Origin: Rhodothermales bacterium
Lineage (GTDB): Bacteria; Bacteroidota; Rhodothermia; Rhodothermales; Bin80
Length of the DNA: 58,481 nucleotides
Direction: 5' to 3'
Assembly (NCBI GenBank): GCA_012271205.1
Contig: JAAXGT010000056.1
Coordinates: 1 to 58,481 of the forward strand
Every line of letters begins with the position of its first letter. Positions within the stretch are counted from its first letter, which is position 1. This document shows, one piece after another, positions 1 to 58,481 of the stretch. Below the pieces are notes generated by a model. That model was not told the origin of the DNA. It ran no database searches and saw nothing but the letters and a program-made list of their open reading frames with translations. The position numbers and the translations under genes are program-made.

Positions 1-365
1 GGCGAAGGCTGGAGCAGTACGGCACTCGACCCACTTGGCAGATAGAAGCGCTCGATGGCTTCATTTCAGGGAAATCGCAAAGCGCGGTCCTATTCTGTGC
101 CGACTGCGTCTGAATCCCGCATTCAGTTGCATACTGCTTGGCCTTCGTAATCTGTGCTTGCACCGGCTAATTCGCACTATCACATATGGTAAGAGGGCAT
201 TCGTGCCCAATTGTGCTTGCAGGCCCGGAGAATCTTGCGGAATACCGCCGCAGGCACACGCTTGACTCACGCCAATGATTTGGGCAACCCCGAAAAAACA
301 GTTAATCGCATTCGGGGTATTGCCGGTTTTCATTGCCTCTTGAGTCCGGCAGTCTATTTCCGAAA
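1..365. other. Gene-poor left edge
   Basis: Only short overlapping open frames without recognisable motifs are present. I see no tRNA, no repeat and no family signature. The stretch ends where the left inverted repeat of the IS1595-like remnant begins. Confidence 0.5.
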
Positions 366-1878
366 GGGGCTTATATCCCAAACTGTAGCAAATCGCTCTG
401 CCTAAACGTCTACAGGGTAGAGCTTACAGTAGGATAGTGTCAGGCCCCAAATTGTCCCCGGACGTTCGGATTGCGAGGGAGTCAGCGTGATTGACCTTGC
501 CCGGATGTTCCCGGACGAGGAGTCAGCCCGCGAATGGTTTGAAGCCGTAATCTGGCCCGATGGCCGCCAGTGTCCGAGGTGCGAGGGCACGAACACGTAC
601 GAGACTAGGACGAACGGAAGCGGTGTGCCCTACCGCTGTCGGGACTGCAAGCGGTACTTCTCCGTACGGACCGGCACAGCCATCCAGAGCAGCAAGCTGC
701 CCCTCCAGAAATGGGTTGGGGCTCTTTTCTTGGAAATGATCGGCCTGAAGGGGGTGTCGAGCATGAAGTTGCACCGCGATCTGGGCATTACCCAGAAGCA
801 CGCGTGGCATATGCTTTACCGTATCCGGACAGTCTTCGCTCCGGCGGTGCAGGCCGCGTTCAAAGGCCCCGTTGAGGTGGACGAAATGTTTGTTGGGGGC
901 TTGGCACGAGGACAGGAAACCACGGTACCGTAGATCAGGCTGCGGTTATAGGGGCCAAGGATCCGGGCAGGTGCGCGCCGAAGTGGTATCGGACCCCACG
1001 CAGCCCACGCTACAGGGGGGCGTGCACGAGACCGTAGCCGAGGATGCCGAGGTGTACACGGATGAGCACGGCGCCTGTCGAACCACGCCACGGTCAATCA
1101 CCGTCAGGGCGAGTGGGTAGTGCCGAAGACGCTGGACGAACCGGCCCACATGAACGGCGTGGAATCATTCTGGAGCCTGTTCAAGCAGGTGTTCCACGGT
1201 ACGTACCACAAGAGGTCCAAGAAGCACCTAAACCGGTACGTCCGCCAGTTCGCTGAGAAGCATGCGTGACCTGTGACGCCGGTGGCGGCGGCGATGGTGG
1301 GGAGGCGGTTGCGATACCAGGATCTGGTGGGGCAAGGGAAGCAACTAGGGCCCACGCGACAAACGTCCGCCGGTGCCTGATCGCATCTGAGGTTCGAAGA
1401 GTTGCGCAAGATTGGTTTGCCGGGCAGGTGTCTGGCATGGGTCTTGGTTTGCCGGAGTATGACGATCGCCCAGGTTTCTGCGGCACAGACTCCTGGATCC
1501 AGTGCAGGCGCTACAACCGAGCGGCCCGAGCACGGTTAATCCAGATGCACAATGGACACCTGCTAGAGGAGCTGCGTGACCACCTGGCCCAGCCTAGATA
1601 GATGGCCAAGAGGCCTTCCTTACAGAAGAGGAAGTAAAGCAGCGCGTCCGTTGGCCATGTTTTCCCCGGCCCCCTGAGAGCAGGCGTCATGGAGAAAGGG
1701 AAACGCACCTGCGGTGAAGAACCGCAATCGCTAAGGGGCACAAGTTGCCGCTTCAAGAAACGTTACGCGCAGCATCCGCTTAACGTCATTAGTCGATTGG
1801 AAGCACGGTCTTCTGCAGATCATATTCGCAACGCCGGCTGCGTAGGCCGGTGGGATTACAGTTTGGGATATAAGCCCC
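366..1878 (+). mobile_element. IS1595-like element bounded by 22-bp inverted repeats
   Basis: Positions 366-387 and 1857-1878 are perfect inverted copies of one another (22 bp), each with GGGGC at the outer end. Between them lies a broken IS1595-family transposase (487 to about 1380) and a further ~480 bp with no recognisable gene. The 8 bp outside each end do not match, so no target duplication is visible. The element is about 1.5 kb, longer than the transposase alone would need. It is inactive because its transposase carries several frameshifts. Confidence 0.7.
487..1380 (+). pseudogene. IS1595-family (ISXO2-like) transposase, frameshifted
   Basis: This was a DDE transposase. The first 148 codons start at a GTG and hold an N-terminal zinc ribbon (CPRC near residue 35 and CRDC near 57) followed by the start of the catalytic domain at VDEMFVGG. 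A stop at 931-933 ends this frame. The protein continues in a second frame (DQAAVIGAKD, from 933), then a third (GQVRAEVV, HETVAEDAEVYTDEHG), and returns to the first near 1150 (NGVESFWSLFK, the family's C-terminal motif). After another stop at 1267-1269 the usual tail MVGRRLRYQDL is still readable at about 1300. At least three indels separate these blocks, so it cannot make an active enzyme. Family assignment is by recognised motifs, not by a search. Confidence 0.85.
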
Positions 1879-2442
1879 GATCTTAACGGGCGCCCGCTTC
1901 AACTGGCGGGCTTCGCTTGGGACTATGCGGGGACTGTGGTGACATGGAACGATGGTCGCCTGCCAAGGCTAGAATCACCGGACGAGCCGTGTAGAATTTA
2001 GGGGCGTCTCAGTCCGCGTTTCAGTCCGGGTTGGTATGAGAACCCGGAATTTCGGCATGCAGGCGATTAAGTGACGGGGGATGGTATATTTTCCTCCCAA
2101 CTATCAGCGAGGCAGCTGCTCAATCCGGAGATATACGAGATGGTGCTCACGGTTCATTAGAGACACAACCTGCTGCTGGCTTGGAAAAACCTTGGTCCTA
2201 ACCGGGTGGCGGTTCGGCCGCGGAATGTGAGGTGGTTGATCGAAAACTATGTGCACTGCCTCCGCCAATTTCGATCACAGGGGTTTGCCTAACATGCCCG
2301 CATCTCTCTCTTATCGATCAGGTAGCATTGTTCACGTGAGGACAGCGATGTGCATAGTTGCAGCGTGTACAGCCTTGGGTATCGTACTGTCCTTAAACGT
2401 AACCGTCCGGTGAATGAAGTGACGAAGGGCAAGCCTGCTGTA
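1879..2442. other. No gene seen; one GC-rich hairpin
   Basis: No supported coding region. A short hairpin (GCCCGC at 1892-1897 pairing with GCGGGC at 1906-1911) lies just outside the IS1595 right end. It is not followed by a clear T-run, so I do not call it a terminator. Confidence 0.4.
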
Positions 2443-3426
2443 CTATAATTCCACCTCATTGCCGAGTTGCTGCTCATTTGCCACCCGAGTAAGGTGGCTT
2501 GCCACGACTAAATCCTGCACGGCGTTGCCCACAGATTTAAAGAAGGTAACTTCGCTCTTGCTGGTGCGGCCTGCCTTACGGCCACTTGCGATCTCGCCGA
2601 GTTCTGCATAGATGTGCATCTCGTCAATGAGCCCGGCTTCAAGTGGTACCAGAATGTCACCCGCCTCCGACAGGCACGCCGTTCGCTGGTCTACTACCAC
2701 TTTGGCAGCCGCAACCGTGTTCGCCGGAATTTCGGTCATGTCAGGCCGATAAGAACCGACCCCATTGATATGGCAGCCGGGCTTTACGTGCCTGGGATCA
2801 AACACCGGCGTGAGCGATGTTGTCGCCGTGCAGATAATATCCGCTTCCAGAAGCGCTTCGGGATTCCCAGCCACCGAAATGCTTGCGCTGTGCTGTGCGG
2901 AAGCCTCCTGTGCGAACGATTTTGCATTGACTATTGAGCGGCCAAATATCAGCACGTCTGTAATTTTGCGAACAGCGCATACGGCTTCCAGTTGCGTGCG
3001 CGCTTGCACCCCCGCCCCGAAAACGGCCACCACGCATGCATCTGCTCGCGCCAACAGATCTGTTGCCAACCCTGAGCCGGCACCAGTCCTTAGTGCCGTG
3101 ATGAATTCCCCATCCATAACGGCCAGTGGTGCTCCAGTATTGGCGTCGGAAACCAGGACCAAGCCATGGATGAAGGGCAAGTTACGCGCCGGGTTATTCG
3201 GATGTACAGTGACCACCTTCAACCCGATCTGTCCATAATCAGGCGCATAGGCAGGCATAAAGAGTGCGCGGCCGGCGTGCTCTGACAGGGGCATGTTTAT
3301 ACGCACCGGTACATCCACGCGGTCACTCGAAAGTGCAGTGAAGGCGTCCCGCATGAGCGAGATGGCTTCCTCCATGCTGATCATAAGCGCAATTGCTGCT
3401 TGGGAAAGAATCCGGATTTTCGGCAT
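2443..3426 (-). CDS. Delta1-pyrroline-2-carboxylate reductase (ornithine cyclodeaminase/mu-crystallin family)
   Basis: The 327-residue protein belongs to the ornithine cyclodeaminase/mu-crystallin family. The family lysine lies in GLKVV (K69) and the nucleotide-binding loop is GAGVQA (137-142). Many members are not cyclodeaminases but NAD(P)H-dependent ketimine reductases. The gene starts 5 bp after a trans-3-hydroxy-L-proline dehydratase on the same strand. That dehydratase makes delta1-pyrroline-2-carboxylate, so the natural role here is to reduce it to L-proline in the cytosol. ATG start at 3426; there is no room for an upstream extension. The family is seen directly; the substrate is inferred from the neighbour. 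An alternative would be another cyclic imine or an amino-acid cyclodeaminase. Confidence 0.85.
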   Translation of the reverse strand: MPKIRILSQAAIALMISMEEAISLMRDAFTALSSDRVDVPVRINMPLSEHAGRALFMPAYAPDYGQIGLKVVTVHPNNPARNLPFIHGLVLVSDANTGAPLAVMDGEFITALRTGAGSGLATDLLARADACVVAVFGAGVQARTQLEAVCAVRKITDVLIFGRSIVNAKSFAQEASAQHSASISVAGNPEALLEADIICTATTSLTPVFDPRHVKPGCHINGVGSYRPDMTEIPANTVAAAKVVVDQRTACLSEAGDILVPLEAGLIDEMHIYAELGEIASGRKAGRTSKSEVTFFKSVGNAVQDLVVASHLTRVANEQQLGNEVEL

Positions 3427-3431
3427 ACTGC

Positions 3432-4472
3432 TTAGCGCAAAACGAACCCGTTTTTGAGCGGATCCGCAGGATCAAAATAGAAGGTGCTCTGCCCAGTAAT
3501 GTAGGCCCGTCCTTCCACTGTTGGCACAATTGCCTTGTGTGGCCCGAAGGTAATTGTTTCCTTAATGGCTACGGTGAACGAGCTGCCGATGATGCTTTCG
3601 ATGGTGATGGGCTCGTTTAAGCCGATTTCGCCGCGTGCATAAAGCAGCGCGGCACGCCCACTTACCCCGGTGCCGGTCGGGCTACGATCCACCTCACCCT
3701 CCGCAAAAACGCATACGTTACGACTATGTGCGGTTGCGGCTTGACCGGGTCCGACAAAGATGGTGCCGTACAAGAAGCCCATATCCACTTCGAAGGGATG
3801 CACAATCGTTGTATTGGCCATAATGGCACGTTTAATGGCCATGCCAGTCTGAACTAGCAGGGTGTAGTTGTCGGACGTGCACGAAAGGCCGAAGTCTGTG
3901 GCTTGCACATACGCGTAGTAGGCTCCACCGAATCCAATATCGTAGTGGACGGTGCCCAGTCCAGGGACCTTAGCTGTCTGATTCAGTGCATGCGCATACG
4001 AGGGCACATTCTGGAATCGGACCGACGTCACGTGGTCTCCGCTTACTCGGGCGAATGCGGTTATGAGACCGGCTGGTGTATCAATTGCGATGGGTGTTTC
4101 TGGCGAGCGCATGGGCAGCATGCCGGTCTCCAGCACGACTTTCGTTACGGCGATAATACCGTGACCACACATAGTGCTGTAGCCTTCATTGTGCATGAAA
4201 AGCACCCCAAAATCAGCCTTGGCTGTAACGGGCGGTGTAATCAAACAGCCATACATATCTGCATGTCCACGGGGCTCCCACATGATGGAAGTACGTAGCG
4301 CATCGTAATGCTGCTGCAAGTTGCGACGGCGCGCCAGTATAGTCTTGCCTTCGGGGGACGGGTAGCCGGCTATTATTACCCGCAAGGGCTCTCCCTCTGT
4401 GTGTGCATCAATCACGGTGATTCCCGGATTGGGAGGTTTCCAAGTCCGGCCAGCAGTGAAGTTCAAATCCAT
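3432..4472 (-). CDS. trans-3-hydroxy-L-proline dehydratase (proline racemase family)
   Basis: This 346-residue protein has the proline racemase fold. The first catalytic cysteine is in MCGHG (C102). The second position, a cysteine in proline racemases and 4-hydroxyproline epimerases, is a threonine here (T266 in DRSPTGTG). The Cys/Thr pair is the known signature of trans-3-hydroxy-L-proline dehydratase, which removes water to give delta1-pyrroline-2-carboxylate. The reductase for that product follows after 5 bp, so the two genes form a complete two-step route to L-proline, useful for collagen-type or secreted hydroxyproline. ATG start at 4472. No regulator or transporter for this pair is adjacent. 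The functional call is strong because active-site residues and context agree. Confidence 0.88.
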   Translation of the reverse strand: MDLNFTAGRTWKPPNPGITVIDAHTEGEPLRVIIAGYPSPEGKTILARRRNLQQHYDALRTSIMWEPRGHADMYGCLITPPVTAKADFGVLFMHNEGYSTMCGHGIIAVTKVVLETGMLPMRSPETPIAIDTPAGLITAFARVSGDHVTSVRFQNVPSYAHALNQTAKVPGLGTVHYDIGFGGAYYAYVQATDFGLSCTSDNYTLLVQTGMAIKRAIMANTTIVHPFEVDMGFLYGTIFVGPGQAATAHSRNVCVFAEGEVDRSPTGTGVSGRAALLYARGEIGLNEPITIESIIGSSFTVAIKETITFGPHKAIVPTVEGRAYITGQSTFYFDPADPLKNGFVLR

Positions 4473-6451
4473 GAAGAGTTCAGCAAGAAAAAGTTGCTGC
4501 GGGTACTGCAGTCAATTAGAGGCATGCGGCCAGCCTCCAGTCTGAAACCACGCTAGTCAGGGGCCGTTTCGCACACAGTCTCCCATTTCCGCCAGCCAAA
4601 CACAGGTGTTGGCAAGCCATCGGTGTCTTGTAGAAAGTGCATGCAGGATGCTGTAAGCGTACCGGAGAAGCGTATCAATCACCCGCCGCATTACTAGCGA
4701 AGCAAAGCGTGTGATGTGTCCAGTACAGGCTCCGGACAGCGCCGAATCCAAATAGTAACGACTGTTGAACTTCTGTGAGCCAAGGCTTGCTTCAATGGGA
4801 GGTCATTGAAGCTGATTTGGTGGTCGATGGCGGTGGCCTCCGGCCGTTATTTGGGGGATGCACATTGATTTTGATGTCAATGACCGTCCTCACTGTGCAA
4901 GTCCACTCGATCACAAGCGGGAGTCGGTTGCTGGATCTGGAACGTGAAGCCGTGACTTGGATGGAGCGATTTCCTAAGCCATGCTTGGCCCGGCAAAATT
5001 AAATTCCGCCGCTCTATTGAAAGTGGATTTTGTGACGGACTGCAACTGGAGCTTCATTGATGCTGCCTTGGCCGGTATTGATTACAGACGCACATTCGTA
5101 TCCCCGACAAAAGTTGACAGTGTGTCAAATTCGTGGGCTGGCACCTATGGCATTTTTTGGTTGAGACTACACCATCATTGCTGCGAGCCGCCTCGACATT
5201 AGTTGGCAAAGATGGTTCATGCCCACGAGGTCACCCACCAGTCGAGGGACAATCTGATTTCATATCGTAACTGGTCGAAGGCAGGAGAGAGCAAGAGGTT
5301 CGCTATCGCAGCGAACCCCTCTCGGCCAAGCACGCATATGGCGATGATGAAGAGACACATCCGTAAATGGGATCCGGCGGTGTTGAACACTGGCAGTGCC
5401 CAAATCAGATTTGTGGGCACTGGGCATTTCCAGTGTAGTGTAAGAGTCTTGCTGCAGCAGAACGAAGCACGTGCAGATCGATTCGTGATGCCAAAGCCGA
5501 CTCAGTTTAACCGAGATTGCGTCAAGCTACGGGCGTATCCGGAATACGTGCGTGTTCCTGTCTGCCCGAACGTGCTATTGCAACGAATCTCCTTGTTGCT
5601 ACGCAAAAACGTGCTGCACGCACTAGGAGCAATTAGGAATCGCTGCTCAGTACTTCGCGTCCGGCCATCGCCTTTTCTCGTGCTATACCAATCAATTTCC
5701 GGGCACGTATTGCACGGCGCACGACTGAAGGTTGTCCCCGTTGACCAGCTTTGGCCAACAGGCTTTGCGCGTTATTCAAGTGCACAAGTGCAATTGAAAG
5801 ATGGGCGTTGGCTTGTTTTAGATTGTCCGCTCCTCTCATTTATGATAGTTGGCAATTAGTCAAGACGAGCAAGATGTACTACCCGGACTAAGCCAAAGTT
5901 AGATTCGTGCCTGCACTGTAAGGAATATCCACCGGCAACATGAGGTTATCTGGAGTGACAACAGTCTCCATTGTCCGAGAGGGCAATCATCGTGAAAGCC
6001 TCACTAAATAAGATAATAACAAATACCTGGACTTGCTAGCAGCTAATTCCTAAGGGCTAAGTTGAGGTCATCAAATACCACTACCCTGCACACCAGGTGG
6101 AAGTCATCCCAATCGCTACACTCCTGCTGATTCAGGGCAATTGCAGTCCGATCGGGACCTTCTGTGCCAGTTATAAGGTGACACAGTTGCAAACACGCCC
6201 CTTGAACTACAAAAAGGAACAGTACGGGTTTTGGGAAAGCCGCGAGACAAGCCCTGGATGATGGCAGGTGTGTGTTGTGAGCGGAAGGCGTGGCCGAGCA
6301 CCCCAATAGTTTGGGGCCGCCGCTCAGTCTCGGTAACGGTGGCAGCCCCTCGCAGCGTTCGCCAACGCACACAGCGGAATCTTCGAGCGACAGTACACAT
6401 CCAAACCAAATCGACCTGGAAGTATAGCACAGCACCCTTCCAGGTTTGTAG
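4473..6451. other. Two-kilobase stretch without a recognisable gene
   Basis: Open frames here (the longest at 5203-5859 on the plus strand, and 5633-5839 on the minus strand) have no family motif and composition typical of chance frames. A hairpin with an 8-bp perfect stem (AGTGCCCA, 5395-5402; TGGGCACT, 5414-5421) and an 11-nt loop is the only clear structure. The stretch probably represents eroded DNA between the hydroxyproline pair and the tRNA. Confidence 0.4.
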
Positions 6452-6524
6452 AGCCAACGGCCGGACTCGAACCGGCGACCTGCTCATTACGAATGAGCTG
6501 CTCTACCAACTGAGCTACATTGGC
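6452..6524 (-). tRNA. tRNA-Thr (anticodon CGT)
   Basis: The reverse complement folds into a full cloverleaf. The 7-bp acceptor stem pairs GCCAATG with CGTTGGC (one G-T wobble), followed by discriminator base T. The D arm reads AGCTCAGTTGGTAGAGC, the anticodon stem-loop is CTCATTCGTAATGAG with anticodon CGT, and the T arm contains GGTTCGAGTCC. No encoded CCA is adjacent. It sits alone, about 200 bp from the start of the M32 gene. Confidence 0.95.
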
Positions 6525-6733
6525 TTACGAAATTTGCACCAGTGGACGGGGGCCAGGTTCCATCTAGCCTCACTTCCGCGTCTGGCACTCGAGCAGTTCG
6601 ATAGTTGTTGGTTAATCTGAGACGCCAGAGGCTGGAGCACGCAGTGTGCGCATTGGCGTGGCGCGGGCACGTGCAATATCTTCGTCGAATAGTATGAGAT
6701 GCTAGCCAGCAACCGATTCTGAATCTGTTACCG

Positions 6734-7663
6734 ATGAGCGATTTCGGAGAACTACTGAATACTCTTCGCGCGGTGCACGATTTGCAAGCTGCAGCCGAGG
6801 TTCTTGAGTGGGACCAAGAGACCTGCATGCCGGCCGCTGCTACTGAAGCCAGGGCTCGGCAGACTGCCACTCTGCGCGAAACGGCTCATGAGCGATTTAC
6901 GCAGGATCGGATTGGTGAACTTCTGGAGAAGCTATCCTATGATGCCCATCCCACAGATTCATTCCGAGGCAGCCTGGTTCGTGAAGCTCTGCGGGGTTAT
7001 ACACGTGCCTGCAAGATTTCCGCCTCCCTTGTAGCAGACTTGGCGAGGGTTTCGGGTCGCGCGAAGGCAGCTTGGCGCCAAGCGCGGGAAAGCGACAATT
7101 TTGCGTTATTTGCACCTCATTTGAGCACATCGTAGCACTCATCATCCAGAAAGCAGAGGCGTTAGGATACGCGGAGCATCCCTACGATGCACTGCTGGAA
7201 GAATACGAGCCGGGCATGTGTACCTCGGAAGTAAGGCAGCACTTTGAGACATTACGTACGTCTCTGGTTCCAATCGTTGACGCCATCGCAAAACGGCCCT
7301 CGGTCAGCGACAAGTTTTTACATGCGCATTACGACGCTGACACGCAATGGGATTTTGGGATGAGGGTTCTTGAGGGTGTTGGCTATGACCTGACGCGCGG
7401 ACGACAGGATATTTCCGCCCATCCGTTCAGCACATCATTTTCGACCAATGACGTGAGAATCACCACTCGGATCAACGCGAATAACTTGTGCTCAGGCCTG
7501 TTCAGTACACTGCATGAGGCCAGCCACGGCATGTATGAACAGGGAATCGATCCTGAGCTTGAAGGCACACTGCTTGCTCAGGGGACGCCGCTTGAGTCCC
7601 AGTCCCGGCTCTGGGAAAACCAAGTAGGGCGCAGCAAGGCGTTTTGGATGTACTATTACAAAG
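6734..7663 (+). pseudogene. M32 carboxypeptidase, 5' half (interrupted gene)
   Basis: This is the N-terminal two thirds of a Taq/Pfu-type thermostable metallocarboxypeptidase (about 500 residues when whole). The start MSDFGELL at 6734 and the WDQETCMP block are normal. A one-base frameshift near 7130 moves the frame to the second part. The zinc motif HEASH (7513-7527) keeps both histidines and the glutamate. An in-frame deletion of about nine codons removes the segment, including a conserved histidine, just before ESQSRLWEN. The reading frame breaks off at 7663, in the middle of WMYYYK, where foreign sequence starts. The 3' half resumes at 12542. The gene is inactive three times over: frameshift, deletion and insertion. 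Confidence 0.9.
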
Positions 7664-7726
7664 GGAATTATGGCCCTTCTTCAAAGCATGCCAGAGAGCA
7701 CCTGATCTGACATAAGTGCAATTGAT

Positions 7727-8253
7727 TTACTCGTGGTAGACGTGGGGGCATGGACTGTATATATGTGTTCTGAACAAATATGGATTCGCGATGGGCGCAG
7801 AATGCCCTGGTAATCCTTCCACATGTCTCGTTGTGCTGACGCAGGTGCCTAAAGAGTCGAATACAGCAGCAGCGCCAGTGCCGGGACGCAGGATCATAAT
7901 TTGCCCTTCCTGTATGAATCGCACAAGAAGAGGCGGCATGCCGACTTCTGCGGGCAGGCATTCTGCCTTCGAATAGCACAGAGCATGAATTCCATCTGCG
8001 GAAAAGAGATGGATATCCCCCTGACCGATCACTGATCAACAGTCCCCCCCTTGGGCGCGACATCCATGGATTCAACGTTCCCGGTCAATACGGATGCATC
8101 TAATCGAACGGTGTCGTGCACAAGGAATAACTCGACGAATGGTACGACCGGCGACTGTTCCAGAGCGGCTTTACGTTCTCCAAGCGAGCAGCCAACCACA
8201 GCAATCATGATCACGACAAACAGTGGGCGATAGCTACGCGTGCGTGCCTCCAA
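7727..8253 (-). pseudogene. 6-bladed beta-propeller lipoprotein, truncated and frameshifted
   Basis: The first segment (8253 to 8029) has a hydrophobic signal ending in a lipobox-like VVGC, followed by a beta-rich stretch. A frameshift falls at a run of seven G/C bases (8044-8050). The second segment (to 7727) carries GDIHLFSADGI and GTGAAAVFDSLG, which look like propeller blades. Together they give about 170 residues, less than half the length of the intact paralogues at 8548 and 17541. The 3' end lies only about 60 bp from the insertion edge, so the C-terminal blades may have been cut away when the insert formed. Assignment is by resemblance to the intact paralogues and is moderate. Confidence 0.55.
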
Positions 8254-8547
8254 GCACGTACCACGGCTGCAGTTTGGCTTTTAAGATGGTCGCGTCCCAT
8301 TAAGAGCGGGGTCTAAAGCATAACTGAGGAAGTTTGGGGCAGGCAGTCATTTTCACGGACTGGACACGTGTTTATGGTTGCCAGTTCAAACACTGTGCCA
8401 TCTACGTACACGAGCTTGGACGAGTGGTGCCCTAACCACTGGCTCGGACGTGCAATTTACCCTATTTGGAGAAACAGCGCACGTTGACTCACGTTGCAGC
8501 CGTACCCACAGCGCGAATCCTCCCGACGCTGAACTGTACGAAATCAA

Positions 8548-9786
8548 ATGCAGATTCCGTCCATTATCTCTTCTAGGACTCGCCCGGCCACGAATGACAG
8601 AATTGGCCACACGAGCCTCCATGGCATCAGCGGCTTGATTCTCTTATGCGCCGCAGCGGCCAGTGCCTGCTCCAATAATCAATCCCAGATGCAAAGTGGT
8701 ACGTCTGGAAGCAGTCCACCGGCTACATTGTCCATAGAGGAAGTTCTTCGCATTGGTGACGAAGCGGCCGGGGATACGGTATTCTTCTCGTTTATCGAGA
8801 ACATCGCTGTCAATAGCCGCGGGCAGATCTTCATTGAAGAGCCCATGCCAGCCGCTATTCGCGCGTTCGATTCTGATGGTTCATACTTGGCTGACGTCGG
8901 CGCAGTGGGCGAAGGTCCTGGTGAATACTCGGATCCACTGTTCGGCGATGTGCTTACTGGCCCAGCGGACTCTGTGTACGTTTATGACACTAGCCAGGGA
9001 AGGCATCTGTCTATATATGAGCCGGACAAATTCGAGTTTGTGCGAAATGTTACGATTCCTCCGTATCCCGTTGAGGAGGGCAATCGTGTAGAGAATTTCG
9101 GCATTCTGGGTGTGGTTAAGGACGGATATTTTTTTCGATTGAGGTTGGTGCCCTCAAGAATGTTGGTAACCACCCACCGCGAAACGAGTGAAGTGATACG
9201 AATGGTAAATCTGGATGGAAGCTACGGGCCAGTTGTAGCTACGGGTTCAGGTTATGAGGGCGTTGTAGCATTAAGAGAGATACCGCAGTTGGGGCAAAAG
9301 ATTCCATTGCCGGATGGCATTCCTTTTGGGCGCAGCATGAATTGGGGTCTGGGACCGGAAGGCATGCTGTTCTCCGGATGGAATGACTTCATAAACATTG
9401 CCGTGATGTCGGTCAACGGCCCCGAGGAACGACACATTTCGATGACGCATTATCCGATTCCCGTCTCAGATGCCGATATGGAAGACTGGATGTCGCACTA
9501 TGGCCCCGAAATGAGGGCGAAGTTCAGGGAGCGAGGGCTACATACAACGAAGCCCGCTTACGAGGAACTACTGGTGGATGACAAGAATCGCGTGTGGCTC
9601 GAGCTTAGCGCAACTCAGGATTCCACGGTGGTGGAGTGGATCGTGCTGGATATGGATTCCCGCGTGGTTGGTAAAGTGACGCTCCCGTTTGGTGCGAGAC
9701 TCAAGGCCATACGCGACGGACGTGTCTATGCCGTTGAAACAAAAGGTGGCGTGCCCACGGTTGCTGTGTACGAGCTTAACGTGTAA
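8548..9786 (+). CDS. 6-bladed beta-propeller lipoprotein
   Basis: The 412-residue product begins with a long N-terminal region whose hydrophobic core (LILLCAAAASAC) ends in a cysteine that fits a lipobox, so it is probably a lipoprotein. The body shows repeated blade motifs typical of the Bacteroidota 6-bladed propeller family (NHL-like): ENIAVNSRGQIFI, IRAFDSDGSYL, GEGPGEYSDPLFGD and SVYVYDTSQGR. No catalytic residues are evident; these proteins usually bind ligands or partners at the cell surface. It lies inside the insertion that splits the M32 gene, divergent from a broken relative. ATG start at 8548 is the only ATG before the signal core. Function unknown. Confidence 0.75.
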   Translation: MQIPSIISSRTRPATNDRIGHTSLHGISGLILLCAAAASACSNNQSQMQSGTSGSSPPATLSIEEVLRIGDEAAGDTVFFSFIENIAVNSRGQIFIEEPMPAAIRAFDSDGSYLADVGAVGEGPGEYSDPLFGDVLTGPADSVYVYDTSQGRHLSIYEPDKFEFVRNVTIPPYPVEEGNRVENFGILGVVKDGYFFRLRLVPSRMLVTTHRETSEVIRMVNLDGSYGPVVATGSGYEGVVALREIPQLGQKIPLPDGIPFGRSMNWGLGPEGMLFSGWNDFINIAVMSVNGPEERHISMTHYPIPVSDADMEDWMSHYGPEMRAKFRERGLHTTKPAYEELLVDDKNRVWLELSATQDSTVVEWIVLDMDSRVVGKVTLPFGARLKAIRDGRVYAVETKGGVPTVAVYELNV

Positions 9787-10003
9787 CGTGCTCGTAAGCA
9801 TCAGACGTCTAGTTGCGTAAGTCAGTGGCTAACACGCGTGTCAAACGGAGGGGTGCCACCGGGAAACGCCGCACACCGTACGTAGGCCGATAAGTGCAGA
9901 GCCAACTGACCGCCCTGGCTTGAGGATCGTGCTTTGGTCCTCGGTGCCTTGCAGGACTCTACCGAGACGTCTGATTAACATCTCGGCAGCGCGTGGATTG
10001 TGC

Positions 10004-10072
10004 TGAAATGCTCTCCCAAAATTGGACCATACTTTAAGGTAGAGGATGGTCCAATTTTGGGGGAGCATTTCA
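10004..10072. repeat. 69-bp palindrome resembling paired IS3-family ends
   Basis: A 27-nt left arm (10004-10030) and right arm (10046-10072) are inverted copies with one mismatch and a 15-nt loop. The outer ends are TG and CA, and the arm (TGAAATGCTC...CCAAAATTGG) looks like the terminal repeat of IS3-family elements. It may be a MITE-like relic or the fused ends left after internal deletion. The three flanking bases on the two sides (TGC and TTC) do not match. As RNA it would fold into a very stable hairpin. Confidence 0.6.
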
Positions 10073-10509
10073 TTCGTCAGGCACTGTCCATTGGGGCCAA
10101 AGTGTCGAAAGGACAGCTTATTAGGAGTGGGCCAGTCGAATATGGTGATTATGCAAACAGTGGGAAATCGCACCTTAATCTTGACTGTTTTTCAAAAGAT
10201 GTGAAATTTAAGCGGAACTTCGAGGCGTCCCTGAGCCGGTCAAAGCCGTGACAGCTTGATTTGTTTAGGTGAGGGGCGGTTGCGCTGGCCTTTTACGCGT
10301 GCAAAGGCCGCCAGGAGCGTGCTATCCAGGGCTTGCGGATAATTTTCTTAGGTAACGTCAGCGGATTGGGGCTGATTAAATCTGCCCATGTAGTAAAAAT
10401 GCGCGGCGTGCTGAAGGTCCTATTCTGAGGGCCGTATTCCGGGCGTATGTTGCCTATTTGGGCACTGGTTCGTAGCTTGTACCTATTGATTCCCCGACCA
10501 TTTCTGCCC
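10073..10509. other. No recognisable gene between palindrome and IS1634 remnant
   Basis: An open frame runs out of the palindrome to 10251 but shows no family motif. The rest has no supported coding region. Part of it may be the left end of the IS1634-like element, but I could not identify its terminal repeat. Confidence 0.35.
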
Positions 10510-12228
10510 CTGTATGTCGAGCGTATCCCCAACCGTGGCTCCAAACCCACTTGGCTCATTCGAGAGTCCAAATGGGTCGACGGAAAATCCCGCAAGATCA
10601 CCCTCGCCAACATCACCCAGCTGCCCGAGGCCGTTCGCAACCAGATCCGAGACCGGCTTAAAGGCGGCCTCGTCGTGGGTGACCTCGTGGAGGCCCTCAA
10701 GGAAAGCTTCCCCTTCGCCCGTCGGCTACCCCCGGTCACGTCGCCGCTGCCCTCGGCACGCTCCGCGATCTGAAGCTCGACCACATCATTGACGGCAAGC
10801 GCTCCCGGAAGCGCAACATCATACTTGCCCTCATCGCATCTCGCATTCTCAGTCCCCGCAGCAAGCTCGCCACCGCCCCGGCGCTCAAGGAGGAAAGCCA
10901 GACCCGCAGCCTGGGACAGGAGCTCGGACTCAGCCCTGTGCACGAGCACGAGATCTGCGAGGCCATGGACTGGCTCTTTGCCCGCAGGGAGGCCATAGAA
11001 GAGAAGCTGGCAAAGCGTCACCTTACAGAAGGCGCTGTCGTACTCTGTGACGTCACGAGCCCGTACGTGGAGGGCTTCGGCGCCGACCTGGCCGAGTTCG
11101 GCTACAATCGTGACCGCAAGAAGGGCAAGAAGCAGATCAACTTTGGCCGGCTGTGCGACAAGGAGGGCCGGCCGGTGGCCGTGGAGGTCTTCTCGGGCTC
11201 CGTGGCCAATCCCCGTACGCTGACGTGGCAGCTGGACAAGCTCAAGCCTCACTTCGGCCTCAGCAAGGTGACCATCGTGGCAGACCGGGGACGGCTGATG
11301 CCCGCCCGCCCTTGCAGAGGAGGTCAGGCCCGCGGGCTATGACTGGATCACGGCCCTGCGCAAGCCGGCCAGCCGGGCGGCTTCCAGCTGTCGCTCTTTG
11401 ATGAGAAGGACATGGCCGAGATCGCCAGTGACGACTATCCGGGCGAGCGGCTGGTGGTATGCCGCAATCCGCTCAGGGCCGAGCGTGCAGCCCGGAGTCG
11501 AGAGGAGCTCCTGGAGGCTACGGAGAAAGACCTGGGCAAGCTGGCCAAGGCCACGAGCCGCAAGAAGAATCCGCTACGGGACATGGACAAGATTGCGCTA
11601 CGCGCTGGAGCCATCCTGGGCAGGTACAAGATGAAGAAGCACTTCGAGGTGGATGTTACGGACGATTCGTTCTCGTACAGCCGCAAGGAGGAGTCCATCA
11701 CGAAGGAAGCCAGCTGGACGGCATCTACGTGGGGCGCACCAGCCTGGCGGCCCGCGAGCTGTCCGCGGAGGAAGCTGTACGCACGTACAAGCAGCTGTCG
11801 GTCGTCGAGAAGGCCTTCCGGAGCATTAAGACGGTCGATCTGAAGGTCAGGCCCATCTACCATTACAAGGGCCGTCGCATACAGTGTCACCTCTTCCTGT
11901 GCATGCTGGCCTACTACGTGCAGTGGCCCATGCTTGAGCGCCTGGCATCGAGGAGGATGCCGATGCAGCCAGGGCCGCGCGCAAGGGCATAGTGGCGCCC
12001 GCCGTGCCGTCACCGGCCACGCTGAAGAAGGCGCGCACGCGCAAAGCCACGGACGGCACGGCCGCACTCGGCTTCCGGGCCCGGTTGGACCATCTGGCGC
12101 TGCTTACCCAGAACCACCTGGAAGAGAAGACCGCCACCGGCAAGCGCAAGTCTCGCATCGAGCTCCTCGCCGAGCCCCCGCCAACGCAGAGAAAGGCATT
12201 CAAGCTGCTCGGCGCCTCGCTCTGGTAA
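10510..12228 (+). pseudogene. IS1634-family transposase, multiply frameshifted
   Basis: The protein opens with YVERIPNRGSKPTWLIRES and a lysine-rich KSRKITLANI, the typical N terminus of IS1634 transposases. Frame 1 holds to about 10730. Frame 3 then carries DLKLDHIIDGKRSRKRN, VLCDVTSPYVEG (first catalytic Asp) and TIVADRGRL (second Asp) to about 11300. Later blocks (YPGERLVVCRNPLRAE, then VVEKAFRSIKTVDLKV with the catalytic Glu region, then a C-terminal tail ending at 12228) lie in two further frames. At least four indels are needed to explain this, so the gene is dead. It lies inside the segment inserted into the M32 gene and is visibly richer in GC than the flanking host DNA. Confidence 0.88.
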
Positions 12229-12541
12229 AACGTCCGTCAGGCCGAATCCAAGGGCGCTCCCTACCGGCCACAAATCCCCAAGATGCCCACCTCGCACCCG
12301 CAAATGGCTTGCTTTTTTACTTGGAAGTTCCGCTTAAGGATCAGAAAGAGTTTCGGTGCCAATTCGAGTTCCCGGGCGTTCGCGAAGACAACCATTCGAT
12401 TATTGTTGGCAACATTAAATCAAGCATAACAGCGTTGGTTCGGTTAACACTTGACCTTATCATTGACCGTGAAGATCAAGATGGCCAAGTACAATTGAGC
12501 GTGAAACTAGGAGTGATCAACCTTTCGATATAATCCCCATA
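12229..12541. other. Right end of the insert; no recognised gene
   Basis: One plus-strand frame stays open to 12533 and ends with a plausible beta-rich stretch (CQFEFPG, HSIIVGNI), but I do not recognise a family and no start is evident. It may be the 3' scrap of a cargo gene. The insert ends at 12541, just before the second ACAAAG. Confidence 0.35.
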
Positions 12542-13056
12542 ACAAAGCGTTGCAGGAATGTTTTCCGGCCCAGCTTGGGGTCGTGCCTATGGATCTGTTT
12601 TACCGGGCCATTAATCGCGTGGCGCCCTCGGTAATTCGTGTCGAAGCCGATGAGGTAACTTATAATCTGCATATTATGCTACGCTTTGAACTCGAACTGC
12701 TGCTGGTGGGAGAAAAGATTCGACCGAAGGAGTTGCCTGGGTTGTGGCGGGACAAAATGCTTACGTACTTGGGACAGTTCTCGGAATCGGATGCCGACGG
12801 TGTACTCCAAGACATACATTGGTCGCTTGGTGCAATCGGGTATTTTCCAACGTATACCTTGGGTACTTTAATGTCCGCACAGATTTACGCGTGTACAAAG
12901 GCAGCGCTACCAGATTTGGAAGAGTACATTGCGCGGGGACACTTCTCGCCACTCTTGGATTGGCTACGCGTTAACGTGTACGAGTGGGGACGGCGGTTGT
13001 CAGCGCGCCAGATACTCGAGCGGCTCATGGGGGAGGGGGTTAGTGCTGCGCCCTAG
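12542..13056 (+). pseudogene. M32 carboxypeptidase, 3' half (interrupted gene)
   Basis: This is the C-terminal third of the metallopeptidase whose first part ends at 7663. It resumes in frame with ALQECFPAQ and keeps strong family motifs: the NRVAPSVIRVEADEVTYNLH block, the LGQF/GVLQDIHW segment and GYFPTYTLG near the end. It stops normally at 13056. An ATG-started product would lack the zinc site completely and so would have no peptidase activity. Notably this half has no frameshift, unlike the 5' half. Confidence 0.9.
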
Positions 13057-13131
13057 CTCAAATACGTGCGCATTTACGGTAAACTGCCGTAAGTTTGCCG
13101 CAGGTATTCCAAGAATTGAATCTGCAGGATT

Positions 13132-13494
13132 ATGGCTACAAAACCGGTAAAGAAGTCCATTCAAGCAGCAAACTTTGCCATCGAGTATTATGCGGAGAGT
13201 GTCAAGTTGTCGCGCCGGCAGCGCACCATTGTTGAAACACGCTTGCACAAACTTGCAGCCGGACATCGGGATATTGCCGGAGCTTCCGTTGCGGTCGAGC
13301 GCATCGGCGGTGATACGCGTTACGCCAAATACAAGGCTCGGTTAGTGATTTATTGCAAGCCGTCCAATGTGGCTGCAATACACAAGTCAGATTCAATAAA
13401 CAGCGCCGTGACCGAGGCATTGGAAGCCGTCGAGCGCCAAGTCCGCCGTCAGCGTGAACGGTTTCGCGAGCGCAGCCGCGCAGCACGTGCTTGA
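13132..13494 (+). CDS. HPF/RaiA-like ribosome-associated protein
   Basis: The 120-residue product has the layout of a short ribosome hibernation factor. It has an N-terminal strand (FAIEYYAESVKLS), a helix rich in basic residues (VETRLHKLAAGHRD), strands with VAVERIGG and KARLVIYC, and a final helix (AVTEALEAVERQVRRQRERFR) like the second S30AE helix. Such proteins bind the 30S decoding region and idle ribosomes in starvation. It lacks the C-terminal dimerisation domain of long HPF. ATG start at 13132. It follows the interrupted peptidase by 76 bp but is probably transcribed independently. Similarity is of moderate strength; the basic C-terminal tail is unusual. Confidence 0.6.
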   Translation: MATKPVKKSIQAANFAIEYYAESVKLSRRQRTIVETRLHKLAAGHRDIAGASVAVERIGGDTRYAKYKARLVIYCKPSNVAAIHKSDSINSAVTEALEAVERQVRRQRERFRERSRAARA

Positions 13495-13693
13495 TCAATG
13501 CAACCTAACCATTCTGTCCAAGCAAGCAAACCCACCGGTTTGGGCTCTTGCATACAATGGATCAGCCGAAATTGCACATTCGCGCCGAGTCAGGCACTTT
13601 GGTTTAGCGGCCGGTTGAACTGGCAGAGAGCTGAACCCGGCGGCCCACTCTCTTATCCGACCGCTTGGCTAATACTTCCGGGATCGCACTGGC

Positions 13694-14608
13694 TCAGTTC
13701 GATATGTAAGCAGTCCCCGTAGGAAACAAGTCAATCTGGTTGGTGAGGTTGAAGGTTTCGCCCGTCTGTTCAAAGGGGGGCACACGACCACCAAAAAGTG
13801 CAAATTGAGACGGCGCCGGATCGGGATCAGGATCGGGTTCAAGCGTTACCCGAATGCTTGCGTTGATTACCGAAGTTGGGAAACTCAATCCGGGAGGTGC
13901 ATTCATCAGGAAGTCCTCACCAGGGTAGTTGTATCCGGCCATCGGACCGCTGTACAGCGACGATTCATCCGGCATGCTGTGGTGTGTAATCACACCCATA
14001 TCGACGAGAATACCGTCAAATTCTGCCCAAGCCTGGTACTTCCAACCCCGAATGGGTATCGTCGTGCGCAGTCCACGTCCCGGCGGGCCACCCGTTAGAT
14101 TGACAAACCAAATACCGCTGTCTTCATTCGTGTCCGGACCATCCGTAGGGGTTGCTACGATGTAAGTGCCGGCTGCCAGTATGAGCGCGTCCTCAATACC
14201 TTCCACATCCGCAGTTCTGAGATTGGCCGTTTGATCAACAAAAATGCCTCCCATAAGACGTGTGTCTGACGGCATCTCATCCGCATCGCCGGGAGGCTCG
14301 ATAGAAATGAACATCACGTACACCGTACTGTCCAATTCGAACGGAGTCTCAATCAGGCCGGCGGTAATTTGAGCACCGCTCAGATCAACCAGTCTGCCCC
14401 CGTCATCGACATTGAATTTGCCTACCGACCGCGTCAGCGCATCCGTAGTTATGACCCAGCCTTCAAAGTGGTACCCATCGGGCAAAGGCTCAAGGCCACT
14501 GATGGACAAAACTAATGTGCCATCTTCTTCCTCTTCCTCAGGACCACTACTGTCACATCCGAACAGGACTGAAATTAGTAAGGGCAGGCACAAAGCAAAA
14601 CGGTTCAT
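13694..14608 (-). CDS. Secreted lipoprotein with repeated LEPL/EGW-type domain
   Basis: The 304-residue product has a clean lipoprotein signal (hydrophobic residues 5-16, then LFGC with the cysteine at 18), followed by an acidic linker (EEEEED). The next domain contains ISGLEPLPDGYHFEGWVI and VGKFNVDDGG, a motif set common in surface lipoproteins of Rhodothermota and relatives and distantly like anti-sigma K-type domains. A D/P repeat (PDPDPDPAP) lies near residue 270. It probably sits in the outer membrane; no enzymatic residues are visible. It is divergent from the DAHP synthase gene with 115 bp between them. Function unknown. Confidence 0.65.
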   Translation of the reverse strand: MNRFALCLPLLISVLFGCDSSGPEEEEEDGTLVLSISGLEPLPDGYHFEGWVITTDALTRSVGKFNVDDGGRLVDLSGAQITAGLIETPFELDSTVYVMFISIEPPGDADEMPSDTRLMGGIFVDQTANLRTADVEGIEDALILAAGTYIVATPTDGPDTNEDSGIWFVNLTGGPPGRGLRTTIPIRGWKYQAWAEFDGILVDMGVITHHSMPDESSLYSGPMAGYNYPGEDFLMNAPPGLSFPTSVINASIRVTLEPDPDPDPAPSQFALFGGRVPPFEQTGETFNLTNQIDLFPTGTAYISN

Positions 14609-14723
14609 TTAGCTTATAATTTATGTAAGTAGTTTACGCAAGGCGGGCATATTCGTTGCCCTCTTGGCGTTCAGAAACGATGCCAAAAGCCTATCGTAGG
14701 AGGGCGCGGTTCGAGATCCTGAC

Positions 14724-16082
14724 ATGCACGAGCTTCAACGAGAGTGGCATCCGGCCTCTTGGCGCACCAGGAAAGTGCTGCAACAGGTCAATTACAATGA
14801 TCCCCTGCACTTAGAGGCCGTGCTGGCCGAGCTGGCCCGCTATCCGCCTCTTGTAACCTTCCGGGAAATCGAATCGCTGCGCTTACAACTCGCTGAGGCA
14901 GCCACGGGGCAACGCTTTTTGCTTCAGGGTGGGGACTGTGCGGAGCGCTTTGAAGACTGCCGGGACGACATTATCAAAAACCGCCTGAAAATTCTCCTGC
15001 AAATGAGCGTCGTACTCATTTATGGGATGCAGAGCCCAGTAGTACGTGTGGGGCGCTTTGCGGGTCAGTTTGCCAAGCCCCGCAGTGCACCCCAAGAAAC
15101 ACGCGGGGACGTGTCACTTCCGTCATACCGGGGGGATATCATCAATGCATTGGAATATTCCCCCGAAGCACGCACGGCTGACCCTCAGCGCCTGATCCGA
15201 GCCTACCAATGCGCGGCGATTCAACTCAACTTTGTACGTGCTCTCAGCGATGGCGGCTTTGCGAACTTGCGCAACGTGGACTACTGGAATTTGAATTTCG
15301 CCGAGTACTCTCCGTTTTTCAGCGAGTATCAGATGATCATAGAGAAAGTCCGGGATGCGTTGCATTTTGCGGAAACCGTTAGCGGAGGGCCGATCAGCGG
15401 ACTTAGTCGTGTGGATTTCTATACCAGTCACGAAGCACTCCACCTGCCGTATGAGGAGGCGCTGACACGCTGCCCACCACACGGCCGCGGCATGTACAAC
15501 CTGTCTACGCATTTTCCGTGGATTGGCAAGCGTACACTGTGTGCGGACAGTGCCCATGTAGAGTATATGCGCGGCATTCGTAACCCTGTAGGCGTTAAAG
15601 TAGGGCCAGGTTTGACGCCATCTGACTTGGTGTCACTAACGCGGCACTTGAATCCGAATAATGAACTGGGCCGCATAACCCTTATTACCCGCTATGGAGC
15701 GAATCTGGTCGAAAAACAGCTGCCGGTCATGATTGATGCAGTACAGCGGGCTGGCCTTCAGGTTTTGTGGTGCTGCGATCCTATGCATGGCAATACCGAG
15801 CGTGCCGAAAGTGGCATTAAGACCCGCCGCTTTGATAACATATTGGAAGAACTCGAACTCGCGTTTGATATCCATGCCCAAAGTGCGTCCGTACTGGGTG
15901 GCGTTCACTTTGAGCTCACCGGTGAAGACGTAACCGAATGTATTGGCGGAGCCAGCGGCATCGACGAAGCCGATTTGGGAAAGGCTTATCACACCAGCGT
16001 GGATCCGCGCCTGAATGCAGAACAATCGCTGGAAATGGCACTTCGTATTGTGCGCAAGCATCAGCAGATGGTCCTTACCTGA
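14724..16082 (+). CDS. 3-deoxy-7-phosphoheptulonate synthase, class II
   Basis: This 452-residue enzyme joins phosphoenolpyruvate and erythrose 4-phosphate to start the shikimate pathway. It is of the plant/Mycobacterium class II type, not the AroG class I type. Visible family blocks are GGDCAERFEDC with the metal-binding cysteine C72, VGRFAGQFAKPRS, STHFPWIGKRT, RNPVGVKVGP and CDPMHGNT. Length is typical for the bacterial form. ATG start at 14724. A zinc dehydrogenase begins only 4 bp after the stop, so the two are co-transcribed. Class II enzymes often serve secondary metabolism as well as amino-acid synthesis; the companion dehydrogenase leaves that open. Confidence 0.93.
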   Translation: MHELQREWHPASWRTRKVLQQVNYNDPLHLEAVLAELARYPPLVTFREIESLRLQLAEAATGQRFLLQGGDCAERFEDCRDDIIKNRLKILLQMSVVLIYGMQSPVVRVGRFAGQFAKPRSAPQETRGDVSLPSYRGDIINALEYSPEARTADPQRLIRAYQCAAIQLNFVRALSDGGFANLRNVDYWNLNFAEYSPFFSEYQMIIEKVRDALHFAETVSGGPISGLSRVDFYTSHEALHLPYEEALTRCPPHGRGMYNLSTHFPWIGKRTLCADSAHVEYMRGIRNPVGVKVGPGLTPSDLVSLTRHLNPNNELGRITLITRYGANLVEKQLPVMIDAVQRAGLQVLWCCDPMHGNTERAESGIKTRRFDNILEELELAFDIHAQSASVLGGVHFELTGEDVTECIGGASGIDEADLGKAYHTSVDPRLNAEQSLEMALRIVRKHQQMVLT

Positions 16083-16086
16083 GCGC

Positions 16087-17082
16087 ATGCGCACACTGAT
16101 TCTCCAGGCGCCCGGCCACTGGTCGTGGCACGAAGTCCCCGAACCTGCGGGGGACGGGGTACTCGTTTCCGTGCGTCGCGTGGGAATTTGTGGCACCGAT
16201 ATTCATGCATTTGCCGGCCGTCAGCCCGCCTTTACGTATCCACGTCGCCTGGGCCACGAAATGGCCGTGCAGGTGCTTGACACCGTAGGTGATTTGGTGC
16301 CGGGCACGCTGTGCGCGGTCAACCCGTACCTGAACTGCAATCACTGCAGTGCGTGCCGCAGGGGGCGGAGCAACTGTTGCACAGCACTTGCAGTAATGGG
16401 CATCCACTGCGAAGGCGGGTTTGCGCCGCGCCTCCGTATACCTGCAAATCAACTTTACCCCAGCCAAGCGCTATCTGCGGACACATTGGCCTTGGTTGAG
16501 CCATTGGTTGTTGGCTATCATGCAACACGCCGGGTTCAGCTGCAGCCCGATGAACCGGTACTGGTTGTCGGGTTGGGACCGATTGGTCTTGCCATTGTTC
16601 AGTGTGCACATCTCTTTGGTGCTTCGTTGGCAGGGGTGGATGTGCAATCCGATCGAAGGGCAACGGCCCGACACGTGATACCTCATGTGTTCGACGCGAG
16701 GCCGCGATTAGAGCAGAATCTGCGGAGTGTGTTTGACGGCGAGTTGCCACGCGTGATCTTTGATGCGACCGGGTCCCGTGCAGCCGTACTTAAGAGCTAC
16801 GATTTGTTGGCACCAGGTGGCACGCTTGTTTTCGTGGGTCTGTACAAGGGTGATTTTGTATTTGACGATCCCGACTTTCACCGTCGCGAGCTCAGCCTGT
16901 TAGCCAGCCGCAACGGCACCACGGACGACTTTATGGCAGTTCTGCGACATCTTGAAGACAATACATTGAATCCACACTGGATGATCACGAACCGGCTTGC
17001 TTTTGACGAAGTGCCCTCGCACATGGCTGGATTGGATGGGGCTGATGGGTGCATTAAGGCAATGGTCTACATGCCTAAGTGA
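16087..17082 (+). CDS. Zinc-dependent medium-chain dehydrogenase
   Basis: This 331-residue enzyme belongs to the sorbitol/L-idonate/threonine dehydrogenase branch. The catalytic zinc site shows GICGTDIH (C35) and GHE (H57-E58). The structural zinc lobe has a CNHCSACRRGRSNCC cluster. The Rossmann loop reads VVGLGPIGLAI. It oxidises a secondary alcohol of a sugar acid, polyol or amino acid with NAD(P)+; which one cannot be told from sequence. The ATG at 16087 is chosen because it lies 4 bp after the DAHP synthase stop and begins the conserved MRTLILQAPG. Being coupled to DAHP synthase is unusual and may point to a dedicated route rather than polyol use. Confidence 0.85.
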   Translation: MRTLILQAPGHWSWHEVPEPAGDGVLVSVRRVGICGTDIHAFAGRQPAFTYPRRLGHEMAVQVLDTVGDLVPGTLCAVNPYLNCNHCSACRRGRSNCCTALAVMGIHCEGGFAPRLRIPANQLYPSQALSADTLALVEPLVVGYHATRRVQLQPDEPVLVVGLGPIGLAIVQCAHLFGASLAGVDVQSDRRATARHVIPHVFDARPRLEQNLRSVFDGELPRVIFDATGSRAAVLKSYDLLAPGGTLVFVGLYKGDFVFDDPDFHRRELSLLASRNGTTDDFMAVLRHLEDNTLNPHWMITNRLAFDEVPSHMAGLDGADGCIKAMVYMPK

Positions 17083-17189
17083 TGAATGTCGCTTTCTCGC
17101 TCGAGTCACCTGACTGGTTGTGCAATGCAATATTTATTTGTCGTAGAGTGAGCTATGGCGACACCAGATCACTTCGCGTCTCCACTCCG

Positions 17190-17456
17190 CTTGTGCTTTC
17201 GAGCACGGTCCCCCGTGGTTGCCGCCCCGGGGACGCTCCTTCACGAACCCGTCTGGCCCCGCTTCCGCAAAGTGCTGCCACCGGCCACCTTGTTCTGGTC
17301 GACCCCCAGGGCCGTGGCCATCGCTTTGTTCATTCTCCCGTCCGCTGCCATCAGCACCATCGGTGACCGCTCCCGCCATCGCATCACCACGCTCCGTAAC
17401 CGCGCCCAATGCTTGCCGTCAGATTCCGACAGCTCGCTCCTGACGGCTACCCGCAT
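17190..17456 (-). pseudogene. IS630-type transposase, N-terminal scrap
   Basis: Reading leftward from 17456, the product begins MRVAVRSELSESD and continues through RWRERSPMVLMAADGRMN and ALGVDQNKVA, the helix-turn-helix region of an IS630-like transposase. It then changes frame to RWQHFAEAGPDGFVKERPRG, the next block of the same domain. Nothing of the catalytic DDE domain follows. Only this DNA-binding part survives, with a frameshift in it. Confidence 0.65.
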
Positions 17457-17540
17457 GGTTCCTCCTGTCCTCAAAGGATCCGATGGACACAAGATCCCCC
17501 GTCACAATCCGTAATCAATGAGCTAATCGGGAACACTACA

Positions 17541-18587
17541 CTAGCTGGAAAGCATGTCTGGTGCGATTTTGAAGCGGATAAGCCTCGGAAACGGCTCATA
17601 CGCGATTCCGTAAATATTCCCTTTGGAGTCGAGTGCATCGCTGTCGATATGGACTTGCTTTCCCCATTCACCCTTCGACAGGTTTTGGACCCCGCGATGA
17701 CGACCTGAAAAGTCAAAAGCGTGCATCCATGTCTCATCGTTCTCGCGGTCAGTTACCATTTGCAATACCAATTCCTCACCGGCGATCACGATACCGCTGC
17801 AGTTCCCGGTAGGAAACAACCACTCACCTTCCTGAATCGTACCACCAAAAAAATCTGGTGTGCGATGGAAGCGCCTCTGTAATTCGTGGCGCCGGTTGTA
17901 TACCCGGATTTCGTACGGTAGAGAAAAAGACAAGAAGATCAGAGACGGCGTCTGGGTCATGGTAACGGCATAGACGGACTGCAATCTCTGCTGATCATGT
18001 TCCAGAAACATATCGTGACAACGCTCAAACGCTGCCACTTCAACGCCGTCTTCCGTGAAGACATGGACCATGGGGCGACCCCCTAGATCCAGCTGGCTGT
18101 AAACCGCATATATTGTGTTGTCCGGACCACCGTCAATCCCGGCATGCAGGGTCTCGGAAAGCGAAAATGAATTGAGATACCCAAAGGTTGCGTAATCAAG
18201 GACCGTAATCCTTCTGTTAATCATGTCATAGACATAAACACGCTCTTTGTTCGAAGATAAACTGAAGGTGGAGGCGCGCTGAAACTCTCCCGGTCCCTCG
18301 CCGTCCGGTAATGCGTAACTGCGCAGCAGTTCACCATCTGGACTGAATACGCGAATGTTTCGAAGTATACCATCAAAGACTACAACATTGTCCTCCGCGT
18401 CAACCTCGATACCTCGAATGATAGCGAAGAAGTAGTCGTCCTCATCTTCAGATCCGATGGTTCCTGACAACTCAAGCCGGACTGGTCGGTACGGACTCGC
18501 TTCCACAGACTCTTCCAGCGGAATCTCCGACTGTATACCCAAGTCTTGCCTCGAACAAACCAGCAGGGAAAAGACCACACTTATCAT
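17541..18587 (-). CDS. 6-bladed beta-propeller lipoprotein
   Basis: The product has about 348 residues if it starts at the ATG giving MISVVFSLLVCS, a compact lipoprotein signal. A longer frame reaches 18677 but adds no typical signal. The body shows the repeating blade pattern of this family: FFAIIRGIEVDAEDNVVVFD, IRVFSPDGELLRSY, GEGPGEFQ, RVYVYDMINRRITVLD and a C-terminal DSDALDSKGNIYGI. It is clearly a relative of the protein encoded at 8548-9786 (shared GEGPGE motif). Probably surface exposed. The gene stands alone between two IS remnants. Ligand and role are unknown. Confidence 0.75.
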   Translation of the reverse strand: MISVVFSLLVCSRQDLGIQSEIPLEESVEASPYRPVRLELSGTIGSEDEDDYFFAIIRGIEVDAEDNVVVFDGILRNIRVFSPDGELLRSYALPDGEGPGEFQRASTFSLSSNKERVYVYDMINRRITVLDYATFGYLNSFSLSETLHAGIDGGPDNTIYAVYSQLDLGGRPMVHVFTEDGVEVAAFERCHDMFLEHDQQRLQSVYAVTMTQTPSLIFLSFSLPYEIRVYNRRHELQRRFHRTPDFFGGTIQEGEWLFPTGNCSGIVIAGEELVLQMVTDRENDETWMHAFDFSGRHRGVQNLSKGEWGKQVHIDSDALDSKGNIYGIAYEPFPRLIRFKIAPDMLSS

Positions 18588-18842
18588 CAAGACAGTTCCC
18601 TTCCACGTTAATCCCGTGCAACCTGGTACGCAGAGTATACGGGCGGAAGAAAGTCTAACAGAAGTCGTCATGGCCATTTTGCGCAGGTCAGATCAAAAGT
18701 TGTGCAAGAGGAGTGTCCACAAGGGGCTCTTAGCGGAAACCATCGCCCACAGGTTTTGCAAGGCAAAAACAGGGAAACACTGCTGACTGACTGGCTTGCC
18801 GTTCCTTGCCCCGGAAATAATAGGATACGTGTCCGACCGTAG

Positions 18843-20074
18843 TTAAGTCCCAATTGTACTGTAAATTGGTTTTTTGGTGGTGGGACAGACAGCGGCCGCC
18901 AGCCATGCTTCGGAGGGAACCCGAAAGGCAACCGGAGCAGCGCGGCTGACTCCTTCTTCCCGGTAGTATTCATCCACCGTGAAGCAGCACTTCTGCGTCA
19001 CCCACTGCTCATGCCACTCTGCCCGCAGCGTCCGCATCAGCCGCTCCACCCTGTTCGTACGGCGTAATCGCTTCGGATACTTCCAGGGAAGGACCCACCC
19101 CGCCGCCTGATTCGGGTGGTTGAACAAGGGGTCGAGGGCCGCGCCCATCGCAGGCTTCAAAGGCTTCGGACCATGTTCCAGCACGTTCCGCGTCAGGTGC
19201 ACCGGCCACTGCAGACGGAAACGACTGGGCCATGGCACGCACCAGTCCGCTATAACGGTCCGTTACCACGCTCCAGCCCCGGGCCTTCAACGGCACTGGC
19301 AAAGCGCTCCAACTGTCACAGGATTTGCCCTGGACCACAGAAAAGCCCCAATCTCTCGCATCCCTGTTTTCGCTGATCCCCACTGCCATGAGTACACTCA
19401 TCGAACGTACCGCAGCCTCCTGGCGAACCTTCACTACCATTGTATCCATCCGCACAAACGGATACTGGACCGCTGTCAACAATCGCTCTTTGAAGGCCTT
19501 GACCCGTGCATCCAACTGTGCACCGGTGACCGTGCGCTTCGAAAAGCTGGTGTCGCCCCGCGTCTCAGTGATCCTGGTCACCTTGCGCATGGAGACGCGG
19601 CCCCATCTCCATCATGGCTAGGAGTCTGCGTCGCAGGAACTGAATTACCCTCCGACAGGGGAATTTCAGACGAATTACGCCGGGTTAGATACACTTGGTG
19701 GGGCTTGGTCCCTATTGTAGCTTGCAATTGGGTCGATTCTCGACTTCAAGTGGAGAACAGGAGCTGCCGATATTTCTTGCGGCGCAGGCTCCCAGGATCA
19801 GCGCCTGTTCCGAGCGCTGATATCGGCTGAACAGCTGATCTCCGTTCCGGCATTGCGGTACCAAGAGTTCCAGCCTCCCCCGCACGTCTTCAGCGGCCGG
19901 GCACGGTAGCCATTACGGTAGGCCGTCCGCTTGGGGATGCGTTCATACGGGGATATGCTCGGCCATCTGTGCGTCCAACACGGCATTCAATGCGCGCTCC
20001 ATCAGCTGCTTCCAGCGCTCATCCCGCGTGAGCACCTCCTTCCATGTCTTAAGGTCAAGCGGTATCTTTTTCAT
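18843..20074 (-). pseudogene. IS256-family (mutator type) transposase, degraded
   Basis: The start MKKIPLDLKTWKEVL at 20074 leads into LMERALNAVLDAQMAEHIP. The typical block TAYRNGYRARPLKT and LELLVPQCRNGDQLFSRYQRS follow in other frames. A central frame (19590-19009) has TGAQLDARVKAF, YPFVRMDTMVVKVR with the first catalytic Asp, and MAVGISENRDARD with SVVTDRYSGLVRAM. The last part (to 18843) holds WQ.PVHLTRNVLEH and RRTNRVERL but lacks the usual arginine-rich segment after it. Several frameshifts, stops and deletions make it inactive. It sits directly upstream of iolC. Confidence 0.82.
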
Positions 20075-20208
20075 CGGGTCATCGTCTTGGTTTGTGGAGA
20101 TTCGATCCCTCGCAATCTACCAATAGGCGGTGGCCTTTCTGTGTTCATCGATTCAAATGTTTGGTTTTTACAGCAAACGAGAGTCACAGTCCTGACAGCA
20201 CCGACTTG

Positions 20209-21213
20209 ATGAAGTTTGATCTGGTCACGATGGGCCGCTCGTCCATCGATTTGTATTCCAACGATATGGGTTCACCGTTCGAAAACATCACGAGTTTTGC
20301 AGCTTATGTAGGCGGCTCACCCACGAATATCAGTGTCGGGGCACAGCGCCTAGGGCTTGAGACTGCACTTTTGACGGCTGTAGGTGAGGACCCGGTTGGC
20401 GACTTTATTGTGCGGTTTCTCGATCGTGAAGGCATCGAAACCCGCTTCATCGCACGCAAACCCGGTCGGCGTACAAGTGCTGTGTTACTGGGTATAGAGC
20501 CGCCGGATAAATTCCCGCTGGTTTATTACCGGGACAATTGTGCGGACAATGCACTCAATATCGACGATGTCCTGAAAACACCCATTGCCTCGGCCTCTGC
20601 ATTCGAGTTTGCGGGTACCAACCTTGCAAAGGAGCCCAGCCGCAGTGCAACAATGTTCGCGGCCGAACAGGCGTGCCACGCAGGCGTGCCCGTCGTATTT
20701 GATCTGGATTTCAGGCCGGATCAATGGCATGATGCACGCGCATTTGGACTGGCTGCCCGTGCCGTGATGGGGCAGGTGCAAATTGTAATAGGTACTCAGG
20801 ATGAAATCAAAGCCGCTGTGCTGGAGGATCCCAATCAGGTGCAGCTCACTCACCAACAGGTTTCAGATGCGCGTGTAGGCGGTAATGTGCCACGGGCTAC
20901 CGCAACCATCCTGCAGTTGGGTCCTGAATTGGTCATCGAAAAATGTGGTGCACGCGGGTCACGCATTCATGTCAAGGGTAAGGTGCCGGTTGACATTCCC
21001 GGCTATCCCGTCGACATTTACAATATCCTGGGGGCAGGGGACGCCTTTGCTGCGGGTTTCATTTACGGTTTCGTAAAGGGATGGCCGTGGTACAAGGCGG
21101 CACGCTTAGGCAATGCGTGCGGGGCGATTGTAGTTACGCGCCATGGTTGTGCCAACTTCATGCCTACGTACGAAGAGGTCATGGCCTTCGTGGGCGATCG
21201 GGGAGGGCTATAG
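20209..21213 (+). CDS. iolC: 5-dehydro-2-deoxygluconokinase
   Basis: This 334-residue PfkB/ribokinase-family kinase phosphorylates 5-dehydro-2-deoxy-D-gluconate (DKG) to DKG-6-phosphate in inositol breakdown. The N-terminal GGSPTNISVGAQRLGL and the C-terminal NILGAGDAFAAGF (anion hole and catalytic Asp) are intact. A longer frame starts at 20092, but the ATG at 20209 gives the normal start MKFDLVTMGRSSIDLY, so I use it. The protein is the short Bacillus form, without the fused C-terminal DUF2090 domain. It opens the iol gene cluster, 40 bp before iolD, and the IS256 remnant lies just upstream. Confidence 0.92.
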   Translation: MKFDLVTMGRSSIDLYSNDMGSPFENITSFAAYVGGSPTNISVGAQRLGLETALLTAVGEDPVGDFIVRFLDREGIETRFIARKPGRRTSAVLLGIEPPDKFPLVYYRDNCADNALNIDDVLKTPIASASAFEFAGTNLAKEPSRSATMFAAEQACHAGVPVVFDLDFRPDQWHDARAFGLAARAVMGQVQIVIGTQDEIKAAVLEDPNQVQLTHQQVSDARVGGNVPRATATILQLGPELVIEKCGARGSRIHVKGKVPVDIPGYPVDIYNILGAGDAFAAGFIYGFVKGWPWYKAARLGNACGAIVVTRHGCANFMPTYEEVMAFVGDRGGL

Positions 21214-21254
21214 GATTTGTATTATTTTGACGGCACAGGCATTTGGAAATGGTT

Positions 21255-23147
21255 ATGAATACCCTGCGACGCACGATGGCACAAGCCATAGTGGAGTTTC
21301 TGAAGCAGCAGTACGTTGCCCGCGATGGCAAAAACCAGCCCTTTTTTGCCGGGTGCAGCGGGATATTCGGGCATGGCAATGTCAGCGGGATTGGCCAGGC
21401 GCTACAGGAGCACAAGGACTTTCGCTATTACCAGGCGCGCAACGAGCAGGCCATGGTACATACTGCTGCCGCCTATGCCAAAATGAAGAACCGCTTGCAA
21501 ACGTTTGCCTGCACTTCTTCAATTGGACCGGGCGCCACAAACATGATAACAGGGGCCGCCGTAGCGACCATTAACAGGTTGCCCGTGTTACTCCTGCCGG
21601 GAGATATATTTGCACGCCGCAATGTTGCTCCCGTGCTTCAACAATTAGAGAGCGAGCATTCACAGGACCTTAGTGTCAATGACTGTTTTAGGCCCGTGAG
21701 TCGGTACTGGGATCGCATAAATCGTCCGGACCAGATCATCGCCGCGCTACCGGAAGCCATGCGTGTCCTCACCAGCCCGGCCGAAACCGGTGCGGTCACA
21801 CTTGCATTACCGCAGGATGTCCAAACGGAAGCATTTGACTATCCAGTCGAGTTATTCGAAAAACGCACTTGGACAGTGCCACGCAATCGACCGGATCAGG
21901 ATGCGCTTGTGCGTGCAGTAGCGCTGATTAAACGCAGTGAGCGGCCACTGATTGTCGCAGGTGGCGGCGTGATATACAGTGAAGCACACGAAACTCTCCG
22001 TGCCTTTGCACGCCAAACCGGGATACCCGTTTGCGAAACTCACGCCGGCAAAGGCAGCGTGCTGAATGGTGATGCATTCAATTTGGGAGCCATCGGGGTA
22101 ACCGGAAATTTTGCGGCCAATCGTATCGCCAAGAGAGCTGATCTCGTTATTGGCATTGGCACCCGCTACAGTGATTTTACGACCGCAAGCAAGACGATTT
22201 TCCAGCGGCCGGATGTCCAGTTTGTCAACATCAATGTGGCCGAGTTTGATGCGTTCAAGCACAGCGCATTGCCGCTGGTTGGAGACGCCAGGGTGACGCT
22301 TGAAGAATTGGGTGCCGCACTCAGTGACTGGGAAGTCAGCTCCCATTACCGCAATGTCTGTACGGAGTTGGTGTCTTCGTGGAACGCGGAGGTGGATCGC
22401 ATATATAGCATCCGCAATACGCCGCTTCCCAGCCAAGGGGAAATCATCGGCATTGTAAACGAGGCGGGTGATCCTGAGGGCGTAATGGTGTGTGCGGCGG
22501 GCAGCCTGCCCGGTGACTTGCACAAGCTTTGGCGTGCACGTCATGCCAAGCAGTATCACATGGAGTACGGCTATAGCACTATGGGCTATGAAATTGCCGG
22601 TGGGCTCGGCATCAAGATGGCCGACCCCGATCGCGAAGTCTATGTGCTGGTGGGCGATGGCAGCTATCTGATGTTATCCAGCGACCTTGTGACCTCTGTA
22701 CAGGAAGGGTACAAACTTACAATTGTGCTCATGGACAATCACGGATTCAAGAGCATTGGCGGACTTAGCCGCTCGCTGGGACAAGAGGGATTTGGCACTC
22801 GTTATGTCTATCCCCGAAAGGGCAGCCTCCCCGGAGACGAGGAGGATACAGTTCAGACGCTGCCCGTTGATCTCGCCACCAATGCTGAATCGTTGGGAGC
22901 ACATGTGTTTCGATGCCTCAGTCATGAGGACATTGTCAGGGCACTGGATGCGTCAAAAAGCGTCAGTACCACCACTGTCATTTACGTTCAGAACGATCGC
23001 TATGTCGATGTGCCGGGTTATGAAGCTTGGTGGGATGTACCGGTAGCCGAAGTAAGTACCATGCCCGGTGTGCAAGCTGCCCGCGAGGCTTGGACGAAAA
23101 TGCGCGCAAAGGAGCGCCACCATCTCGAGCAGGATAAGGCCGTATGA
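21255..23147 (+). CDS. iolD: 3D-(3,5/4)-trihydroxycyclohexane-1,2-dione hydrolase
   Basis: This thiamine diphosphate enzyme (about 630 residues) opens the ring of trihydroxycyclohexanedione to give 5-deoxy-glucuronate. The N-terminal Pyr domain has the catalytic glutamate region ([16 protein letters not shown]), the central domain is of acetolactate-synthase type, and the C-terminal PP domain carries [13 protein letters not shown] and ends the ThDP motif with VLMDNHG. Starts at a TTG (21243), ATG 21249 and ATG 21255 are possible; the last gives the usual [11 protein letters not shown]. Its stop overlaps the ATG of the next gene (ATGA at 23144-23147), which shows translational coupling to the transporter genes. 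Confidence 0.95.
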
Positions 23148-24124
23148 AATTTGGATGTTCACGGTTTGCGCTGGTAGTTACCACACTTTTCACGGGAATA
23201 TATTCGGGGTGTGGCGGCACTTCCGGAGAGCAAGCGGCAACGGAGGAACGGCTTCGATTTGTTTATGTGACGCACGGGCAGGCCTCTGATCCATTCTGGA
23301 GCGTCGTGCAGAACGGGGCACAGGATGCAGGGCGTCATGTGGGCGTACGGGTCGAGTATCAGGCGCCAGAGTCGTTCGACATGGTGACCATGGCGCAGCT
23401 TATTGACGCTGCGCTTGCTTCCCGCCCCGACGGACTCGTGGTAAGCATTCCGGATGCCGATGCGCTTGAAGGTCCTTTACAGGACGCTCAGGAAGCAGGC
23501 ATTCCGGTTATAAGCATAAACTCCGGTGGGGACCATGCCGAGCGCCTGGGCGTGCTGTTTCACGTCGGTCAATCTGAATATGACGCGGGCTATCGTGGTG
23601 GGGAGCGACTGGCGTCTGCCGGTGCCAGACGAGCCCTGTGTATTAATCAGGAAGTCGGCAATGTGTCTCTGGACCAGCGCTGCGCGGGTTTTGCGGCGGC
23701 TATGACAGATACTGGAGCGGAGGTGCAAATGCTGGCCGTGGAATTGGCCGATCCCACGGAATCAACCCAGCGCATATTGGCCGCCTTGCGGTCTGATCCT
23801 GCTATTGATGCGCTCATGACACTTGGACCCACGGGTGCAATTCCTTGTCTTCGTGCGCTGGAGGAGGCTGATTTGGAAGGGGAAGTCTTATTTGCCACCT
23901 TTGACGTTGCTCCTGAAATTCTCGCCGGAATTGAAAGCGGAAATATCCTCTTCGCTATAGACCAGCAGCAGTATATGCAGGGATATCTGCCGGTGGTACT
24001 CTTGGCATTGTATCATCGTAACGAAAACCTGCTGGCTGACGAGATTCTTCACACTGGTCCAGGCTTTGTTACTTCGGAAAACGTACAGCGCCTCAAAGCG
24101 TTGACACGCCACGGCACCCGCTGA
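23144..24124 (+). CDS. Sugar/inositol ABC transporter substrate-binding lipoprotein
   Basis: The 326-residue protein is a periplasmic-binding protein of the ribose/inositol type (Peripla_BP_4). A lipoprotein signal ends at YSGC (C23), so it is anchored to a membrane rather than free. The mature part begins [18 protein letters not shown] and carries [21 protein letters not shown] and TLGPTGAIP, the two-lobed fold of this group. It is coupled to iolD upstream and to a permease 2 bp downstream. The likely ligand is myo-inositol, by analogy with the Caulobacter IbpA system; that is an inference from context and not from binding-site residues. Confidence 0.85.
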
Positions 24125-24126
24125 TT

Positions 24127-25155
24127 ATGAGCCGGGTGGATGATCGTCTGCACCAAAGTCATCCACTGCGGCAAATCCTTGCCCGTCCGGAGCTGGGTGC
24201 ATTGGGTGGAGCCGTCGTGGTATGGATCTTCTTTGCTACGGTTGCGGGTGACCAGGGCTTCCTGACCCTGCGCGGTACCGCTACCTATCTGGAGGTGGCG
24301 GCTGAGCTGGGCATTCTTGCCGCAGCAGTGGCTCTGCTTATGATTGGCGGCGAGTTTGATTTGTCGGTCGGATCAATGATCGGCGCCAGTGGCATGCTGC
24401 TTACCATATTGAGCGTCCAGTGGGGTTGGAACCTGTGGCTGGCGCTCCTCATGGTGATGGTGTTCGCTGTGGTGGCCGGGTTATTCAATGGAATTCTGGT
24501 CGTGCGTACCGGGCTTCCGTCCTTTATTGTGACGCTGGCCACGCTGTTTGTTTTTCGAGGCGCAACAATTGCGCTCACGCGACTCGTGACCGGGCGCACG
24601 CAACTGGGCGGACTAAACGATGTGAGTGGTTATGACTCGGCCCGTATGATTTTCGCCAGCGAATTGCCGTTTGGTTCAGCCGAACTGCCAGTCTCCATAG
24701 TGTGGTGGATTCTGCTTACGGCGATAGCCACGTGGATCCTGCTTAAGACATCGTTCGGAAACTGGATTTTTGGGACTGGCGGAGATGCCAAGTCGGCAAG
24801 CAGCGTCGGGGTACCTGTGCCCCGCGTCAAGATCATCCTGTTTGTGGGTACCGCCCTCGCCGCCGCGCTTGTAGGTGTGATCCAAGCGGTCACGTTCAGC
24901 GGAGCGGATGTGCTTCGCGGCGAACTGCGCGAATTCTTTGCCATCATTGTAGTGGTAATCGGCGGGACACTGCTCACAGGTGGCTACGGGTCTGCGATTG
25001 GCGCCGCCATAGGGGCCCTGATTTTTGGAATGGTGCGCCAAGGAATAGTCTTCGCAGGCGTGGACGCGGACTGGTTCCAGGTGTTTTTGGGTGTAATGCT
25101 GCTGATCGCCGTGCTTGTTAATCACTGGGTGCGCAGGAAGGCGCTGCGGGAATGA
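24127..25155 (+). CDS. Sugar/inositol ABC transporter permease (RbsC type)
   Basis: The 342-residue inner-membrane permease has eight to ten hydrophobic segments. The RbsC-type hallmark [15 protein letters not shown] lies near residue 78, and [26 protein letters not shown] follows. The family's [15 protein letters not shown] is near the C terminus. It belongs with the preceding binding protein and the following ATPase, whose ATG overlaps its stop (25152-25155). Together they form a CUT2-type importer placed inside the iol operon, so inositol is the most likely substrate. Confidence 0.88.
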
Positions 25156-25895
25156 GTGCAACCACGCCCTTACTCGAGACCCGTGCCTTGTGCAAGGATT
25201 TTGGGCATGTAATCGCCTTGAGAGATATCTCGATGCAGTTGCATGCCGGCGAAGTATTGGCCCTCCTCGGAGACAATGGCGCCGGCAAGTCTACGCTCAT
25301 TAAATGTCTTTCCGGCGTGCATCGACCAACCAGCGGTGTTCTGCTGATGGATGGCACCTCCGTCGTATTCAAGGTGCCTCGTGACGCCTTGAAGTGCGGC
25401 ATTGCCACGGTGTATCAGGACTTGGCTATGGTGCCGCACTTGAGCATCAGTCGCAACTTTGTACTCGGCAATGAACCGGTGCGCGGTCGGGGATTATTCA
25501 AGCGCCTCGATACTCGCTTGGCCGACCGGATTACGCGTAAAGGGTGCAGCCGGCTCGGGATTGACTTGCGGACGACAACGCAGCCGGTGGGCACACTCAG
25601 TGGGGGCGAGCGCCAGAGTGTTGCGATCGCCCGGGCGGTGCATTTTGGGGCACGGGTACTGATACTGGATGAGCCAACCTCTGCCTTGGGGGTAAAGGAA
25701 TCCGAAAACGTGCTGAATGACATTTGCCGGGCGCGAGATCGCGGAGTAGGCGTTATCTTGATTACCCACAATGTCCACCACGCCTTTCCCGTTGCCAATG
25801 CCTTCACGATTTTGAAGCGCGGACGCAGTTACGGAAATTTCAGGAAGGAAGAGGTGACCATGGATCAGGTGTTGAGAATGATGGCGGGACTATGA
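25152..25895 (+). CDS. Sugar/inositol ABC transporter ATPase, single-domain
   Basis: This 247-residue protein has one complete nucleotide-binding domain: Walker [10 protein letters not shown] (near residue 40), Q-loop region [10 protein letters not shown], signature LSGGERQ, Walker [12 protein letters not shown] and the switch histidine (ITHNVHHA). CUT2 importers such as RbsA, MglA and IatA usually have an ATPase of about 500 residues with two domains in tandem; here there is one, as in FrcA-type systems, so the pump must use a homodimer. Start ATG overlaps the permease stop. iolA begins 7 bp after its stop. Confidence 0.9.
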
Positions 25896-25902
25896 CGGCA
25901 AA

Positions 25903-27381
25903 ATGCACACATTAGAACAACTTCCAAACTTCATTGGCGGCACTTGGCTGCGTTCCAAGAACGCAGAGTATCTGGATGTCACAAATCCAGCCACGGGGGA
26001 AATCATTGCTGAAGTGCCATTAAGTCCGGCGGTGGATGTGGATGCCGCGGTCAGTGCAGGCAGTAAGGCCTTTGAATCCTGGCGACGTGTTCCCGTGACG
26101 GAGCGCGCACACTATTTGTTTACGTTCAGGGAAAAGCTGGAAGCACATTTCGAAGACATTGCCCGGACCGCAACCCGCGAATGTGGCAAGACCATTGCGG
26201 AAAGCCGCGGCGAACTGCGACGGGGAATTGAGAATGTGGAGGTGGCCTGCGGCATCCCTTCGTTAATGCAGGGCTACAATAACGAGGACATCGCCAGCGG
26301 GATTGACGAGCACATGATCCGCCAACCCCTGGGCGTGGTGGTGGCAATCACCCCTTTCAACTTTCCGGGGATGATTCCGCTGTGGTTTCTGCCCTATGCC
26401 ATCGCGACGGGGAATTGTTTCATTCTGAAGCCCAGCGAGAAGGTCCCCCAGACGAGTCAGTGGTTGGTACGGCTCTTAGAGGAATCGGGACTGCCCCGAG
26501 GTGTCGTGCAACTGGTACATGGCGGCAAACCTACAGTGGATGCTCTTCTCGAGCACCCCTTGGTTAAGGCCATTAGCTTCGTGGGCTCCACACGCGTGGC
26601 ACGCCACGTTTATGCCCAAGCTGCAGCCAATGGCAAGCGGGCGCAGTGTCAAGGGGGCGCCAAAAATGCAGCCATCATCCTAGACGATGCCGCCATGGAC
26701 ATGACGTCCAACATTGTGGCAGACTCCGCATTTGGATGTGCGGGACAGCGTTGCCTAGCCAACAGTTTGGCTATCACTGTCGGTGGCGCACGGGAGCCCT
26801 TTACCGAAGCGATGGCGGATGCAGCTCGAAAACGTCGCGTACGCTACGGACTGGAGGAAGAGAGTGAAATGGGCCCTGTGATCACTCCGGAAAGCAAGTC
26901 GCGCATCGAGAGGCTGATTAGTGAGGCCGAAAACGAAGGCGCCCGCATTCTCATCGACGGCCGTGGCAGATCGGTGGACGGTTTCGAGAATGGCAATTGG
27001 GTATTTCCCACACTTCTGGATGGCGTGCCTGCGGAGGGCATGCTGGCACGTACCGAAATCTTTGGGCCAGTTTTCGGATTGATCCATGCAGACAGTCTGC
27101 AGGAGGCAATTGATCTGGTTAATTCACAGTCGTACGGCAACATGGCGTGCCTTTTTACCAGCAGTGGAGCAGCAGCCCGCCAGTTTCGCTATGAAGCTGA
27201 AGCCGGCAATATCGGAATCAATCTGGGAGTCGCAGCCCCAATGGCATTCTTTCCATTCAGTGGCTGGAAGGACAGCTTTTTTGGATCCTTGCATGCGCAG
27301 GGACGCCATGGTGTCGAATTCTACACTCAGACAAAGGTGGTAGTCGAGCGCTGGCCCAGTTACTGGAGTCGAAGATTCTAA
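25903..27381 (+). CDS. iolA: Methylmalonate/malonate-semialdehyde dehydrogenase (CoA-acylating)
   Basis: This 492-residue aldehyde dehydrogenase family enzyme converts malonate semialdehyde (or methylmalonate semialdehyde) to acetyl-CoA (or propionyl-CoA) with NAD+ and CoA. The family's nucleotide-binding block [19 protein letters not shown] and [11 protein letters not shown] are clear. The catalytic cysteine is in [11 protein letters not shown]. The general-base glutamate of ordinary ALDHs is missing, as expected in the CoA-acylating class ([10 protein letters not shown] instead of ELGGK). It ends the uptake part of the iol operon and supplies the final step of inositol breakdown. The ATG at 25903 is the first after the ATPase stop. 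Confidence 0.94.
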
Positions 27382-27463
27382 TCAGGTAAAGGGGGTGTCT
27401 GAAGGAATTCGGGGGTGCCGAGTGTACCAGTGTGATGGTCGGGAAAATATTCGATTCTGAATC

Positions 27464-30400
27464 ATGATCAAGTTTGCATTGAATATGACGAAATGGCTGT
27501 GGCCTCTGCTGGTTTTATCCGTCCCACCTGCGTATGGTCAAGATGAAATCAGCTATGACAATTTGCGTTTTCGGTACGTGGGGCCCACACGAGGCGGACG
27601 TGTGACTACAGTAACCGGACATCGGGAGCACCCCTATACATTCTATATGGGGGCGACAGGCGGCGGCGTCTGGAAGACTACAGACTATGGCAATTCATGG
27701 GAAAATATTTCTGATGGCTACTTCCAGACTGCCTCAATTGGCTCTATTGATGTGGCCAACAGTAATCCTGACATAATCTATGTGGGTACTGGATCCGACG
27801 GGCTGCGGAGCAATGTCATTATCGGACGCGGCGTTTACAAATCAACGGATGGGGGCAAATCCTGGACCTTTGTTGGCCTGCGCGATACTGGCCAGATCGG
27901 CGCTGTTGTCGTTCATCCCACCAATTCCCAGGTAGTGTACGTGGCCGCCCTTGGCAATCCATTTGGGTCCAACTCTGAGCGCGGCGTATACAAGACCATT
28001 GACGGAGGAGCTACCTGGCAGCGGATATTATTCGTCTCTGAGCGCACCGGGGCAATTGACTTGGAACTCAATCCGGCCAATTCCGACGAAGTCTATGCGG
28101 CGTTCTGGCGAGCTGAACGGAAGCCTTGGACCATCATCAGTGGTGATGATTCGGAAAGCGGCATTTATGTTTCACGCGATGCAGGGGCCACGTGGACGAA
28201 GAGCATTGCGGGCCTTCCCACCGGGCTGACGGGCAAGATTGACCTTGCCGTTTCCCAAGCGGATCCCAGTCGTGTATATGCGCTTGTCGAGGCTGTTCCT
28301 GCGGAAGAAGGGCTATACCGCTCCAATGACCGAGGACAATCATGGCACCTTGTCAATGATGCGGGTTATCTGATGAGCCGCCCCTTCTACTACACCAACG
28401 TGGATGCCGACCCTACAAATGCGGATGTGGTCTGGGTTAACAATCTGGGTCTCTGGAAATCGGAAAGCGGGGGAGCAGAATTTGCACGCATGTCCACACC
28501 ACATGGCGATAACCACGATATCTGGATCAATCCGGACAATCCCCTGATCATGGTGCAGTCGAATGACGGCGGCGCCAATGTCACACTTGACGGTGGATAT
28601 ACTTGGTCCACACAGCATAATCAACCCACGGCGGAACTGTATCAGGTGGATGTGGACAATCAATTTCCGTATTGGTTGTACGCAGGACAGCAGGATAACA
28701 CGACCATTGCTGTTCCCAGTTTGCCACCCGACCGGCGTCCCGGCGGTGCTTCGGCATACTGGGAGGCTATAGGAGGATGCGAAACCGGCCCAGCCGTGCC
28801 CCATCCCGTGAATGCCAATATCGTCTATAGCAACTGCAAAGGTACATTCAGTCGCTATAACCGTATTACTGGCCAAGAGCAGAACTATTACGTTGGTGGC
28901 GTTAATCTATACGGGGTGAACCCGAGGGAGCTTCCTTTCCGTTTCCAGCGGGTCGTTCCAATTGAGGTGTCTCCGCACGACCCTGGCGTCATTTACCATG
29001 GATCTCAATTTGTGCACCGCACACAGGACGAAGGGCGTACCTGGGAAACTATAAGCGGCGACTTGACGGCTTTTCGGCCAGAGCGGCAAGTGATCAGCGG
29101 TGGCCCGATTACACGCGACATCACCGGAGAAGAGCACTACAGCACGCTATATGTAATTGAAGTATCTCCTGTAGACGAGAATGTGATCTGGACTGGAGCC
29201 AACGACGGTCTGGTGCATGTGACGCGTAATGGAGGAGGGGACTGGATCAACGTGACGCCGCCCGCAATGCCGCCGGAAGGCCGGATTCAAACCATTGATC
29301 CGTCACCCCACAACGCAGCCAAAGCTTACGTGGCCGGCTATCGATATCTGTTGGGGGATTTTCGGCCGTATATCTACAAGACAGAAGATTATGGAGCATC
29401 CTGGACTTTACTGACGGATGGCACCAATGGCATCCCTGAAGACTCACCCACGCGAGTCATTCGGGAAGATCCTGATCGAAAGGAGCTTTTGTATGCTGGC
29501 ACAGAGTTTGGCCTCTATGTTTCGATGGATGACGGGGTGACATGGAAGGAATTTCAGCAGGGATTACCAGTTACACCCGTGACCGACATCAGGGTACACC
29601 GCCAAGATCTGGTGGTGTCTACGATGGGGCGTGGTTTTTGGATCATGGACAACCTCACACCGCTCCAGGCGGATCAAGTACAATTTGCCGGATCGGCGAG
29701 GTATTTGTTTCCCGTGCGGGATGCTCATCGAATGCGCTATGGATCGGGTCGGCGCAGCGGCACTGATCCCCAATATGTGCCGCCGGGTGTCATTGTTGAT
29801 TACTGGCTCAAGGAGGCCCAGACCGGGCCGATAAAACTGGAAATACTTGATGCGGAAGACCGCGTCATTCGGACCTATGTGGCCGACGCTGTGCAACCCG
29901 AATCGTCAGCTGTGCAAGGTATGCGCGGGCCAGTGGTGCGAGGATCCATGCTGGCTACATTAAGTGCAGAAGCCGGCATGCACCGTCTTATTTGGGATCT
30001 GCGCCACGATGGTATGGACTTCGGAGGCCAAACCCGCGGAAGAGGGCCTGTGGCAGTGCCGGGAGTCTACACGGTACGGCTGACTTCGAGAGAATGGAGC
30101 ATGTCACACGAAGCCGTAGTGCATATGGATCCACGTGTTGCGGCAGATGGTGTTACACAAGCTGATTTGGAAGCCCAGCTGGCATTCAGTTTCGAGGTAA
30201 TGGCGACACAGGCGAAAGCCTACGATGTAGCCGCCCGTCTGGATTCGATAATGGCTTGGCTGGAGTACGCTGAGCCCGTTTCGATTATAGACGAGATTCA
30301 GGAGTCCGTAATGCGGTTGCATTCTTTGGTGGTAACAGCCAGAGGGGACAGTTATCCCCAGCCGATGATAATCGATCAACTCAGCTATTTGAACAGCTTT

Positions 30401-30529
30401 ACGTCTCAGGGCGATCACAAGCCGGGCAAAGACGCCTATGACCGATTGGCTACGCTTCAGTCGGAGTTGCACGAGATCACGTCTGAGCTTGAACTACTGG
30501 AGACGGAAAAGATGACCGAAGCACGTTAA
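27464..30529 (+). CDS. Large secreted BNR/VPS10-type repeat protein
   Basis: The 1021-residue product has a signal peptide (hydrophobic [13 protein letters not shown], cleavage near residue 25) and then many beta-propeller blades with Asp-box-like motifs: [69 protein letters not shown]. This is the sortilin/VPS10 or 'glycosyl hydrolase (BNR)' type fold. The last 250 residues are different: a beta-sandwich-like part and a helical tail ([19 protein letters not shown]). No sialidase catalytic set is evident. It is sandwiched between iolA (82 bp before) and iolE (13 bp after), so it is co-transcribed with inositol genes; it may release or bind an inositol-containing polymer, but this is speculation. 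Confidence 0.8.
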
Positions 30530-30542
30530 GCGCTGCTTACGT

Positions 30543-31472
30543 ATGAGTGGCCGAATCAGGGTGGCTAACGCCCCATGTTCTTGGGGAACACTGGAGTTTG
30601 AAGGTTTGGGCGGCGAGCAAATCGGGTACGCCCAGATGTTGAATGAACTGGCTTCCACAGGGTATGCCGGCACGGAGCTGGGGAACTGGGGGTACATGCC
30701 CACCGACCCTGTGACACTTCTTAAGGAACTTAGGGCGTACCAGTTATCGATGCGTGGAGCATTTGTGCCGGTGGCACTCGCCAAAGCGTCCGCACATGAA
30801 GAGGGTAACGATCGCGCAATACGTACGGCCAAGCTATTAGCTGCAACAAGTGATCCCAATGATCCGCCCTTTATCGTGCTGGCCGATGAAAACGGAAAGA
30901 TTCCAGCACGTACGAACAACGCAGGACGCATTACGGCAGATTTGGAACTCTCATCTACTGATTGGAAGGTATTCGCCCAAGGTGCAATGCAGATCGCCCG
31001 GGCGGTGCTGGAGACGACCGGGCTGCGAACCGTCTTCCACCATCACTGTGCGGGATACATTGAAACACCGGCCGAAACCGCCCGCTTTCTGGAGCTCACG
31101 GATCCGGAATTGATCGGGCTGGTGTTTGACACGGGCCACTATGTGTATGGCTCAGGTACAAATGAGACATCTGCGCAGAGCGGGTTGGACATGTTCAGAG
31201 ATCGAATCTGGTATGTGCACTTCAAGGACTGCGAACCGAGTGTTGCGAGCGAAGCTAGGATGCGGGGCTGGGATTACTTCGAGGCCGTGGGGCACGGCGT
31301 GTTCTGTGAACTCGGTCACGGTTGCATAGATTTTGCGGCCGTGCTGGATTGGCTGCATGCAATGAATTACACCGGCTGGATCGTGGTGGAGCAGGATGTC
31401 TTGCCCGGAATGGGCCATCCCAAAGAGAGTGCGGCTCGTAATCGTGCCTACTTAAGAGCGCTGGGTATATAG
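30543..31472 (+). CDS. iolE: Inosose dehydratase
   Basis: This 309-residue TIM-barrel protein of the xylose isomerase-like superfamily dehydrates scyllo-inosose to trihydroxycyclohexanedione. The N terminus [16 protein letters not shown] and the following [16 protein letters not shown] are typical IolE blocks. Metal-binding residues appear in [24 protein letters not shown] and YVHFKDCEP, and the C terminus [15 protein letters not shown] is conserved. Start ATG lies 13 bp after the large repeat protein gene, in the same operon. After it the cluster is broken by cysH on the opposite strand before iolG follows. Confidence 0.9.
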
Positions 31473-31620
31473 GCATTCGCTGCCATATGCCGGTGGCGGA
31501 TCCATCCGACTGACCAGAAGGCAACGTCGCGAAGTCTCTGAGTGCAAACGGCCAAACGAATCCAGGCATGGCTGCTGAATAACGTGTGCCCGTTACATTG
31601 GTCAAAAACTGTGTAGGCGG

Positions 31621-32388
31621 CTACGCCAGATCATTCATTCCAGCTGTGCAGAGTGCCAATTCTTCGCCATTTGAAGAGGCTTGCAGGCTATGCAGCCCGC
31701 ACTCATTCTTCGCACGACGGCGCCAACGGCCTGCGCGGTCATCTTCTCCCGGAGCAACCGGACTGGTGCACGGCCAACAGCCAATACTCGGATATCCCTG
31801 GTCGTGCAGCGGGTTGTATGGGACGTTATTATCCCGAAGGTAGCGCCAGACCTCCAGTTTCTTCCAAGCCACGAGCGGGTTAATCTTCACGACCCCAAAT
31901 CGTTTATCCCACTCGACGACTTGTGCCTGTGCACGCTGAGGAGTCTGAGCGCGCCGAATCGAGCTGATCCACGCGTCAACACGACCTAACTCTGCCTCAA
32001 TTGGTGCTATTTTTCTGATCGCACAACAGACGTCAGGATTGCGTTCCCAGAGTCGATCGCCGTATGTGTTCTCCTGCTCCTCCAGCGTAAAGGCTGGCGT
32101 TACCCGCCGAATCGTCAGATTGTAGCGGGATTCGATGGTATCCCACAGGGCATAGGTCTCCTCGAAAAAGAGTCCTGTGTCAAGCGTGAACACATCGATG
32201 GAAAGCCCATGACGTCCGATCAGATCAATCAACACGCACCCTTCGGGCCCCAGTGCGGTTGCAAAGGCCAAGCGATGCCCATAGCAGCTTGTGGCCCATC
32301 GGAGTATGTCAATCGCCGCTCGGCCATCAAGCTTTGCTGCCACGTGCGTTAATTCCCTTACGCTTATCCCCTGTACACAATTCGTCAC
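31621..32388 (-). CDS. cysH: Adenylyl-sulfate/phosphoadenylyl-sulfate reductase
   Basis: This 255-residue thioredoxin-linked reductase turns APS or PAPS into sulfite during sulfate assimilation. It has both cysteine pairs that hold a 4Fe-4S cluster (CC at 121-122 and CWPC at 204-207), the mark of the bacterial APS-reducing type, along with RRAQTPQRAQ and GEDDRAGRW. The catalytic ECGLH motif is at about 229-233, followed by an extra 22-residue tail. The start is a GTG at 32388. No other cys gene is near, and it faces the iol genes on the opposite strand, so it looks like an isolated insertion or relocation. Confidence 0.9.
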   Translation of the reverse strand: MTNCVQGISVRELTHVAAKLDGRAAIDILRWATSCYGHRLAFATALGPEGCVLIDLIGRHGLSIDVFTLDTGLFFEETYALWDTIESRYNLTIRRVTPAFTLEEQENTYGDRLWERNPDVCCAIRKIAPIEAELGRVDAWISSIRRAQTPQRAQAQVVEWDKRFGVVKINPLVAWKKLEVWRYLRDNNVPYNPLHDQGYPSIGCWPCTSPVAPGEDDRAGRWRRRAKNECGLHSLQASSNGEELALCTAGMNDLA

Positions 32389-33403
32389 AATGTCACTCTC
32401 GCCAGATTATTGTGATCTAACGGGCAACCCGGTTGTTACGCATTCCCAATGCATGCAGAGACTGGTGCATGCCTGACCTAACGCTGGATGTGGGACCGCA
32501 TTGAGTTGGCCATACTTGAACGGCGTCTGTGGCTTCTGAGTATCTGCACGTTGCAGGGATCCAGAATATTTTCGTGGGCGCTAAGATAACAGATTTTATT
32601 CATTCGGTACACTCTTAACTTGATGCCGCTGGTCTCACGGTGAGCATTCTCAGCTGATTCATATTTGACCGGCTTGGTGTGACATTGCCTACTCGGTGCA
32701 TCCGACGTACCTGAAGCCGTATGTGACGCAATGCCGCACATACTGTTGATGGGGTCGAGGAATAAGGTGCGGCACCCCGATTTTCTTCGATTCAAATTGA
32801 CAGTCGGTCATTCGCTGGATCATGCTGGTATGCAGGCTATTTCTGGCATTTTGCCATCGATGAGCACGGGCCAAATCCAATACTTGTCATGTGCCCTTAC
32901 CAATGGCACCCGGAATCAGCCGGGGCATGGTCACGATGTATGTGATTCCGGTCTGTGGATTTCTGCTTTTTCTTGCGTTCCAAGTGATGTAATTCGTGGC
33001 GAATTCGCCGCTGGGAAAAGGTGTCCGAATTGTGTATACGTTCGTCGCTCCGATACGAGCGCAGGAACGAACCCCCACACGCCGTCATAACCGTGCCAGA
33101 GAACCAAGTGTGGCAAAGCTCGTAGAGGGGCGTAAATGTGAAGTCACCATTAAGAATCAATTAGTTCCATCTCCTTAAATAAAACGGTTTTTGGTCGATC
33201 TGGTCTGGATAGCTTCACACGTTGGACCGGTGCACCTGCTCACTCTGTTCCGGTGAATAGTCGGAAGGCATCGAGTTACGTGTAAGGTACTGCAATCGGA
33301 CTGGCCCCGGATTCGATAACCCGTTCTGAGCGCGAAAACTGCATTTGAACGGGCGTACGTATTGGGCCGTATTTTCCGCGGCAAGACTTTTGCAACCCAC
33401 ACT
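32389..33403. other. One-kilobase gap between cysH and iolG, no intact gene
   Basis: cysH and iolG diverge from this stretch, so promoters of both must lie here. Several short minus-strand frames in 32478-33160 change from one to another like an eroded coding region, but no family is recognisable. I see no clear promoter hexamers, riboswitch or repeat. Confidence 0.4.
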
Positions 33404-34426
33404 ATGACTAAACCCCTTCGTATCGCTGTACTCGGAACCGGACGCATCGGGCGAATGCACGCGGAGCATATAGCTTTTCGTGTTCGTGAGGCTGCGCTGG
33501 TAGCTGCCGTTGATCTCAAATTAGATCTTGCGCGAGAGTGCGCGGAGGCCTGCGGCATTGATCATTATGGCACTTCTGTGGACGACGTTCTAGCACGAGA
33601 AGACGTGGACGCTGTGGCCATATGTACCGCCAGCACAACTCACACCGACATCATTCAGGCTGCTGCTGGCGCCGGCAAGCATATCTTCTGCGAAAAGCCG
33701 ATAGATTTGACACTGGCGCGCATTGACCGTGCGCTAAAGGTCGTCAAGGACGCTGGTGTTCTGCTGCAGGTCGGCTTCCAAAAGCGGTTTGATCTGGACT
33801 ATCGTCGTGTGCGGCAGGCGATTGATACCGGTGAAATCGGTACTCCGCACTCGATCCATATTGCCAGCCGCGATCCAGCCCCGCCTCCAATTGAGTTTCT
33901 TCGCACGTCTGGTGGCCTGTTCCTGGACATGACCATTCACGACTTTGACATGTCTTGCTACTTGATGGGTCACAGTGTGGATACCGTCTACGCAGCAGCG
34001 GCTGTGCGAGTAGACCCGGCCATCGGTGAAATCGGCGACGTTGATACGGCAACAGTCGTACTCCAATACAAGGACGGCACACTTCTCACGATTGAAAACA
34101 GTCGCCTGTCCGCGTTTGGCTATGATCAGCGCGTTGAAGTGTTCGGCAGCAAGGGCAGCATTAGAGTGGACCACCACTACCCTGATGCCACCATTCTTGC
34201 GACCAAAGACGGAGTGCGGCGGGATGTGCCGTATCACTTTTTTCTCGAGCGCTACAAAAACGCGTACATTGAAGAATTGCGCGCCTTTACCAATGCCGTG
34301 TTGGCGGGTGGCCCCTCACCGTTATCTGGCGAGGAAGCACGTATGCCTGTTGTTATTGGGCTGGCGGCCAAGCGTTCACTTGAAACAGGTCAGCCCGTCA
34401 AGATTAGCGACATTGACAGCACCTGA
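33404..34426 (+). CDS. iolG: Inositol 2-dehydrogenase (Gfo/Idh/MocA family)
   Basis: This 340-residue NAD-dependent enzyme oxidises myo-inositol to scyllo-inosose, the first step of the pathway. It shows the Rossmann loop VLGTGRIGRMHAEHI, the family motif GKHIFCEKPIDL (the catalytic lysine in EKP), VGFQKRFDLDYRRV and FLDMTIHDFDMSCYL. The ATG at 33404 is chosen over an upstream TTG because it gives the normal MTKPLRIAVLGTG. The class I aldolase gene follows after 3 bp. Related MocA enzymes for other inositol isomers cannot be excluded, but the surroundings favour myo-inositol. Confidence 0.9.
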   Translation: MTKPLRIAVLGTGRIGRMHAEHIAFRVREAALVAAVDLKLDLARECAEACGIDHYGTSVDDVLAREDVDAVAICTASTTHTDIIQAAAGAGKHIFCEKPIDLTLARIDRALKVVKDAGVLLQVGFQKRFDLDYRRVRQAIDTGEIGTPHSIHIASRDPAPPPIEFLRTSGGLFLDMTIHDFDMSCYLMGHSVDTVYAAAAVRVDPAIGEIGDVDTATVVLQYKDGTLLTIENSRLSAFGYDQRVEVFGSKGSIRVDHHYPDATILATKDGVRRDVPYHFFLERYKNAYIEELRAFTNAVLAGGPSPLSGEEARMPVVIGLAAKRSLETGQPVKISDIDST

Positions 34427-34429
34427 GAA

Positions 34430-35494
34430 ATGGCTGGTGTGACGGACATCGAAGCTGTCTTGGGGCACGAGTACAAGGGGCTGCTGAATTATGTGTGTAC
34501 AAGTGTGCCCTCAAACAGCATTTTTACGCCGGGTCCAGATTTTCTGGAGCGGGTGAGCACCAACAGCGAACACAATCCACGTACATTGGCGGCTCTCCAG
34601 CGTTTGTTTGGGACCGGACGTTTGGCGGATACGGGATATCTCAGCCTTCTGCCTGTCGATCACGGCATCGCGCATACGGCTGGTATGGTGTTCGCTGCCA
34701 ATCCCGCGTATTTGGATCCGGCTTCAATCGTACAACTCGCATGCGAGGGGGGCTGCAGCGGGCTTGTGACAACGTACGGGGCATTAGGGGCGATGGCCAG
34801 AGTGGCGGCACATCATTTACCCCTTGTGCTGAAGCTTAACCACGACGAGCAATTCGCGTGGCCTGCACGCTTTGAGAACATCCTGTTTGCCCGCGTACAG
34901 GAAGCCGAAGCCATGGGGTGTTCGGCCGTGGCTGCGACGGTATATTTCGGCGGTCCCAATGCGCGCAGGGAATTGGGGATGATTTCGGAACTCTTCAGTT
35001 TCGCACACGAGTTGGGCTTGGCCACTGTTCTGTTTTGCTATCTGCATCCACGAGCACTGAATGTTGAGGGCAAGGAGATCGTATTTGCGGCTGACCTTAC
35101 AGCTGAAGCAAACCATCAGGGTGTCACTATTGGGGCAGATTTAATCAAACAAAAGCAGCCGCTATGGACCGGTGGCTACGCGGCATTGGGTCCCGGTTAC
35201 GGCAAAACAGATGAGCGGATTTACACGACACTCAGCACGCCGCATCCGATTGATTTGACACGCTACCAGGTACTATTGGGATATTGCGGTCGTGCAGGAC
35301 TCATCCACTCGGGTGGTGCCAAGGGTGACAACGACATTCAGGCCGTTGTGCGATCGGCGGTCATCAATAAGCGGGGAGGGGGCATGGGGATGCTCGCCGG
35401 GCGTAAGGCCTTTCAGGTTCCGGTGGTACGCGGCGTGCAACTGCTCCATGCGATACAGGACGTGTACTTGGATAAATCAATCTCATTGGCCTGA
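34430..35494 (+). CDS. Class I (DhnA-type) aldolase, likely the DKG-6-phosphate aldolase
   Basis: This 354-residue protein belongs to the DhnA/FbaB class I fructose-bisphosphate aldolase family. Visible blocks are LSLLPVDHGIAHTAG, LVLKLNHDEQF, a GADLIKQKQP segment in which the Schiff-base lysine is expected, GRAGLIHSGGAKG and INKRGGGMGMLAGRKAFQ. It follows iolG by 3 bp, so it most likely performs the aldol split of 5-dehydro-2-deoxygluconate 6-phosphate to dihydroxyacetone phosphate and malonate semialdehyde, the job of class II IolJ elsewhere. A general glycolytic role is the alternative. The functional call depends on gene context. Confidence 0.82.
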   Translation: MAGVTDIEAVLGHEYKGLLNYVCTSVPSNSIFTPGPDFLERVSTNSEHNPRTLAALQRLFGTGRLADTGYLSLLPVDHGIAHTAGMVFAANPAYLDPASIVQLACEGGCSGLVTTYGALGAMARVAAHHLPLVLKLNHDEQFAWPARFENILFARVQEAEAMGCSAVAATVYFGGPNARRELGMISELFSFAHELGLATVLFCYLHPRALNVEGKEIVFAADLTAEANHQGVTIGADLIKQKQPLWTGGYAALGPGYGKTDERIYTTLSTPHPIDLTRYQVLLGYCGRAGLIHSGGAKGDNDIQAVVRSAVINKRGGGMGMLAGRKAFQVPVVRGVQLLHAIQDVYLDKSISLA

Positions 35495-35647
35495 GCCAGG
35501 CAATCTGTGTACCGAGGAATAGCCGCAAAGGTGATCTATCCCCGTTCCGGATTTTCGTGCTTGCAGAGTAACGGGATCGGTTCCCGAGCTGTCCGCATGA
35601 GATCACCTGCAAACGGCGCAATCAATCACCTGGGTGAATAGTGAAAA

Positions 35648-36121
35648 TCAGTTCTTGAAATCCTCAATCATGCCCACGAGGTCATAAATCAGCTCATTGG
35701 GTACCGGCAGCGTCAAATGATACTGGGAGACTTTCCACAGGCCATCCTCCACGACTAGTACTCCCGTGCCGCGTGTTGCGCCGAATCTTTCATTCAGCAA
35801 GATCTCGTCAAACCAAGCCGTTTGCCCGCCCTTGGCCAGGTACACATGGCGCTCTTGCGGCACATACGTCCAGCCACGTCCCGCATCAAAGGCCGGTTTC
35901 GCATACGCCTTAAACTCCTCCAGTGTCCAGCGCTCCGTTATATCCGTCCCTATAAAGATGCTCTCCGCGGCGAAGTGTCCGAAGTACCGTGCATAATCTG
36001 CGTCCGAAGCCGCCCGATGAAAGTCGTCAAGCACAGCCTTTACTGCATCCTGTGAAAGCCCTTCTTGGGCCATCGCACCCGAGGCAAGAGAAAAGAGGAG
36101 CATTATCAATAGCGTACGCAT
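35648..36121 (-). CDS. Secreted NTF2-like (SnoaL/DUF4440 type) protein
   Basis: The 157-residue product starts with a signal peptide (MRTLLIMLLFSLASGAMA, cleavage near residue 19). The remainder has the NTF2-like cone pattern: helices with AVLDDFHRAASDADYARYF, the strand ESIFIGTDITERW, AYAKPAFDAG, and strands TAWFDEILLN and GTGVLVVEDGLWKVSQYHL. Such periplasmic domains bind small hydrophobic ligands or act as inactive relatives of SnoaL enzymes. It stands 30 bp downstream of the GMC oxidoreductase stop on the same strand, so it is probably the last gene of that operon. Function unknown. Confidence 0.75.
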   Translation of the reverse strand: MRTLLIMLLFSLASGAMAQEGLSQDAVKAVLDDFHRAASDADYARYFGHFAAESIFIGTDITERWTLEEFKAYAKPAFDAGRGWTYVPQERHVYLAKGGQTAWFDEILLNERFGATRGTGVLVVEDGLWKVSQYHLTLPVPNELIYDLVGMIEDFKN

Positions 36122-36150
36122 TTGGACAGTAGGATTGGTTTGTGAAATAA

Positions 36151-37620
36151 TCAGTTGGGCTTGCCGGTAAGGTGATCAGCCACACGCAGAGCCTGAGCCG
36201 CAATAGTGAGTGCCGGATTCATGGCCGCCGAAGATGGAAAAAAGGATGCATCCACCACAAATAAATTCGGGCAATCATGTGACCTGCACCACGGATCGAG
36301 CACACTGCTTGCAGGATCCGTACCCATGCGCAGTGTGCCACACTGATGCGAATTTGTTGCTATGCCCATTACTTCGACGAAAGTAAGCGGGTAGCCGATG
36401 CGCCGGAGCAAGGTGCACGCGAGTTTCAAGAAATGTCGGTGGGAAGCGGTATTGGTCGCGCGCCAGTGCACATGAATGCGCCCTGAACTGGTAATCGTAA
36501 CGCGGTTGTCCGGATCCGGCAAATCCTCACTCATCACCCACCAGTCCATGCTGCGGTCCGCAAGAAGCTTCAGCCATGTGCGGGGCATTCTTGGGCGGGC
36601 AGATTTAAGCATCGCAACCTGGATTTTTCCGATAAGCTGCAGGTTGCCAAGAGGCCAGGGCCAGTCTGGGCCTCTTAAGTACCAGTCATTGATGGAGAGC
36701 GTCTTTTGAAACACTGTCGAGTTGCGCTCCCACGGACGTACCGCCATTAAGGCTGCGTTGTTGTGCACCATGTAATTCCGACCAACCTGCCCGGATGAAT
36801 TGGCCAGATTGTCTGACCTGAGTAGCAGCACGGCGGAATTAACGGCGCCGCACGCGACGACAAAAGTGTTGGCGCGTATTGTCAGGCGTTCGCCGGCCCG
36901 TACAAGTTCCACCGACTGTATGTGGCCATCACCCGAAAAAAGACGTCTCGCATAGGTGTTGGTCCAAAGTGTGACGTTTGGGCTCTGGATCGCCGGGCGC
37001 ACGCAGCACATATCTGCATCGCTCTTGGCCAGCACCTTGCAAGGAAACCCGTCACAGGTATGACAGCGAATGCACTTGCCATTCAGATCAAGGCCCATGG
37101 GCAAATGAAACGGCCGCAATCCCTGTTTCCGAAAAGCGGTGGCCATGGCTTCCAGTTGTGGCTCATGCGGCACGGCCTCGTAAGGATAGGGGGATGATCG
37201 TGGTGGCTCTGTAGGATCTTCTCCCGCCGTACCACGCACTTGATACAGTGCTTCAGCTCGGGAGTAGTATGGTTCCAGATCGTCGTACGAAATGGGCCAG
37301 GCTGGGCTCGTACCGCCCTCATGTTCCAGCGCTCCAAAATCCTCACGCCGAAAGCGAGGCAAAGCAGCACCATACACCTTCGTGTTGCCGCCCACGAAGT
37401 AGTGTACGCCGGGTCTGAAGAGCTGTCCCTGATTCGATTCCCAGAGTTCGTCAGGCTTATAGCGATTTTGTCCAAATACGTGTTCCCCACTCCAGTTCTC
37501 GGGTTCCTGAGGCAAAAAATCGCCTCGTTCTACGACCAGAATTCTGGCCCCGCAGTCTCTCAATGCCCAAGCAAGCGTGCCACCACCTGCGCCGGTACCA
37601 ATGATGACTATATCGAACAT
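36151..37620 (-). CDS. GMC-family oxidoreductase
   Basis: This 489-residue flavoprotein has the N-terminal FAD loop VIIGTGAGGGTLAW and VVERGD, the GMC block NTKVYGAALPRFRREDF, and the C-terminal signature NSHQCGTLRMGTDP with FFPSSAAMNPALTIAAQALR. The cysteine-rich segment CIRCHTCDGFPC is typical of the gluconate dehydrogenase/sorbosone-like subgroup, which oxidises sugars or polyols and passes electrons to a carrier. Its ATG shares one base with the stop of the permease gene (TGATG at 37618-37622), so it is translated with the importer and probably acts on the imported substrate. The substrate is unknown. Confidence 0.85.
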   Translation of the reverse strand: MFDIVIIGTGAGGGTLAWALRDCGARILVVERGDFLPQEPENWSGEHVFGQNRYKPDELWESNQGQLFRPGVHYFVGGNTKVYGAALPRFRREDFGALEHEGGTSPAWPISYDDLEPYYSRAEALYQVRGTAGEDPTEPPRSSPYPYEAVPHEPQLEAMATAFRKQGLRPFHLPMGLDLNGKCIRCHTCDGFPCKVLAKSDADMCCVRPAIQSPNVTLWTNTYARRLFSGDGHIQSVELVRAGERLTIRANTFVVACGAVNSAVLLLRSDNLANSSGQVGRNYMVHNNAALMAVRPWERNSTVFQKTLSINDWYLRGPDWPWPLGNLQLIGKIQVAMLKSARPRMPRTWLKLLADRSMDWWVMSEDLPDPDNRVTITSSGRIHVHWRATNTASHRHFLKLACTLLRRIGYPLTFVEVMGIATNSHQCGTLRMGTDPASSVLDPWCRSHDCPNLFVVDASFFPSSAAMNPALTIAAQALRVADHLTGKPN

Positions 37621-38435
37621 CAGGCCTTGACTGCACCAGACATCAGTCCACGTACAAACAGCCGGCCGAGGCCGATATAGACCAAGGCCGTAGGCAGTGC
37701 TGCCACTACCGCCCCCGACATGACCACATTCCAGTCCACCGAAAATGATCCGGACAGGTTGTTGAGCGCAATGGTCACCGGTTGTGCTTGTGGATTCGGC
37801 ACAACCGTAATCCCGAACAGGAAATCATTCCAAATATTCGTGAACTGGAAAATGAGCGTAACCGCAAACGCAGGCAACGAAAGGGGCAGCATGATGCGCC
37901 AGAACGTTTGCAAAAGGCCGGCCCCATCGACCGTAGCCGCCTCCACAATGGCGTTCGGCATATTAATGTAGAAGTTGCGGAAGATCAGTGTCGTTACCGA
38001 TATCCCGTACACTACATGGGTGAGCACAAGTCCGGGCAGCGTGCCATAAAGCCCGATCCACTGCAGGAAGCGTACCAGCGGCAGTAGAATGGCTTGGTAC
38101 GGGATAAAGAAGCCAAAGAGCAACAGCGCAAAGAGTATCTCGGAGCCTCGAAAGCGCCACTTCGAAAACACGTAACCGTTCACAGCACCTATCATCGATG
38201 AAATCAGCGCAGCCGGCACGACCATGATCAGGCTGTTGCGCAGGTTGGGAGCCAGCATGGCCCACGCCTCGGCAAAACCACCGGCCGTAAGTTGCCTGGG
38301 CAATACCCACATGGTGGCCATGCTCACATTGGTGGCTTCCTTCAACCCGTTGACCACCATGACGTACACCGGCAGCGCGTAGAAGAGGAGCGCCAAGCCC
38401 AGAACTATAATCAATATGATCCGCTTGACGCGCAT
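37620..38435 (-). CDS. Carbohydrate ABC transporter permease (MalG type)
   Basis: The 271-residue integral membrane protein has six hydrophobic segments and the inner-loop EAA motif (EAATVDGAGLLQTFWRIMLP), which docks to the ATPase. This is the CUT1/MalG pattern for oligosaccharides or glycosides. It is joined to the MalF-type gene by a TAATG overlap and to the GMC gene by TGATG. With the next two genes it forms an importer that has no ATPase gene nearby. Confidence 0.9.
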   Translation of the reverse strand: MRVKRIILIIVLGLALLFYALPVYVMVVNGLKEATNVSMATMWVLPRQLTAGGFAEAWAMLAPNLRNSLIMVVPAALISSMIGAVNGYVFSKWRFRGSEILFALLLFGFFIPYQAILLPLVRFLQWIGLYGTLPGLVLTHVVYGISVTTLIFRNFYINMPNAIVEAATVDGAGLLQTFWRIMLPLSLPAFAVTLIFQFTNIWNDFLFGITVVPNPQAQPVTIALNNLSGSFSVDWNVVMSGAVVAALPTALVYIGLGRLFVRGLMSGAVKA

Positions 38436-39454
38436 TATTCCCGGCTCCTGAACGTGTGCACGAGGTAAGGAATGACGACAATGCAGGACGCCAGCAGCAT
38501 AACGATCGACGCCGCAGCTCCCAGGTTGTAGCGTGCGGCCTTGAACATCATTTCGAAAACGAAGATGGAGGGCATGTCTGTTGCAAAACCTGGACCGACA
38601 CCCGACATGGCAAAAACGAGGTCGAAGATCTTAAGCGAGACATGTAGTAGAATGATCGCCGTGGAAATCGTAATTGGTGTGAGCATGGGAACAATCACCG
38701 AACGATACATGCGGAATTCACTGGCACCATCGATGCGTGCGGCATCCCGTACCGACTGCGCAATGCCACCCAAGCCGCCCAGATACATGGCCATGACAAA
38801 CCCGGAGAGTTGCCATGTGGCTGCAATGGCTACCGGAATCAGTGCTACTGGAATGCCCCACTCAATCTGGAACGATGCTCCCCTTGGCCACACGGCCGCA
38901 ATGGCCTGATTCACAGACAGCACCACGTTAGGATCCGTAGTCCAACCGGGTGCCAGCGGCCCAATACCCAGTGCCGCCAACGCCTTGTTAATGCCCAGCA
39001 AATCAAAAAACAGGTTGATGCCTGTTTCCGGATTGAAAATCCAGCGCCAGAGAACACCGGTTACGATAAAGGACAAGGCATACGGAAATAGAAACGCGCT
39101 TCGGAAGAAACTGCGTCCGGCAAACTGCCTGTCAAGGAGAATCGCCAGCACAAGCCCCATGCTGATGGCCAGCGCAATGAAGAGGACGGAAAAAACCACT
39201 GTATTGCGCAGGTCCGCTTGGAAACGCGGCATGGCCAGCATCTCCGCATAGGTCTGCCATAGCGGCTCGCGCAGGCTCAAATCGACGGCCAGCGTGCGCC
39301 AGTTGGTCAACGAGAAAAAGAAGCTCGAGCCTATAAACCCATAGACAAAAATCCCGGTTAGTGCCAGCGATGGCAGAAGCACAAGTAAAGCCTTGTGACG
39401 GGTAATCCGCTGCCAGGCTGACCCTCGAAGATTACTTGCCAAAACCCGACGCAC
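38435..39454 (-). CDS. Carbohydrate ABC transporter permease (MalF type)
   Basis: The product of about 339 residues is the larger CUT1 permease. It has six hydrophobic segments, the first at LLVLLPSLALTGIFVYGFIG, and the EAA loop RDAARIDGASEFRMYRSVIVP. The start is uncertain: a TTG at 39481, a GTG at 39454 and another TTG further in are possible, all overlapping the binding-protein gene; I chose the GTG. The stop is fused to the MalG-type start (TAATG). Confidence 0.85.
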   Translation of the reverse strand: MRRVLASNLRGSAWQRITRHKALLVLLPSLALTGIFVYGFIGSSFFFSLTNWRTLAVDLSLREPLWQTYAEMLAMPRFQADLRNTVVFSVLFIALAISMGLVLAILLDRQFAGRSFFRSAFLFPYALSFIVTGVLWRWIFNPETGINLFFDLLGINKALAALGIGPLAPGWTTDPNVVLSVNQAIAAVWPRGASFQIEWGIPVALIPVAIAATWQLSGFVMAMYLGGLGGIAQSVRDAARIDGASEFRMYRSVIVPMLTPITISTAIILLHVSLKIFDLVFAMSGVGPGFATDMPSIFVFEMMFKAARYNLGAAASIVMLLASCIVVIPYLVHTFRSRE

Positions 39455-40694
39455 GTGCTTCGCGCTTGAGTGTATTAGCAAAGGCGTCTACATTCCGGCG
39501 CACTACAAAATCCGTCAGCGCATCGTTAAGGGCTTGCTGGAAGTCCGCCGGTGCTGCTGAACCGTGCACCACTGTCGGAATCAGCATATCCGTGGAATAT
39601 GATTCCATCGCCCACTGCAAGTAAGGACCGAATCGAGACTGGTCGCAATCGGTTCGCGCGCAAATGGAACCCTTCAGCAAATTGAAATCCTCTTGTACTT
39701 TTCGTTGCCCCATAACACGTAGCATATTGCGTGCGGCTTCGGCATTGGGCCCGCCTTGGGCCAAAGTGAAGCCATCTGACACCAGCAGATAGGTGTCTTC
39801 AGTACCGGGAGCGGCGACCCAGCCGAAATCTACATTGTCCCGCTTTCCGGCTTGTGCCAACTCACCGTAAACCCAGTCGCCCATGGAGTAGAAAACGCAC
39901 CCACCGCCAATTAATTTGTCCACGGCTTGGTCCCAGGACAGTGCGGCATGATCCGTGTTCAAATAATTCAGCAGTCGGCCGTAGGTCTCAATAGCGGTGC
40001 GAACGTCCGCATCTGTGAAGGAAACGGTCCCGTCCCACAAGCCGAGATATCGTTCCGGCCCGATGACGCCGGCGAGCGCGTTTTCAAACATAATACCGGT
40101 GGCCCAAATGCCCGCATCACCCATACAAAACGGTGTTACGCCTGCTGCAGATAGCGATTCTGCAATATCAAACAGTTCTTCATAGGACAGCGATTCGCCA
40201 ATTTCAATGTTATGATCGGCAAGCAGCGGAAGATTGTACCATAGCGTGTTACTGCGGTGCAGGTTCAGGATCACCAGGAATGGCTGTCCTTTTTCGGTCA
40301 CCATGCTCAGCAGAGACGACGGGAACACTTGGTACCAGCCCTCCTCGATGTACAAGTCGTGCAGCGACAGGGCAAAGCCGGGCGTGACATATTGTCCCAT
40401 AACTTCGGCACCCGGATGGGTCTGCCACGTATCTGGCGGATTGCCTCCCACCAGGCGCGTCTGAAGTACGGGCCGCGCGGCACTACCCCCACCCCCGGCA
40501 ATCGACGCATTGATGACGTTCACGTCCGGATACTGCGAGCGAAAGGATTCAAAAACAGATTCAAGCGCGGCGGCCTCACTGCCGGAAGTCCACCAGGAAA
40601 ACACTTCTACCTGGTTGATTTCTGATGAAGAACCGGAGTCCTGACAGGCTGCCAACAGCAGTACGCCGGCAAGTATTAGTGTAACGTTTCGCAT
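39432..40694 (-). CDS. Carbohydrate ABC transporter substrate-binding lipoprotein
   Basis: The product (about 420 residues) has a clear lipoprotein signal (LILAGVLLLAAC, cysteine at residue 16) and the extracellular binding protein type 1 fold: VEVFSWWTSGSEAAALESV, PDTWQTHPGAEV, GDAGIWATGIMFEN and VFYSMGDWVYGE. The tryptophan-rich start of the mature part resembles glucose/mannose-type CUT1 binding proteins. An ATG at 40715 is also possible but overlaps the aldehyde dehydrogenase gene; the ATG at 40694 gives a normal signal. It supplies the operon's importer, so its ligand should be the compound the dehydrogenases act on. Confidence 0.88.
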   Translation of the reverse strand: MRNVTLILAGVLLLAACQDSGSSSEINQVEVFSWWTSGSEAAALESVFESFRSQYPDVNVINASIAGGGGSAARPVLQTRLVGGNPPDTWQTHPGAEVMGQYVTPGFALSLHDLYIEEGWYQVFPSSLLSMVTEKGQPFLVILNLHRSNTLWYNLPLLADHNIEIGESLSYEELFDIAESLSAAGVTPFCMGDAGIWATGIMFENALAGVIGPERYLGLWDGTVSFTDADVRTAIETYGRLLNYLNTDHAALSWDQAVDKLIGGGCVFYSMGDWVYGELAQAGKRDNVDFGWVAAPGTEDTYLLVSDGFTLAQGGPNAEAARNMLRVMGQRKVQEDFNLLKGSICARTDCDQSRFGPYLQWAMESYSTDMLIPTVVHGSAAPADFQQALNDALTDFVVRRNVDAFANTLKREARASGFGK

Positions 40695-40705
40695 CCCTCT
40701 GAGAT

Positions 40706-42166
40706 CTAAAGCCATGAATTCGCCCGTACACCCAAATGCAACTGTACGGTCTTGAGTTCAGTGAATTCATCCACGGAGAAACGTCCAAGCTCGCGTCCGA
40801 GGCCACTGTCCCGGTATCCTCCAAACGGCAGTTCCGCATAGCCGTCCATGAAGCAATTTATCCAAATCGTGCCCGCGCGCACATGGCGGCTGAATTCGAA
40901 TGCAGTATCTACATCCTGCGTCCAGACACCCGCGCTGAGTCCGTAGCACGTGTCGTTGGCCAAGTCTATAGCTTCGTCGCGTGTATTAAAAGGCAGGATC
41001 GATAGAACCGGTCCAAAAATCTCTTCGCGGGCCAAGGCCATGTCCGGTGCTACGTTCTCAAATACAGTGGGCTCTACAAACCGGCCACAGGCAGTCGGCA
41101 GTACGTTCCCGCCAAGGCGCAACCGTGCCCCGGCCTCCTGACCCTCCTGAATGTGCGCGGTAATCTTTTCTAACTGGGCCTGATTTATGATGGCCCCCAC
41201 CTTGGTGGCCTCGTCCAGAGGATCGCCGGTAACTATGGTGCGTGCTTTCTCGATCACTCGTTCAGTAAAATCTCGGGCAATGCGAGCTTCGACGAGGAGG
41301 CGACTGCCGCTATTGCAGCATTCTCCCATATTGAAATACACTCCAAACACGACGGCATCCAGTGCTGCATCGAGATCAGCATCTGCAAACACTACGTGCG
41401 GATTCTTTCCGCCGAGCTCCAGCGATACCTTCTTCAGGTTGTGTCCAGCCCGGGCTGCAATAGTGCGGCCAACCACTGTAGAGCCCGTAAATGAAATAGC
41501 ATCCAGATCGGCATGGGCAGCCAGATGACTGCCGACGGGATTTCCGTAACCGGTAACGACATTGATCACGCCCGAAGGCACACCGGCTTCCGCGGCCAGT
41601 TCGGCCAAACGCAGGGTTGTGCCTGGCGTTAGTTCACTGGGCTTGGCCACGACTGTACATCCAGCGGCCAGCGCAAAAGGGAGCTTCTGGCTGATGATAA
41701 GCAGCGGAAAATTCCATGGCGTGATCATGCCAACAACGCCCGCAGGCTCCCGCAGGACAAGACCAAGCTTGTTCTTGCCAAGATTATTGTAGGTATCTCC
41801 ATGAACGTTATGCGCGAGCGTGGCGGCGTACTGCCACAAATACGAGGCAGCCTTCATTTCGCCCATCGCCTGCGAGATGGGTTTGCCGCTTTCGAGTGTT
41901 TCCAGCCGGGCCAGCAGCTTGGCATTCTCATCTATTAGCGCGGCTACACGGTTCAGGATAATGGCCTTGTCGCGTCCCTTTACGTATGGCCACGGTCCTT
42001 CGTCAAATGCTTTGCGGGCAGCAGCAATGGCTATATCCACCTCTGAGGGGCCTGCAAGGGTGTACGAGGCGACCGGCGTATCGTGGGCGGGACTCACGGT
42101 AGTCAGGCATTCATCCGTGAGCACGGATTCGCCGTTAATCCAAAGAGGCTTCACATCAGTGGTCAT
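40706..42166 (-). CDS. Aldehyde dehydrogenase (betaine-aldehyde dehydrogenase-like)
   Basis: This 486-residue NAD(P)-dependent enzyme turns an aldehyde into a carboxylic acid. The sequence has PWNFPLLIISQKLPFALAAG, KPSELTPGTTLR, the glutamate motif LELGGKNPHVVF and the cysteine loop MGECCNSGSRL, all complete. An upstream TTG start at 42187 is possible; the ATG at 42166 gives the usual N terminus. It follows the choline-dehydrogenase-like gene after 17 bp. Together they oxidise an alcohol to an acid in two steps, like BetA/BetB, but the surrounding CoA genes argue against simple glycine-betaine synthesis. Confidence 0.9.
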   Translation of the reverse strand: MTTDVKPLWINGESVLTDECLTTVSPAHDTPVASYTLAGPSEVDIAIAAARKAFDEGPWPYVKGRDKAIILNRVAALIDENAKLLARLETLESGKPISQAMGEMKAASYLWQYAATLAHNVHGDTYNNLGKNKLGLVLREPAGVVGMITPWNFPLLIISQKLPFALAAGCTVVAKPSELTPGTTLRLAELAAEAGVPSGVINVVTGYGNPVGSHLAAHADLDAISFTGSTVVGRTIAARAGHNLKKVSLELGGKNPHVVFADADLDAALDAVVFGVYFNMGECCNSGSRLLVEARIARDFTERVIEKARTIVTGDPLDEATKVGAIINQAQLEKITAHIQEGQEAGARLRLGGNVLPTACGRFVEPTVFENVAPDMALAREEIFGPVLSILPFNTRDEAIDLANDTCYGLSAGVWTQDVDTAFEFSRHVRAGTIWINCFMDGYAELPFGGYRDSGLGRELGRFSVDEFTELKTVQLHLGVRANSWL

Positions 42167-42183
42167 AAGCAAAATGAATTTGA

Positions 42184-43773
42184 TCAAGAACCCGTCTTGA
42201 TCATGGCCGCGCCTTTCTCACCAATCATTATCGAAGTAGCCTGTGTGTTGCCGCTGATAAGACGCGGCATGATGGACGCATCGATTACGCGTAACCCTTC
42301 CAAACCGCGTACTCGCAATTCACTGTCCACAACAGCCATTTCATCGTTACCCATCTTGCAAGAGCCTACTGGGTGGTAATCGTTCTTGGACCACTTGCGA
42401 ACATAAGCTGCAACTTCCTCATCCGTCTGTGTCGAAGAGCCCGGCAGCCGTTCACGCGCAATAAACTCACGGAAGGAGGGGGCATCCAAAATGCGTCGTC
42501 CCCAGCGAAACGCCTCCATTGAGATTTGTAGATCATACGGATCATGTAGAAAATTCGGATCAATAGCTGGACCCTCAAGAGGATCATCGCCTCGCAGCGT
42601 AACCGATCCAATACTGCGTGGACGCAAGTGGCAGGTGTTGATCGTAAGTCCGTGGCCCTTAATTTGCATGCGACCATGGTCGACCACATAGGCTGGTAAA
42701 CAGTGGATCTGAATGTCCGGCGATCTCACCTCTTCGGAACTCTTGATGAAGCAGCCAGCTTCCGCGACACATGCGGTTACTGGCCCGGTCTTGTAGAGCA
42801 GGTACTGGAGGCCGTGCCAAATGGCTCGATCCCACCGATCCTGTCCATTGTAGCTGACGGGCCTGCTGCACTCGGCCGCAATGTACACGTCCATGTGATC
42901 TTGAAAATTCTTGCCTACCCCCGGCAAGTCGTGCTGGGGCGTAATACCGTGCAAGGCGATTTCGTCTGCAGGGCCTATGCCGGAAAGCAGAAGCAGCTTC
43001 GGCGAATTCACTGCCCCGCCACTGAGGATAACTTCGCGCTCGGCGCGGACTTCACAGGTCTTGCCTCCGTGCAGGTATTCGATTCCGACTGCTCGTCCCT
43101 TTTTCATCAGAATGCGCGACGCCAAGGCCTTGGTGCGCACGGTCATGTTTTTCCGGTTCGGTCGTAAAAAGGCTGTGGCGGCACTCTCCCGACGCACGTT
43201 CCGCTGCGTTACCTGGTAGAAGCTGACACCCGCCTGCCGTGCACCATTGAGGTCCGGGTTATATGGAATTCCCACTTCCTGCGCACTGCGCACAAAGGCA
43301 CGCGTCAGCACATTATGCTGCGTCTGATCTGCCACATTCAGCGGGCCGTCGCGTCCATGATATTCATCCACAAAACGCTCATTATTTTCAGAGCGCTTGA
43401 AATACGGAAGGGCATCTTCATAGCCCCATCCTTTGCAACCCAGATCACGCCATTCATCAAAATCCAGCCGGTGGCCCCGGATATAGATCATGGCGTTGAT
43501 CGAAGTACTGCCCCCAAGGGTGCGCCCTTGGGGGTAGTGCATCTCACGGTTGTTTACGTGCTTCTGGGGCACCGTTTTGAAACCCCAGTTTACCTTCTTG
43601 CCCGTGAGCTTGGTAAATCCTGCAGGCATGTGAATAAGCGGGGACCGATCTTTCGGCCCTGCTTCCAACAGCAATACGCGTACAAACGGATTTTCGGAAA
43701 GCCGGTGGGCCACTGCACACCCTGCTGCACCAGCTCCGACAACGACATAATCGAAGACCTTGTGGTCCTTCAT
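42184..43773 (-). CDS. Choline dehydrogenase-like GMC oxidoreductase
   Basis: This 529-residue FAD-dependent alcohol dehydrogenase has DYVVVGAGAAGCAVAHRL, the GMC signature GRTLGGSTSINAMIYIRGH, the second signature GAVNSPKLLLLSGIGP and a C-terminal active-site block NDYHPVGSCKMG with NTQATSIMIGEKGA. It is close to choline/PEG/alkanol dehydrogenases. Its ATG (43773) overlaps the stop of the enoyl-CoA hydratase gene. It likely oxidises a primary alcohol to the aldehyde used by the next gene product and passes electrons to the respiratory chain or to ETF. The substrate cannot be read from the sequence. Confidence 0.9.
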   Translation of the reverse strand: MKDHKVFDYVVVGAGAAGCAVAHRLSENPFVRVLLLEAGPKDRSPLIHMPAGFTKLTGKKVNWGFKTVPQKHVNNREMHYPQGRTLGGSTSINAMIYIRGHRLDFDEWRDLGCKGWGYEDALPYFKRSENNERFVDEYHGRDGPLNVADQTQHNVLTRAFVRSAQEVGIPYNPDLNGARQAGVSFYQVTQRNVRRESAATAFLRPNRKNMTVRTKALASRILMKKGRAVGIEYLHGGKTCEVRAEREVILSGGAVNSPKLLLLSGIGPADEIALHGITPQHDLPGVGKNFQDHMDVYIAAECSRPVSYNGQDRWDRAIWHGLQYLLYKTGPVTACVAEAGCFIKSSEEVRSPDIQIHCLPAYVVDHGRMQIKGHGLTINTCHLRPRSIGSVTLRGDDPLEGPAIDPNFLHDPYDLQISMEAFRWGRRILDAPSFREFIARERLPGSSTQTDEEVAAYVRKWSKNDYHPVGSCKMGNDEMAVVDSELRVRGLEGLRVIDASIMPRLISGNTQATSIMIGEKGAAMIKTGS

Positions 43774-44543
43774 CACCTGCCTGAATAGTTCGGTGGGCGC
43801 TTTTCCGTAAAGCTTTTGACGCCTTCGCGCCCGTCCTCGGTAAAGGCGCCGAGCGCACCCGCCAGCGCCTCCATGTGTTCAGGTGAATGTCGCCCGTCGA
43901 CAAGCTGTTTGGCCATCCGCACGGCCAATGGTGCATTCGCAGCTATTTTAGTTGCTAACGCCTTGGCACATGTCAGGAGGTTTGCACCCGGCACGACTTC
44001 CGTGACGAGTCCCCACTCCAAGGCGATGGCGGCATCTATCTGACTGGCTGTCAAGACCAGCGCCTTGGCTCGTGCAGTACCGATAATTTCCGGCAGGCGG
44101 AAGGTGCCTCCCCAACCGGGAACAGTAGCGATCGACACTTCCGGCAAACCAAAGGTGGCCGTGCTTGCGGCAATCCGAAGATCACATGCAAGTGCCAATT
44201 CGAGTCCCCCGCCTAGTGCGACACCATTAACGGCCGCGATCACTGGGACCGGCAACTGGGCCAGCCGCGACAGCACACGATGGCCTGCCGGAATCCACTC
44301 CCGCCACATGCCCAGCGGCTCCAGTCTGGCCCACGCCTTGATGTCGGCACCGGAACAGAAGGCTCTTTCTCCGGCTCCCGTAACGATCACGGCCCGAACG
44401 TCAGACTTGGGCTCCAGTGCGGCGACTGCGCTTTCCAAGTCCTGTATCATCGCCGGATCCACGGCGTTCAGCTTTTCGGGGCGATTCAGCGTGATCGTGA
44501 CCACCGCCCCTTCGCGTTTTACCGTGATTCTATGCTCAGTCAT
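43773..44543 (-). CDS. Enoyl-CoA hydratase/isomerase family protein
   Basis: This 256-residue crotonase-fold protein keeps the oxyanion-hole loops (GAGERAFCSGADIKAW and AVNGVALGGGLELALACDLRIA). At the catalytic-acid region it has LPEVSIATVPGWGGTFRLPE, with glutamate at the first catalytic position. It probably adds water to an unsaturated acyl-CoA or isomerises it. It is coupled on both sides by short overlaps: the CoA-transferase stop overlaps its ATG, and its own stop overlaps the GMC start. This places it firmly in the operon, although no acyl-CoA dehydrogenase gene is present in the window. Confidence 0.88.
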   Translation of the reverse strand: MTEHRITVKREGAVVTITLNRPEKLNAVDPAMIQDLESAVAALEPKSDVRAVIVTGAGERAFCSGADIKAWARLEPLGMWREWIPAGHRVLSRLAQLPVPVIAAVNGVALGGGLELALACDLRIAASTATFGLPEVSIATVPGWGGTFRLPEIIGTARAKALVLTASQIDAAIALEWGLVTEVVPGANLLTCAKALATKIAANAPLAVRMAKQLVDGRHSPEHMEALAGALGAFTEDGREGVKSFTEKRPPNYSGR

Positions 44544-46126
44544 TTTGTTCGTGGCGCGAGCTCGAGATTCATCGGTTCAGGATCAAACAATCTGGGGTCT
44601 ATTACCTGCAAGTCGTCGCTTACCCGCAATTTAATATGAGCCTGAGCCAGTACGTCGCGTTTCAAATCAATTCCCGGTGCGATTTCAGTTACGGTCAGGC
44701 CTTCTGGCAGCAGGCGAAGCACGCACCTCTCAGTGATGTAGGTTACGTGTTGGGCTTGTTGCAAGGCTCGGCGCCCATTGAAGGTGACCTGTTCGACATC
44801 CGGTACGAGCTTCTTGATCTTGCCCTCGCGCTTAATCTGTACAAGCCCGTTGCTGATCGCTAGGCGTAGCCCTCCGGCTGTGAACATGCCAACAAAAACC
44901 AGTCTGCGTGCCTGGGCTGTAATGTCAATGAAACCACCTACGCCGGCGGTTACATGCGGGCATGTCGCGAGGCGGGAAACATTCACATTGCCAAAGCGAT
45001 CGATTTCCAGAAATGAAAGCAAACTTTGGTCAAATCCGCCCCCCTGAAACAGGGTGAATTGATCGGGCGAGGCTATAATGGCTTGGGTCGCACCGGCACA
45101 ACCAAACTGAAAGTCCAGAAGCGGGATTCCCCCAACTGCTCCCTGCTCAATCACCCATGTGACCGCTCCGGCTTGTTCCTCTTCGAGAAGGATTCGAGGT
45201 ACAAGGGCAGATACGCCAAAGCCTAGATTGACTATGTCGCCTTTTCGCAACTCCATGGCGGCGCGCCGCGCCATTGGCTTCACAGGGCTCCAGGGGATCC
45301 GGTCAAACGTGTTGTCTGGAGGCCGGACCTCTCCGCTTATGGCGGGGTCGTACGGCGTTTCTGTAGTCTGCAATTGATTCGGAGCCACTACAATGCAATC
45401 AACGAGAATCCCCGGCACTCGCACCGCTTGCGGTGGAAGTGTGCCGGATTTAACCACGCGCTTGACCTGCGCGATAACAAGCCCCCCGTTATTGTGAACC
45501 GCTAGCGCCTGGTCAAAAATGCCGAGAAAGCTTCCTTCGTGCTCGGTGGTAATGTTGCCATCCTCGTCGGCCGTCGTACCTCTAATAAGAGCAACGTCTA
45601 TTGCAATGGAGCGGTAATACAGCCAATCCTCTCCATCAAAGGACACCCGCTCAACAACGTCATCCGCGCTGCACTCGTTCATGCGGCCGCCCAAAAGCTG
45701 TGGATCCACGAAGGTATCCATTCCAATCTTTGTCAGAATCCCCGGCCGGTGTGCTGCGGCCTCGCGGTGCATGTGGTACAGGACACCGCTGGGGATATTA
45801 TATGCTTGCACCCGGTTTTCGCTAATCATTTGCCAAATACGTGGCGAAGGCATTCTGCTGGGGCCGCTCGGAAAAGATCCGGCGATTACGCAGCTTAGCA
45901 GGCCATCCTGGGCCAAATGATCAACGCCGCCAATGCCGTACATATCGCCCGCGGCAATCGGATGGATCGTTGTCAGGTTACGAGGTCTGCCTGAATCTTG
46001 GAATTTCTGTCCGATAGCAGCCAGTAGGGCATCCGGGCATCCCAATCCACTTGATGCACTGACAGTTACAACCGATCCGTCTCTTATCCGGTCTGCTGCC
46101 GCTTCGGGCGTACACACTTTAGCCAT
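44540..46126 (-). CDS. Acyl-CoA:carboxylate CoA-transferase (fused alpha/beta)
   Basis: This 528-residue enzyme has both CoA-transferase domains in one chain, as in propionate/acetate CoA-transferases. The catalytic glutamate is expected in VIEQGAVGGIPL. GYDP-like IRGTTADEDGNIT and QVKRVVKSGTLPP are typical of the first domain, and GGFIDITAQARRLVFVGMFTAGGL of the second. The longer frame to 46264 is unlikely; the ATG at 46126 gives MAKVCTPEAAADRIRDG and overlaps the Gfo/Idh stop by 8 bp. It activates the carboxylic acid made by the aldehyde dehydrogenase at the expense of another acyl-CoA. Confidence 0.88.
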   Translation of the reverse strand: MAKVCTPEAAADRIRDGSVVTVSASSGLGCPDALLAAIGQKFQDSGRPRNLTTIHPIAAGDMYGIGGVDHLAQDGLLSCVIAGSFPSGPSRMPSPRIWQMISENRVQAYNIPSGVLYHMHREAAAHRPGILTKIGMDTFVDPQLLGGRMNECSADDVVERVSFDGEDWLYYRSIAIDVALIRGTTADEDGNITTEHEGSFLGIFDQALAVHNNGGLVIAQVKRVVKSGTLPPQAVRVPGILVDCIVVAPNQLQTTETPYDPAISGEVRPPDNTFDRIPWSPVKPMARRAAMELRKGDIVNLGFGVSALVPRILLEEEQAGAVTWVIEQGAVGGIPLLDFQFGCAGATQAIIASPDQFTLFQGGGFDQSLLSFLEIDRFGNVNVSRLATCPHVTAGVGGFIDITAQARRLVFVGMFTAGGLRLAISNGLVQIKREGKIKKLVPDVEQVTFNGRRALQQAQHVTYITERCVLRLLPEGLTVTEIAPGIDLKRDVLAQAHIKLRVSDDLQVIDPRLFDPEPMNLELAPRTK

Positions 46127-47138
46127 AACGCACCTTGATGCACATACCGGTTTTCGCTGACTCAAGCACTGATAGTGCGACAGCCAGCGAACGCAGCCCA
46201 TCATTCGCGGTGGCGGAAGGTTCCCCCAAACCATCCAAGGCCCGATTGAACAGTCGTACCGCACGCGTATACAGATTCTCGGAGGGTCCTAACGTGATGA
46301 CCTCTTTCTTGTTGTTCACGCGCCGGTAAATCCGGCCCACCGGGCGCTGGGTCATCACATTCTCGGCAAACAATGATCCTTCGGTGCCGTGAATCTCGAG
46401 TCCCGTACCGGCGTGCGCAATTGTGAATGCGTCATGGAATTGTGCCATAACACCGCGCCGGAAGCGCATAACCCCCATAACTGCGTCCTCAATCCCTTCA
46501 TGGGCCATACCTTGGGACGCAGTTTGGGCGCTGACCTCAACGACTTCATCCTCCAGTATAAAGCGCAGCGTGTCGGTATCATGTACGGTAATGTCGAGCA
46601 CAACGCCGGCGCCGGCGTCCGGGTTGTTGATACGCCAAGTACGCAAATGCTGGGGCAATGAAACCGCATGAAAAACTCGTGCCGCAAGTGGCCTGCCAAT
46701 AGCGCCACGGCGTATAAGGCTCCGTAGCTTGCGGTGTGTCACGGCATTACGCAAGTGATGATTGGTGCCCATTATGACGCCTGCCTCCTCGCAGGCATGG
46801 ATCATTTTGCGTGCGTCGCTCAGTGTAAGCGCCAATGGTTTTTCGCAAAGCACATGCTTTCCCGCAGCCGCTGCTGCCACGGTTTCTTCTTTGTGGCGCT
46901 CGTTGGTAGAGCTGATGTAAATCACATCGATCTCCGGGTCGCTTAGTAATGCATCGAGGTTGTCGTAGATGCGTTCCACGTTCAGTTCTTGGGCGAGCCG
47001 CCGGCCACGGCGCATTGAGCGGCTCATGACGGCCACTGCGCGGCTGTCCTGCTGCGCGTTAATCGCCCGGATCATGTATTCACGAGCTATCGTGCTCGCC
47101 CCAATAATGCCCCAACCTTTTTTAGGCACTGTGATCAA
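46119..47138 (-). CDS. Gfo/Idh/MocA-family oxidoreductase
   Basis: This 339-residue NAD(P)-dependent enzyme has GIIGASTIAREYMI as its Rossmann loop, GKHVLCEKPLALTL with the catalytic lysine, and VVLDITVHDTDTLRFIL. It resembles 1,5-anhydro-D-fructose reductases and other sugar 3-dehydrogenases, which suggests that the imported substrate contains a sugar ring. The start is TTG at 47138 or GTG at 47129. It is the first gene of the minus-strand operon and overlaps the CoA-transferase start. It is a different enzyme from iolG: the two share the family but little else. Confidence 0.85.
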   Translation of the reverse strand: MITVPKKGWGIIGASTIAREYMIRAINAQQDSRAVAVMSRSMRRGRRLAQELNVERIYDNLDALLSDPEIDVIYISSTNERHKEETVAAAAAGKHVLCEKPLALTLSDARKMIHACEEAGVIMGTNHHLRNAVTHRKLRSLIRRGAIGRPLAARVFHAVSLPQHLRTWRINNPDAGAGVVLDITVHDTDTLRFILEDEVVEVSAQTASQGMAHEGIEDAVMGVMRFRRGVMAQFHDAFTIAHAGTGLEIHGTEGSLFAENVMTQRPVGRIYRRVNNKKEVITLGPSENLYTRAVRLFNRALDGLGEPSATANDGLRSLAVALSVLESAKTGMCIKVRYG

Positions 47139-47443
47139 CGGCGATTATAAGTAATACGGCCAATCATATTAAGCAAAGCACTGGATATCAAGATACGGTG
47201 TGCCGCTCCACTGAATCGCCAAATTATGTCAGAAACGGTGAATTGTGCCGTATCACCCAGAATCATCGACTGCGAGCATGTTCGTAAGGCGGATCCAAGC
47301 GTAACCCAGGTAATCGGTTGAGCGGCCCCTCCACCAAGCGGCAGAATAGCGGCACTCAAACAGGATGTCTATTCTTCATGTCTCCCCGCAACCCTTGCGC
47401 CGTTAACTGCGTGCAACGTCCCTTTGCGTCAGATATCCGTGAA
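47139..47443. promoter_or_regulatory. Divergent intergenic region, operon promoters
   Basis: The catabolic operon on the minus strand and etfBA on the plus strand both start from this 305-bp gap, so it must hold two promoters and may hold a shared operator. A TATAAT sequence occurs on the minus strand at about 47145-47150, close before the Gfo/Idh start, but it lacks a convincing -35 partner. No repeat-type operator stood out. Confidence 0.35.
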
Positions 47444-48193
47444 ATGAACATTGCCGTCTGTATTAAGCAGGTTGCAGATACTGAAGCTAAGCTGGATTTG
47501 GATTCCACTGGAAAGCAGGTGCTGGAGGATGGGCTGGCCTGGATAATTAATCCGCATGATGAATCAGCAATTGAAGCGGCCCTCCAGTTAAGCAACGCAC
47601 ACAAGGGTAATGTAACATTGATTGCCTTGGGGCCTCCTCGTGTGGAAAATGCTATTCGCCAAGGCTTGGCAATGGGTGCAGACCGGGCCACCCATTTGGT
47701 AACGGATACCATGCCCCACGACCCACATGTAGTTGCCCGCGCGCTGGTGCCGTTACTCGCCTCGGCCAACTTTGACCTTGTGCTGACAGGGCAGGTAGCT
47801 ATCGACGGAGCCGGGCAACAAGTTCCGCAGCGCTTGGCCGTGGAACTGGGATGGCCTTGCGTAACCGCTGTAGAGCATTTGGTGGTAGACGGCCTGAGCG
47901 TGACGGCACGGCGGCCTGTCGACCAGGGAGAAGAGGTCTACCGCTTATCGCTGCCAGCTGTGATCGGCATCAACCGACGTCTTGGTGAGCCGCGCTACCC
48001 ATCTTTTCGGGGTATTATGCAAGCAAAGAAGAAGCCTGTCGAAGCAAGACAGGTAAGCCTGAGTGACAGCAGCATTACAGTGGAGCGGCTGCACTTGCCT
48101 GTCACGAAATCAAGTGGCCAGATTGTGCCCTTCTCACCGGAAACCTCTGCGCATATAGCAGAGCTGCTTCGGCAGGAAGCCAAAGTTATTTGA
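47444..48193 (+). CDS. etfB: Electron transfer flavoprotein beta subunit
   Basis: This 249-residue subunit binds AMP and forms a heterodimer with EtfA to carry electrons from acyl-CoA or other flavin dehydrogenases to the quinone pool. The family start MNIAVCIKQVADTEAKLDLD and the later block GQVAIDGAGQQVPQRLAVELGW are clear. A longer open frame starts at 47318, but the ATG at 47444 gives the normal N terminus. Its stop overlaps the etfA start (48190-48193). It is divergent from the GMC/CoA operon and probably serves its dehydrogenases. Confidence 0.92.
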   Translation: MNIAVCIKQVADTEAKLDLDSTGKQVLEDGLAWIINPHDESAIEAALQLSNAHKGNVTLIALGPPRVENAIRQGLAMGADRATHLVTDTMPHDPHVVARALVPLLASANFDLVLTGQVAIDGAGQQVPQRLAVELGWPCVTAVEHLVVDGLSVTARRPVDQGEEVYRLSLPAVIGINRRLGEPRYPSFRGIMQAKKKPVEARQVSLSDSSITVERLHLPVTKSSGQIVPFSPETSAHIAELLRQEAKVI

Positions 48194-49161
48194 CTTACAT
48201 GTCCCCAATTCTTGTGATTGTAGAAATGCAGAGGGGTGGCATTCGTGCTGCCAGTCGCGAGGCCTTCACAGTGGCTGAGGCCATTGCACAGGCTGAAGGT
48301 AAGTCTTGGGGTACGCTGACTTTGGGACAGAGAGACACAGGCAGGATCGATACTTCGCAAGGTGTTCAGGAGACGGACACGGCTCTTTCGGCACTGAATC
48401 CGGCCGTTTGTGCCTCAGCCGTGGCGAAAGCGGCTGTGGGAGCCGAGTACTTGCTTATGACCCATACGGCGCTAGGTGCGGACCTCGTGGGTCGGGTGGC
48501 GCAGCACCTGAATGTGCCGCTTGCGTCCGACTGCGTGGACTTCGAAATAAGGGGGACGGATATCGTATTTACACGCTCACTGTATGGCGGAAAGGTGCTC
48601 TGTGATATACGTGTAAATGCCACTCCGGTACTGGCAACTTTTCGGCCACGGGCGGTGGCGCCACCCGCTGAAGGCCAGATGCTTGGGTTGCAGGAACTAC
48701 TGGACATTCCCGAAGCAGAAACAGGCATGCAGGTCGAATCTGTACCTGCCGCTGTTCGCGAAAGGCTGGATGTCACAGAAGCCGCTATCGTTGTCAGTGG
48801 TGGGCGAGGCATGCAGGGGCCTAAAAACTGGCGCATACTTGAGGAGCTCGCAAATGCTCTGGGGCCGCGGGCAACGCTGGCCTGTTCACGTCCGGTCAGT
48901 GACGATGGATGGAGACCGCGCAGTGAGCATGTCGGCCAGACGGGCCGTGCCATTGCCCCGGACTTGTACGTAGCAGTCGGCATTTCGGGGGCAATTCAGC
49001 ACGTCGCAGGAATAGCGCGTTCAAAGTTCATTTTAGCAATAAACAAGGATCCCAACGCGCCCATTTTCAAGGTGGCCGACTACGGAATAGTAGGCAACTT
49101 GTTCGAGGTAGTGCCCTCACTGACGAAGGCCATTCGTGCTTTGAAAAACAGGAACGAATAG
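48190..49161 (+). CDS. etfA: Electron transfer flavoprotein alpha subunit
   Basis: This 323-residue partner of EtfB carries the FAD. The C-terminal FAD-binding domain has SGGRGMQGPKNWRILEELA, ACSRPVSDDGW, HVGQTGRAIAPDLYVAVGIS and NKDPNAPIFKVADYGIVGN. ATGs at 48190 or 48199 are possible; the first overlaps the etfB stop. No ETF-quinone oxidoreductase gene is present in the window, so the electrons must be passed on by one encoded elsewhere. Confidence 0.93.
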   Translation: MTYMSPILVIVEMQRGGIRAASREAFTVAEAIAQAEGKSWGTLTLGQRDTGRIDTSQGVQETDTALSALNPAVCASAVAKAAVGAEYLLMTHTALGADLVGRVAQHLNVPLASDCVDFEIRGTDIVFTRSLYGGKVLCDIRVNATPVLATFRPRAVAPPAEGQMLGLQELLDIPEAETGMQVESVPAAVRERLDVTEAAIVVSGGRGMQGPKNWRILEELANALGPRATLACSRPVSDDGWRPRSEHVGQTGRAIAPDLYVAVGISGAIQHVAGIARSKFILAINKDPNAPIFKVADYGIVGNLFEVVPSLTKAIRALKNRNE

Positions 49162-49201
49162 CGGACAACGCGCCTCCAGGCTTTTCCTCGTATCGTCGCG
49201 T

Positions 49202-50029
49202 CTAGCTGTGAAAGTCCATCTCGTTGTTCCCAACCAAGTCCAACGCAGAGAGGGGAGCTTGGTCGCGGAGACCGGCATGGGAGCGGGCCCCATTGTAGCG
49301 GGGTGCCACGGGTGAAGGGGGGGGGGGTACGCGTTCCTCGGAGACGGCACAGGTTGGGGCGCAGGTCCCTTCGTGTAAGGCGGTTTGAATGAAGCGTTCG
49401 GCTTGGCCATGGGATCGCAGGCGGTTGAGTGCGGAGAGGTTTCAGGCCCCGGCGACAGCAGCGTGTCGCGAAGTGTCTGGAGGTGTGGCCGGCACCGTTG
49501 CCGGTCAGGAGGCGGGGCAGGAGAGGCCGGGTAGCGCCGGGCAGAGAGCCGGGCCGCCCCAGCACCGGGGGAATCCAGGCGCTGGTTGTGGGTGACCCAG
49601 TGTCCGGGGCGACGAAAGCATCCGTTTTCTTTTGAAGTCTCGGTACCGCTGATCGCCCGGGGGAGGGCAGACCGGGCGATGGGGCGGGTCCAGCACGGCG
49701 AGGCGGTTGCGTCCTTCGGCCCGCAATAGGCGTGACACCGTGCAGGAGGCGACCCCACCCGTTGGCTGAGGTGGCGGCCGGTATAGCACCGCCGCTGCAT
49801 CCCGATGCGGGCGCGCGATTGCGGGGAAGTCTGATACAGACCGCGATGCGGCTTCGAAGAACGGGCTTCCGTCCCGCTAGGCTCTTTCGTGGCCCCCCAC
49901 GTATACGCTGTGCGTGTACTTACGGCCACGGCTTGAGCAACATCGCGTACAGGAAGCCCTTCCTGGAAGAGGCGTCGCCCCAGCCTTGCTCAATTTTTCG
50001 GCTTAACGAACCTTTTTGTGTTGGTTCAT
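49202..50029 (-). pseudogene. IS481-family transposase, frameshifted
   Basis: Reading leftward from the ATG at 50029 gives MNQHKKVR, then after a lost base LSRKIEQ, VSTRTAYTW with KPHRG (helix-turn-helix), later the core blocks in altered frames (RFERPGHWVTHNQRLDSPGAG), and at the end ALDLVGNNEMDFHS before a stop at 49204-49202. These are typical IS481 parts, but at least three frame changes and lost catalytic segments separate them. A run of 11 G lies at 49317-49327 inside it. The element sits just downstream of etfA. Confidence 0.8.
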
Positions 50030-50328
50030 TCGGGTCTTTCCTCGACTGTTGGCCGTTTGATATCCACCAGTCTCGGTCATGAGAGCCTGGTGAACAATCT
50101 CCTGAAAGGTCACAGCTAGAGGCTCGTGGCGACACTCGACGCTCAGGTTACACCCGACATTTATGTGCTTTTCGTCGTATTCGGTGCCATTTTGCCCTCT
50201 TGGGGTCCGATATCACCTCTTCACGCCGGAAATCCCATTCCTTGCACACCAAGACCGGGGCCTCACGCTTTTTTACTCTCACAACCACCATCCGCTTGAA
50301 TCCCATTTCTTCCACAGGCTGTTAAGCC

Positions 50329-51504
50329 TTACAGTCTTCGCAGCCGGCCATCGTACGCATTCCTGTAAAGCTGCAGCAGTGCTTCGTAGTCTACCGGTAC
50401 GGGATTCTCCTTTGCACAGGGATCGGTGGTGGCCATTGTGGCCAAATCTGTGAACTTGGAGTCGGGGATATTCAATTCTCTGAGTGTGTGGGGAATCCCG
50501 ATAGTGGTGCGCAGTTCCAGAATCCAGTCAATGATGTCATCAAACGCTGTCTTCTCAAGGCTCAAGAAACGGCCAAGGTGTTGCATCTTGTCTTCTATAG
50601 CCAGCCGGTTGAAGGCCATAACGTATGGCATGAATACAGCATTCGACAGGCCATGGTGGGTGTTGTAAACTGCACCCAGTGGATGGCTGAGGGCATGGAT
50701 GGCACCGAGTCCCTTCTGGAATGCAACCGCGCCCATGGTCGCAGCAGCCATCATATGGGCGCGTGCTGTGAGATCATAGCCTTTCCGTACCGCGACAGGT
50801 AGCCACTGCCGCACATAGCGGATCCCTTCCATGGCAATGCCATCTCCCATTGGATGATAGTAAGAGGCACACAGAGCCTCCAGGCAGTGTGCTAGTGCAT
50901 CCATGCCTGTAGCAGCCGTTAGCTGTGGCGAAAGGCCTGTCGTTAACACCGGGTCGGCAATAACTGCCTTGGGCATCAGGCTGGCGTGGAAGATGATCGT
51001 CTTTACTTGGATGCGTGTGTCCGTAATTACCGCTGCCCGGCCTACTTCGGAGCCCGTGCCCGCCGTTGTGGGTACTGCGACTACAGGCATAATAGATTCG
51101 GATGGGATTTGATACCATCGTCCGGCAAGATCCCACAGCTCGGCAGACTGCCTCGCCATCAGCGCAATGATCTTGCCAGTGTCCAAGGGGCTTCCCCCAC
51201 CCATAGCAATTATACCGTTGTGTCCTCCTTGCCGAAAAGCAGCAAGGCCCCTCTCTACATTGCAGTCAGTGGGATTGGATTGCACGTCCGAGAATACTCT
51301 CGTGGGCAGGCCACACTCCTCATTATGTTTGACGGTATCACGGACGAAGGGGAGCGCAGCCAAGTTCGCGTCTGTGATCAGGATAGGGCGAGTAATGCCC
51401 AAGGATTTGCAGACGGCCGCAAGTTCGGTAATTCGACCTGGACCAAAGTATATGCGGGTAGGAAAGTGCCAGTCGCCATTAAGCATGTGGAAATCAAGAC
51501 TCAT
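50329..51504 (-). CDS. Iron-containing alcohol dehydrogenase
   Basis: This 391-residue group III alcohol dehydrogenase has the NAD loop GGGSPLDTGKIIAL, the metal-binding segments DALAHCLEAL and HALSHPLGAVYNTHHGLSNAV (two of the histidines that bind Fe2+), and a typical length. It converts an alcohol to an aldehyde or the reverse with NAD(P)H. The ATG at 51504 is used; an internal one (MLNGDWHF) is possible. It is separated from the etf genes by the IS481 remnant, so a link with the catabolic operon is only possible, not shown. Confidence 0.9.
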   Translation of the reverse strand: MSLDFHMLNGDWHFPTRIYFGPGRITELAAVCKSLGITRPILITDANLAALPFVRDTVKHNEECGLPTRVFSDVQSNPTDCNVERGLAAFRQGGHNGIIAMGGGSPLDTGKIIALMARQSAELWDLAGRWYQIPSESIMPVVAVPTTAGTGSEVGRAAVITDTRIQVKTIIFHASLMPKAVIADPVLTTGLSPQLTAATGMDALAHCLEALCASYYHPMGDGIAMEGIRYVRQWLPVAVRKGYDLTARAHMMAAATMGAVAFQKGLGAIHALSHPLGAVYNTHHGLSNAVFMPYVMAFNRLAIEDKMQHLGRFLSLEKTAFDDIIDWILELRTTIGIPHTLRELNIPDSKFTDLATMATTDPCAKENPVPVDYEALLQLYRNAYDGRLRRL

Positions 51505-51692
51505 CAAATGTTGCCCGTTTCATAAGGGTACGGGTCGGTTTACAAGCCGCCGATGAAGCCGCCAAGCTACTTGATGCCATCGCAGGGCTATTTGATTTAG
51601 CCCTTCCCAGCCCCGTGCCTGGTAGTGTAGTGTCCCAGATATATCGGGGCATAATTTAGGCAGTTATATAGTTAACTGAAATTAATTTCGGC

Positions 51693-51887
51693 CTACGCAT
51701 CGGACTTGGGTTTGCTTTCAACGCGCTTTCCGCCCCTCAAAAACTGCCGCGTAGCCTCCAGTATCGTTAGCCCACCGTAGTGTGGATTCGCCGCTACCGT
51801 GTTATCCCATTTGTCCTGCAAGCGCTTACGCTTGCGCTCCTGCCGTTCGTCTTTTGTCATTTCAGTGTCCTGTTTCTGTATCGTCAT
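51693..51887 (-). CDS. Small highly charged protein of unknown function
   Basis: The 64-residue product is very rich in lysine, arginine and glutamate at its N terminus (TKDERQERKRKRLQDK), with a possible short helical domain after it (LTILEATRQFLRGG). ATG start at 51887. It follows the frameshifted gene by 28 bp on the same strand and may belong to the restriction-modification operon, for example as a small DNA- or RNA-binding factor. I do not recognise a family, and the reading frame could be spurious. Confidence 0.35.
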   Translation of the reverse strand: MTIQKQDTEMTKDERQERKRKRLQDKWDNTVAANPHYGGLTILEATRQFLRGGKRVESKPKSDA

Positions 51888-51915
51888 TGGTTCGTTGATC
51901 AGAGCTTCCTACACA

Positions 51916-52373
51916 TCACCTCGAGTTACGAATTGCAAAGAGCAGATAGTCCGATCGGCGGACAAAACCGGTCGAGTCGGCGTCTTTGGATAGATGGAAG
52001 TGGCGCATTCCATAGTCCCACAGCAATCTGTCGTGAATCCTTTGGTTTTCCGGTGCATCCTTTATGTGTTTACTCAAAAACCGCGTCACGTCTTCCCCGT
52101 GCGACAGAAGCCGGCGAAGCTCGAAGAGCGTCTCTCTCGCTTCCAGTGCCGCGTCACGCAGCTTCGGAGCTGTTGTTTCCGTGAGTTTCTCCAGAAAGTC
52201 GTGTATTCGTTGGATAGATGAACGGTACGACGCATTGGGGCGATGTGTCGCTTCAGCATCTCGCAGTAGCGTGCTGCAAGCTTGTCTACCTCCATTTCCT
52301 CGGCATTGCATTCAATGCCGTACTTCTTGAACTCACGACGGACAATGCCCTTCAAATCAGAAACGAAACTCAT
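51916..52373 (-). pseudogene. Helical protein of the hsd operon, frameshifted
   Basis: The start MSFVSDLKGIVRREFKK at 52373 leads to HIAPMRRTVHLSN. A single base is missing near 52211, where the frame moves to RIHDFLEKLTETTAPKLRD and continues through LLSHGEDVTRFLSKHIKDAP and YGMRHFHLSKDADSTGF until a stop at 51916. The rebuilt product is almost entirely helical, about 150 residues, and seems shortened after YLLFAIRNS. The block WDYGMRHFHLSK resembles a family I associate with defence loci, but I cannot name it. It begins 49 bp after the hsdR stop. A sequencing error at one base is an alternative to a real frameshift. Confidence 0.6.
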
Positions 52374-52421
52374 CGTGTATCCTCTCGTGCAGAAGTTGAC
52401 GGTAGTACACAACCCGCTGTC

Positions 52422-55568
<3,147 letters not shown>

Positions 55569-55575
55569 GGGAAGG

Positions 55576-56544
55576 TCATTCGGAAGACCGAAGCTCAAAT
55601 GTATCATCGATCTTCTCTCGAGTGCCACTTTTCGTCGGGGCTTTGTCCTTGGAATGCTGCGGCTTGTAATGCCAGAAATTCACGGGATTCCGAGGGTCTC
55701 GAGTGAGAAGATACCCTTGTGTCTTCAACGAGACTCCCAAACGCTTGGACTTACACGCGTTATACAGGTGTGACACTACTTTAAATCGCCCCCGATCGGT
55801 GTCGCTCGGGTTCCTTCTTGTGGTGTGATCCTCGGAAAAGAGTTCCGCTTGGTTTGGGCCCCGGGCCAGCAGCGTTCGAATTGTTTCGGGATTTGTACTC
55901 GTGTAGGCGGCCATTCCCGCTATCAAGTCCGCCAGTTGAACGAACGGCGTCAAAGCCGATTCCACCTCCTTAAAGGTTGCCACTTTTGGAATGACCCAGC
56001 GAAACTCCTCACCCAGAATCTCTTGAGTGCCCTTCCTCCAAGTACCATCACTGTTCAGGCAATCTCGAATCGTGTTCCAGTTGATTGTAACCAGTTTGTC
56101 GGGACGGAGGTGAAAACGATTGCCTGTCCCTCGCCTTTTCATCAGGTTGCGGTGCAGATGGAAAAACATTCGGCTATAATTGGCAACGTCGTCTCGTGCC
56201 TTAACGGCATGGCGTGGGTCATGCGTATCCCAAATCAAGATGTCCAACCGGAGGCCGGAGCATAGATGTGACAAGAAGAAGTCGAGAGTGGCGGTAGCCC
56301 GTGGGACATTTTTCTTGCCTCCTCTCCCGACGTTACGCCATTTCAACTCCCCCTTTACTGCACACTTCATGACATCGGAAAGCTTGGCACTCAAGTCTTC
56401 GACAAGACTTGCTGGGAGAGAAACTGCGGCAATGCTCCGAAAGCGGCCCTCTGTATGACGGCTCTCGTCGGAAAAGACGAAATAGTCTATGGTGGGCGAG
56501 ATCAAAGGCGGAGTCACTTTACCAGGTGCACGGGTGGGGATCAT
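55576..56544 (-). CDS. DUF3800 family protein in the restriction operon
   Basis: The 322-residue protein shows the DUF3800 pattern, an RNase H-like fold of unknown activity: [14 protein letters not shown] with the conserved Asp-Glu-Ser (26-28), a central [12 protein letters not shown], and the closing [15 protein letters not shown]. The acidic residues are in the expected places, so it may be an active nuclease. It lies between hsdS and hsdR on the same strand, ends 7 bp before the hsdR start, and its ATG falls inside the decayed XRE remnant. DUF3800 genes are often found in mobile and defence regions. A role as an accessory effector is inference. Confidence 0.8.
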
Positions 56545-56734
56545 TCCGTGAAAAATAGGTAACCCACGGGGGCACGATCCGTGGGTAGGCCTCGGCCTGC
56601 TTCACGGTGGATAGGACATCGCCACGTTCCCGCAGCCGTAACTTCGCGAGTCGTTACTCGAGATCCGCTACTTGGAGTCCCACACGTTCGCGCGCCCACC
56701 AGATCAATATGGGGTTGGTAGAAGTTCGTGTCAT
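56519..56734 (-). pseudogene. XRE/ImmA-IrrE type regulator, N-terminal remnant with internal stop
   Basis: The frame starts with ATG at 56734, overlapping the hsdS stop as ATGA. It reads NPILIWWARERVGLQVADLE, meets a TAA at 56656-56654, and continues in the same frame through LREGDV-like LRLRERGDVLSTVKQAEAY and PPWVTYF to 56519. This matches the helix-turn-helix domain that precedes ImmA/IrrE metallopeptidases (WARERAGLS...ERGEV.PT.KQLEAFA...PVGYLF). Only this domain survives, and the peptidase part is absent. A stem of ACCCACGG/CCGTGGGT lies inside it near 56565-56584. Assignment is from the pattern and is fairly good. Confidence 0.6.
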
Positions 56735-58305
56735 GCGAATGCTCCCATCAATTCCTTGGCGTCGTGAACACGGAGCTCACCTGAAATGAGCTTGGGGAGC
56801 AGAGTATCGCGAAGAGCAGACAAGGTGCGGGATTCGTGGACATTCCTGACAACCTGTCCCAACATCGATGACACGGCACACTGGAACTCTGAAGCGATGA
56901 CATCGGTGGGCCGACACAGCTCGTATGTGCTCATGGCCTGCCAACTTGTTCGAGGCATCTTCGTGCCCGTCGAAGTCTGACTTGTGTGGGCAACGAAAGC
57001 AGACGACGAGACGCAGGACAGGACGAAGGCGAACCACTTCGGTATCCGTGCATTCAGCACGACGATATCTGTCGAGCAGAGGCCGTCAACCGGTGCGATG
57101 CCCACCTTGTGGAAATAGGGCCTTAATTTCCCGAACAATATGTCTCCAATCTCGAAGGTAGACTTTCTGCTCGAGACGGTGCTGGCCCTGCCCCAGTCCA
57201 TCAAAGCGACTGATCGACGAGGCATGTGCTGGAGTCCGATGTAGGGCGTATCGCTAGCCACTTTCCACGGATCAATTCCCCTCCGACGCAAGGCTGTGAT
57301 GTCACCGAGCGACCCAACTGTCCACCCCTCCGGAATCTTTCCCAGTTCGGAATCCACCAGCCGGTCGGGAAACAGATCGGCGAGCTCAGGCGGCAGTCCC
57401 GTGTCCCGACCTTCCATTTTGGCCCGGACCGGATCGAAATCAACAAACCACGACTTGAACAGCGCCCGTGCCATCGCCTCCAATGTCTCGTTCATCCGCC
57501 GGTTCAGCTCGATTTTGTCGTCCAAGGTGCCCAGGATGTGGGCGATGGCGCGCTGCGCCGCAGTTGGGGGGACGGAGCACTTGTGAAGGGAAACGAAGTC
57601 CCACTTGGCTCGTGGCATTTTCGTCCCTTCAGATCCTTGAACCGCTGCGTCTATGAATTCCGGTGAAGCCATGACATAGAAAAGATAACCTGGCTCGATG
57701 CCGGATTGCGGACGGACGACCCAAATGTCAGTCGAGCAGATCCCATTCATGCGTACACGAATCACTTTTCTGAAGTAGGGTCGCAGCTTACCGAACAAGA
57801 TGTCCCCTTGTTTGAACCTCAACTTCGTGCTTTGGACATCTCTCGCCGACCCAACTCCCAACAGGCTGAGGCTCCCCTCACCAATGTGTTCTAGCCCGAT
57901 ATATGTGACATCTCCCATGCCGTTCGGCGCGACCGAATCTCGAACCAGCCTTGCGATATCGCCAAACCTTGCTGTTCGCCAAGACTGTCGGATGCCGCTT
58001 GGCACCAGTACCACATGATCCACACGTATCTGCTCCCGAAACGATACCGGCACATCGTCCCAGACAAACAGATCGATCCTGAACGGCAGGTTGCTCTCCT
58101 CGAACGCCTCACGCAGATCGCCAACCTGTCGTCCTTGCTCTGGTGATGCGAAAACCACAAGGTCGAGGTCGGACTTTGGCCGGGACGTCCACTTCACGCG
58201 GGAGCCATACGCCCAAGCCTCCGTACCCGGCAGGTACCATTCAAGCAGCGCCAGAACGGTCTTGAGGTCCTCTCCCGCGAGGTCGATGGCTTGGCCTACT
58301 CCCAT
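56731..58305 (-). CDS. hsdS: MntA-type nucleotidyltransferase fused to type I RM specificity subunit HsdS
   Basis: One uninterrupted frame of 524 residues joins two functions. Residues 1 to about 95 are a minimal nucleotidyltransferase: GS at 34-35, ten residues, then DxD at 46-48, and the third acidic residue D78 in RIDLF. This GSx10DxD pattern is that of MntA antitoxins, which modify HepT. From about 98 the HsdS part begins: first target-recognition domain (IARLVRD to about 230), conserved helix (IAHILGTLDDKIELNRRMNETLEAMARALF), second recognition domain (IGLQHMP, about 350-470), and C-terminal helix (LSALRDTLLPKLISGEL). A longer frame to 58440 exists, but the ATG at 58305 overlaps the HEPN stop by 10 bp and gives MGVGQAIDLAGED. 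It sets the DNA sequence recognised by the restriction complex. Confidence 0.9.
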   Translation of the reverse strand: MGVGQAIDLAGEDLKTVLALLEWYLPGTEAWAYGSRVKWTSRPKSDLDLVVFASPEQGRQVGDLREAFEESNLPFRIDLFVWDDVPVSFREQIRVDHVVLVPSGIRQSWRTARFGDIARLVRDSVAPNGMGDVTYIGLEHIGEGSLSLLGVGSARDVQSTKLRFKQGDILFGKLRPYFRKVIRVRMNGICSTDIWVVRPQSGIEPGYLFYVMASPEFIDAAVQGSEGTKMPRAKWDFVSLHKCSVPPTAAQRAIAHILGTLDDKIELNRRMNETLEAMARALFKSWFVDFDPVRAKMEGRDTGLPPELADLFPDRLVDSELGKIPEGWTVGSLGDITALRRRGIDPWKVASDTPYIGLQHMPRRSVALMDWGRASTVSSRKSTFEIGDILFGKLRPYFHKVGIAPVDGLCSTDIVVLNARIPKWFAFVLSCVSSSAFVAHTSQTSTGTKMPRTSWQAMSTYELCRPTDVIASEFQCAVSSMLGQVVRNVHESRTLSALRDTLLPKLISGELRVHDAKELMGAFA

Positions 58306-58481
58306 GTCACACCTGTCATGGCCTGAAAGAGGCCAATGGCGTCGTCGATGAAGTCCGGGATCAGCGCCAGGCAGGCCTTCGCCTTCTCGCCGTCGTAGTC
58401 GTGCGACGTGTCGATGCGGGCATCGGCGTATTGCAGCCACTGCTCTAACGGCGCGGCGAACAGGTCATTCTCGTGGGCCAG
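58296..58481 (-). CDS. HEPN (HepT/HI0074-like) protein, 3' part at window edge
   Basis: Only the last 61 codons lie in the window; the gene runs off the right edge. They read in frame to a TAG at 58298-58296, which overlaps the start of the MNT-HsdS gene by 10 bp. The segment ARIDTSHDYDG contains Rx4HxY (R22, H27 and Y29 of the visible part), the active-site motif of HepT ribonuclease toxins, followed by the helix FIDDAIGLFQAM. Being immediately before an MntA-type domain is the standard order of hepT-mntA pairs. The assignment rests on motif plus context and would be firm if the N-terminal helices were visible. Confidence 0.75.
   Translation of the reverse strand: MAHENDLFAAPLEQWLQYADARIDTSHDYDGEKAKACLALIPDFIDDAIGLFQAMTGVTWE

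Follow-up and report, generated by a model that had tools for sequence, protein, structure and literature searches.

A mosaic DNA block inserted into the sole M32 carboxypeptidase gene of a Rhodothermales bacterium

HESQ is a conserved motif of peptidase family M32 (thermostable carboxypeptidase 1; PF02074) (PMC7918520). Insertional inactivation by an insertion sequence (IS) or a transposon is known by a short direct repeat around the insert and by gene halves that rejoin in frame, and in the IS1634 family the target duplication is usually 5–6 bp long (PMC2266710). The locus described here resembles M32 genes in that three stretches cover most of the family model and HEXXH is kept, but it is interrupted, frameshifted, broken in HESQ and stopped late. 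It likewise shares the short direct repeat and the in-frame halves with ordinary insertional inactivation, whereas its insert is a mosaic with a foreign gene as cargo, and has neither convincing terminal repeats nor a transposase to match.

The window, a stretch of 58,481 nucleotides, is the whole of contig G000:C199 in a 3.34-Mb draft genome of 224 contigs. Throughout this genome, PF02074 profile matches were found only at 6752–7138, 7093–7662 and 12535–13068 (91.9–218.6 bits against a cut-off of 25.1), and together with alignment to relatives they delimit a 5′ part of an M32 pseudogene at 6734–7663 (+) and a 3′ part at 12542–13056 (+; E = 1.6e-64) that ends at a premature TAG. Our comparison set comprised 38 other genomes from the family and the order, with none of the same genus among the relatives returned; among named genomes, those nearest by M32 include metagenome assemblies of Rhodothermales and Rhodothermaceae, and one of these assemblies came from brine. 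M32 is single-copy, full-length and stop-free in 35 of the 38, a fragment at a contig edge in one and missing from two. Downstream of M32, the window carries the conserved HPF/S30AE gene (13132–13494, +; PF02482) and then genes for a lipoprotein, a DAHP synthase and a dehydrogenase, an order that also follows the unbroken M32 gene, in part or completely, in G015, G002, G001, L044 and L046. Since relatives have both the whole gene and the same downstream order, M32 stood intact at this ancestral locus before it was split; the empty site is documented at the protein level and by synteny rather than base by base, the relatives being of other genera. The comparison with uninterrupted genes that the initial annotation had proposed thus agrees with its claim of gene loss by insertion, as does the rejoining of the halves with nothing lost. 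That the bacterium lost its only M32 carboxypeptidase gene through insertion into a once normal gene is supported by the 35 whole genes and the conserved downstream neighbours.

The gene is split at 7663/12542 by an insert of 4,878 bp (7664–12541, one repeat copy excluded), with ACAAAG on both sides (7658–7663 and 12542–12547, both +), as had been described from the sequence beforehand. When ACAAAG is read once, FWMYYYK and ALQECFP are joined and the length is exactly that of the relatives, no residue being gained or lost; the rejoined segment, FWMYYYKALQECFP, aligns without gaps with FWASYYHDLQQRFK of G015 and with other relatives. The in-frame reconstruction reported earlier is therefore exact. 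A direct repeat of at least 6 bp touches a random junction with a frequency of about 0.0015. The insert as a whole is bounded by a repeat of target-duplication length, although microhomology would look alike. The site had earlier been given to the base: it is located, but fixed only to within the 6-bp repeat. Any assembly word is far longer than this repeat and both junctions lie outside repeats, which speaks against misassembly; the junctions have only six bases in common and both sides re-enter the same gene in frame, so that misassembly is unlikely.

Three further lesions were found in the gene. The frameshift already noticed in the catalytic half was placed near 7115–7121. A deletion next to the zinc site is also present as reported, but alignment with M32 relatives gives its size as nine nucleotides, i.e., three codons and not nine: the region reads GTPLESQSR where relatives have GTSLGMHESQSR, and the GMH of the latter is gone from before ESQSR, so that HESQ is broken by the loss of its H. 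The E that follows the deleted H is, by our count from HEXXH in solved M32 enzymes, the third zinc ligand. The same alignment added a lesion missed earlier, a premature TAG at 13054–13056 in place of a W that is conserved in relatives, with loss of the final residues. HEXXH itself is retained as HEASH, with S in place of the otherwise invariant G of HEAGH. With the insert, the frameshift and the nonsense codon, M32 no longer forms one open reading frame, and with the 9-nt deletion by the zinc ligand besides, the gene cannot make the enzyme. Among the 86 columns that are invariant across 28 M32 relatives, that G-to-S change is the single departure, which argues that inactivation was recent. Judged by its sequence, M32 is a recent pseudogene. 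Sequencing noise is an unlikely source of the frameshifts, as many long intact genes lie further along the contig.

The nature of the insert was left unstated in the initial annotation; its make-up is that of a mosaic, part of it acquired by horizontal transfer. From left to right, it consists of a decayed lipoprotein gene, an intact beta-propeller lipoprotein gene, a 69-bp IS relic, an IS1634 element and an orphan fragment; it is single-copy and absent from the site in relatives. The leftmost piece (7671–8253, −) is a frameshifted relic of a beta-propeller lipoprotein gene, covering residues about 28–210 of a 353-aa relative (L146:3868–4929). Its tblastn matches (residues 28–67, 79–157 and 202–210, the last one weak) are collinear and fall in three different frames, with at least two frameshifts, and the relic therefore seems to be cut off at the left edge of the insert.

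The intact gene (8548–9786, +) encodes a 412-aa six-bladed beta-propeller lipoprotein (DUF5128; PF17170 E = 2.4e-5, 24.1 bits against a cut-off of 22.9), 83% identical in amino acids to its counterpart in G015, a genome of genus g6. At the DNA level, the stretch from 8573 to 10003 (+), comprising the gene and a 3′ non-coding tail, is 88–90% identical to G015 (coding 89%, non-coding 90%), and 81–85% identical to the tandem copies in G007, G009 and G011. The adjoining chromosome compares with G015 very differently, at 60–64% identity for M32, 54% for HPF and 66–72% for the larger matches in the 20 kb that follow. Within g6 itself, the M32 gene of G015 is 86–87% identical to those of other species, i.e., more divergent than the acquired stretch is from G015. 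With identities of 89–90% in the stretch against 54–72% beside it, the similarity to g6 is much too high to stem from vertical descent and shows horizontal transfer between genus g6 and this lineage. The tree of beta-propeller copies is largely unresolved and gives neither the donor nor the direction of transfer. The gene may still be expressed.

In g6, this gene sits in a tandem array of units of about 1.84 kb beside conserved neighbours. The g6 proteins have 74–83% amino acid identity to the one in the insert and the 3′ non-coding tail is common to both, whereas the gene here is a single copy inside M32 and not beside Fe–S oxidoreductase or DUF1501-like genes. Only a piece of the g6 locus is held in common, since the first eight or nine codons and the flanks differ from the g6 copies. 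Mobility of the unit inside g6 came under suspicion because its flanks vary from genome to genome, and was rejected on account of shared neighbours: the Fe–S oxidoreductase gene is common to G015 and G011 and the DUF1501-like gene to G011 and G009, so that the g6 copies represent one locus, rearranged on one side. The g6 arrays at L146:5326–10833, L147:5159–10678 and L148:4891–8651 hold two or three beta-propeller lipoprotein genes each; copy number varies between species, and copies are mostly 78–88% identical.

Two IS relics follow. The first (10004–10072) is a near-perfect palindrome of 69 bp, in which the two ends of an IS, probably of the IS3 family, are brought together by loss of the interior; elsewhere the left end continues into an OrfA-like start, MKRRTYTAAFQSRV. 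Copies of that left end lie close to contig ends in C96, C89 and C61, and there is another in C121. Because of its recurrence near contig ends, this multi-copy IS probably breaks the assembly. The second is a defective IS1634-family element of about 2.1 kb (10208–12337, +; NF033559 E = 3.9e-29; inverted repeat I24), which agrees with the family in its transposase model, its length and its terminal inverted repeats (14/14 bp perfect), and differs from it in its broken frames, with at least three frameshifts in the transposase, and in having no 5–6 bp target duplication, its flanks GTGAAAT and GGATCAG being different. Its G+C content is mostly 58–66%, against about 53% around it. A plasmid origin of the insert was considered and dropped, plasmid matches being limited to IS1634. 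The remainder (12338–12541, +) holds an orphan reading frame fragment of 64 aa and the right end of the insert, for which no relative was found in the other 113 genomes of the order, plasmids, Pfam or NCBIfam.

We consider it likely that M32 was recently hit by a pre-formed and partly foreign mosaic block, which entered in trans or by short homology. The block would already have been a patchwork of decayed genes and dead insertion sequences before its arrival, because its relics look at least as decayed as M32 and one is cut off at the edge, a relative timing drawn from a handful of lesions. The block might have been brought in by a transposase working in trans, in which case ACAAAG would be a target-site duplication; or else a circular fragment might have integrated by a single crossover at short homology. 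By which route the block came, that it came as one piece and in what order the lesions arose are all inferred.

A stepwise history, in which M32 was first entered by one small element that later received the other pieces, would suit the IS1634 element and the IS relic, which are plainly separate pieces within the block. We think such nesting rather unlikely, as no smaller element could be recognised abutting the ACAAAG copies, decay of the inner relics is no less advanced than that of M32, and IS1634 lacks here the duplication of 5–6 bp that it usually makes (PMC2266710).

A simple IS insertion was rejected, since the ends and the content of the insert do not fit one. No transposase matching the ends was found within the insert; IS1634 is the only transposase there, and its own ends are internal, at 10208 and 12337. 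The ends of the insert match as terminal inverted repeats at 8/10 bp at best, in a register that would fit an imperfect 8-bp duplication (ATTACAAA/ATAACAAA), and the genome has transposases of other IS families; a mobile insertion cassette, non-autonomous, with the ends GGGAATTAT/GGGGATTAT and moved in trans, could be read from this. Yet such an end match arises with a frequency of 0.02, in about 2% of random trials, when the registers tried are considered; no second copy of the ends was found in the genome or in 58 relatives, and the left end apparently lies inside a decayed gene, all of which makes a cassette improbable. A second copy of the insert was likewise not found in the genome, nor were its left and right parts in the 58 relatives. 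ISL3-type ends were pursued because a truncated transposase adjoining the G015 beta-propeller copy is, as we recognised it by eye, presumably ISL3-like; there were no usable ends for comparison, and the insert's own end match is weak. We hold it very doubtful that an undescribed non-autonomous element with short GGG-type ends shuttles beta-propeller lipoprotein genes between Rhodothermales genera and that the insert is one of its copies. An assembly chimaera, joining DNA of two organisms from one sample, might be thought of in a draft of so many contigs whose insert partly resembles another genus, but is hardly credible when both sides lead back into one gene, in frame and with a 6-bp repeat, the rest of the contig is syntenic with relatives and the M32 gene bears three further lesions.

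The insertion offers a clean and recent case of gene loss whose site is narrowed to six bases, together with a lipoprotein gene passed between genera of the same family. The split M32 gene could be used to mark this lineage. Ordinary in kind, the event stands out for how well it is documented; the general picture is unchanged.

Elsewhere on the contig, an apparently frameshifted IS1595-type transposase with a zinc-ribbon N-terminus (487–1120) and a frame resembling a broken IS256-type transposase (19009–19590, −) were tentatively recognised by eye, as were type I restriction enzyme genes for large helicase-like and specificity subunits at the right end of the contig (52422–58440). Between them, 20092–35494 holds an intact sugar-type catabolism cluster (kinase, thiamine-dependent enzyme, ABC transporter and dehydrogenases), partly syntenic with G002:C40.
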